Shown: piece after piece, positions 1 through 21,384 of the stretch
Position numbering within the stretch: the first letter of the stretch is position 1
Layout: every line of letters starts with the position of its first letter
The notes under the pieces: generated by a model
Told to the model about the DNA's origin: nothing
The model's input: the letters and a program-made list of their open reading frames with translations, nothing else
Databases searched by the model: none
Origin: a virus
IMG/VR virus record: IMGVR_UViG_3300009093_000136
Location: 1-21,384 of that record
DNA: 21,384 bases
Direction: 5' to 3' (one strand)
Program-made: the position numbers and the translations under genes

Positions 1-205
1 AACATAAGGCCCCCCTTAAATACTTTCTTTTCTCTTCTGAAGACATCTTTTTAAATCCCTTAACATGTATATGATCTTGGCATATTCTACCATCTTTTCT
101 GAAACAAATCATACATCCATCCTTACTAAGATTTTTAAATTCTTTTAAAGTAATCCCGTAAGTCTTCTGTAATCTTTGATCTTTCTGTTTTTCTTTTTTA
201 TTCAT
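1..205 (-). CDS. Endonuclease VII-like HNH nuclease (partial, runs off left edge)
   Basis: Open from ATG at 205 to the window edge, giving the first 68 residues. The protein starts with a lysine-rich helix, then KTYGITLKEF, a CMIC knuckle at residues 31-34, the HNH core QDHIH at 43-47 and RGALC at 64-68. This order (YGIT, CxxC, DHxH, RGxLC) is that of the phage recombination endonuclease VII family (T4 gp49), which cuts Holliday junctions and branched DNA before packaging. The second zinc-binding pair and the C-terminus lie outside the window. It starts 8 nt after the upstream nuclease gene, so it is the last visible gene of the leftward replication operon. A homing-type HNH enzyme is the alternative. 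Confidence 0.8.
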   Translation of the reverse strand, partial: MNKKEKQKDQRLQKTYGITLKEFKNLSKDGCMICFRKDGRICQDHIHVKGFKKMSSEEKRKYLRGALC

Positions 206-212
206 TTTTAAT

Positions 213-980
213 CTACTTAATATTATTAATTAATTTCCACAAAGTAACCAAAACTTTAAACTGTTTTAATCCTTTATTCAATTCTAATTCAGACCATTCA
301 TGTAAATAAATTTGTCCAGGTACTATAGAACTTATTACCACATTATAACATCTAGCTTTTGCTAATTTTAAACCCAATCTATATGCGGCTAATTGAATAC
401 AATAATCAAAGTATAAACAAGTCTTATCTACTATTCCTTTTTCTTTAGTCTTAAAATCTAAAATAACGATATTTTTTTTATTTCTTCCAATTAAATCTAC
501 CTTTCCTCCGAAGCCTAGCTTGTGCCCAAAACTTTTTTCTGACTCCCAATGATACTCTGGGAAAGTTTCATGTAATTTAGAGATTACGGGAACTAAAAGA
601 TCTTTATCCTTTTCATCTACTAATTTATATTTAAAATACCGCTCTAATTTATCATGAACTTCTGTACCTCTTTTTGAAGCTTTATTCCAAGTTATGGTAG
701 CTTTATCTAATACTTCTTTTTTCCATTGATTAACTTTTTCTTTATCTTCTGTAATTTCTAAAAAGTCACTGTTAGGTATTTTTGAAGCTTCCTTTAAAAG
801 AATATTTAATTTCCAAGTTTCTATAAATGGTTTAGATACTAAACTTAATATCCCGGTAACTCCAGGAAACCAATTATACTTTTTAGCATCTGCTAATGTG
901 GTGGCCCTCTTAATTGTACTATTAACTTTTTTAATTTCATAATGACAATTACCTTCTAGATCATACCAATGAGTAGCCAT
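213..980 (-). CDS. PD-(D/E)XK exonuclease, RecB/Cas4-like
   Basis: 255 aa. The RecB-type nuclease motifs appear in order: a GTEVHDKLE helix with His109, GGKVDLIG with Asp162, VILDFKTK with Asp175 and Lys177, and a QLAAY motif (Gln196, Tyr200). Together these are the metal-binding and catalytic residues of the PD-(D/E)XK superfamily. Phage enzymes of this type act as 5'-3' or single-strand exonucleases in recombination and host DNA breakdown. No Cys cluster for an iron-sulfur centre is visible, so it is closer to RecB-like phage exonucleases than to true Cas4. The start at 980 has a good Shine-Dalgarno (agaaggaaagat before ATG). It sits between the ClpP block and the endonuclease VII-like gene. 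Family is confident; exact biochemical role is inferred. Confidence 0.85.
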   Translation of the reverse strand: MATHWYDLEGNCHYEIKKVNSTIKRATTLADAKKYNWFPGVTGILSLVSKPFIETWKLNILLKEASKIPNSDFLEITEDKEKVNQWKKEVLDKATITWNKASKRGTEVHDKLERYFKYKLVDEKDKDLLVPVISKLHETFPEYHWESEKSFGHKLGFGGKVDLIGRNKKNIVILDFKTKEKGIVDKTCLYFDYCIQLAAYRLGLKLAKARCYNVVISSIVPGQIYLHEWSELELNKGLKQFKVLVTLWKLINNIK

Positions 981-994
981 ATCTTTCCTTCTAT

Positions 995-1063
995 TTATTT
1001 ATTAAACTCATCTGTAACAGCCCCAATCTTTGTAGTATTATAAAATAAAATATTACTTAACAT
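995..1063 (-). CDS. Possible 22-residue peptide
   Basis: A short frame (MLSNILFYNTTKIG...) opens with ATG at 1063 and is preceded by AGAGG at good spacing. It fills the gap between the 55-aa membrane gene and the nuclease gene. No function is recognisable and its length gives little statistical support. The ribosome binding site is the only positive evidence. Confidence 0.35.
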   Translation of the reverse strand: MLSNILFYNTTKIGAVTDEFNK

Positions 1064-1082
1064 TTTAAACCTCTTATTTAAA

Positions 1083-1250
1083 TTAATTTATATCGAAATA
1101 ACTTCCAAGTACCATACCAAAAAGACTCAAAGAAAGTCCAAGTAAAAAACATACTAATACCCTCTCCCAGGAGGCGCCCCAATTGGCTAGATATTTGGAC
1201 AATATTAATGCTAATATTCCTCCTAAACCCCAACCTAGAATTTTAAACAT
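1083..1250 (-). CDS. Small two-TM membrane protein (55 aa)
   Basis: The frame starts at ATG 1250 after an AGGTGA Shine-Dalgarno and ends with TAA at 1085-1083. The peptide begins MFKILGWGLGGILAL and has two hydrophobic stretches, about residues 5-22 and 31-50, joined by a short polar turn (ANWGASWER). Both are long enough to cross a membrane. It lies 8 nt downstream of the ClpP-like gene in the same operon. Phage mini-membrane proteins in early operons can be exclusion or host take-over factors, but nothing here identifies a role. Confidence 0.65.
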   Translation of the reverse strand: MFKILGWGLGGILALILSKYLANWGASWERVLVCFLLGLSLSLFGMVLGSYFDIN

Positions 1251-1258
1251 AATCACCT

Positions 1259-1807
1259 TTAAATTACTTTATCTATAATGCCATATTTCTTAGCTTCTTC
1301 CGCAGTCATCCATAAATCTAATTCTGTATCTTTTGATACTTTTTCAAATTTTTGATTTGTGTCTTGACTTAATAAGGTATTTAATAATTTTTTAATTCTG
1401 GCAGTCTCTTTTGCATGAACTTCAATATCAGTTGCCTTTCCAATATATCCAGAAGAAGGTTGATGAATCATAATTCTCGCATTTTTAGAAGCCGTCCGAT
1501 GTCCCCTTTTCCCAGCACCTAATAACACTGCCCCCATACTAGCTGCCATGCCAGTACAATGAGTATAAATAGGTACTTTAGAAGTTTTTATAAAGTCGTA
1601 TAAAACTAGTCCATGGTCTACAGAACCTCCTGGAGAACATATTTGTAATGTTATAGGTGTTGTTTTCTGAGTACTTAAAAACTCTAATAATAATAAAGTG
1701 TCTACACTAGAACATTCACCTACTGCATAATGCAGTTTAACTATTCTAGTTCTCTGTGCATGATAAAGAGTAAGTTGGTTAAAATTTGCAAACTTAAAAG
1801 GTTTCAT
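1259..1807 (-). CDS. ClpP-like serine peptidase
   Basis: 182 aa, close to the usual 190-200 of bacterial ClpP without its propeptide. The fold landmarks are in order: CSPGGSV (oxyanion glycines 60-61), GMAASMG with nucleophile Ser90, RIMIHQPSSG with His115, and ELDLWMTAEEAKKYGIID with Asp164 as the third triad member. All three catalytic residues are therefore present. ClpP forms a double heptameric chamber that degrades proteins fed by an AAA+ unfoldase. Phage ClpP relatives often act as prohead proteases, but this gene lies in the replication operon beside SSB, far from the head genes, and the same operon carries a ClpX relative. A regulatory or host-directed role is therefore more likely (inference). 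A strong GGGGAGGAG precedes the start at 1807. Confidence 0.9.
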   Translation of the reverse strand: MKPFKFANFNQLTLYHAQRTRIVKLHYAVGECSSVDTLLLLEFLSTQKTTPITLQICSPGGSVDHGLVLYDFIKTSKVPIYTHCTGMAASMGAVLLGAGKRGHRTASKNARIMIHQPSSGYIGKATDIEVHAKETARIKKLLNTLLSQDTNQKFEKVSKDTELDLWMTAEEAKKYGIIDKVI

Positions 1808-1856
1808 ACTCCTCCCCTATGAGTATTTAAAATAATAAGATAAGGTTCTAATATAT

Positions 1857-2282
1857 TTAATCATCTAATAAACTTAGATTTTTAGGTTCATAAGGTATCA
1901 AATTCAAAATTTGAACTGTATCTAACCCTAAACTAGTTCCTGTTTTAGATTTAAATTTCCATTCAAATAAATGAGTAATTACTTTTACATCTGACCCATT
2001 TCCAACTAATACAGAGGAAGGAAATTCATTTTTATCACTATCTAAGAGTTTTGGAGGAGATAAAATTTTACCATCTTTAGTTTCATAAGCCTTTGTTAAG
2101 GTAACAAAATCTCCACGAATATCATTTTTATTCTTAATTGTTACTCCCACAGATAATAATTTATCTACAGTTTCTTGATCAATACTTAAATCCATTTGAT
2201 ATTTTCCTGATAATTCATTGGGAGTATTTGCTCTTAGATAATAAGCTTTCCCCGTTAATGTAAATTGTTTTGTGTCAGTCAT
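1857..2282 (-). CDS. Single-stranded DNA-binding protein, T7 gp2.5-like
   Basis: 141 aa. The N-terminal strand region (GKYQMDLSID) and the C-terminal block (SVLVGNGSDVKVITHLFEW, then TSLGLDTVQILNLIPYE) match the gp2.5-type OB-fold proteins, in which a glycine-rich GxGSxxKV strand is followed by a conserved final strand. The last residues, LSLLDD, form a short acidic tail ending in hydrophobic and acidic residues. In this family that tail binds the polymerase and helicase. The gene sits downstream of the polymerase genes, as expected for a replisome protein. It is shorter than T7 gp2.5 (about 230 aa), mainly because of the short tail. The assignment rests on motif pattern recognised by eye. 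Confidence 0.75.
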   Translation of the reverse strand: MTDTKQFTLTGKAYYLRANTPNELSGKYQMDLSIDQETVDKLLSVGVTIKNKNDIRGDFVTLTKAYETKDGKILSPPKLLDSDKNEFPSSVLVGNGSDVKVITHLFEWKFKSKTGTSLGLDTVQILNLIPYEPKNLSLLDD

Positions 2283-2292
2283 ATCTACCTCA

Positions 2293-2586
2293 TTAAAATA
2301 ATGATTTATTAAATTCTATTATATAAGTTGGAAAATCTTTATTAAGTGGGTTATCTCCTTTTTTTTCTGTAATTTTAAATAGTTTAGTTTGTGTTAAATT
2401 AAAAATAAAATTTATTAAAAATAACATTAAATGGGTAGAAGTTAAAAATTTATCTTTAATAACATATTCAGTAATAGATTTAGCTTCTTTATAGACTAAA
2501 GAATATGTATTCTCTCTAAAATCATGAGTAATATAAAGATATATTTTTAATACATCTTCTGATAAAACATTATGATTATAAATCAT
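2293..2586 (-). CDS. Hypothetical protein (97 aa)
   Basis: No family is recognised. The frame is open from ATG 2637, but the ATG at 2586 is preferred: it has GGAG 9 nt upstream (within the 3' end of the polymerase gene) and reduces the overlap with that gene to 11 nt, typical of coupled phage genes. The protein (MIYNHNVLSED...) is rich in Leu, Ile, Phe and Lys. A hydrophobic stretch near residues 52-63 (HLMLFLINFIFNL) could be a buried helix or a weak membrane segment. It sits between polymerase and SSB, so a replication accessory role is possible but unproven. Confidence 0.6.
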   Translation of the reverse strand: MIYNHNVLSEDVLKIYLYITHDFRENTYSLVYKEAKSITEYVIKDKFLTSTHLMLFLINFIFNLTQTKLFKITEKKGDNPLNKDFPTYIIEFNKSLF

Positions 2587-3838
2587 ACCAAGATTCTCCA
2601 GTAGAAACTTCAATTTTAATAGGAACTTTAAATTCATAATTAAACTTCTCTATACTTAGTATAGCAACGTCTTCTAATAATGTCAAATCTTTTTTTGCAT
2701 CTTCTTCAAATTCTTTTTTACAATCCAACATCAAAGAATCATGAATTGTATTAATCATTAAATATTTATTTCTATTGTATATTGCTTTTTCTCTCCAAAA
2801 TTTACCAATCATACTTAAAACAATAGTTGCTGTAGCAAATCCTTGAGTTCTAAAATTTTGAATTTCATTGGGACTATAACTAGCCTCAGATTGCCATTTA
2901 AATTTAGGAGGATATTTTTTAAACTTATATATTCTTCCCCAAGGATCAGTATAAAAACCTTTTTGCTGAACCTCTGACCGTAACCAATCATAATATTGAT
3001 GCAATCGTGGGTATGTTTGACATCTTTTTTGTTTTAAATCTTTAACTTCTTCTATAGATAATCCAGAATTTTCACTTACTGTTTTATTCCCTGCACCATA
3101 TTGAACGCTAAAAGTAAAAACTTTTATTTGTCTTCTAGCTTCTTTTAATTCTCCAGTTTTAACTTTTTCAGAAATTAAATTATAATTTTGTTTAAGTTTT
3201 AAAGCTAAATTTTTTGTATGAGGATCAATATTATTTATAATATCATTTATTGCTTCTATATCTCCAGACATTTGAGCTTCTATTCTAGGTTCTATTCCAG
3301 AATAATCTGCAGAAATTAGAAGTCCTTTTGGAATAAATTGATCATTTTCAAATAAAGGTTTTCCATTAAATCTACTTATATAATGTTGAGTTACTTTTGA
3401 ATCTCCTTGAGGTACATTTTGAATATTCGGATTTTTACAACTGAGTCTCCCAGTAGCAGTGGCTGTAGTATTAAATTGAGAGTGAATTAGTCCATCAGAG
3501 TAAATTAGATTTTCTACAGATGTATAATAAGTACTTAATTGTTTTTTTAAATCTCTAAATTCTAATATTAGCTTGGCAATTTCACCAGAAATTCCTTTAT
3601 TTTTAATTAATACATTTAAAACTTTTTCTCCAACGGAATAAATTCCTTCCTTTTTTGTTTCCCAATCTTCTTTAGCTTTAACGCCTAATCCAGATATATT
3701 TTTCAAAATTTTAACTTTTTTAGTTCTTGAGTTTCCATTTTTATAAAATCCATTTTGTTGAATTTCATCAATTAATAAGAACCCTCCAAAAAAAAGAAGA
3801 CTTAAATGTTGTGGGGAGTTAACATTAAATTTAATCAT
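2576..3838 (-). CDS. DNA polymerase A, polymerase domain only (split gene)
   Basis: 420 aa carrying the palm, fingers and thumb of a family A polymerase without its exonuclease domain. Visible motifs: TATATGR at 125-131, motif A ADYSGIEPR at 177-185 (metal-binding Asp178), motif B (O-helix) ARRQIKVFTFSVQYGAG at 234-250 with Lys239, Phe243 and Tyr247, and motif C NTIHDSLML at 363-371 (Asp367). The residue equivalent to E. coli Phe762 / T7 Tyr526 is Phe243. The protein begins with FNVNSPQHLSLLFFGG, which is where the polymerase domain begins in intact relatives. The exonuclease domain is a separate gene (4064-4756), and 230 plus 420 aa roughly equals one intact phage enzyme. Its ATG lies 1 nt after the TGA of the intervening Cys-finger gene, so translation is probably coupled. 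Both parts presumably assemble in trans. Confidence 0.93.
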   Translation of the reverse strand: MIKFNVNSPQHLSLLFFGGFLLIDEIQQNGFYKNGNSRTKKVKILKNISGLGVKAKEDWETKKEGIYSVGEKVLNVLIKNKGISGEIAKLILEFRDLKKQLSTYYTSVENLIYSDGLIHSQFNTTATATGRLSCKNPNIQNVPQGDSKVTQHYISRFNGKPLFENDQFIPKGLLISADYSGIEPRIEAQMSGDIEAINDIINNIDPHTKNLALKLKQNYNLISEKVKTGELKEARRQIKVFTFSVQYGAGNKTVSENSGLSIEEVKDLKQKRCQTYPRLHQYYDWLRSEVQQKGFYTDPWGRIYKFKKYPPKFKWQSEASYSPNEIQNFRTQGFATATIVLSMIGKFWREKAIYNRNKYLMINTIHDSLMLDCKKEFEEDAKKDLTLLEDVAILSIEKFNYEFKVPIKIEVSTGESWYDL

Positions 3839-3839
3839 A

Positions 3840-4016
3840 TCACAATACCCATTTTATATAATAAAAAAATTTTTTATATTTCAGTAATTCATTTTTAAAT
3901 TGATCCTCTAAAGTCTCTTTTTTTATTTCATTGCAACTCTGACATATACTCGAAAAATGAGCTAATGGATGATTAGAAAGTACATACTTTTTATTACATC
4001 TAACACAGAAATTCAT
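3840..4016 (-). CDS. Cys-finger mini-protein lying between polymerase halves
   Basis: A 58-aa product if translation starts at ATG 4016 (MNFCVRCNKKY), which has GGAG 7 nt upstream; an in-frame ATG at 4037 would add 7 residues. Two CxxC knuckles (CVRC and CQSC) about 20 residues apart suggest one structural zinc site, followed by a Lys/Glu-rich helix (residues 32-50) and an aromatic tail. It fills the gap between the 3'-5' exonuclease gene and the polymerase-domain gene, ending 1 nt before the polymerase start. It may be a remnant of an HNH homing endonuclease that split the polymerase gene, or a zinc-binding bridging subunit. Neither is proven. Confidence 0.65.
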   Translation of the reverse strand: MNFCVRCNKKYVLSNHPLAHFSSICQSCNEIKKETLEDQFKNELLKYKKFFYYIKWVL

Positions 4017-4063
4017 TTTACTACTCCATTTATTCATTAGTTTTCTTTATAATAAAATTATAT

Positions 4064-4756
4064 TCATAACCAATAATCCCGAACTATATTTAATAATTCT
4101 TTTTCTTTCTCATGTAGCTTAATTTCTAACTCTACTTTATTCTTATCAAGAATTTTCCTATCAAGGTACATACCATTCATAGTCATTTCAATTGTAGATA
4201 GTAAGGCATCTTGTTGTAACTCTATAAAGTTAAATAACTTTAGTTCTTGAACTTTCTTGTATTGTTCTAGAAATATAACTTCAGTATCTAATACATCATC
4301 TTGAACATCAGTCAATACTAAATTTTTAGGTATTTCTGAAGTACTTTGCCCCTGATCCCAGTAGGATTCCATCAATTTTTCTCTTTCTATACACCCATAT
4401 TTGTTTACTGCAATGTCTCTCAAAGCTGGATATTTATGTTCTTGCCCTGTTAACATATACTCTACTAAAGATGTATCCCAAATTCTTCCCCCACGTTTAA
4501 AAAATTTCTGTAAATCATCCAAATGCCAGAACCATTGTAAATCATGACTTAAATTATGCCCTACTATTAAATCTTCATCAATCCTGAACTCTTTTAAAAT
4601 ATCAGGATAAATATATTGTGTCCAAAGTTCCTGAGTATTCTTTAATCCTATAGCAACTAACTCATCACCATTTAAAGGTGTCCCTGCTTCTCTTCCCATT
4701 TGTTTAGATTTTTCACTTACATTATTTTCAATGTCTATTACTAAATAAGGAATCAT
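4064..4756 (-). CDS. 3'-5' exonuclease domain of family A DNA polymerase (split gene)
   Basis: 230 aa DnaQ-like proofreading domain. Exo I is VIDIEN (Asp8, Glu10). Exo II is GHNLSHDLQWF (Asp72), with IWDTSLVEYML following as in phage polymerases. Exo III falls around TDVQDDVLDTEV (149-160); the Tyr expected there in T7-like enzymes appears to be Thr149, so proofreading strength is uncertain. The protein ends KELLNIVRDYWL, matching the last helix before the polymerase domain of T7-like enzymes, so the break lies at the domain border. Start: GGAG 6 nt before ATG, and the ATG directly follows the TAA of primase-helicase (TAAATG), implying coupled translation. It probably associates with the separate polymerase domain. 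Confidence 0.88.
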   Translation of the reverse strand: MIPYLVIDIENNVSEKSKQMGREAGTPLNGDELVAIGLKNTQELWTQYIYPDILKEFRIDEDLIVGHNLSHDLQWFWHLDDLQKFFKRGGRIWDTSLVEYMLTGQEHKYPALRDIAVNKYGCIEREKLMESYWDQGQSTSEIPKNLVLTDVQDDVLDTEVIFLEQYKKVQELKLFNFIELQQDALLSTIEMTMNGMYLDRKILDKNKVELEIKLHEKEKELLNIVRDYWL

Positions 4757-6439
4757 TTATCTCTCCAAAGTAAATAAATCATTTAAACTATTTAACTGTC
4801 CTGTGGATTCATTATAATATAGTTCATCTACATATCCAGATAATCCAGTAATTCTATTAGCTAAAACACTTAATTTTATTTTATTTTTCTCTCCTTCATC
4901 TACCATATTTCTTTCTACAGAGATCATTACATCACATAATTGTTCAAATGCAGCAGTACCTTTAAAATCCCGCATAGTTACTTTTCTTCCTTCACAATAA
5001 TCTTTCCCCATATCAGCCCTACTTAAATGACATACACACAGTATAGTAAATTTTAATTGTTTTGTCAATAATGTAAGACGTTTTAAAAACTTTTCTATAT
5101 CTTTTCTTTCCCCAGATTTTGAATCCATATCATAAATAAACATATGAATAGGATCAAGAATAATTAATTTACATTTATTTCCTAATACTAAAAATTTAAT
5201 AGCATTAATAATCTCATTAGAATCTAAGGTCATTTTACTTATATCTACTACTTTAATTCTATTAGATTTAATATATTTATTATAAGTATATTGAAGTCTT
5301 TCTTCTGAAACCAATTCAGGATTTTCTTTAAATTTATATAAAAGCATATTATTATCCAAGGCAACTAATCCTTGTACAAACTTTTTAGCAGACTCTTCCG
5401 CAGAACATACTCCTATATTTAATTTAGAATGTTTATCTATTAAATTTTTAATAAAGACTTGTTTACAGATAGTAGTTTTACCTATTTTTGCTCCTGCTCC
5501 TAAAAGCCATAATTCCCCTTCTTCTGTATTAATTCCTCTTAAATATTTATTTAAAATTGGCAATGATAAAGATAATCTGGGAGAATCTTTTTTAGAAATA
5601 TTTATCAAGGTTTGATTCTCTAAATAATCTGGTTCATATAATTGATAATTATTTAAATCTTCAAGTAATTCTAATTGTTTTCCTTTTTGAAGGTATTCAT
5701 TAGGATCTTTATATCTTAATTTAGTTATATAACATTTTCCGGGAGTAAATAATTTAGCAATTTTTATTTGAGTTTCTTGACCTACTTTATCATTATCAAA
5801 TACTAAAATAACCTTTTCAAATTGTTCTAAAAATTCTAAATGTCTTTTAATTTCAGACTCTGTTTGATCTCCTGCACCTGTAGAGATAGAGACTGTATTA
5901 ATAATTCCAATTTCTGCAAGTGACAAACAATCGAGTTCTCCTTCTGTAATAAAACACTCATTCTTTGTCGATCCTTTAAGTAAAGCTCCGTTAATTCCAG
6001 ATATAATTCTACCCTGTCCGAATAATTGCTTGTCATTTGAATTTTGTCTCCAAATAAAACTTTTATTATCAAGAAATCTAATTTTTTGACTAATTATATC
6101 TCCATTTTTATTAGTATAATTATAAATATGTACTTTTTTTCCATTTATATTAGAAGTCTGCATTAAATATTTTCTACAAATTTCTTCACTAATTTTTCTA
6201 TCCTCAAGATTTTCATAAACTCCATTAGTAATTAATTCATTAGAAATGATTTTACTTGTAATCAATTCTTTATCCATTTCTGTTCTTTTCGATTCATTAT
6301 ATTGCTCTTTATTATTGTTTCCTTTACATTGTGGAGTCATACATTTACTTTTTAATATACCAGTATCCGAATAAAACCAGCAAAGATTATTTTTTGAATT
6401 ACATTCAATACAATTAGTTCTTTTAATCGTGGCGCCCAT
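4757..6439 (-). CDS. Primase-helicase, T7 gp4-like
   Basis: 560 aa, close to the 566 of T7 gp4. N-terminal zinc-binding region: Cys10, Cys13, Cys33 and Cys38. A TOPRIM primase domain follows, with ITEGELDCLS (Glu166 and Glu168) and VFDNDKVG (Asp215, Asp217) for metals. The RecA/DnaB-type helicase domain has Walker A GAGAKIGKTT at 314-323, a Walker B strand LIILDPIHMF, and CVCHLSRAD as the conserved motif 3 region. The enzyme unwinds the fork and lays down RNA primers for the polymerase. It is intact, unlike the neighbouring polymerase. The start at 6439 lies 3 nt after the small zinc-finger gene and uses the TGAGGA in its end. The exonuclease gene follows directly. Confidence 0.95.
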   Translation of the reverse strand: MGATIKRTNCIECNSKNNLCWFYSDTGILKSKCMTPQCKGNNNKEQYNESKRTEMDKELITSKIISNELITNGVYENLEDRKISEEICRKYLMQTSNINGKKVHIYNYTNKNGDIISQKIRFLDNKSFIWRQNSNDKQLFGQGRIISGINGALLKGSTKNECFITEGELDCLSLAEIGIINTVSISTGAGDQTESEIKRHLEFLEQFEKVILVFDNDKVGQETQIKIAKLFTPGKCYITKLRYKDPNEYLQKGKQLELLEDLNNYQLYEPDYLENQTLINISKKDSPRLSLSLPILNKYLRGINTEEGELWLLGAGAKIGKTTICKQVFIKNLIDKHSKLNIGVCSAEESAKKFVQGLVALDNNMLLYKFKENPELVSEERLQYTYNKYIKSNRIKVVDISKMTLDSNEIINAIKFLVLGNKCKLIILDPIHMFIYDMDSKSGERKDIEKFLKRLTLLTKQLKFTILCVCHLSRADMGKDYCEGRKVTMRDFKGTAAFEQLCDVMISVERNMVDEGEKNKIKLSVLANRITGLSGYVDELYYNESTGQLNSLNDLFTLER

Positions 6440-6442
6440 AAT

Positions 6443-6568
6443 TTAATCCTCAGAAATATTTAAATCATTTAAATTATCTAAATATTCTTTAAAACATTTT
6501 GAACAAAATTCTTCATCTATTTGTAAATCTTTGTTAGTTAATTTTTTATCACAAGCGATACACCTCAT
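6443..6568 (-). CDS. Zinc-finger mini-protein (41 aa)
   Basis: The frame starts at ATG 6568 with GAGGG 8 nt upstream and stops with TAA 3 nt before the primase-helicase ATG. It begins MRCIACDKKLTNKDL and continues with CSKCF at about 22-26, so there are two CxxC pairs forming one treble-clef-like zinc knuckle, followed by an acidic helix (YLDNLNDLNISED). Small proteins of the MxCxxCxxxLT...C..CF pattern are common in T7-like marine phages next to replication genes; this is recalled from general knowledge. Function unknown; a replication-linked DNA-binding or adaptor role fits the position. Confidence 0.75.
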   Translation of the reverse strand: MRCIACDKKLTNKDLQIDEEFCSKCFKEYLDNLNDLNISED

Positions 6569-6591
6569 TTAAATACCCTCATTAAATATGA

Positions 6592-7209
6592 TTAATTATC
6601 ATAATTATCATCTACAACTGGATTTATATCTAACTCTTCTAATCTTGTTATACTTAATTTTTCTAATACTTTTCTACTTTCAATAATTAAATTTTCTATT
6701 AATTGAGCCTTTTTTAAATCTAAAATTGATTTTCTTTCTTCTTTTAAGGATTCAGTCCGGGAAAATTTATTTAAATCAATTAATTCAGCATTTTTCAGAA
6801 TTTGTTGTGTTATTAAATATTCTACTTCCTGAATTAACCCTCTAATGCCCAAATCACTTTGAATAGCCTTATCAATTAAATCTTCTTTAGGAACAAGAAA
6901 TTTTATATCTAGCCTTCTTAGTAATTCTATCCATTGATTTAATACAAAAAATTCAGAATTTAATATTTTTGTATATGTTTTTCTAGTTACTTCATCAAAT
7001 TCAATAATTTCTTGGATTCTTCCTAATAATTCTGGTAACATACCATAATTTTCTAAATCTTTTAATAAAATTTCTTCACTTTGTTTACTTTGATTAAATC
7101 CAATAGATTGATTTTTTTTGATTTTTAAATCTTGAAAAGCCCCAGCAAAAACAAACATCCATTCTTTAGTATTAACTTGTATTTTTAATTCTTTAAAATT
7201 AACATTCAT
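6592..7209 (-). CDS. ClpX-like AAA+ unfoldase, C-terminal part
   Basis: 205 aa from ATG 7209. The same frame stays open upstream to 7266 and encodes a further 19 residues homologous to ClpX (SRTLQSTILKYVEG), directly behind an in-frame TAA. Features in order: sensor 1 strand WMFVFAGAF (17-25), an IGF tripeptide (36-38) at the position of the ClpX loop that docks on ClpP, box VII GMLPELLGRI with probable arginine finger Arg64, and sensor 2 LGIRGLIQEVE with Arg123. These are the essential ClpX elements missing from the upstream fragment. The ribosome binding signal for 7209 is poor (GAGGG only 1 nt from ATG), so translation as an independent gene is doubtful. The product may depend on readthrough, or the gene may be broken. 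Confidence 0.8.
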   Translation of the reverse strand: MNVNFKELKIQVNTKEWMFVFAGAFQDLKIKKNQSIGFNQSKQSEEILLKDLENYGMLPELLGRIQEIIEFDEVTRKTYTKILNSEFFVLNQWIELLRRLDIKFLVPKEDLIDKAIQSDLGIRGLIQEVEYLITQQILKNAELIDLNKFSRTESLKEERKSILDLKKAQLIENLIIESRKVLEKLSITRLEELDINPVVDDNYDN

Positions 7210-7266
7210 ACCCTCTACATATTTTAAAATAGTAGATTGTAACGTTCTACTTATATTTTCACTACC

Positions 7267-7269
7267 TTA
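7267..7269 (-). other. In-frame TAA interrupting the ClpX-like gene
   Basis: The TAA (complement of 7267-7269) separates two parts of one continuous reading frame. Upstream codons end with the Walker B segment FIDEFDKFVTPIYS. Downstream codons continue GSENISRTLQSTILKYVEG without a frame change and with ClpX-like spacing. The only difference from an intact gene is this one codon. TAA, TAG and TGA all end other genes here, so general code reassignment is unlikely. Nonsense mutation, sequencing error or local readthrough remain possible. Confidence 0.9.
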
Positions 7270-7668
7270 TGAATAAATTGGAGTTACAAACTTATCAAAT
7301 TCATCAATAAATATTATTATTCTATTAAAATCTATTTTTTGAATAGACGAATTTAATTTAATACACTCTTCTTCTATTAAGTTTAAAAAACTTTTTCCAC
7401 TCCATCCTTCTTGACAAATAGCTTTTGAGTTAAGTTCTATTATCGGAATATTAAATATTTTAGCAGCTTCTCGTACTAAATATGTTTTTCCTACTCCTGA
7501 ATTACCTATAAATAAACAAATAGTACTTGAATTAAATTCACAAGCAAAATCTGGTGCATATTTTTTTATTAAATATTTATAATAAATCGTACAAAATTTA
7601 TCTATACTTTTGTCTTGGCCTAACACTTTTTGTTTTAAAGTTTTTCTCAGTTCTATCAAAGATTTCAT
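7267..7668 (-). CDS. ClpX-like AAA+ unfoldase, N-terminal part
   Basis: 133 aa, ending at the in-frame TAA. It lacks the zinc-binding domain of bacterial ClpX and starts directly at the AAA+ core: VLGQDKSIDKF (the conserved GQ.xAI region), Walker A GNSGVGKT at 55-62, pore loop 1 GWSG at 88-91 (GYVG in ClpX, here with Trp for Tyr), and Walker B IIIFIDEFDKF at 117-127. ClpX hexamers grip substrates with the pore loop and thread them into ClpP. Alone, this fragment lacks sensors 1 and 2, the arginine finger and the ClpP-docking loop. Those are encoded in the same frame just after the stop. The operon also contains a ClpP-like gene. AGGT lies about 8 nt before the start. Confidence 0.85.
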   Translation of the reverse strand: MKSLIELRKTLKQKVLGQDKSIDKFCTIYYKYLIKKYAPDFACEFNSSTICLFIGNSGVGKTYLVREAAKIFNIPIIELNSKAICQEGWSGKSFLNLIEEECIKLNSSIQKIDFNRIIIFIDEFDKFVTPIYS

Positions 7669-7701
7669 GTTTAATACCTGATATTATACTTCAATTACTT
7701 A

Positions 7702-7941
7702 TTAAATTTTATATTCTTTATAAAATTCATTATTAACATATACTTTAATTATAACATCATTTATTTTATTTTGTCTATAAAATTTAATATCTTTATTAAT
7801 TTGATCTTTAATAGAATTATTTTCTTTAATTCCTAAAAATTGATCATGAACTTGACTATAACTAGTATTAAATTTTTTATTATTTTTATATATTACATAT
7901 TTAATTAAAGGTACTACTTTAGATGAATTAGTTATTAGCAT
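7702..7941 (-). CDS. Hypothetical protein (79 aa)
   Basis: Not recognised. An in-frame ATG lies at 7953, but the ATG at 7941 (MLITNSSKVV) is preferred because GGAG stands 6-7 nt before it, inside the would-be first codons of the longer form. The product is rich in Lys, Asn and Ile, with alternating hydrophobic residues near the C-terminus (VIIKVYVNNEFYKEYKI) suggesting beta strands. It overlaps the small membrane gene upstream by 14 nt and precedes the ClpX-like gene by about 30 nt, so it is co-transcribed with it. A substrate adaptor role is only a guess from position. Confidence 0.55.
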   Translation of the reverse strand: MLITNSSKVVPLIKYVIYKNNKKFNTSYSQVHDQFLGIKENNSIKDQINKDIKFYRQNKINDVIIKVYVNNEFYKEYKI

Positions 7942-8068
7942 ATAATTCTCCATTAGGTAACTTAGATAATAAATTTAAATGTTGTCTATCTTTATTAATC
8001 GTATAAAATTGTGCAATAGCACATAATAATATAATTCCTAAAACGGCTAATAAATGAATAAATTTCAT
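7928..8068 (-). CDS. Small membrane or secreted protein (46 aa)
   Basis: The frame runs from ATG 8068 to TAA 7928, with GGAG 7 nt before the start. The peptide MKFIHLLAVLGIILLCAIAQ opens with a short basic segment and a strongly hydrophobic helix (residues 4-19), then a polar tail of about 25 residues (NKDRQHLNLLSK...). This looks like a single N-terminal membrane anchor or an uncleaved signal. The Cys16 context (ILLC) lacks the small residue a lipobox needs, so a lipoprotein is unlikely. Function unknown. Confidence 0.65.
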   Translation of the reverse strand: MKFIHLLAVLGIILLCAIAQFYTINKDRQHLNLLSKLPNGELYANN

Positions 8069-8086
8069 ATAAACTCCAAATTTAAA

Positions 8087-8761
8087 TTATTGATTTATAA
8101 AATGTAAGTATTCAACGATTTCTAAATGTCCATTTTCAGAAGCCCATCTTAAAGCATACTCATCTTCTGCATGAATATTAGCTCCTTTTTTAATTAAATA
8201 TTTAACTACTTCTAAATGTCCATATTGAGACGCCAGTCTTAAAGCATACTCACTTCCTGCATGAATATCAGCTCCTTCTTGAATTAAATATTTAACTATT
8301 TCTAAATGTCCATTTAGAGACGCCCGTCTTAAAGCATAATTATTTTCAGCATGAAGATCAGCTCCTTCTTGAATTAAATATTTAACTATTTCTAAATGTC
8401 CATTTAGAGACGCCCATTTTAAAGCAGCATTCTTTCCAGCATGAATGTTAGCCCCTTCTTTTACTAATTCCTTAATTACTGTTAATGTTATTTTTTTAAA
8501 TTTACCTAATATAATTTTATTAGCTTTATATTTAATTGGTTCTTTTGGATTTTTATATATTTTAGAATCTTTTAATAAACTTACTTCAGAAATATAACAC
8601 CCATAATCTAAAAAAGCTAAAATATCTTCTTTAGCAAAATAAATCCCTCCTGGTGTACAATCTCCTGAAGGATTAAATTCAATAGGATCTTGAATTATTC
8701 CTGGATTATAGGATAAATTATGATGTTTTTTCTCTTTATTAATTATTTTATAATATTTCAT
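8087..8761 (-). CDS. Ankyrin-repeat protein with Mimivirus-like N-terminal domain
   Basis: 224 aa. Residues about 1-85 form a distinct domain (HHNLSYNPG, FNPSGDCTPGGIYFAKED, ILAFLDYG, ANKIILGKF). Its pattern resembles the N-terminal domain that precedes ankyrin repeats in Mimiviridae proteins; this is recognised from memory and not checked. Residues about 96-221 hold four ankyrin repeats of 30 residues (YALRxASxNGHLEIVKYLIQEGADIHA), a 30-residue period like the giant-virus type. Ankyrin repeats bind proteins and are common effectors in bacteria and viruses of eukaryotic cells, but rare in phages. AGGAG precedes the start. It may act on host proteins or on the bacterium's own eukaryotic host; the latter is speculation. 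Confidence 0.85.
   Translation of the reverse strand: MKYYKIINKEKKHHNLSYNPGIIQDPIEFNPSGDCTPGGIYFAKEDILAFLDYGCYISEVSLLKDSKIYKNPKEPIKYKANKIILGKFKKITLTVIKELVKEGANIHAGKNAALKWASLNGHLEIVKYLIQEGADLHAENNYALRRASLNGHLEIVKYLIQEGADIHAGSEYALRLASQYGHLEVVKYLIKKGANIHAEDEYALRWASENGHLEIVEYLHFINQ
8267..8415 (-). repeat. Tandem 90-bp repeat inside the ankyrin gene
   Basis: The 59 nt at 8267-8325 recur identically at 8357-8415, an offset of 90 bp, which is one 30-residue ankyrin unit. Units further out are more diverged. Exact identity over 59 nt suggests recent duplication or gene conversion, so repeat number may vary between related phages. Confidence 0.85.
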
Positions 8762-8770
8762 TTTTAACTC

Positions 8771-9118
8771 CTAAACTTCTTTAATAAAAGTAAAAATCCT
8801 TTCACCAGTATTATTTAAATAAGTTTTCATTAATTTAGTATTACTAATATGTTTTTTAACTGTCTTTTCTTTTGTAGTTGTATAATATATGCAAATCCCA
8901 AAATGATCTTTCAACCAATTTTGAATTAAATCTAATGCTTCTTGTTTCGATATATTAGTTATTTGAGTATAATCTAACCATAAATCAAAGATTCCTTTAT
9001 AATCTTGTTTTTTTAATTTAACTGCTTTTTCTAATTTATGCACATCTGGTACCCATCTATAAAAATCTATTTGTGTAACTAATATATTATTTTCTAATTC
9101 ATTTAAGTCGGCGCTCAT
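8771..9118 (-). CDS. Hypothetical protein, first gene of leftward operon (115 aa)
   Basis: No family recognised. Charged and mostly helical in appearance: MSADLNELENN..., a WLDYTQ segment, KQEALDLIQNWLKDHFG, and a basic C-terminal half (TTKEKTVKKHISNTKLMKTYL). The start at 9118 has AGAGG 8 nt upstream. As the promoter-proximal gene of the replication operon it would be made first, a position often taken by host take-over or regulatory proteins. No helix-turn-helix or zinc motif is evident. Confidence 0.65.
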   Translation of the reverse strand: MSADLNELENNILVTQIDFYRWVPDVHKLEKAVKLKKQDYKGIFDLWLDYTQITNISKQEALDLIQNWLKDHFGICIYYTTTKEKTVKKHISNTKLMKTYLNNTGERIFTFIKEV

Positions 9119-9231
9119 ATTTGATACCTCTTAATTCTATTAATTCAATCTCTATAATTACAGTATATACCTATTTAATAAAAATGGGGGAAATAATAGA
9201 AATAAATTTATTAAAATAATATAAAGAATAG

Positions 9232-9260
9232 TTGACATTCCTCATTAAATATGTTATAGT
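9232..9260 (+). promoter_or_regulatory. Sigma70-type promoter P1
   Basis: TTGACA at 9232-9237 and TATAGT at 9255-9260 with a 17-nt spacer: a consensus -35 and a 5/6 -10. Expected transcription start is near 9267, exactly where the first stem (AGGTG/CACCT) of a long gene-free region begins. It points rightwards, away from the replication operon. The leftward promoter of that operon was not found; a TATACT at 9167-9162 on the minus strand has no matching -35. Confidence 0.85.
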
Positions 9261-9266
9261 AACTAA

Positions 9267-9845
9267 AGGTGTATATCACCTACCTATTTATTAAGGCCCC
9301 TTACCTTCTTGTTAAACTATAACAAGGTTTATCGGGGGATGCAAGGATGTAAACAAGTTTATATGGTGTAAATATCAATAAGTTAGAATTATTCTATTAT
9401 AGTTTATGCATAACTCAATTAATACTTATTATATTGATTATATTTATAATAATAATTTATTCTTTTATTGATTAGGTTTTCTCGTACCTATTTAAGTGCT
9501 TTAAATTACCCTTAGAGGGGATTTTTAGCACTTGAATTATAAATCGATTGGTTGACTGTCCAAGAAGAATAAAGCAGTCGTGTTACAGAGAATAAACTCT
9601 GATCTCCAGAAGGTGTTAAAAAGTGTAACCTATTGGAGATTAAATTATACGGGCGGTTCATCGATGCCTTTGCGAAACAGATTTAATCTGTAGAACAGCT
9701 ATTCGGTACTTGATAATTCTTAATAAATGGTAATTCCTGGGATTGGATTGGGTTCTTCAGTATGTATGGATAGCAGTTAGTCAAATAACTTATATAATTT
9801 GTAGTATATAGTTTATATGATTATACCATACTGGATAGGATTTCT
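9267..9845 (+). ncRNA. Candidate large structured non-coding RNA (about 570 nt)
   Basis: No credible gene lies in 9119-9911; this stretch follows promoter P1 and is full of stems. Seen by eye: AGGTG/CACCT (9267-9281), CTTGTTA/TAACAAG with loop AACTA near 9319-9337, AAGTGCT/AGCACTT enclosing AAAT/ATTT and CCC/GGG (9494-9533), GACTG/CAGTC (9554-9579), CAGAG/CTCTG (9586-9601), ATCTCCA/TGGAGAT enclosing AGGTgTTA/TAACCT (9602-9640), and ACAGA/TCTGT (9677-9691). The 9380-9480 part is very AT-rich and unstructured. Size, promoter and stem density recall phage-borne large RNAs such as GOLLD or ROOL, but no match to either can be claimed. No clear terminator is visible; the 3' end is set arbitrarily before the next promoter. 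A long leader or a replication origin is the alternative. Confidence 0.55.
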
Positions 9846-9864
9846 TTGTCTAAAATTTATAAAC

Positions 9865-9893
9865 TTGACAAAAGTTTTTTGTTTATATATAAT
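9865..9893 (+). promoter_or_regulatory. Sigma70-type promoter P2, full consensus
   Basis: TTGACA at 9865-9870, a 17-nt spacer and TATAAT at 9888-9893 match both sigma70 hexamers perfectly. The expected start near 9900 lies just before the ATG at 9912. It therefore rules out an earlier in-frame ATG at 9846 as the start of the first membrane gene. Confidence 0.9.
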
Positions 9894-9911
9894 ATCTTTA
9901 GAGGTATTTAT

Positions 9912-10103
9912 ATGAATAAATTTTTAGACTTTTTAGCAATATCATTTCTTATTGTGTTTTATGGTAGTTTTTTTGTAGCTCTTTTAGTGGGTTTACCCTT
10001 CCTTTTATTTGGATTAAAAGGAATTATAGTAATGTGTAGTGTATTATTTGTTATAGGAATTTTCTTTTGGTCTTTAGCAAGGCTATTAGCAGAGGATAAT
10101 TGA
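9912..10103 (+). CDS. Two-TM membrane protein, paralogue A (63 aa)
   Basis: MNKFLDFLAISFLIVFYG... with two hydrophobic segments, about residues 5-31 and 37-57, the gap between them carrying GLKG. The start at 9912 has AGAGG 7 nt upstream and lies about 12 nt after the predicted start of transcription from the full-consensus promoter. Strong early expression is expected. The next gene is a diverged copy: both begin MNKFLD.LAIS and keep a GI.GII turn and an F..W..R end. Small paired membrane proteins driven by a strong phage promoter suggest exclusion, membrane-targeted host control or holin-like activity; none is shown. Confidence 0.75.
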   Translation: MNKFLDFLAISFLIVFYGSFFVALLVGLPFLLFGLKGIIVMCSVLFVIGIFFWSLARLLAEDN

Positions 10104-10134
10104 ATGAAAATATTCTTAGAGGTTCTAGATTTAT

Positions 10135-10338
10135 ATGAATAAATTTTTAGATAGTTTAGCTATTTCAATCTTAATAGGATTTATGATACTTTTATGGATT
10201 TTTCTTTTCTTTATAATGCCTTATTTAACTGTGGGTATAGAAGGAATTATAGAAGTACATAGTATTTTATTCTTAGCTCTAGTTATAAATTGGTCTATTT
10301 TTAGAATTATAAAGAGTGGGATTTATTTAGATGACTAA
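10135..10338 (+). CDS. Two-TM membrane protein, paralogue B (67 aa)
   Basis: A tandem, diverged copy of the gene before it. Start regions are almost identical in DNA (AGAGG, then ATGAATAAATTTTTAGA) and the proteins share MNKFLD.LAIS, a central GIEGII turn and a WS..R motif near the end. Hydrophobic spans are about residues 9-32 and 38-58, followed by a polar tail (KSGIYLDD). The gene ends overlapping the next one (ATGACTAA), so they are co-translated. Function unknown; divergence between copies suggests different partners or evasion of host defence (inference). Confidence 0.75.
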   Translation: MNKFLDSLAISILIGFMILLWIFLFFIMPYLTVGIEGIIEVHSILFLALVINWSIFRIIKSGIYLDD

Positions 10339-10600
10339 ACAAAGAGATACATCAATATTACATTATTTATATGATGATTTTAAACTTCTAGAGACTTATT
10401 TAACTGATAATGATATAACTAATTTTGGTTTCTTTATAGGGCTTAAAAACATTCATACAGACGAAGAAAAGTTATTAGTAATGTCAGCAGGATCTGAAAT
10501 AAAAGTTTTACTAGAGAACTTAGAATGCCTTAAAAAGAATATTCTCAATAGATCTAATCAAAATAATAACATAAAACTTAAACCTGATAACTTACATTAA
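10331..10600 (+). CDS. Hypothetical protein (89 aa)
   Basis: The start codon overlaps the stop of the second membrane paralogue by 8 nt. The protein (MTKQRDTSILHYLYDD...) has a hydrophobic core segment FGFFIGLKNI, a beta-like EEKLLVMSAG and a helical LLENLECLKKNIL, then an Asn/Lys-rich tail. It looks like a small soluble alpha/beta protein. No family is recognised. It is the last gene of the unit transcribed from the 9865 promoter, and another promoter begins 8 nt after its stop. Confidence 0.6.
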   Translation: MTKQRDTSILHYLYDDFKLLETYLTDNDITNFGFFIGLKNIHTDEEKLLVMSAGSEIKVLLENLECLKKNILNRSNQNNNIKLKPDNLH

Positions 10601-10607
10601 AATATTC

Positions 10608-10636
10608 TTGACAAATATTAAATTATTTGTTATACT
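10608..10636 (+). promoter_or_regulatory. Sigma70-type promoter P3
   Basis: TTGACA at 10608-10613 and TATACT at 10631-10636, spacer 17 nt. Expected start near 10643. The transcript would open with a compact, stem-rich stretch of about 125 nt holding no gene. Confidence 0.88.
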
Positions 10637-10642
10637 GTAATA

Positions 10643-10769
10643 ACCTGACCTAGAAGGTTGAGAGACTTCACATTTATCTAGTCTCAAGCTAGGAACTGCT
10701 CAGGGTATAGGCTGAGAACCTAGTGGGAAGGTATAGTCCCACATAAATTAGTATAAATAAAGAAAAAGC
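10643..10769 (+). ncRNA. Candidate small structured RNA with twin loops
   Basis: Lies between two sigma70-type promoters. Stems seen: ACCT/AGGT (near 10648-10658), TTGAGA/TCTCAA (10658-10663 with 10682-10687), CTAGG/CCTAG enclosing CTCAG/CTGAG (10689-10723), and GTGGGA/TCCCAC (10723-10742). The last two hairpins share the loop sequence GGTATAG (10704-10710 and 10730-10736). No ribosome binding site with start codon is visible. The repeated loop suggests a protein-binding or loop-pairing element. No T-run terminator follows, so it may instead be the 5' leader of a longer transcript. Confidence 0.55.
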
Positions 10770-10798
10770 TTGACAAATAAAGTTTTTTATGCTATCCT
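10770..10798 (+). promoter_or_regulatory. Sigma70-type promoter P4
   Basis: TTGACA at 10770-10775 and TATCCT at 10793-10798, spacer 17 nt; the -10 is a weaker 4/6 match. It points at the zinc-ribbon gene at 10948 and leaves a leader of about 145 nt. Confidence 0.7.
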
Positions 10799-10804
10799 TA
10801 AATA

Positions 10805-10947
10805 TATTACCTTTATATAATTTTATGAATATGGATATCATTCAGGTCCTACGTATAATAAGAACTTAGTCAAGCAGGATCTTTTCAATCCTTCTGTAAA
10901 AGCTCAGGAGGATTTTCTTTATTTATTTATAGAGATAGGATATTAAA
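10805..10947 (+). other. Leader of zinc-ribbon gene with a start-less open frame
   Basis: No complete gene. One frame is open from 10821 to a TAA at 10944-10946, 41 sense codons reading like protein (YHSGPTYNKN, KQDLFNPSVKAQED) but with no ATG, GTG or TTG. It could be a decayed gene fragment. A strong AGGAGG near 10906-10911 has no start codon at useful distance. Together with the two elements upstream, this completes the gene-free 10601-10947. Confidence 0.4.
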
Positions 10948-11139
10948 GTGTACAAAACATTCAATTATAGTTGTAAAGATTGTAGTCTATCTGAAGATCG
11001 ATTTGTTCATCATTCAGAAGAATTAACTCAATTTTGTTTTAAATGTAATAAATTAATGACTAAAAATATGTCAACTCCTTTAGTGTTCGTGAAAGGACCT
11101 GCTGCTAATCCTTGTAAAGGCTCTACGAAATATTCATGA
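10948..11139 (+). CDS. Zinc-ribbon protein, FmdB-like (63 aa)
   Basis: Starts with GTG at 10948. Two knuckles, CKDC (residues 9-12) and CFKC (30-33), form a zinc ribbon around a beta hairpin, followed by KLMTKNMSTPLVFVKGPAANP. The CxxC...CxxC...S.P.VFVKG order is that of the small FmdB/zinc-ribbon proteins common in phages and bacteria; their biochemical role is not settled, and regulatory nucleic-acid binding is usually proposed. Downstream lies a gene-free, stem-rich stretch. It is transcribed alone from the 10770 promoter as far as can be seen. Confidence 0.75.
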   Translation: MYKTFNYSCKDCSLSEDRFVHHSEELTQFCFKCNKLMTKNMSTPLVFVKGPAANPCKGSTKYS

Positions 11140-11189
11140 TATATTCTATATAATCATTTAGATATAAATAATAAAGGTATTATATAAAT

Positions 11190-11460
11190 AAATATGTGCT
11201 GAGTTTAGGCCCTAAATAGTAGATGCGTAAGCACCTCCAAGGTATTAGATTTCATAACAACTAACAAGAACTAAACAGGTTTCACAGCAGTTCACTGAAT
11301 ATCAATACTCATAAATCTTAGGTAGACCTATAAATCTACCGGTTGTTTTATTAACCAGAACTATTTAGACTTTTCTATAGCTATAGAGGGTGGTGGGGGA
11401 ACAAACTGAATGGGTCCTATGGTCTTGAACTGGTCCCTATAGACCCACTATAAAAAATTA
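11190..11460 (+). ncRNA. Stem-rich gene-free region, possible RNA
   Basis: No gene is visible in 11140-11513. Pairings seen: TTTAGG/CCTAAA near 11204-11216, GGTAGA/TCTACC with an 8-nt loop (11321-11340), GGTT/AACC (11341-11356), and a long stem TGGGTC/GACCCA extended inward by TAT/ATA and further pairs (11411-11457). A G-rich run (GGTGGTGGGGG) lies near 11390-11400. A-rich sequence, not a T-run, follows the last stem, so it is not an ordinary terminator on this strand. No convincing promoter directly upstream. It may be an RNA element or an untranslated leader. Confidence 0.4.
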
Positions 11461-11513
11461 AAAATTTATTAAAATACTTAACTAGTTGATTCTTATACAG
11501 GTAAATATATAAA

Positions 11514-11699
11514 ATGGACATTCATCTACAAAATGAACTCTCTTTTATTCTAGAATCTAGAAAATATCAAATTAAAAACTTAGAAGAAGAAATAAAAAAT
11601 TTAGAAACTCATCAAATCAAACGTGAATATTATCAAGATAAAATAAAGACACTAAAAAAATTAATAAAACTCTTGTCTGATATAAAAGCCGAGGTATAA
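11514..11699 (+). CDS. Coiled-coil mini-protein (61 aa)
   Basis: MDIHLQNELSFILESRKY followed by heptad-like Lys/Glu/Leu/Ile stretches (IKNLEEEIKNLETHQIK and KIKTLKKLIKLLSDI). This is almost entirely a charged coiled coil, probably an alpha-helical hairpin or dimer. No Shine-Dalgarno better than a purine-poor stretch is visible, so expression is somewhat uncertain. No family recognised; small coiled-coil phage proteins often bind and inhibit host enzymes, which is inference only. Confidence 0.55.
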   Translation: MDIHLQNELSFILESRKYQIKNLEEEIKNLETHQIKREYYQDKIKTLKKLIKLLSDIKAEV

Positions 11700-11753
11700 A
11701 AAATTCATTAAAAGCTTCATCTATTTGAAAAATATAAAGATAATAGGTTTACA

Positions 11754-11782
11754 TTGCACTCCTTTTAATAATGTTATATACT
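11754..11782 (+). promoter_or_regulatory. Possible sigma70-type promoter P5
   Basis: TTGCAC (11754-11759) and TATACT (11777-11782) with a 17-nt spacer; expected start near 11789. It precedes the gene at 11830. The -35 is weaker than in the other promoters here, and the AT-rich setting makes chance -10 matches likely. Confidence 0.45.
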
Positions 11783-11829
11783 TATAATCTAGATATGTAT
11801 TATTTATATTTCATAAATCGGAGCTTTAT

Positions 11830-12015
11830 ATGACAAAGAAACAAAATACGACTTACATTCATAAGATGAATAATGAAACTTTAGAGGTTTTGGATACAGA
11901 ACTAGACGGATACATCAAATATGGATCTTACTGGGTAACAATAACATATAAAACAGGAATTCAAGTTTTTATTCCAAATCAACATATTGCTTGTATTAGT
12001 CGTAATTATAAATAA
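11830..12015 (+). CDS. Hypothetical protein (61 aa)
   Basis: MTKKQNTTYIHKMNNE... The second half alternates polar and hydrophobic residues (YGSYWVTITYKTGIQVFIP), consistent with a small beta barrel or sheet, followed by HIACIS. GGAG stands 7 nt before the start and a possible promoter lies just upstream. No family recognised. It is followed after 41 nt by another unknown gene in the same direction. Confidence 0.6.
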   Translation: MTKKQNTTYIHKMNNETLEVLDTELDGYIKYGSYWVTITYKTGIQVFIPNQHIACISRNYK

Positions 12016-12056
12016 AATTAGAAAATTATATAGAACTTTTAATAAAAGAGAAAAAA

Positions 12057-12461
12057 ATGAATTTTAAAAGAAAAGAAGGTAGTTTAATTCCTAACTATTT
12101 AACAGTATTAGAAAATAATTACCAAGAACAACTAGAATTTGCTTTAGGCTGGGAAAATATTAATAAGGAAATAATCAATAATGGGGCTTATGTACTTCTA
12201 CCTAATTCAGAAGATCCAACAACAGCTTTTCGATGTGTGAATGTAACTTATAGCACACGAGTAACTAAAGATTTATTCCATGAAGCTTTAACAGATTTTG
12301 TACAAACTCTGACTGAGGATTTTAAAGGAAGTCAGGTATCTTTTAGAAAACCTATATCTATTGAACAAGATGGTACTAATAATAATTATCGTATTATTGT
12401 TCGATTAGCAAAAATAGACACACATAAAGACAATCTTATTTCAACTGTAAAAACTAACTAA
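12057..12461 (+). CDS. Hypothetical protein (134 aa)
   Basis: A soluble, mixed alpha/beta-looking protein with MNFKRKEGSLIPNYLTVLENN at the start, a central FRCVNVTYSTRVTKDLFHEALTDF and a C-terminal strand region (NNYRIIVRLAKIDTH). A purine-rich AAAAGAGAAA precedes the ATG. Not recognised; no catalytic or metal motif stands out. Codon use and length support a real gene. It closes the block of small early-type genes before the lysis and packaging region. Confidence 0.65.
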   Translation: MNFKRKEGSLIPNYLTVLENNYQEQLEFALGWENINKEIINNGAYVLLPNSEDPTTAFRCVNVTYSTRVTKDLFHEALTDFVQTLTEDFKGSQVSFRKPISIEQDGTNNNYRIIVRLAKIDTHKDNLISTVKTN

Positions 12462-12484
12462 TAATCACTTCACGAGATGATAAA

Positions 12485-12580
12485 ATGACCGATTTATCTA
12501 AATTACCTCCTGCTGTACAAGCCCTTGTTAAAAAGGGGGTTCCTCTTCATAAAGCACTAGCAATGGCCGGAAAGAAATAA
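12485..12580 (+). CDS. 31-residue mini-protein
   Basis: ATG at 12485 to TAA at 12580: MTDLSKLPPAVQALVKKG, then VPLHKALAMAGKK. An amphipathic helix, a glycine break and a basic second helix. The composition is clearly protein-like and GAGATG lies a few nt upstream. Similar tiny helical peptides occur before lysis and packaging genes in some T7-like phages (general impression, not checked). Function unknown. Confidence 0.5.
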   Translation: MTDLSKLPPAVQALVKKGVPLHKALAMAGKK

Positions 12581-12582
12581 AA

Positions 12583-12821
12583 TCCCGTTCGGGAGTAATC
12601 CTGATTAAACCTAGACAAAAGTAATTAAATCTGCTAGATCGGGACTATTAACTAAATAATTTTAAATTAAAAACTACTCACGCTGGGAAGTTCAAATCTC
12701 TTAACTCTTTCACTGGGATGGTGTCCCGGGACAGCGCACCCCGAGTATAGAAGTTTATTAAACTGGTTGGACAGGAAATAAATATTCTACGGAGTTGGAA
12801 GATCTCTAGAGTATAAACTTC
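12583..12821 (+). ncRNA. Stem-rich gene-free region between mini-genes
   Basis: No gene in 12581-12860. Pairings seen: TCCC/GGGA around loop GTTC (12583-12594); TACTC plus CGCTG (12675-12685) against CAGCG plus GAGTA (12732-12747), a long-range two-part stem; a perfect 12-bp palindrome TGTCCCGGGACA inside it (12722-12733); and GAAGTTTAT/ATAAACTTC (12750-12758 with 12813-12821). GTTCAAATC near 12690 looks like a tRNA T-loop, but no acceptor or anticodon arms fit. Likely a structured untranslated RNA or leader of the genes at 12861 and 13012. Confidence 0.45.
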
Positions 12822-12860
12822 CATAAATTCAAGGAATTAATAAGTAGGAATAAAATCTAT

Positions 12861-13010
12861 ATGAAAGAAGAATACAAAACTAAACGCTCCCAGGCACTAA
12901 AAGAATTTATTGATTTTGAATTATATTTATCTAAAAAATATCAAATACCCCCGTACAGATTAATCCGGGATTTTATTGATTCTGCTGGTTTAAAAATAGA
13001 GGCACTTTAA
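12861..13010 (+). CDS. Small helical protein (49 aa)
   Basis: ATG at 12861, TAA at 13010, with AGGAAT about 10 nt before the start. The protein (MKEEYKTKRSQALKEF..., then YQIPPYRLIRDFIDSAGLKIEAL) is charged and helical, and the C-terminal half could be a small DNA-binding helix pair. It ends 1 nt before the ATG of the next gene, indicating coupled translation. Not recognised; a ribbon-helix-helix or similar regulator is possible but no clear motif was seen. Confidence 0.6.
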   Translation: MKEEYKTKRSQALKEFIDFELYLSKKYQIPPYRLIRDFIDSAGLKIEAL

Positions 13011-13011
13011 T

Positions 13012-13317
13012 ATGTTTTTAATCTCCAGTTTAAAAAGATCTTCTAAAAATATTCAAAACTTACCTTTTTTATTTGAAACATCAAATGAGGATGCATCCTA
13101 TCAAGATTATGCTCTATTAGGAAGGAATAAAAAAACCAATCAAATAGAACAAATAAATATCTTTAGAATATCCAAAGAAGATATTTATGGAAATTTATCA
13201 GATGAGTGTATCCGGAATCTAGCTGAAATATATTCTGATCTTACTTTATATAAAGTTGATGTATATACTAAAATGACTAAAATGTCCGATAACTCTATGA
13301 AAAAGTTATTGAAATGA
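13012..13317 (+). CDS. Hypothetical protein (101 aa)
   Basis: Starts 1 nt after the 49-aa gene. Contains ALLGRNKKTNQIEQINIFRISKED-like alternating strands in the middle and a Lys/Met-rich C-terminus (TKMTKMSDNSMKKLLK). Soluble, no membrane span, no known motif. Its place between regulatory-looking mini-genes and the holin suggests a late-gene accessory. Nothing more can be said. Confidence 0.6.
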   Translation: MFLISSLKRSSKNIQNLPFLFETSNEDASYQDYALLGRNKKTNQIEQINIFRISKEDIYGNLSDECIRNLAEIYSDLTLYKVDVYTKMTKMSDNSMKKLLK

Positions 13318-13360
13318 TTAGAAGAATAAAGAAATTATTTAATAATAGAAGAACTTTAAT

Positions 13361-13768
13361 ATGGATCCAATTACAGCCATTTCAGGCTTAGTTAGTACAA
13401 TAGTCAGTAGAATTTGGCCGGATAAAACTCAGTCAGACCGAGAAGCTTTTATGTTTGAGTTGACTAAAGAGTTAAACCAAACCCAGTTATTAACTAAACA
13501 AGATGACATTAATGTTCAAGAAGCAGCTAATCCTAATCTATTTGTCTCTGGCTGGAGGCCTATGATAGGTTGGATCTGTGGTGCAGCATTCTTATGGCAA
13601 TACGTTGTAGAGCCAATGGTGACTTATGGCTGCGCGATCACGGGGCACCCAGTACCTACCCTACCAGTGATTAATTCTGGTGATATGATGACCGTTCTAT
13701 TAGGTTTATTGGGCCTTGGAGGAATGAGATCATGGGAGAAAATAAATAATGTCCAGAATAAGCATTAG
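13361..13768 (+). CDS. Holin, GTA_holin_3TM-like
   Basis: 135 aa. An N-terminal soluble part with AISGLVSTIVSRIWPD and a helical KELNQTQLL region is followed by the family signature FVSGWRPMIGWICG (61-74), a first membrane span about 68-86, a short loop with HPVPTLP, a second span about 108-122, and the end GLGGMRSWEK (118-127). The GWRP...GLGG.R..EK pattern belongs to the three-TM holins found in gene transfer agents and podoviruses. They make membrane lesions that let the endolysin out at the end of infection. No endolysin is visible in the window, so it must be elsewhere. The gene overlaps the next one by 20 nt. Confidence 0.85.
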   Translation: MDPITAISGLVSTIVSRIWPDKTQSDREAFMFELTKELNQTQLLTKQDDINVQEAANPNLFVSGWRPMIGWICGAAFLWQYVVEPMVTYGCAITGHPVPTLPVINSGDMMTVLLGLLGLGGMRSWEKINNVQNKH

Positions 13769-14036
13769 AAAGTTTAAAGAACAAAAAAGAAAGCGTCGAT
13801 GTATTTTTAAAGGTCATGTGGAACCTTTGCATTTTAATACTATGCCAATTAACTTAAGAAGTTTAACTGATTGTAGTTATGTAAAAACTTGTAGAAGATG
13901 TAACAAAATACTAAAGACTCAATTAATAGAAGATCAAATTTTGTATCAAAAACAATATCATACTTATAAATGGTCTCCGGAATGTGAAACTTTATATGGA
14001 GTTACCGAAGAATATTTTAATTGTTTTATGAAGTAG
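13749..14036 (+). CDS. Hypothetical Cys-containing protein (95 aa)
   Basis: Start codon lies within the end of the holin gene, with GGGAGA about 8 nt upstream. A very basic N-terminus (RKFKEQKRKRRC) is followed by a CSYVKTCRRCNK segment and further Cys residues near the C-terminus (SPECE, NCF), which could make a small zinc site. TYKWSPECETLYGVTEEYF resembles no family I recognise. Lying within the lysis block, it might be a lysis accessory or an unrelated late protein. Confidence 0.6.
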   Translation: MSRISIRKFKEQKRKRRCIFKGHVEPLHFNTMPINLRSLTDCSYVKTCRRCNKILKTQLIEDQILYQKQYHTYKWSPECETLYGVTEEYFNCFMK

Positions 14037-14041
14037 TTTTA

Positions 14042-14314
14042 ATGGAAATGAATAGTTTAATATTTTATGTAATTCTTCCTATATGCTCTCTGATTATTAT
14101 TCCTTTAATCAGATATTTATATATAGGAATGCATGATTTTTTAATAAAAATTGAGGCGAGACTTAACAATCTTGAAATAGAAATGCAGACTAGGTTAAAC
14201 GAAGAAAAGACGAAGATTCTTGTACAGGAACGAATTGATCCTGTAAAGGAATCTTTGGATGATATAAAAGATAGAATCGATAAATTAACTGATTATTTAA
14301 TAAAAAGAAACTAA
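14042..14314 (+). CDS. TM plus coiled-coil protein, possible inner-membrane spanin
   Basis: 90 aa from ATG 14042 (an upstream TTG at 14021 would add 7 residues). One N-terminal membrane span (about residues 4-25, SLIFYVILPICSLIIIPLI) is followed by a long charged coiled coil (KIEARLNNLEIEMQTRLNEE... and KESLDDIKDRIDKLTDYL). This type II layout, next to a holin and just before the terminase genes, fits an i-spanin (Rz-like) that connects inner and outer membranes in the last step of lysis of Gram-negative hosts. No Rz1-like lipoprotein gene embedded in it was found, so the role is tentative. Confidence 0.6.
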   Translation: MEMNSLIFYVILPICSLIIIPLIRYLYIGMHDFLIKIEARLNNLEIEMQTRLNEEKTKILVQERIDPVKESLDDIKDRIDKLTDYLIKRN

Positions 14315-14409
14315 TAAATATAATTAAAAAATAAAATAACTAATAAAATATTAGTTAAAAGACTGATCCCAATTAAAGAAAATGCTAGTAAAGTGTCTTT
14401 ATTCATCAT
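14311..14409 (-). CDS. Antisense 32-residue membrane peptide
   Basis: On the strand opposite to all its neighbours: ATG at 14409 (second ATG at 14406), TAG at 14313-14311, with a strong AGGAG 5-8 nt upstream. The peptide MMNKDTLLAFSLIGISLL continues hydrophobic to NYIY and would form a single membrane span of about 22 residues. Its end overlaps the end of the putative spanin gene tail to tail by 4 nt. A good ribosome binding site and coherent hydrophobic content argue it is real. An antiholin-like or antisense control role in lysis is possible (inference). Confidence 0.55.
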   Translation of the reverse strand: MMNKDTLLAFSLIGISLLTNILLVILFFNYIY

Positions 14410-14439
14410 TATTCTCCTAAGTTAATAACAGTATAACAT

Positions 14440-14898
14440 ATGCCAAATAGAAAAGGAAGTTATAGAAAATATAAAGAAGAGTATGCAGATCAGATGTATA
14501 AATTAATGTCTTCTGAAGGAGCGCTAGACTGCCATTTATGTAAGAAATTCAAGATCTCTGGGAAGACTTTTTATAAATGGTTGGATGAAATAGAAGAATT
14601 TAAAGAAGCTCATGAAAAGGGATTGCCCGCTTGTGAGGCTTGGTGGGTAGATAAGGGGATGGAGGGAATGCAAGGAAAAGTAAAGGGATTTAATGCTATG
14701 ACTTGGATTATGTTTATGAATAATAAGTTTAAATGGTCTAGAAATTCTGGGGAACAAGGCAACCAGACCATAAACATAAATCAAGTTAATGTCCTTCAAG
14801 ATAAATCTAGAGAAGGATTAATAAATTATATAAGAAAAAGTATTGAAAATAATAAAGATGTCATTGATGTTGAATTGATTGACTCTAAAGAAGAATAA
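14440..14898 (+). CDS. terS: Terminase small subunit
   Basis: 152 aa. The N-terminal part contains a helix-turn-helix (ALDCHLCKKFKISGKTFYKW, about residues 28-47) of the DNA-binding type found in small terminases, then DEIEEFKEAHEKGLPACEAWW and MTWIMFMNNKFKWSRN, a conserved central pattern in phage small terminases (KF.W). The C-terminus is acidic (VIDVELIDSKEE), as is usual for the part that contacts the large subunit. It recognises phage DNA and starts packaging. The large-subunit ATPase gene follows after 52 nt, including a GGTAT/ATACC hairpin (about 14919-14937). Confidence 0.85.
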   Translation: MPNRKGSYRKYKEEYADQMYKLMSSEGALDCHLCKKFKISGKTFYKWLDEIEEFKEAHEKGLPACEAWWVDKGMEGMQGKVKGFNAMTWIMFMNNKFKWSRNSGEQGNQTININQVNVLQDKSREGLINYIRKSIENNKDVIDVELIDSKEE

Positions 14899-14950
14899 TA
14901 GTACCTCAACCCTGGCGGGTATGACCCTAGGATACCATAGAAAATAATAT

Positions 14951-15724
14951 ATGTCAAGTATTCCAACTCAATTAAATTTAAATGAAATGTCTCAGTCAGA
15001 TCTATTAGATCTAGCAAAAGCATTTCAAGTACTTGATGAGAAAAAGCAGTATAATAAACTAGATTTTGTATTTCCTAGATACTTAGCTAATAAAGAAGGA
15101 TACAAAAAACATTTAATATTTATGAAGGCGGGTTCTATTTACAAAGAACGGGCTTTAATTGCTGGTAACCGTACAGGAAAAACATATACTTCTATGGCTG
15201 AAGTAGCTTTTCATGTAACTGGGAAATATCCAGAAGGTTGGGAAGGAAAAAGATTTGAAGGTCCGATAGAAGCTTGGGTGGTAGGTAAAACTCATGAAAC
15301 TACTAGGGATATTCTTCAAAAGTATCTTTATGGAAATTATTTAGATCCCGGAACTGGATTTATTCCTAGAGTGGATATTATTCGTAAAACTACTAAATCT
15401 GGTATTCAAGATGCAGTACAAGATCTTTATGTTCAGCATTATGATGAAAAGGGGCACAAAGACGGAATTAGTCATTTAAGTTTTAAGTCATATGTACAGG
15501 GTATAGAAGCCTTTATGGGAGCACAAGTGCACGTAGTAGGATTAGATGAGGAGCCTCCTGAGCGTGGAATATATTCAGAATGTGTGACTCGTACAATGAC
15601 TACACAGGGAATCATTCTTTGTACATTTACTCCATTAGAAGGATTGAGTGAAGTAGTTTTGAGTTTTCTTCCAGGTGGAAGGTTCCCAATGGGGGGAATA
15701 GGTCCAGTAGAAGAGGTTTTATAA
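14951..15724 (+). CDS. terL: Terminase large subunit, ATPase part (split gene)
   Basis: 257 aa containing only the packaging motor domain. Walker A AGNRTGKT at 71-78, then GPIEAWVVGKTHETTRDI, Walker B HVVGLDEE near residue 199 with the catalytic Glu after it, and the coupling motif LCTFTPLEG near 222-230. It stops after GGIGPVEEVL. Intact relatives continue from that GIGPV region into the KFVV...W.D.PHL start of the nuclease domain, which here is a separate gene (15973-16725). 257 plus 250 aa make a normal full-length large terminase. The stop overlaps the next start (TAATG) and the last codons contain an AGAAGAGG ribosome binding site for it, so the split looks stable and not like fresh decay. 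Confidence 0.92.
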   Translation: MSSIPTQLNLNEMSQSDLLDLAKAFQVLDEKKQYNKLDFVFPRYLANKEGYKKHLIFMKAGSIYKERALIAGNRTGKTYTSMAEVAFHVTGKYPEGWEGKRFEGPIEAWVVGKTHETTRDILQKYLYGNYLDPGTGFIPRVDIIRKTTKSGIQDAVQDLYVQHYDEKGHKDGISHLSFKSYVQGIEAFMGAQVHVVGLDEEPPERGIYSECVTRTMTTQGIILCTFTPLEGLSEVVLSFLPGGRFPMGGIGPVEEVL

Positions 15725-15972
15725 TGTCTAGACCAATAACGCAGTCTGAATATTATCAAACTCACTTTTATCATGGAAAGAAAGATCGTAATAGATTTTA
15801 TCATGTTTTAGAATGTGATATTAGACTATTATCTAGTGAAATTCTAAGACTTTCCAAAATGCCTTATTCCTCTTGGAGAAATAAAGAGAAAATCATATCT
15901 TTAGATAAGCAAATTCAATATATGGAAGAATTATTAGCTGCTTATGAAAGAGATCAAAAAAGGGGATCCTAA
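15724..15972 (+). CDS. 82-aa protein inserted between the two terminase halves
   Basis: Not recognised. MSRPITQSEYYQTHFYHGKK, then a helical region rich in Leu, Ile, Lys and Glu (DIRLLSSEILRLSK and KQIQYMEELLAAYERDQKRG) likely to form a helical hairpin. It begins at the TAATG overlap with the ATPase gene and ends with TAA directly before the ATG of the nuclease gene, in the same frame as the nuclease; readthrough of that TAA would give a fusion. Its position in the linker of the terminase suggests either a helper that joins the two halves or a foreign gene that split the terminase. No intein, LAGLIDADG, GIY-YIG or HNH motif is visible. Confidence 0.75.
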   Translation: MSRPITQSEYYQTHFYHGKKDRNRFYHVLECDIRLLSSEILRLSKMPYSSWRNKEKIISLDKQIQYMEELLAAYERDQKRGS

Positions 15973-16725
15973 ATGGCTAAATTTGTTGTTAATTTAACTT
16001 GGGAAGATGCTCCACATTTATCAGAAAATGATAAAAAAGAACTATTAGCATCTTATTCACCCCATGAACGTGATGCACGTAGTAAAGGTATTCCTCAATT
16101 AGGTGCAGGAGCTATTTACCCTGTAGTAGAGGGGGATATTGTAGTAGAAGCTTTTAAAATTCCAGATCATTGGCCTAGAGCGTATGCTTTAGATGTTGGT
16201 TGGAATAAAACAGCAGCTTTATGGGGGGCTTATGATGCTAAATCAGATATTTGGTATCTTTACTCTGAATATTATAAAGGACAAGCAGAACCTTCTACTC
16301 ATGTAAATGCTATACAAGCCCGTGGAGCATGGATGTCTGGAGTAATTGATTGTCATAGTAAAGGAAGAGGCCAAGCTCATGGGGAACAATTAAGTGTTTT
16401 ATATGAAAATTTAGGTTTACGACTAGGATTAGCTTTAAATGGTCCGGGAACTTTAGAACCTAGCATTTTAGAGACATTTCAAAGATTAGTTAGTGGTAGA
16501 TTAAAAGTTTTTTCTCATTTATATAATTGGTTATCTGAATTTCGAGTATATAGACGAGATAAAAATGGAAAGATTGTAGATGAGAATGATCATTTAATGG
16601 ATTGTACTAGATTTTTAATTACTTCTGGGCATTTAGTTATGGATGTTCCTCCAGAAGAAGATGCTGATGATGCTAAAATTACTCGCCCATATTATCAAGG
16701 GCAATCACCTGTTTGTGGATACTAA
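15973..16725 (+). CDS. terL: Terminase large subunit, nuclease part (split gene)
   Basis: 250 aa. It begins AKFVVNLTWEDAPHLSEND, the usual linker into the nuclease domain, and has SPHERDARSKGIPQLGAGAIYP, then the RNase H-like catalytic Asp residues: Asp74 in YALDVGWNKTAALWGAYD, Asp126 in GVIDCHSKGRGQ and Asp206/Asp210 in ENDHLMDCTRF. Position 126 is followed by Cys where relatives usually have Pro-Ala-Ala. The domain cuts the DNA concatemer at packaging start and end. GGGGA lies 7 nt before the start, which directly follows the TAA of the 82-aa gene. It must work in trans with the separate ATPase subunit. Confidence 0.92.
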   Translation: MAKFVVNLTWEDAPHLSENDKKELLASYSPHERDARSKGIPQLGAGAIYPVVEGDIVVEAFKIPDHWPRAYALDVGWNKTAALWGAYDAKSDIWYLYSEYYKGQAEPSTHVNAIQARGAWMSGVIDCHSKGRGQAHGEQLSVLYENLGLRLGLALNGPGTLEPSILETFQRLVSGRLKVFSHLYNWLSEFRVYRRDKNGKIVDENDHLMDCTRFLITSGHLVMDVPPEEDADDAKITRPYYQGQSPVCGY

Positions 16726-16731
16726 TAATTC

Positions 16732-18909
16732 ATGTTAGATTATTCTGATAATTACAATAACGAAAGTAATTCTAAAGATTTACTTATAAAGTATAGCAAA
16801 AGTGATAATATAGCAGAACTTTTGAGTAACGAAGAATTACAAGAAATTGTTAATAAATTAATAGCTGGTATAAATGAAGATGAGAATAGTCAACAAGAAT
16901 GGATGACAAAGGTTGATGATGTCCAAAGATTAATGAAGTGTAGTAGAGATCCAAAAAATTATCCACTTCCTAACTCAGCTAATATTAAATATCCTTTAAT
17001 ACAGGATGCTTGTAATCATTTTGCATCCAGGACTTATCCAGAATTAGTTCATGATGGGAAAGCGGTTAAATTTGAATTAGTAGGTTTAGATACTTCCGGA
17101 GTATTGGCCCAAATTGCAGAAATAGGGTCTAATTATTTAAATTATAAATTATTGGGTCCAGATAACGAGTGGGAAACATCCTTAGATAAATTGGTAAATA
17201 TTTATCCAATTAATGGATTTGTCTTAAAAAAGACATATTATGATCCCTTCAGACAAAAAATTTGTAGTGATGTTTGTAACTATAAAGATATAATTGTTCA
17301 AAATTCTTGTGAAATTCAATGTTTACAAGATTTAAGACGTATTACCCATAAATTATATTATAATTACAATACTTTAATTGAGGGTTGTAGAAAAGGATTA
17401 TACCTAGAAGAATCTTGTAATAATATAGTGGCATACTATTCAGAAATGCAAGTTCCTCCAAGATGTAAACTCCTAGAATGTCATTGTTTTTTAGATCTTG
17501 ATGAAGATGGTTATGAAGAGCCTTATATTGTTACTTTACATAAAGAAACTTATAAAGTTTTAAGAATAGTAGCTAGATATAAAAAAGAAGATATTCAAAC
17601 CTTAAATAATAAGATTAGTTGTATTTATCCCAGAGACTATTTTACAGATTTTCATTTTCTACCTTCTCCTGATGGAAACTTTTTAAGTATAGGTTATGGA
17701 TTTCTATTATTACATGTAAATGAAACAGTCAATAGTATTTTTAATCAATTAGTAGATGCTGGTAGTTTGGCAAATATGCAAACTGGGATTATAGATTCCA
17801 GGATTAAAATTATGGGAGGTCAAATAGGAGTTGACCCAGGTCAGTGGACTAAGGCTAAAGGAGTAGTCGGACAATCTTTAAAAGAAGGGTTATACCCGAT
17901 TCAATATAAAGAACCTTCTACAGTTCTTTATCAATTATTAGGAATGTTAATACAAGCTGCTCAAGATTTAACCTCTAGTACAGATGTGATGCAAGGTACA
18001 GCAAATGCTACGAATGTACCAGCTACTTCAATGCTAGCAATGGTTGAACAAGGGATTAAAAGATTTAGTGCAATTCAAAAGAGACTATATAGATCTTTAA
18101 AAGAAGAATACCATAAAATATTTGCTTTATATAGAGAATACGTAGATCCAAAAGAATTCGCTGAGTTAAGTGGAGACCCTACAATTACTCCAGAAATGAT
18201 TTTTGGAAATGATAATATTCGAGTATTTCCAATAGCAGACCCTAATTTAGCAACTGATGCTCAGAGACTTTCTCAAGCTCAAGTAATCATGAGTTTAGTG
18301 CAACAACCAGGGATTAATAAGGCAGAATGTTATAAAAGGTTATTAACCGCTGCTAAAGTACCCCATCCTGAGCTGATTGCACCCCCGGAAATGGCTCAAC
18401 AAGCACAAGCACCAGATCCAAGACTTCTGGAAGCTCATGCAGATATGATTAATAAACAACAAGAAACCATGATTAAAGCTCGACACCAAGATTTAAAAGA
18501 AAAAGAATTTGCTGCTAAATTAGCAAAAATGGAAGCAGAAATTACGAATTTACAATCACAAGCAGTAAAAAATGTATCTCAAGCTCATGCTGATCAACGT
18601 CAAGTAGACATTTCTGACCATATGTCTAAATTAGAGACTATTAAAACTCAATTACAACATATGACCGAAGCTCACCAACAATTAGTAGATTCAAATATAG
18701 CTAATAAAGAAATTGCTTTAAAACAACAACAAATTCAGAATCAACATCAACAAGTAATGACCGGACATGCAATTACTCACATTGATAATGCCCAACAAAA
18801 TGATTTACAACAGCAACAAATAAATAATAATAATCCACAAGAGGGTACTAATAATGGAGCAGATAACTCCGGATCAGATAACAATGTGGAGCAATCATCC
18901 AATAACTAA
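16732..18909 (+). CDS. Portal protein
   Basis: 725 aa, the size of P22-type portals. N-terminal region with LPNSANIKYPLIQDACNHFASR (membrane-like but soluble helix pattern of portals), then a core with FLDLDEDGYEEPYIVTLHKET, FHFLPSPDGNFLSIGYGF and the conserved NATNVPATSMLAMVEQG helix at about 424-440. The last 170 residues are a long coiled-coil then Gln/Asn-rich tail (QQQQINNNNPQEG...). The dodecameric ring sits at the capsid vertex, receives the terminase and passes DNA. It lies 6 nt after the terminase nuclease gene. The Gln/Asn-rich barrel/tail may form the helical barrel seen in P22. The start at 16732 has only a weak ribosome binding site. Confidence 0.92.
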   Translation: MLDYSDNYNNESNSKDLLIKYSKSDNIAELLSNEELQEIVNKLIAGINEDENSQQEWMTKVDDVQRLMKCSRDPKNYPLPNSANIKYPLIQDACNHFASRTYPELVHDGKAVKFELVGLDTSGVLAQIAEIGSNYLNYKLLGPDNEWETSLDKLVNIYPINGFVLKKTYYDPFRQKICSDVCNYKDIIVQNSCEIQCLQDLRRITHKLYYNYNTLIEGCRKGLYLEESCNNIVAYYSEMQVPPRCKLLECHCFLDLDEDGYEEPYIVTLHKETYKVLRIVARYKKEDIQTLNNKISCIYPRDYFTDFHFLPSPDGNFLSIGYGFLLLHVNETVNSIFNQLVDAGSLANMQTGIIDSRIKIMGGQIGVDPGQWTKAKGVVGQSLKEGLYPIQYKEPSTVLYQLLGMLIQAAQDLTSSTDVMQGTANATNVPATSMLAMVEQGIKRFSAIQKRLYRSLKEEYHKIFALYREYVDPKEFAELSGDPTITPEMIFGNDNIRVFPIADPNLATDAQRLSQAQVIMSLVQQPGINKAECYKRLLTAAKVPHPELIAPPEMAQQAQAPDPRLLEAHADMINKQQETMIKARHQDLKEKEFAAKLAKMEAEITNLQSQAVKNVSQAHADQRQVDISDHMSKLETIKTQLQHMTEAHQQLVDSNIANKEIALKQQQIQNQHQQVMTGHAITHIDNAQQNDLQQQQINNNNPQEGTNNGADNSGSDNNVEQSSNN

Positions 18910-19144
18910 GAAATTTATTGAGATTTTAATAGAGATTTATACAGCTAATAAAGAAGATGTAATACAAACAATTTTAAATTCAAGTGCCGAAGATATAAAG
19001 AATAAACAAGGAAGATTAATACAACTAAAAGGACAGATCCATGTTATAGAAAGACTTTTAGATTTAAAAACATTTCTAATAGAAGAAATACAGGAGGAAT
19101 ATGAGATACAGAGTGGTGGGGCCAAGAGTTTTAGTGAAGATTAA
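18854..19144 (+). CDS. Hypothetical protein after portal (96 aa)
   Basis: Starts within the portal 3' end at ATG 18854, with AGAGGG 8 nt upstream; another in-frame ATG lies at 18884. The protein is helical and acidic (KFIEILIEIYTANKEDVIQ, LIQLKGQIHVIERLLDLK, LIEEIQEEYEIQ). It overlaps the next gene by 44 nt. Small helical proteins between portal and scaffold are common in P22-like and GTA-like phages, often of unknown role in head assembly. No motif allows more. Confidence 0.65.
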   Translation: MEQITPDQITMWSNHPITKKFIEILIEIYTANKEDVIQTILNSSAEDIKNKQGRLIQLKGQIHVIERLLDLKTFLIEEIQEEYEIQSGGAKSFSED

Positions 19145-19454
19145 AAAAGCAGATGAAAAGTTTGAGGGATCAACATTAATTCGACCAGATACAAGTTTAG
19201 ATAAAGATACTAGACATCAAAGTACTGGTGTAATTGAATATATCGATGAAGAATACAATAAAGATCAATTAATGAAATTAGGAGATACAATTCATTTTTC
19301 CAGATATGCTGCAGTTAGATTAAATCCAAAAGAAAATGAAAGTTATGAATTTTGGGTTTTAAATATTAAAGATATTTTATGTATTGAATATGAACCCACA
19401 GAAAAAAGTGGATTAGCAAGTTCAAAAAATTATTTAGAAGATTTTAAAATATAG
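19101..19454 (+). CDS. GroES-like co-chaperonin
   Basis: 117 aa; bacterial GroES is about 97. The Cpn10 pattern is present: GPRVLVKIKKADEKFEGS (start of the beta barrel), a mobile-loop region about 20-38 with the hydrophobic STLI at 24-27 that would dock on GroEL, STGVIEYI (41-48), KLGDTIHFSRYAAVRL (59-74) and the final strand DILCIEYE (91-98), followed by a 19-residue extension. A strong AGGAGG precedes the start. The gene stands directly before the scaffold and capsid genes, so, like T4 gp31, it probably adapts host GroEL to fold the large capsid protein. No GroEL is encoded here, so it must use the host one. Confidence 0.88.
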   Translation: MRYRVVGPRVLVKIKKADEKFEGSTLIRPDTSLDKDTRHQSTGVIEYIDEEYNKDQLMKLGDTIHFSRYAAVRLNPKENESYEFWVLNIKDILCIEYEPTEKSGLASSKNYLEDFKI

Positions 19455-19464
19455 AGAGAAAACT

Positions 19465-20328
19465 ATGTCACAAGAAAAGTTACAACAAACTCAAGAATCC
19501 ATAGAGACAACATCTCAAAATTCTTTACCAGCAGAAAATCAAGTTCAAGAAAATTTAACACCTGCTGAAAAAGAGTATTCAGATATTGAAAAAAGAGCTA
19601 TGGAAATGGGATGGGACCCAAATCATCAAGGACGTACTTTTGTAGAAGCTTCGGAATATGTTAATCGAGCCCCTTTATTTGAACGAATTGAGAGACAATC
19701 TAGAGAAATAAAAGAATTAAAGGATTTAGTTCGACAATCAACCTCACATTTAACATCTATTAGAAAGGATTCTTATGAACAGGCTATTAGAGATTTAGAA
19801 AACAAAAGGATGGTGGCAGTTGATCAGGGAGATCAAGCTGCATTTATGGCTGCAGAAGCTCAAGCTAATGCATTAAGAGTAAAAATGAGGGATGATCCAG
19901 CATTAAATATGCAAAGTTCTCCTCAAATAGATCCAGAAGTTTTAAATTTTGCTGAACGAAATCAAACTTGGTATAACACAGCTACATTGGAAAATAAAAA
20001 GATGATGGCAGCTGCTCAAGATATTGATAATTTTTTAGTAAAACAAGCTAATTTGGATAATAGGACTATAAATCCAACAGAACATTTAAAGATGGTTGAA
20101 GCTGAAATTAAACGTTTATTTCCTCATAGATTTGAAAATATAAAAAGGAATTCTGCTCCTGTTGTAGGGAAATCTACATTAGCAGGACATTCAACTATAT
20201 CAGGATTAGCATCAAAACTATCTCCAACACAATTAGCTTTAGGTAAAGAATTTAATAAATCTAATCCCAAATACACACTAGAGTTGTATGCCGCCGATTT
20301 AGAAAAAATGGGCAGATTAGGTAAATAA
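19465..20328 (+). CDS. Scaffolding-like protein
   Basis: 287 aa, very polar and largely helical, with no Cys. Gln/Glu/Ser-rich N-terminus, then the AMEMGWDPNHQG...EYVNRAPLFERIE region, a coiled coil (QSREIKELKDLVRQS), a central helical region and a basic C-terminal end (GKEFNKSNPKYTLELYAADLEKMGRLGK) with the layout of the capsid-binding tail of scaffolds. The GWDP...A.EY..R.PLF pattern is common in phage proteins located between portal and major capsid protein. Scaffolds direct shell assembly and then leave. The identification is by position, composition and motif, so moderate. Its start shares the leader AGAGAGAAAACT with the gene after it. Confidence 0.75.
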   Translation: MSQEKLQQTQESIETTSQNSLPAENQVQENLTPAEKEYSDIEKRAMEMGWDPNHQGRTFVEASEYVNRAPLFERIERQSREIKELKDLVRQSTSHLTSIRKDSYEQAIRDLENKRMVAVDQGDQAAFMAAEAQANALRVKMRDDPALNMQSSPQIDPEVLNFAERNQTWYNTATLENKKMMAAAQDIDNFLVKQANLDNRTINPTEHLKMVEAEIKRLFPHRFENIKRNSAPVVGKSTLAGHSTISGLASKLSPTQLALGKEFNKSNPKYTLELYAADLEKMGRLGK

Positions 20329-20349
20329 TATTAATTAAGAGAGAAAACT

Positions 20350-20790
20350 ATGACAGAACATAAAGAAACAGAGAATCAAAAAATGAACAATAAATCTAAA
20401 GAAATAGATTACAGTCGAATATATGAAGGTGGGCCATTATATGTAGATCCAAAATATATAGAACCTGGATTTAAATATGCTCTTCCTACCAATAGACCTG
20501 GTGAAATATCTTATTATCAAAGATTGGGTTATGAAGTCGTAACTGATCCATATTCTACTGAAATTGTAACTGGCTCCGGTAAAGCTAATAGCTCTACTGC
20601 TCCAGGATCAACAGTTTCAATAGAATCAAAATGTGGTGTAACTCATATTCTTATGAGAATTCCTCAAGAGTTGGATGATAAATTTGAAGAATATAAGGAT
20701 AAGAAGAATCAAGAGCAGTTAGCTGCTATAGGCCATGTGCCTGGAATTTTACCACAACATTTAACTGGGACAGTTAAGATTGGAAATTAA
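20350..20790 (+). CDS. Conserved head-region protein, unknown function (146 aa)
   Basis: After a Lys/Glu/Asn-rich N-terminus comes GGPLYVDPKYIEPGFKYAL, RPGEISYYQRLGYEVV and a later SIESKCGVTHILMRIPQEL, then a charged helix (DDKFEEYKDKKNQEQLAAI) and HVPGILPQHLTGTVKIG. The PLYVDP.YI.PGF.YR...GYEVV pattern occurs in phage proteins beside scaffold and capsid genes; their role is not known to me. It has the same AGAGAGAAAACT before ATG as the scaffold gene, implying equal translation. Possibly a structural or assembly factor. Confidence 0.65.
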   Translation: MTEHKETENQKMNNKSKEIDYSRIYEGGPLYVDPKYIEPGFKYALPTNRPGEISYYQRLGYEVVTDPYSTEIVTGSGKANSSTAPGSTVSIESKCGVTHILMRIPQELDDKFEEYKDKKNQEQLAAIGHVPGILPQHLTGTVKIGN

Positions 20791-20822
20791 CCCTTAATTT
20801 AAATTAAATTGAGGTTTTTAAA

Positions 20823-21380
20823 ATGGCTTTCGGTTTACGAAGAGCAAGAAATTTAGGACGAGTTCATGCAAATGTTAATGAATACGCGCATGATTCTGGT
20901 GATAGTGTAGCACTTTTTATTGGGGATCCGGTAGTTACTACAGGTACTTCAACAAATGCTGTTGCATTAATTAATGATGGTACTCCAATTGTTGCTGCAT
21001 CTGGTACAATTACCACTACTGCAATTCGTGGTTTTGTAGAAGGTGTTAGAGTAAATGGAGGAAATTTAACTTTACAATATTGTCCAGCTTCAGTGAATCT
21101 GGCTATATTAGTTTGTGATGATCCTAATGTAACTGTAGAAATTCAGGATGATGGTACAGCTGCAGTAGGTGATGTGAGTGGTAATATAGCTATTACTTCT
21201 GGTGCTGGTATTATTCAAACAGGTGTATCAGCGTATGTGGCTCATGAAGCCTCTTTAGGTTCTACTAATGTATTAAGAATACTTAGATTGGCCCCGATTG
21301 TAAATAATACAATGGGTGCAAATGCAGTTTTAGAGTGTTCTATTAATGCACATGAACTTAAAAACACTTCTGGTACATAA
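20823..21380 (+). CDS. Capsid decoration-like structural protein
   Basis: 185 aa, almost entirely beta-strand forming with many Thr, Val, Ala and Gly and little charge. Starts MAFGLRRARNLGRVHANVNEY; contains ALFIGDPVVTTGTS (31-44), GTPIVAASGTI, AIRGFVEGV, a LAILVCDDPNVTVEIQDDG core (about 94-112), and LRILRLAPIVNNTMGANA near the end. The GFGLR..R..G, YIGDPV, VCDDP...EIQ.DG order is typical of phage capsid-associated proteins next to the major capsid protein. It could be a cement protein or a head fibre base. GAGG 8 nt upstream gives a good start. The major capsid gene is expected next, outside the window. Confidence 0.7.
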   Translation: MAFGLRRARNLGRVHANVNEYAHDSGDSVALFIGDPVVTTGTSTNAVALINDGTPIVAASGTITTTAIRGFVEGVRVNGGNLTLQYCPASVNLAILVCDDPNVTVEIQDDGTAAVGDVSGNIAITSGAGIIQTGVSAYVAHEASLGSTNVLRILRLAPIVNNTMGANAVLECSINAHELKNTSGT

Positions 21381-21384
21381 TACG

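Follow-up and report, generated by a model that had tools for sequence, protein, structure and literature searches.

Two Clp-type genes in the replication operon of a tailed phage that are probably not fitted to each other

Known Clp systems and how the locus compares

Three sets of bacterial mutants bear on the reading given here. When the equivalent patch residues of M. tuberculosis ClpP2 are changed, assembly and peptidase activity are kept while degradation driven by ClpX or ClpC1 is abolished (PMC4416901); the R192K change in E. coli ClpP abolishes ClpX binding (PMC7112951); and a Tyr-to-Ala change of the pocket tyrosine in ClpP opens the pore in an ADEP-like manner (PMC8182300). Bacteria also build mixed barrels, such as M. 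tuberculosis ClpP1P2, with one partner that takes no part in ATPase binding (PMC4416901). On the viral side, jumbo phages with their own sets of Clp proteins have been published (Atu_ph07, PMC6102473; PMC7824862; AP-J-162, PMC11242549).

The two genes considered here lie in a window, by which we mean the whole stretch of DNA that was analysed, that is an entire IMG/VR record of 21,384 bases and probably a genome fragment. Its ClpP resembles bacterial ClpP (C. difficile ClpP1, 6mx2; S. aureus; E. coli) in fold (TM 0.90), in sequence (38-45% identity) and in its triad, but differs in having neither the residues of the IGF pocket, nor R192, nor an axial segment of full length. Its ClpX-like frame has the AAA+ core, IGF loop, sensors and predicted fold in common with bacterial ClpX (PRK05342/TIGR00382), but has neither a zinc domain nor an RKH loop, carries a tryptophan in the pore-1 loop and is interrupted by a stop codon. 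As in the jumbo-phage sets (Atu_ph07, AP-J-162 and our loci L481-L541), one genome holds both a ClpX and a ClpP, although the loci of jumbo-phage type studied here encode an ordinary ClpX and a pocket-keeping ClpP about 5 kb apart. Three small phages (L409, L423 and L476) have a ClpX of the same diverged subfamily together with a ClpP in the replication region, but there the ClpX frame is intact and the ClpP keeps its pocket. Finally, the ClpP-like proteins of four related phages (G030, G031, L309 and L310) share with the window's ClpP an intact triad, the missing pocket and a place in the replication operon, but belong to a separate ClpP-like clade and are not orthologous to it.

Our preferred reading, to which we give a probability of roughly 0.55, is that the two Clp-type genes of this tailed-phage replication operon are mutually unfitted, with a ClpP that would act without a Clp ATPase and a ClpX gene that is interrupted.

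Organisation of the operon

All genes from position 9118 down to 213 point the same way, on the minus strand. The series opens with small ORFs and a gene for an ankyrin-repeat protein; the ClpX-like frame and a zinc mini-ORF follow, then a T7-type primase-helicase and a family-A polymerase in two pieces, the exonuclease part included, and it closes with a single-stranded DNA-binding protein, clpP and a PD-(D/E)XK nuclease (Table 1). The earlier note was right to place both Clp-type genes in a replication operon. Homologues of the nuclease are placed after the polymerase in two relatives (L326 and L333). The polymerase (2576-4756) is split around a 65-residue ORF; the gene is uninterrupted in G030, G031, L309 and L310 and is split also in L305. 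Promoter and terminator scans of the window gave signals not clearly above those of shuffled sequence.

Genes on the plus strand include those for a holin, TerS, a split TerL, a portal protein and GroES, and by portal and terminase the phage falls into a large group with Alcaligenes phage vB_Af_QDWS535 and uncultured Manatee Spring phages. The large terminase consists of two genes around an 82-residue ORF, a homologue of which is present in L050; the terminase of G029 is also split, with a 4-nt overlap, and that of G030 and G031 is a fused gene. The GroES co-chaperonin sits in the structural module and is found in several related phages too, one of which (G029) also encodes a 526-residue GroEL (20943-22523).

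Table 1. Coordinates of the principal features of the window
Feature	Position	Strand	Basis or remark
PD-(D/E)XK nuclease, downstream of clpP	213-980	-	PF12705, E 7e-7
ClpP-family serine peptidase, 182 aa	1259-1807	-	PF00574, E 9e-54; triad intact
Single-stranded DNA-binding protein (gp2.5-like)	1857-2282	-	phrog_112, E 7e-7
Polymerase half of split family-A DNA polymerase	2576-3838	-	PF00476, E 1e-53
Zinc-finger/HNH_5-like ORF, 65 aa	3840-4037	-	between the polymerase halves
3'-5' exonuclease half of split family-A DNA polymerase	4064-4756	-	weak PF01612 match, E 0.003; aligns to exonuclease part of relatives' one-piece polymerases
T7-type primase-helicase	4757-6439	-	Pfam DnaB_C, Toprim_2, Helic-prim_T7_N; shares operon with clpX-like gene and clpP
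C-terminal part of ClpX-like frame, 205 aa from first ATG	6592-7209	-	sensor 1, IGF loop, arginine-finger region LPELLGR, sensor 2
TAA stop at codon 134 of ClpX-like frame	7267-7269	-	in frame, interrupting the ClpX-like gene
N-terminal part of ClpX-like AAA+ frame, 133 aa	7267-7668	-	Walker A, GWSG pore-1 loop, Walker B
Ankyrin-repeat protein	8087-8761	-	early operon
Large terminase, split	14951-16725	+	two genes
ORF of 82 aa	15724-15972		within the terminase split
GroES co-chaperonin	19101-19454	+	structural module

A genuine ClpP with an altered docking face

That the window encodes a genuine ClpP is clear. The protein scores 182.5 bits against PF00574 (cut-off 20.2), and its catalytic residues are exactly Ser90, His115 and Asp164, as the earlier note had them; against the NCBIfam equivalog model TIGR00493 it reaches 159 bits, below the cut-off of 308.6. 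The AlphaFold model has a pLDDT of 90 and finds bacterial ClpPs as its matches in the PDB, and 50 of 74 near-invariant columns are kept (the reference used for the bacterial comparison and the fold model, 1259-1804 on the minus strand, lacks Met1 and is numbered one lower, and the alignments made for structure prediction leave out some rows). The start codon is fixed by a TAG that lies in the same frame four codons before the ATG and by the strong ribosome-binding site GGGGAGGAG. By analogy with its bacterial counterparts, the product is probably an active, self-assembling serine peptidase. The nearest of these share about 43-53% identity with it and come mostly from Bacteroidota and Lachnospiraceae, and we rejected the idea of naming a host from such matches, which are too distant and biased by peptide patterns.

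Where a Clp ATPase would dock, the residues have changed. Over a gapless stretch of alignment, Y62, F82, I90 and L114 of mature E. coli ClpP become Q, T, H and S. Among near bacterial ClpPs, by comparison, position 62 is a tyrosine and position 114 a leucine in 79 of the 79 that could be aligned (80 were taken), and the IGF-docking pocket is kept in 44 of 45 phage proteins drawn from large phages or from loci with a ClpX (41 of the 45 come from loci of the latter kind and four from elsewhere). Only these four pocket positions are firm, since position 60 varies among bacterial proteins too and the alignment is ambiguous at positions 23 and 49 (one alignment places a phenylalanine of the window's protein against F49). 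The chain also stops before the position of R192, a residue that is arginine in only 28 of the 80 near bacterial proteins. At the other end, R27 is preceded by 20 residues, where E. coli ClpP has 26 in its mature form and 40 in the precursor; an axial segment this short occurs in just 2 of 125 other sequences, and the first predicted helix begins at about residue 11. Judged from its residues, the protein is without the hydrophobic IGF-docking pocket, without R192 and without a full axial N-terminal gating loop, that is, without the features that mark a ClpP as dependent on Clp ATPases.

A ClpX-like frame interrupted by a stop codon

The ClpX-like motifs that had been reported for the second gene are all located in the frame running from 7668 to 6595, with Walker A at 55, GWSG at 88, the Walker B stretch IFIDEFDK at 119, IGF at 189, LPELLGR at 211 and GIRG at 274, so that an AAA+ core with Walker A/B, sensors and arginine-finger region is present. 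The N-terminal zinc-binding domain is indeed absent, as the earlier note had said, and so is the RKH loop. The frame is very diverged, scoring 101.6 bits, below the curated ClpX cut-off of 359, but its best families are still ClpX (NCBIfam PRK05342, E 4e-29; TIGR00382, E 2e-22); the refuting condition named in the earlier note, a best match to some other family, did not arise.

What had been taken for a single open frame is, however, divided by a TAA into ORFs of 133 and 205 residues, with 19 in-frame ClpX-like codons between the stop and the second ORF. In all, 224 codons after the TAA are open and ClpX-like, for which the chance at the given base composition is about 5e-12, and this means that the stop is of recent origin, is bypassed or results from an assembly error; the last is possible, the sequence being a metagenome assembly. 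The stop falls in a predicted loop of low confidence past Walker B, and the model of the read-through protein (pLDDT 82) finds ClpX chains of ClpXP as its PDB matches, with the IGF loop at low confidence. Several ways of rescuing the gene were considered and rejected. Recoding of TAG as glutamine or of TGA as tryptophan does not join the halves; a sense reading of TAA is unlikely, given how many genes in the window end in it, the ClpP gene and the ClpX frame among them; and a designed split with restart at the ATG at 7209 is unlikely too, since the nearest SD-like GAGG is only about 2 nt upstream, and such a restart would also lose a predicted helix (137-152). Little or no working motor is expected from the gene as it stands. 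Close relatives by peptide pattern were not found in IMG/VR, and in the ClpX tree the window's sequence sits on a very long branch, so its placement there is unsure.

Because the ClpX frame is stopped and the ClpP has lost a pocket that all but one of the compared phage ClpPs keep, the two proteins are probably not a cognate phage ClpXP. As far as the residues tell, the interface is damaged on both sides, and the idea of a phage ClpXP in this genome is left unsupported.

Relatives and co-occurrence of the two genes

A small subfamily of phage ClpX, with neither zinc domain nor RKH loop but keeping IGF, MGF or IGL, is found in nine relatives (L313, L326, L333, G029, L394, L395, L397, L409 and L423; in L313 and L333 the gene is cut at the contig end), and L476 and L510 are assigned to it by sequence similarity. 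In L313, L326 and L333 its gene immediately precedes helicase and polymerase, an order close to that of the window; ClpP was not found in these records, which are fragments. Conversely, G030, G031, L309 and L310 have a ClpP-like gene between helicase and polymerase and gave no ClpX match in the records searched. Both genes, the ClpX of the small subfamily intact and the ClpP bearing its pocket, occur in the replication region of L409, L423 and L476, and some 30 loci on large-phage contigs have an ordinary ClpX and an ordinary ClpP separated by about 5 kb, in agreement with the published jumbo phages. Pairs of this kind are not unusual in these collections, contrary to the impression given by the earlier note. 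That note had also held that relatives keeping one gene without the other at random would speak against a pair; such relatives do exist, but mostly as genome fragments. Among 90 related records, a small and fragmentary basis for judging co-occurrence, ClpX occurs in 4, a ClpP-like gene in 6 and both in 1. With relatives carrying either gene, singly or jointly, near helicase and polymerase, phage clpX and clpP are, to judge from these comparisons, separable parts of replication regions that at times form a matched pair.

Other arrangements were seen along the way. L472 (14644-15826) has adjacent clpP genes. The first is ordinary; in the second the pocket is altered, the five positions tested reading YKIAF, and the duo resembles ClpP/ClpR pairs. 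In L476 (1753-4060) a ClpP-like gene whose product has a hydrophobic N-terminus is followed by clpX and next by a clpP that shares 4 nt with clpX, and a polymerase-like gene is close by. Proteins of ClpP/SDH type recur in this group of phages (G029, G030, L309, L310, L394, L395 and L476), several with apparent signal peptides, and often in phages that also carry the small ClpX. In the large-phage contig L482 (3651-15974) there is a proteostasis cluster of DnaK-like, ClpX, small-heat-shock-like, ClpS-like and ClpP genes, assigned by sequence reading, with BLAST on ClpX and ClpP only.

How the two proteins may work, and the alternatives

Lacking its pocket, the arginine that would hold a ClpX/ClpA loop, and some of its N-terminal gate, the window's ClpP would work without a Clp ATPase, and by analogy it is most likely an ATPase-independent peptidase that would degrade peptides and unfolded or nascent chains. 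It should be uncoupled and perhaps gate-open, an expectation drawn from the bacterial mutants, and its pore may even be permanently open, as in ADEP-activated ClpP. For the small ClpX subfamily, we propose that the ancestor and most relatives dock on a pocket-bearing ClpP of host or phage, and that the window's gene was broken by a single, apparently recent stop codon. The takeover of host ClpP by the ClpX-like protein, as the earlier note suggested, is possible, because the IGF or MGF loop persists in relatives, including three contigs in which ClpP was not found, and the window's ClpX, if made at all, would seem to suit host ClpP better. Docking of the subfamily even on host ClpP may nevertheless be weak, given that the V274 position is mostly without a hydrophobic residue, the window's being non-hydrophobic as well.

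The strongest competitor is a functional phage ClpXP that destroys host or defence proteins, in which the stop would be an assembly error or be read through and the docking surface would have diverged. In its favour are the shared operon, the long open frame beyond the stop, the ClpX fold predicted for the read-through product, and the three small phages that pair the same ClpX subfamily with a pocket-bearing ClpP, and some other contact could compensate for the lost pocket. We nonetheless consider it unlikely, since the pocket and R192 are lost, the axial loop is incomplete and the assembly has a stop codon. A bolder extension of our preferred reading would make the phage ClpP a self-activated enzyme that, with tyrosine and gate lost, mimics acyldepsipeptide activation and breaks down nascent host proteins in early infection, with host ClpP being commandeered by the IGF-bearing ClpX-like proteins of relatives; this is argued from analogy and strikes us as doubtful. 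Less probable still is a ClpR-like role, in which the phage subunit would join host ClpP barrels and block or redirect docking of host Clp ATPases: mixed barrels are known from M. tuberculosis, and L472 sets an ordinary ClpP beside one with an altered pocket, but the triad is intact here, and a pure decoy would have no need of it.

Two further readings are very improbable. A head-maturation protease located by chance in the early operon would agree with the PHROG matches, mostly of that class (phrog_94, E 3e-39), but among the NCBIfam models the ClpP proteolytic subunits lead (E 2e-52), with ClpP-related head maturation well behind (E 2e-23), clpP lies on the opposite-strand replication operon, distant from portal and scaffold, and four related annotated phages (OK172329, MW202796, MW202785 and OQ401624) have no PF00574 match, so that neither its best profile match nor its position relative to capsid genes puts it in that class. 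Decay of both genes into functionless remnants, which the interrupted ClpX and eroded ClpP interface might suggest, is hard to square with a ClpP that keeps its ORF, ribosome-binding site, catalytic residues and most near-invariant columns, and with a ClpX still open past its stop, IGF and sensor 2 included.

Significance

Phage ClpX-ClpP pairs are already known. A family whose motors retain the docking loop, but in which the peptidase of one member has lost the matching socket, would offer a simple sequence rule for telling partner from solo Clp proteins in phages. The window's ClpP would, in addition, allow a clean test of whether an unregulated ClpP serves a virus in the way that it serves ADEP antibiotics.

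Follow-up and report, generated by a model that had tools for sequence, protein, structure and literature searches.

An uncultured AT-rich phage encodes a divergent ClpX-like ATPase whose reading frame is broken by a single TAA, and our analysis strongly favors a nonsense change private to this record, arising either as a real mutation or as a consensus error. The frame runs on past the stop as the same protein, with its conserved motifs kept on both sides.

The interrupted frame and its setting

The window, i.e. the whole stretch of DNA analyzed here, is an entire IMG/VR virus record of 21,384 bases with a GC content of 21-34%. The features needed for the argument are as follows, with positions numbered along the window.

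Leftward module: replication genes, comprising a nuclease, ClpP, an SSB-like protein, a family A DNA polymerase, a primase/helicase and ClpX
Rightward module: structural genes, comprising a holin, terminase and portal
7668-6592, minus strand: ClpX-like gene with one in-frame TAA
7267..7668, minus strand: ClpX-like N-terminal part, 133 aa plus the TAA, starting from the ATG at 7668; contains Walker A (GNSGVGKT), a pore-1-like GWSG and Walker B (IFIDEFDK)
7267..7269, minus strand: the in-frame TAA (TTA on the plus strand), in a loop matching ClpX pore loop 2
6592..7266, minus strand: ClpX-like C-terminal part, 224 codons in the same frame, with its stop at 6594-6592; contains the IGF tripeptide, the arginine finger in ELLGR and the sensor-II arginine in GIRGL
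7210..7266, minus strand: stretch from the stop to the first ATG, 19 codons, encoding the helix predicted at residues 137-151
6592..7209, minus strand: longest downstream frame with its own ATG, 205 aa, with a poorly placed Shine-Dalgarno sequence
1259..1807, minus strand: ClpP-like protease, 182 aa; Pfam profile matched at profile positions 14-179 of 182, bacterial ClpP aligned with E 6e-39

An ankyrin-repeat protein of 224 aa (8087-8761, minus strand) is encoded directly upstream of the ClpX region. A minus-strand frame at 2-205, which runs off the window end, presumably encodes an HNH/endonuclease-VII-type protein, going by its motif. An Rfam scan of the full window gave no match, and thus no evidence of an intron.

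The sequence-only reading had described a single TAA inside one ClpX-like frame, and its coordinates proved right: 133 codons precede the stop and 224 follow it in the same frame, with no sequence missing between the two halves and no second stop across the 224 downstream codons. A chance open frame downstream is ruled out by shuffled sequences (23% GC), which averaged 8.6 codons to a stop and in 0 of 20,000 cases reached 223, and by a geometric estimate of ~2e-11 for a chance opening of that length. Codon usage favors frame 0 on each side of the TAA and also across the 19-codon stretch that separates it from the first ATG. Ribosomal bypassing or frameshifting was rejected because the frame is identical across the TAA and nothing extra separates the halves. 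A long-decayed pseudogene is ruled out by the lack of a second stop and the retention of motifs. Automatic annotation would render this locus as two short proteins and could miss ClpX.

ClpX homology on both sides of the stop

Pfam assigns AAA to the first piece and AAA_2 to the second, and the NCBIfam ClpX profile NF003745 recognizes each half on its own, with 47.8 bits for the N-terminal half (profile positions 64-186) and 52.1 bits for the C-terminal half (229-406). On the joined frame the same profile scores 101.5 bits over residues 6-315. These values lie far under the curated family cut-offs (NF003745, 101.5 versus 359 bits; TIGR00382, 79.9 versus 370.75), and on these scores we class the protein as ClpX-like and not as a ClpX orthologue. 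When the PDB was searched by sequence with the read-through protein, ClpX was the top match (E 4e-18). The AlphaFold model of the read-through frame (42 sequences) has a mean pLDDT of 83.6 and a pTM of 0.76, and all 50 matches listed in a PDB fold search with this model are ClpX or ClpXP entries (best E 1.7e-17).

The residues of the AAA+ core, placed by alignment, are kept: G55-T62 (Walker A), D122-E123 (Walker B), R217 (arginine finger) and R276 (sensor II arginine). The IGF loop is present as SIGFN, with G190 and F191 in conserved columns; the role names of the Walker, arginine finger, sensor II and IGF ClpP-docking elements follow excerpts of PMC7112951. The N-terminal zinc-binding domain is absent, as the match begins at residue 6 of the protein and at position 64 of 418 in the profile. 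A ClpX unfoldase should also be an uninterrupted polypeptide, and here the chain is broken by the TAA at 7269-7267.

Columns conserved in at least 80% of 146 distinct homologous frames were retained to a similar extent in both parts of the protein, at 16/26 before the stop and 22/32 after it; at 4 further conserved columns the window protein has a gap. By this measure of sequence conservation the second half is no more decayed than the first. The conserved columns and motifs are kept past the stop as well, which suggests that selection acted on the gene as a single protein until recently, or continues to do so. The window protein is unusually divergent throughout: only 2/146 homologues retain fewer of the conserved positions in the N-terminal part, and 9/146 fewer in the C-terminal part. 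As a counterpoint to a private mutation, this marked divergence could reflect an odd function.

The stop itself, at residue 134, falls in a lower-confidence loop of the AlphaFold model, preceded by the Walker B strand (118-122) and its short helix (125-128) and followed by the helix at 137-151. Read from the alignment, this loop appears to be the counterpart of ClpX pore loop 2, in which T199 and V202 touch substrate according to excerpts of PMC7652416.

To place the codon among relatives, homologues were picked by likeness to the conserved motifs, near duplicates included, giving 160 loci, from which come the 146 distinct ORFs with a length of 240 aa or more; internal stops were counted in the best-matching stretch alone, and frames were compared in the viral set only. 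No in-frame stop was found in the best-matching stretch of the best 80 of 112 confirmed viral homologues (0/80), and among the best 80 of at least 143 confirmed genome homologues none had such a stop or a frame under 240 aa (0/80), all of these homologues being remote, with ~22-33% identity to the window protein. The sequence-only reading had listed a recent nonsense change and an error among its options, and our analysis supports these as the leading ones. One of the 80 viral loci, a ClpX-like phage gene (L090, 2452-3241), is seemingly frameshifted: its two matches lie in different frames, and its ORF has 226 aa.

Searches for closer relatives returned no match for P0001 against viral contigs, none for degenerate patterns from the ClpX-like protein (0 in genome contigs, 0 in viral contigs), and none for the full window against phage records in near mode; the profile scans yielded the best 80 of 112 viral and best 80 of at least 143 genome loci described above, all remote. 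A ClpX match was absent from 22 virus records reached via helicase or terminase relatives, none of them a known match, and the nearest relatives of the terminase C-terminal part are at most 59% identical. No close relative emerged from these searches; the remote homologues fit, and do not prove, a codon private to this record.

Two of the homologous loci are of separate interest. In Prevotella phage Lak-A2 (L026, MK250019.1, 1288-3504), ClpX carries an insert of ~300 aa just past the Walker B glutamate, which is absent from Lak-B5 (L027) and which, from its appearance, we take to resemble an intein. The ClpX of a 2-kb record labeled Listeria phage (L034, OR847666.1) looks like an ordinary bacterial chromosomal gene, and this record is probably host DNA carrying a phage label.

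Decoding of the TAA and split genes

The same intact frame and the motifs kept on both sides of the TAA would also be expected if some ribosomes decoded it, by programmed or suppressor-dependent readthrough, into a short ATP-binding form and a full ClpX. Because the stop lies in a loop, the residue inserted there would matter little. However, UAA is the least read-through stop in bacteria according to excerpts of PMC5289835, the base that follows it here is G, so that the stop is not of a leaky type, and the downstream RNA folds like its shuffles (z -0.02, -0.08 and -0.43). No tRNA gene was found in the 21.4-kb window, which belongs to a record of unstated completeness. ClpP, SSB and PolA-C end at TAA with a second in-frame stop 1-2 codons on, and the site carries a stop in no homologue's best-matching stretch among the best 80 viral and best 80 genome loci, all remote. 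Programmed readthrough with two products, which the sequence-only reading had offered as an option, is therefore not sustained: beyond the intact frame nothing supports it, and we consider readthrough of either kind very unlikely. Reassignment of TAA in the phage or its host is less probable by far, to the point of being negligible. Treating TAA as sense does lift coverage by ORFs of at least 60 aa from 0.852 to 0.952, a gain computed without a shuffled control, but this is undercut by TAA being the commonest stop in AT-rich DNA. Moreover, TAA closes 17/24 of the listed reading frames, both ClpX pieces included, and the frames that it ends include ClpP, SSB, the polymerase C-terminal part, the helicase, the terminase and the portal. 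The TAA of ClpP coincides with the end of the ClpP profile (179 of 182), the long in-frame runs beyond helicase and ORF82 correspond to the following genes, each with its own ATG, and only ClpX carries on as the same protein past its TAA. The earlier judgment that reassignment is unlikely since other genes stop at TAA thus stands, and the gene ends largely refute this explanation already. In phages, TAG is a stop codon for which reassignment has been demonstrated (PMC9523058, in excerpt); a limited literature search found no comparable phage reassignment of TAA.

A further explanation is that the ribosome halts at the TAA and restarts, either at the ATG at 7209 or at an unusual start nearer the stop, and that the two polypeptides, an ATP-binding N-terminal piece and a C-terminal piece, assemble into a split unfoldase. 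The polymerase and terminase are genuinely split in the same phage, where another split gene would not be surprising, and the break in ClpX falls in a loop. Translational coupling is plausible as well, given that helicase and polymerase, and likewise ORF82 and terminase, abut in frame with a stop beside an ATG. The signals at the ClpX break serve such a restart poorly. The first in-frame ATG is residue 152, 60 nt past the stop and directly after the predicted helix 137-151, and no in-frame ATG, GTG or TTG occurs in the 19 codons before it, so that initiation at the only standard nearby start would leave 19 conserved codons untranslated and remove a conserved helix. That this start deletes the helix, and that the downstream piece lacks a good start, with GAGGG just 1 nt from the ATG, had both been noticed from the letters and hold up here. 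At usable spacing, the Shine-Dalgarno pairing of this ATG is weak, at -1.7 kcal/mol versus a median of -5.75 kcal/mol for 22 other starts chosen from the ORF list with both ClpX pieces set aside, although 3 of these are weaker still. In all 160 homologues examined, the best-matching stretch is free of a stop at this site. A two-polypeptide ClpX is possible and, on this balance, distinctly unlikely. Taken more broadly, the idea that the unfoldase is deliberately made in two pieces, or supplied at a low full-length dose via UAA readthrough, with its break in the substrate-gripping pore-2 loop, is somewhat easier to entertain and still unlikely. We thus retain the private nonsense change as the preferred reading.

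The two splits that serve as precedent differ in layout from the ClpX break. The exonuclease and polymerase parts are separated by ~225 nt (3839-4063, minus strand), which encode a 65-aa protein that carries two CxxC pairs and matches HNH_5 weakly; the polymerase pieces on either side share a frame, with many stops between them. The terminase (14951-16725, plus strand) has an 82-aa frame between its ATPase and nuclease parts. In both cases the downstream piece has its own ATG near a stop, with Shine-Dalgarno pairing that is strong for the terminase (-7.8 kcal/mol) and modest for the polymerase (-3.7 kcal/mol). Several relatives also have a large terminase divided between ATPase and nuclease, at roughly the same point, the intervening sequence being an unrelated-looking 63-aa frame in L006 (2127-3759), only ~20 nt in L015 (9213-10429) and ~130 nt in L195 (MW202785.1, 24453-26085). 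Among 18 terminase loci, a single frame occurs in 13, a split in 2 and no N-terminal match in 3.

A probable phage ClpX/ClpP pair and the predicted effect of the stop

The ClpP-like protease is a probable partner of the ClpX-like protein, which in turn is likely the unfoldase that feeds it. Bacterial ClpX from E. coli and relatives, the best fold match in the PDB, shares the AAA+ core with Walker A and B, arginine finger, sensor II and IGF. In contrast to it, the window protein lacks the N-terminal zinc domain, has a shortened RKH-loop region, shows ~23% identity in the fold search and is encoded by a gene interrupted by a stop. Bacillus phage G likewise carries a ClpX-like ATPase (gp258) and a ClpP-like protease (gp257) in one phage genome, but its ClpX is one intact frame of the full type with a zinc domain and adjoins ClpP, whereas in the window ~5 kb separate clpP from the interrupted clpX. 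Salmonella phage TR2 (Schitoviridae) and Acinetobacter phage HD01 encode small ClpX-like proteins that share with the window protein the DEFDK Walker B, the FAGAF strand and the lack of an N domain, at ~30% identity; unlike it, they are single frames of ~270-280 aa in which the IGF segment is absent. In excerpts of PMC7824862 and PMC6102473, phage ClpX is also known from jumbo phages and Atu_ph07, and possible roles of phage Clp proteins in virion assembly or replication control are considered.

Our analysis suggests a phage-encoded ClpX homologue without a zinc domain, built to act as a hexameric, ATP-driven unfoldase that would supply the phage ClpP. In this one record, a single TAA within the pore-2 loop appears to have broken its frame through a recent private nonsense change, be it a population mutation or a metagenomic consensus error; the sequence record alone fits both. 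If the stop is real, translation would yield a stub of 133 residues that keeps Walker A and B but not the arginine finger, sensor II or the ClpP-docking loop. Lacking those elements, the stub would presumably be no working unfoldase, and the phage ClpP would therefore rely on host ClpX or another unfoldase. As it stands, the finding contributes a divergent ClpX/ClpP pair from a phage, together with one interrupted gene. Were the stop conserved and the protein functional, it would represent a split or recoded phage AAA+ unfoldase and would show that a hexameric motor can withstand a break of its chain at a pore loop.

Follow-up and report, generated by a model that had tools for sequence, protein, structure and literature searches.

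Positions 9267–9845 of the window, a linear virus record in IMG/VR of 21,384 bases (28.6% GC) which was analysed over its whole length, appear on balance to encode an untranslated structured transcript made by the host RNA polymerase, which would serve either as a functional RNA or as a long leader. A stand-alone non-coding RNA is suggested tentatively and is slightly preferred to a long structured leader at the start of the early transcript, which is rather doubtful. The structured-RNA reading is based on a cluster of promoters, the absence of coding potential, the folding z-score, the raised GC content and a positional counterpart in the related phage contig L057.

The source of the window is an unclassified AT-rich phage, and the candidate RNA region sits between its two divergent gene blocks. 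The minus-strand block (1–9118) encodes a PD-(D/E)XK exonuclease, ClpP, a family A DNA polymerase, a T7-type primase-helicase and an ankyrin protein, and the plus-strand block starts at 9913 and ends with the terminase, portal and further structural genes. The ankyrin-repeat gene (8087–8761, minus strand) lies close to the control region and may hint at a host rich in ankyrin proteins. Several genes of this phage are split. On the minus strand (2576–4756 and 6592–7668) the DNA polymerase A is divided into an exonuclease ORF, a small zinc-finger-like ORF and a polymerase ORF, and two ORFs share a Clp-type AAA ATPase. The large terminase (14951–16725) has its ATPase and nuclease on two ORFs separated by a small one, a split found identically in three phages, namely the window phage, L002 (3198–4941) and L057 (8881–10753); in the relative L064 the terminase is one ORF with an apparent intein. 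The features of the control region are as follows, with values in brackets giving pair probabilities:

8771–9118, minus strand: gene of 115 aa at the left border of the control region, with a homologue (29–30% identical) in the equivalent place in L057.
9232–9260, plus strand: sigma70-type promoter identified by consensus match, TTGACA-17-TATAGT, with TG before the −10 region.
9267–9860, plus strand: entire ORF-free putative structured transcript, delimited by fold and coding statistics, 3′ end undefined.
9267–9281, plus strand: hairpin AGGUG-UAUAU-CACCU of 5 bp at the predicted 5′ end (0.93).
9297–9338, plus strand: two predicted nested stems, CCCCU/GGGGG (0.77) and UCUUGUUA/UAACAAGG (0.91).
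9374–9472, plus strand: predicted AT-rich arm of 99 nt with 13% GC and the base stem AUCAAUAAG/UUUAUUGAU (0.91).
9490–9537, plus strand: predicted long hairpin AUUUAAGUGCU...AGCACUUGAAU with inner stems, the core of the segment with the lowest z-score of the record.
9547–9665, plus strand: predicted multibranched domain closed by AUUGGU/AUCGAU and GACUGUCC/GGGCGGUU, with outer stems at 0.36–0.75 and inner hairpins 9586–9601 and 9602–9640 at 0.95–0.99.
9677–9691, plus strand: predicted hairpin ACAGAU-UUA-AUCUGU (0.93).
9865–9893, plus strand: full-consensus promoter TTGACA-17-TATAAT, positioned for the small, membrane-protein-like ORFs 9913–10103 and 10135–10338.

Both of the promoters that an earlier sequence-only reading had placed before and after the region are present, and for the first of these a +1 near 9267 is plausible from its position. 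Four plus-strand TTGACA promoters (at least 10 of 12 consensus positions) were found within the 1.8 kb of 9119–10947, where shuffled sequences gave an expectation of 0.11 and a maximum of 2 (1000 shuffles), placing the computed cluster far beyond chance. No terminator-like site was detected on the plus strand between 9282 and 9865, which leaves the 3′ end of the candidate transcript undefined from sequence; the sole terminator-like call inside the region is the +1 hairpin itself, and the first good site downstream of the candidate RNA lies at 10887–10914. The same reading had given the RNA its own transcription unit, of which the promoter is borne out by consensus and enrichment and the terminator before the next promoter is missing. 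A separate transcription unit is at most suggested, as no terminator lies ahead of the 9865 promoter, and a stand-alone RNA and a long leader are inseparable, since transcription begun at 9232 would not stop at this promoter.

The stretch of approximately 580 nt following the 9232 promoter is without coding potential, in agreement with its description as gene-free. The only frame of at least 40 aa within 9267–9845 starts with ATG, has 49 aa and lies on the minus strand (9512–9661), stops number 13–20 per frame in all six frames, and the codon score of the region equals that of shuffled sequence. A protein-coding or pseudogene reading was rejected on the basis of the six-frame stops and the shuffled-like codon statistics.

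Folding was assessed against dinucleotide shuffles. The plus strand of 9267–9860 gave −145.6 kcal/mol with a z-score of −3.14, none of 100 shuffles being as stable, and plus-strand positions 9451–9600 gave a z-score of −5.66, the lowest among 568 segments of 150 nt taken from both strands of the record. Nine helices of at least 5 bp were predicted whose pair probability averages 0.85 or more. One is the stem at the predicted +1 (0.93), which had been described beforehand and is directly visible, as are the promoter and the ORF-free stretch. The sequence-only reading had counted at least seven stems of 5 bp or more, a number that was reached here but is common by chance, with nine or more such helices occurring in 17 of the 100 shuffles; the folding energy is beyond chance and the number of stems is not. 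It should also be noted that the minus strand of the region folds as well (z-score −3.39), so the folding signal is not strand specific and alone is silent on whether RNA or DNA is concerned. The dyads showed G-U against A-C at 18:9, near the expectation from composition and without an excess of wobble asymmetry between the strands of the region. Dyads acting at the DNA level fit equally, given the fold of the minus strand and this near-expected ratio.

In AT-rich genomes, structured RNAs are known to stand out by a raised GC content. By computation, the GC content is 36% in the blocks 9267–9373 and 9473–9720 and 39% in 9545–9693, compared with an average of approximately 27% in the genes of 1–13768 and 12–20% for the majority of the remaining short gaps in the record's right half, the AT-rich arm being the exception inside the region. 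Three other segments with raised GC, all ORF-free, are located at 10640–10760 (40%), 11180–11440 (36%) and 12680–12860 (38%). The first belongs to a second ORF-free stretch (10601–10947) with promoters at 10608 and 10770, successive hairpins (40% GC), a terminator-like hairpin (10887–10914) and a fold z-score of −3.5 (20 shuffles), 10640–10760 alone giving −1.3; a zinc-ribbon gene follows in the window and in L057, where it is likewise preceded by a promoter and approximately 470 ORF-free nt. The other two are inner parts (36–38% GC) of the ORF-free stretches 11140–11513 and 12590–12860, which gave neither an Rfam match nor significant folding on the plus strand.

To place the region among its relatives, about 180 loci were collected by protein-led searches. 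Only one of them, L057 (IMGVR_UViG_3300002460_000047, 48.5 kb), is close to the window phage in both halves, with identities of 59% for the C-terminal part of TerL, 42% for the primase and 41% for a holin-like gene. In an alignment of the TerL C-terminal part from 80 loci the neighbour gene was common to L057 only, and in a primase alignment this contig was again the sole match among close relatives. The 115-aa border gene has its homologue there with an E-value of 2e-10 (pairwise comparison). Beside that homologue lies a gap of 1.3 kb with a promoter, TTGACA-17-TACACT, at 7303–7331, followed by 468 ORF-free nt whose fold (z-score −4.54) is more stable than those of all 100 shuffles. A 10-bp hairpin begins at about +3 of this stretch, which has 39–44% GC compared with 34.6% for the locus; its helix count was reached by 4 of 100 shuffles. 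The stretch runs directly into a gene at 7806 with no other strong promoter between. The holin-like gene comes directly after the stretch in L057 and 3.5 kb further on in the window. Against the RNA reading, the L057 stretch has no detectable sequence similarity to the window RNA and was missed by a covariance model built from the single sequence of the domain at 9545–9693. The two genomes have a similar layout, with the homology of the RNAs themselves unproven.

The searches of IMG/VR, of phage records and of the accessible genome contigs yielded no homologue that could be aligned with the region. The covariance model of 9545–9693 matched only itself among 95 records; a match in L172 (E 8.8, sharing GATGCCTYTGCGAA) was treated as chance. 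A blastn search of the region against 50,697 phage records gave only chance matches of 30–35 nt, including those to phage K polA (E 0.6), and the exact 16-mer GGGCGGTTCATCGATG had 12 matches in IMG/VR, most of them in GC-rich contigs, and in no case did the similarity extend into the flanks. Searches with the neighbour proteins, the portal and the TerL N-terminal part gave one relative, L002, a 5.4-kb contig ending short of the region. Smith-Waterman comparison of all window gaps with those of the relatives returned only long AT-rich alignments of low identity, and the gaps of L002, L058, L061, L064, L069 and L080 were rejected as counterparts due to weak folding, repeats or the lack of a shared neighbour gene.

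Two related phage contigs were found to carry other RNA features. In L013 (IMGVR_UViG_3300032893_000039; TerL 44% to that of the window phage), five tandem modules starting with GATGACG(T/C)AG at 929–1480 lie directly upstream of a TROVE (Ro60) gene (1498–2862). At least one module matches the Y RNA-like YrlA model below the cut-off (32 bits, E 9e-5) and two have tRNA-like T- and D-arm sequences, so that the locus looks like a Ro60 gene with a multi-module Y RNA array. In L081 a Twister-P5 ribozyme was detected above the gathering score (1381–1437, minus strand, 47.2 bits), with two ORF-free gaps near it.

Under the preferred reading of a structured transcript, the host RNA polymerase would transcribe from the 9232 promoter as rightward phage transcription starts, and the transcript would fold into a multibranched structure comprising the +1 hairpin, the AT-rich arm, the long hairpin at 9490–9537 and the domain at 9547–9665. 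The folded transcript would then work as RNA, either standing alone or as a leader running into the small genes after 9913. We infer the transcription and its timing, the formation of the fold and that RNA rather than DNA matters here. The large structured RNA of the sequence-only reading retains its strong promoter, ORF-free stretch and better-than-chance fold, with the raised GC content and the L057 counterpart in its favour, and loses the support of the stem count and the GOLLD/ROOL resemblance.

One branch of this explanation taken alone, namely that the region acts only in cis, as the untranslated 5′ part of the first transcript to run rightward, and gives no RNA product of its own, for example an antitermination leader comparable to the put RNAs of phage HK022 or a translation-control leader, is possible but somewhat unlikely. 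It agrees with the lack of a terminator ahead of the downstream genes and with the way in which the L057 stretch continues into its gene, but 580 nt is long for a leader, and the first genes have a full-consensus promoter at 9865, making a leader from 9232 redundant for them. It is quite improbable that the region has no function and is leftover or drifting sequence, such as the remains of a lost gene, with a fold that is a chance extreme. Such a view is favoured by the choice of one stretch by eye from 21 kb, by the lack of detectable conservation and by a stem count inside the shuffle range; however, the lowest z-score of 568 segments falls within a stretch chosen beforehand, the GC content is raised where that of most short gaps elsewhere has sunk to 12–20%, phages carry little DNA without use, and a similar layout occurs in L057.

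A replication origin or control region acting at the DNA level between the divergent blocks is the main rival, though an unlikely one, modelled on the primary origin of T7 or on ColE1 RNA II, in which the transcript would open the AT tract at 9374–9472 and prime T7-type replication, with the dyads serving as protein sites. The promoter followed by an AT-rich tract, as in a T7-type transcription-primed origin, is found here (9232–9260; 9374–9472), the tract being a candidate DNA-unwinding element, and the phage encodes replication proteins of the T7 type (primase-helicase, family A polymerase and exonuclease). Both strands fold equally beyond chance, the GC skew turns at the region from about −0.2/−0.3 to +0.3, and the ORF-free region of L058, in a similar position, contains repeated GTAGATA-like words as judged by eye. 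The turn in skew is, however, confounded by the change in gene orientation, a repeat search of 9100–9920 gave no iterons and only two weak two-copy families, no comparably AT-rich tract follows the L057 promoter (by eye), and the raised GC content of the folded blocks is left unexplained.

It is conceivable, although doubtful, that the window phage and L057 represent a podovirus-like lineage in which the divergent control region yields, from a host-type promoter, a large structured RNA of a new class, approximately 450–600 nt long, whose fast sequence evolution would have left only position and folding; the window phage would carry up to three further non-coding segments with raised GC besides it. 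A further large structured phage RNA located in a control region with a T7-type replisome, away from tRNA islands, would suggest a different role, for example control of early transcription or priming of replication. The region would also provide a small RNA-rich control region suited to deletion.

Among known systems, the T7 primary origin and ColE1 RNA II, a structured transcript of about 555 nt, resemble the region in that a transcript and an AT-rich tract come after a promoter, and T7 also in the type of replication genes. The promoter in the window is host-type and not T7-type, unlike that of the T7 primary origin, and an origin at this site is putative.

To our knowledge, large structured phage RNAs are few (GOLLD and ROOL) and of unknown function. 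The resemblance to these two that had been put forward did not hold up in the Rfam search suggested as its check: none of 4227 families, including group I and II introns, tmRNA, RNase P, riboswitches and Y RNA, matched 9100–10000 at the gathering score or at an E-value of 10, and nothing was found in the other window gaps at gathering and permissive thresholds. The 21.4-kb window, a fragment, contains no tRNA or tmRNA. Membership of ROOL, an RNA characterised by a homo-oligomeric nanocage, was rejected since its covariance model was unmatched at both thresholds and no tRNA occurs in the fragment. The likeness is in the size of several hundred nt, the location in a phage, the absence of a gene inside and the multibranched fold predicted for the window RNA, which differs in lying in a divergent control region with promoters, without tRNAs or an Rfam match; ROOL is often but not universally near tRNA islands (PMC12286853). 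GOLLD, also a large phage RNA without a gene, was rejected since neither its model, with the conserved 3′ region, nor tRNAs are present in the window; many GOLLDs exceed 800 nt and their 3′ region is universally conserved (PMC12286853). A comparison in size is offered by the abundant long non-coding RNAs lnc001 (13595–14229, about 635 nt) and lnc002 of Staphylococcus phage K, identified from RNA-seq (PMC9241854). These are intergenic lncRNAs of a virulent phage and of similar size; they are shown by RNA-seq and lie near tRNA genes, whereas the window RNA is predicted only, and their sequence relation to it was examined only through the blastn search of phage records. The lncRNAs of phage K thus provide a precedent for a phage RNA of similar size outside a known family.

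Follow-up and report, generated by a model that had tools for sequence, protein, structure and literature searches.

The window analyzed here is the whole 21,384-nt stretch of viral DNA, and its packaging genes comprise a terminase small subunit gene (TerS, 152 aa; 14440..14898, + strand; phrog_309, E 1e-14), three ORFs of 257, 82 and 250 aa on the same strand, and a portal protein gene (725 aa; 16732..18909, +; phrog_1216, E 1e-17). With the three ORFs read as a terL unit, the gene order given by PHROGs (TerS, terL unit, portal) is the normal packaging order. The first ORF (piece 1; 14951..15724, +) is the ASCE ATPase core of the large terminase, TerL, and matches Pfam Terminase_6N (E 4e-13, profile positions 3–149 of 215) and phrog_31467 (E 4e-52), which carries the label 'unknown function'. 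It contains, all on the + strand, the Walker A or P-loop motif AGNRTGKT (residues 71–78; 15161..15184), the Walker B motif VVGLDEE with the catalytic Glu (residues 195–201; 15533..15553) and the coupling motif, motif III, TFTP (residues 225–228; 15623..15634); N73, G76 and K77, D199, E200 and E201, and T225–P228 are respectively invariant in an alignment of 12 relatives. Piece 1 closes with a short tail, FPMGGIGPVEEVL, conserved across the window's clade. The second ORF (15724..15972, +), supported by homologues, encodes an 82-aa protein predicted by AlphaFold to form an antiparallel helical hairpin (residues 22–45 and 51–81). The third ORF (piece 2; 15973..16725, +) carries the ATPase lid subdomain, the linker and an RNase H-like nuclease, as assigned by the continuation of Terminase_6N (profile positions 162–210 at residues 3–51), by phrog_5653 (TerL) and by the match of the family to the P22 gp2 nuclease.

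All the ATPase motifs thus lie within piece 1 and the nuclease Asp motifs (LDVGW, IDC and NDHLMD) all within piece 2, in agreement with the initial annotation; ATPase and nuclease form a single chain in 159 relatives and are divided between two ORFs in the window. The two pieces sum to 507 aa as compared with 466–543 aa in intact relatives, consistent with the view that they make up one normal TerL, and the junctions at which stop and start codons touch are TAATG and TAAATG, as had been described. The accompanying statement that each gene has its own Shine-Dalgarno sequence holds for the 82-aa gene (-6.5 kcal/mol) and piece 2 (-7.8 kcal/mol), measured against a 5% limit of -5.6 kcal/mol for random sites, but not for piece 1, where the candidate is weak and distant (-3.6 kcal/mol). 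The unit is organized and translationally packed, with an identical layout in its closest relatives, and represents a real fission of TerL and not decay. Separately, the 82-aa ORF and piece 2 lie in one frame (15724-16725) with a single TAA as the sole separator, read-through of which would yield a fused protein; in sisters L171 and L173 a 4-base overlap is found instead, and the TAA-only separation of the window is not conserved.

Position of the break in the TerL fold

The break had been placed precisely in the linker between ATPase and nuclease, and this placement has to be corrected: it falls ~45–60 residues before that linker, at the junction between the ASCE core and the lid. The Pfam ATPase model itself extends into the third gene, as noted above. 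In a structural model of the intact relative L238 (530 aa; pLDDT 88), residues 39–313 aligned with the solved ATPase domains of P74-26 and residues 306–493 with the P22 nuclease domain. The ATPase fold of the model extends to about residue 308 and the break corresponds to residues 246–263, so that the break is inside the ATPase domain and not in the ATPase–nuclease linker. In the model this site is a lower-confidence loop that follows the motif III strand and helix. Piece 1 ends ~16–18 residues past the last core helix, and piece 2 begins 9 residues ahead of a conserved Trp.

The D6E phage enzyme leads to the same placement. The beginning of piece 2 aligns to D6E TerL from residue 195, ahead of the ATPase–nuclease linker at 230–241 (PMC5727402), and piece 2 therefore supplies the lid as well as the nuclease; the lid subdomain occupies approximately residues 1–42 (15973..16098, +), and the P22 nuclease construct begins downstream of it. 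The D6E lid residues that have been named include Y213, near the nucleotide, and R224 (PMC5727402), and the nucleotide site of the split enzyme should accordingly be completed across two chains. The succession of ASCE core, lid and nuclease is the same as in the large terminases of phage D6E and P22 gp2 (solved structures 5oe8, 4dkw) and in Terminase_6N, with the difference that those are single chains whereas here there are two.

Recurrence of the split among relatives

Both halves were used as tblastn queries against viral contigs, phages and bacterial genomes, giving 301 classifiable loci that reduced to 252 non-redundant ones. TerL is intact in 159 and split in 93 of these, a proportion that is not a population frequency because the loci were picked by similarity to the window; the earlier view that such a fission is rare does not stand, as it recurs widely in this TerL group. 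Together with the layout shared by the closest relatives, these counts place the arrangement beyond chance. Among genome contigs, prophages of isolates included, 31 of 64 classifiable loci are split; cultured bacteria with a split-terL prophage locus include Acetobacter musti and Sphingomonas melonis. The evidence for splits is drawn from metagenomic contigs, prophages and one complete genome, itself metagenomic (as are most relatives), and among the phage records inspected a split TerL was not found in any cultured phage isolate. The same three-gene layout is found in L001, L094, L171, L172 and L173, and is common to independent contigs at 55–69% identity. The complete circular 40-kb metagenomic phage genome MW202785.1 has a single site for each half and no further TerL of the family; throughout the 17 long split-TerL records of which it is one, the ATPase half occurs once each and the Terminase_6N matches are confined to the two pieces of that TerL. 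Both pieces are under purifying selection (dN/dS 0.05–0.43): an essential gene is divided, at a site that tolerates it, into two separately translated, conserved ORFs. One of the unbroken genes, L314 (MW202478.1, 1519-3390), is annotated as a TerL of 623 aa, ~130 aa above the usual length, apparently through a C-terminal extension.

All 93 splits interrupt one and the same loop, in a half-query test that detects breaks solely between the midpoints of the two query halves: piece 1 ends 3–26 aa past a reference Leu, and the start of piece 2 is exactly 9 or 14 aa ahead of a reference Trp in 84 of the 93. A full-length query gave 109 frame breaks; a single stretch of 40 residues accounts for 97 of them, and for nearly all that are genuine, the remaining 12 having for the most part the appearance of stray matches. 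The gap between the pieces ranges from a 4-base ATGA overlap up to 3.9 kb; with start codons assigned by rule, the 93 loci include 24 exact 4-base overlaps, 11 other overlaps, and gaps of 0–60 bases (5 loci), 61–250 bases (17), 251–600 bases (22) and longer (14). The exact 4-base overlap is present also in prophages of cultured isolates (L250, L272, L270 and L292).

A tree built with FastTree from 202 sequences requires 22 transitions between the split and intact states, of which well-supported branches force at least 14, although gains and re-fusions are not separable with certainty in this tree; the root state is intact when distant intact TerLs serve as outgroup. At L165 and L169 the gap contains a nuclease gene, and in their respective intact sisters, L238 and L039, the loop is uninterrupted; L010 and L161, which are 84–88% identical, carry respectively an AP2/HNH remnant and a bare ATGA overlap. 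Because an endonuclease gene sits exactly where the sister's loop is uninterrupted, nuclease insertion is likely the cause of at least some splits. The comparisons support insertion followed by later loss as one route to a split and do not extend it to all; a point mutation that gives an ATGA overlap would be an equally simple route.

Interpretation of the gap and its occupants

The reading we favor, and consider very probable, is that of a large terminase in pieces: two polypeptides from one packed operon, split at a recurrent core/lid site, with the 82-aa protein as a lineage-specific occupant. The phage would make TerL as piece 1, the ASCE core with all the ATPase catalytic motifs, and piece 2, the lid, linker and nuclease, and we infer that the halves most likely associate non-covalently, much as the intact domains would fold together, into the packaging motor. 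The break lies in a variable loop between core and lid that tolerates interruption, and the sequences show that TerL of this group has been split there repeatedly. The resulting gap serves as a landing site for other genes, its occupant in the window's lineage being the putative helical-hairpin protein, which is kept at this site in the sisters.

Homologues of the 82-aa protein are confined to four sister phages (L173, L171, L172 and L094), where they occupy the same gap in terL. A profile of the five gap proteins was run against the 34,743 ORFs of the retrieved loci and matched only those five, plus one duplicate record, and a DNA pattern scan of viral contigs built on their alignment, a method that reaches close relatives only, found L094/L170 only. 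The sister versions are 69–84 aa long with pairwise identities of 27–56%, and the second half is conserved (YLEELLAAYERDxK); pN/pS measured against the window's copy is 0.54–0.74. No match to the family was obtained in Pfam, in PHROGs or by tblastn of phage records, and the AlphaFold model (pLDDT 75, core ~90) gave no significant fold match in a viral structure library (all E > 0.4).

This protein is retained at a single position in five related genomes, where it closely adjoins the gene on either side, and it is absent from every other place covered (the examined loci, the phage records and the pattern scan of viral contigs). Along with the well-predicted core of the hairpin and the conserved extra tail on piece 1 in the same clade, this would suit a third subunit dedicated to linking the ATPase core to the lid-nuclease piece. 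Such a role is nonetheless unlikely, as close split relatives manage without the protein: L184 has no gap gene and a direct ATGA overlap, L175 has an unrelated 111-aa ORF, and the 87-aa ORF of L001 is not matched by the family profile. Moreover, the 82-aa gene evolves faster than piece 2 (pN/pS 0.54–0.79 vs 0.32–0.46), and most other phages hold unrelated genes in the gap. The extension of this idea to a true three-protein machine in the clade, with hairpin and piece 1 tail bridging core to lid-nuclease and regulating the motor stroke, is no less unlikely. An accessory role of the putative hairpin is possible, as is a role as tether. Since the protein is absent from the nearby split phages L175 and L184 it is treated as a lineage-specific occupant, and in our judgement it came later, as a passenger or with an accessory function, and did not itself cause the split.

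The contents of the gap elsewhere bear on a broader proposal, that all the splits arose by homing-endonuclease insertion and that the 82-aa gene is a degenerate endonuclease. Four nuclease families are found in the gap of other phages, namely HNH_3+AP2 (L107 and L109), HNH_3+NUMOD4 (L165), endonuclease VII (L169) and T5orf172/MUG113 (L130), in addition to remnants such as that of L010 beside the bare overlap of L161. There is no endonuclease gene in the window's gap, however, the 82-aa family has no Pfam, PHROG or significant structural match, and many splits show no nuclease trace. A recognizable nuclease gene is present in no more than a few of the 93 split loci, so that nuclease insertion as the general cause does not follow from these counts, and the all-endonuclease proposal is distinctly improbable. 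The related suggestion of the initial annotation, that the gap gene is the invader that split terL, likewise does not suit the window's own protein, which has no nuclease signature and is lacking from the two split neighbors just described; as a general idea it finds support elsewhere, in endonuclease genes located exactly in the break beside intact sisters. Other gaps contain a Tad2-like anti-Thoeris protein, that is, a Thoeris anti-defence protein (L191, 5274-5732), or an ExbB/MotA-like protein and its neighbors (L064, 1584-2607, inside a 2-kb gap), and the remainder hold many unknown genes or no gene; a defence-gene scan of ten large gap genes gave no match. The sequences thus show the gap to be a hot spot for nuclease genes, an anti-defence gene and other cargo, or reduced to a bare ATGA overlap.

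A self-splicing intron that carries the 82-aa ORF, with the halves rejoined in RNA, has precedent in the spliced terL genes of ICP1 and the Jug phages (PMC10448857, PMC12363816). Folding of the gap region, proposed at the outset as a check, gives structures only somewhat better than those of shuffled sequence (z -2.0, single-strand fold), and no group I, group II or other Rfam covariance model matches above threshold anywhere in the window or in any of 17 split relatives. Nearly all of the gap codes for protein, with conservation at the protein level, and piece 2 has its own start and a strong Shine-Dalgarno sequence. In the relatives with 4-base overlaps, isolate prophages included, there is no space for an intron and sequencing error is implausible; an intron is not supported and is very improbable.

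In split inteins the N-intein is ~100 aa and the C-intein ~35 aa, and the ~16–18 residues after the core helix and the 9 before the Trp thus leave no room for either segment; nor is there a Pfam intein match. Joining of the halves by protein splicing, for which phage split inteins whose gap contains a nuclease gene offer a precedent (PMC6892783), has for these reasons a negligible probability. Errors of sequencing or assembly and decay of the gene, which the metagenomic origin of the window might suggest, are equally improbable, since independent contigs at 55–69% identity, MW202785.1 and isolate genomes are all split and dN/dS is far below 1.

Parallels, significance and other two-piece genes

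The preferred reading of a TerL made in two pieces is closest in principle to the split nrdA of Aeromonas phage Aeh1 (interrupted by mobE), the T4 topoisomerase (gene 60/mobA) and the DNA polymerase 43A/43B, in which two adjacent genes likewise encode the two polypeptides of an essential phage enzyme and the break holds an endonuclease gene or a spacer. The Aeh1 and T4 cases are functional split enzymes that arose by homing-endonuclease insertion, and the halves reassemble for the ribonucleotide reductase and the polymerase of such genes-in-pieces systems (PMC2988022). The present case differs in that the enzyme is a packaging motor, one loop has been broken many times, and the gap gene of the window is not an endonuclease. 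The ICP1 vibriophage and the Jug phages share an interrupted terL, often with endonuclease genes nearby (PMC10448857, PMC12363816), but theirs are introns rejoined in RNA, whereas here the halves start and stop separately, in relatives down to 4-base overlaps. A search of the open-access literature found only these intron cases and no report of an unspliced, recurrent fission of TerL.

TerL serves as a universal marker for tailed phages, in which it is taken to be a single chain, and provides the model for ATP-driven DNA movement. Its recurrent cuts between core and lid, down to a 4-base overlap, suggest that engine and lever need not be covalently linked, and two separately mutable polypeptides would make models of lid motion directly testable. 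An essential gene here also acts as a hot spot into which nucleases and anti-defence genes insert. Split TerLs probably carry wrong annotations at present, as the label of the PHROG that matches the ATPase half illustrates.

The OM43 phages MEP401/402 resemble the window in that one of their core genes is divided and an unidentified small ORF separates its two parts (PMC10580990); their split gene is a DNA polymerase and not TerL, and the window phage has its polymerase split as well, in a similar way. The family A DNA polymerase of the window (2576-4756, - strand) consists of an exonuclease half (4064-4756, 230 aa) and a polymerase half (2576-3838, 420 aa), and between them lies a 65-aa four-cysteine ORF (3840-4037) whose similarity to HNH_5 and zinc fingers is weak and below cut-off. 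L315, which is the record of L175, has a separate polymerase half as well, of 449 aa (240-1589), followed by several small genes, and the exonuclease half was not found within the 1.5 kb examined. A ClpP-like (head maturation) protease gene (1259-1807, -) lies in the replication module of the window, distant from the head genes. A gene for a Cpn10 (GroES-like) co-chaperonin is located in the head module (19101-19454), and MW202785.1 likewise has a GroES gene near the terminase.
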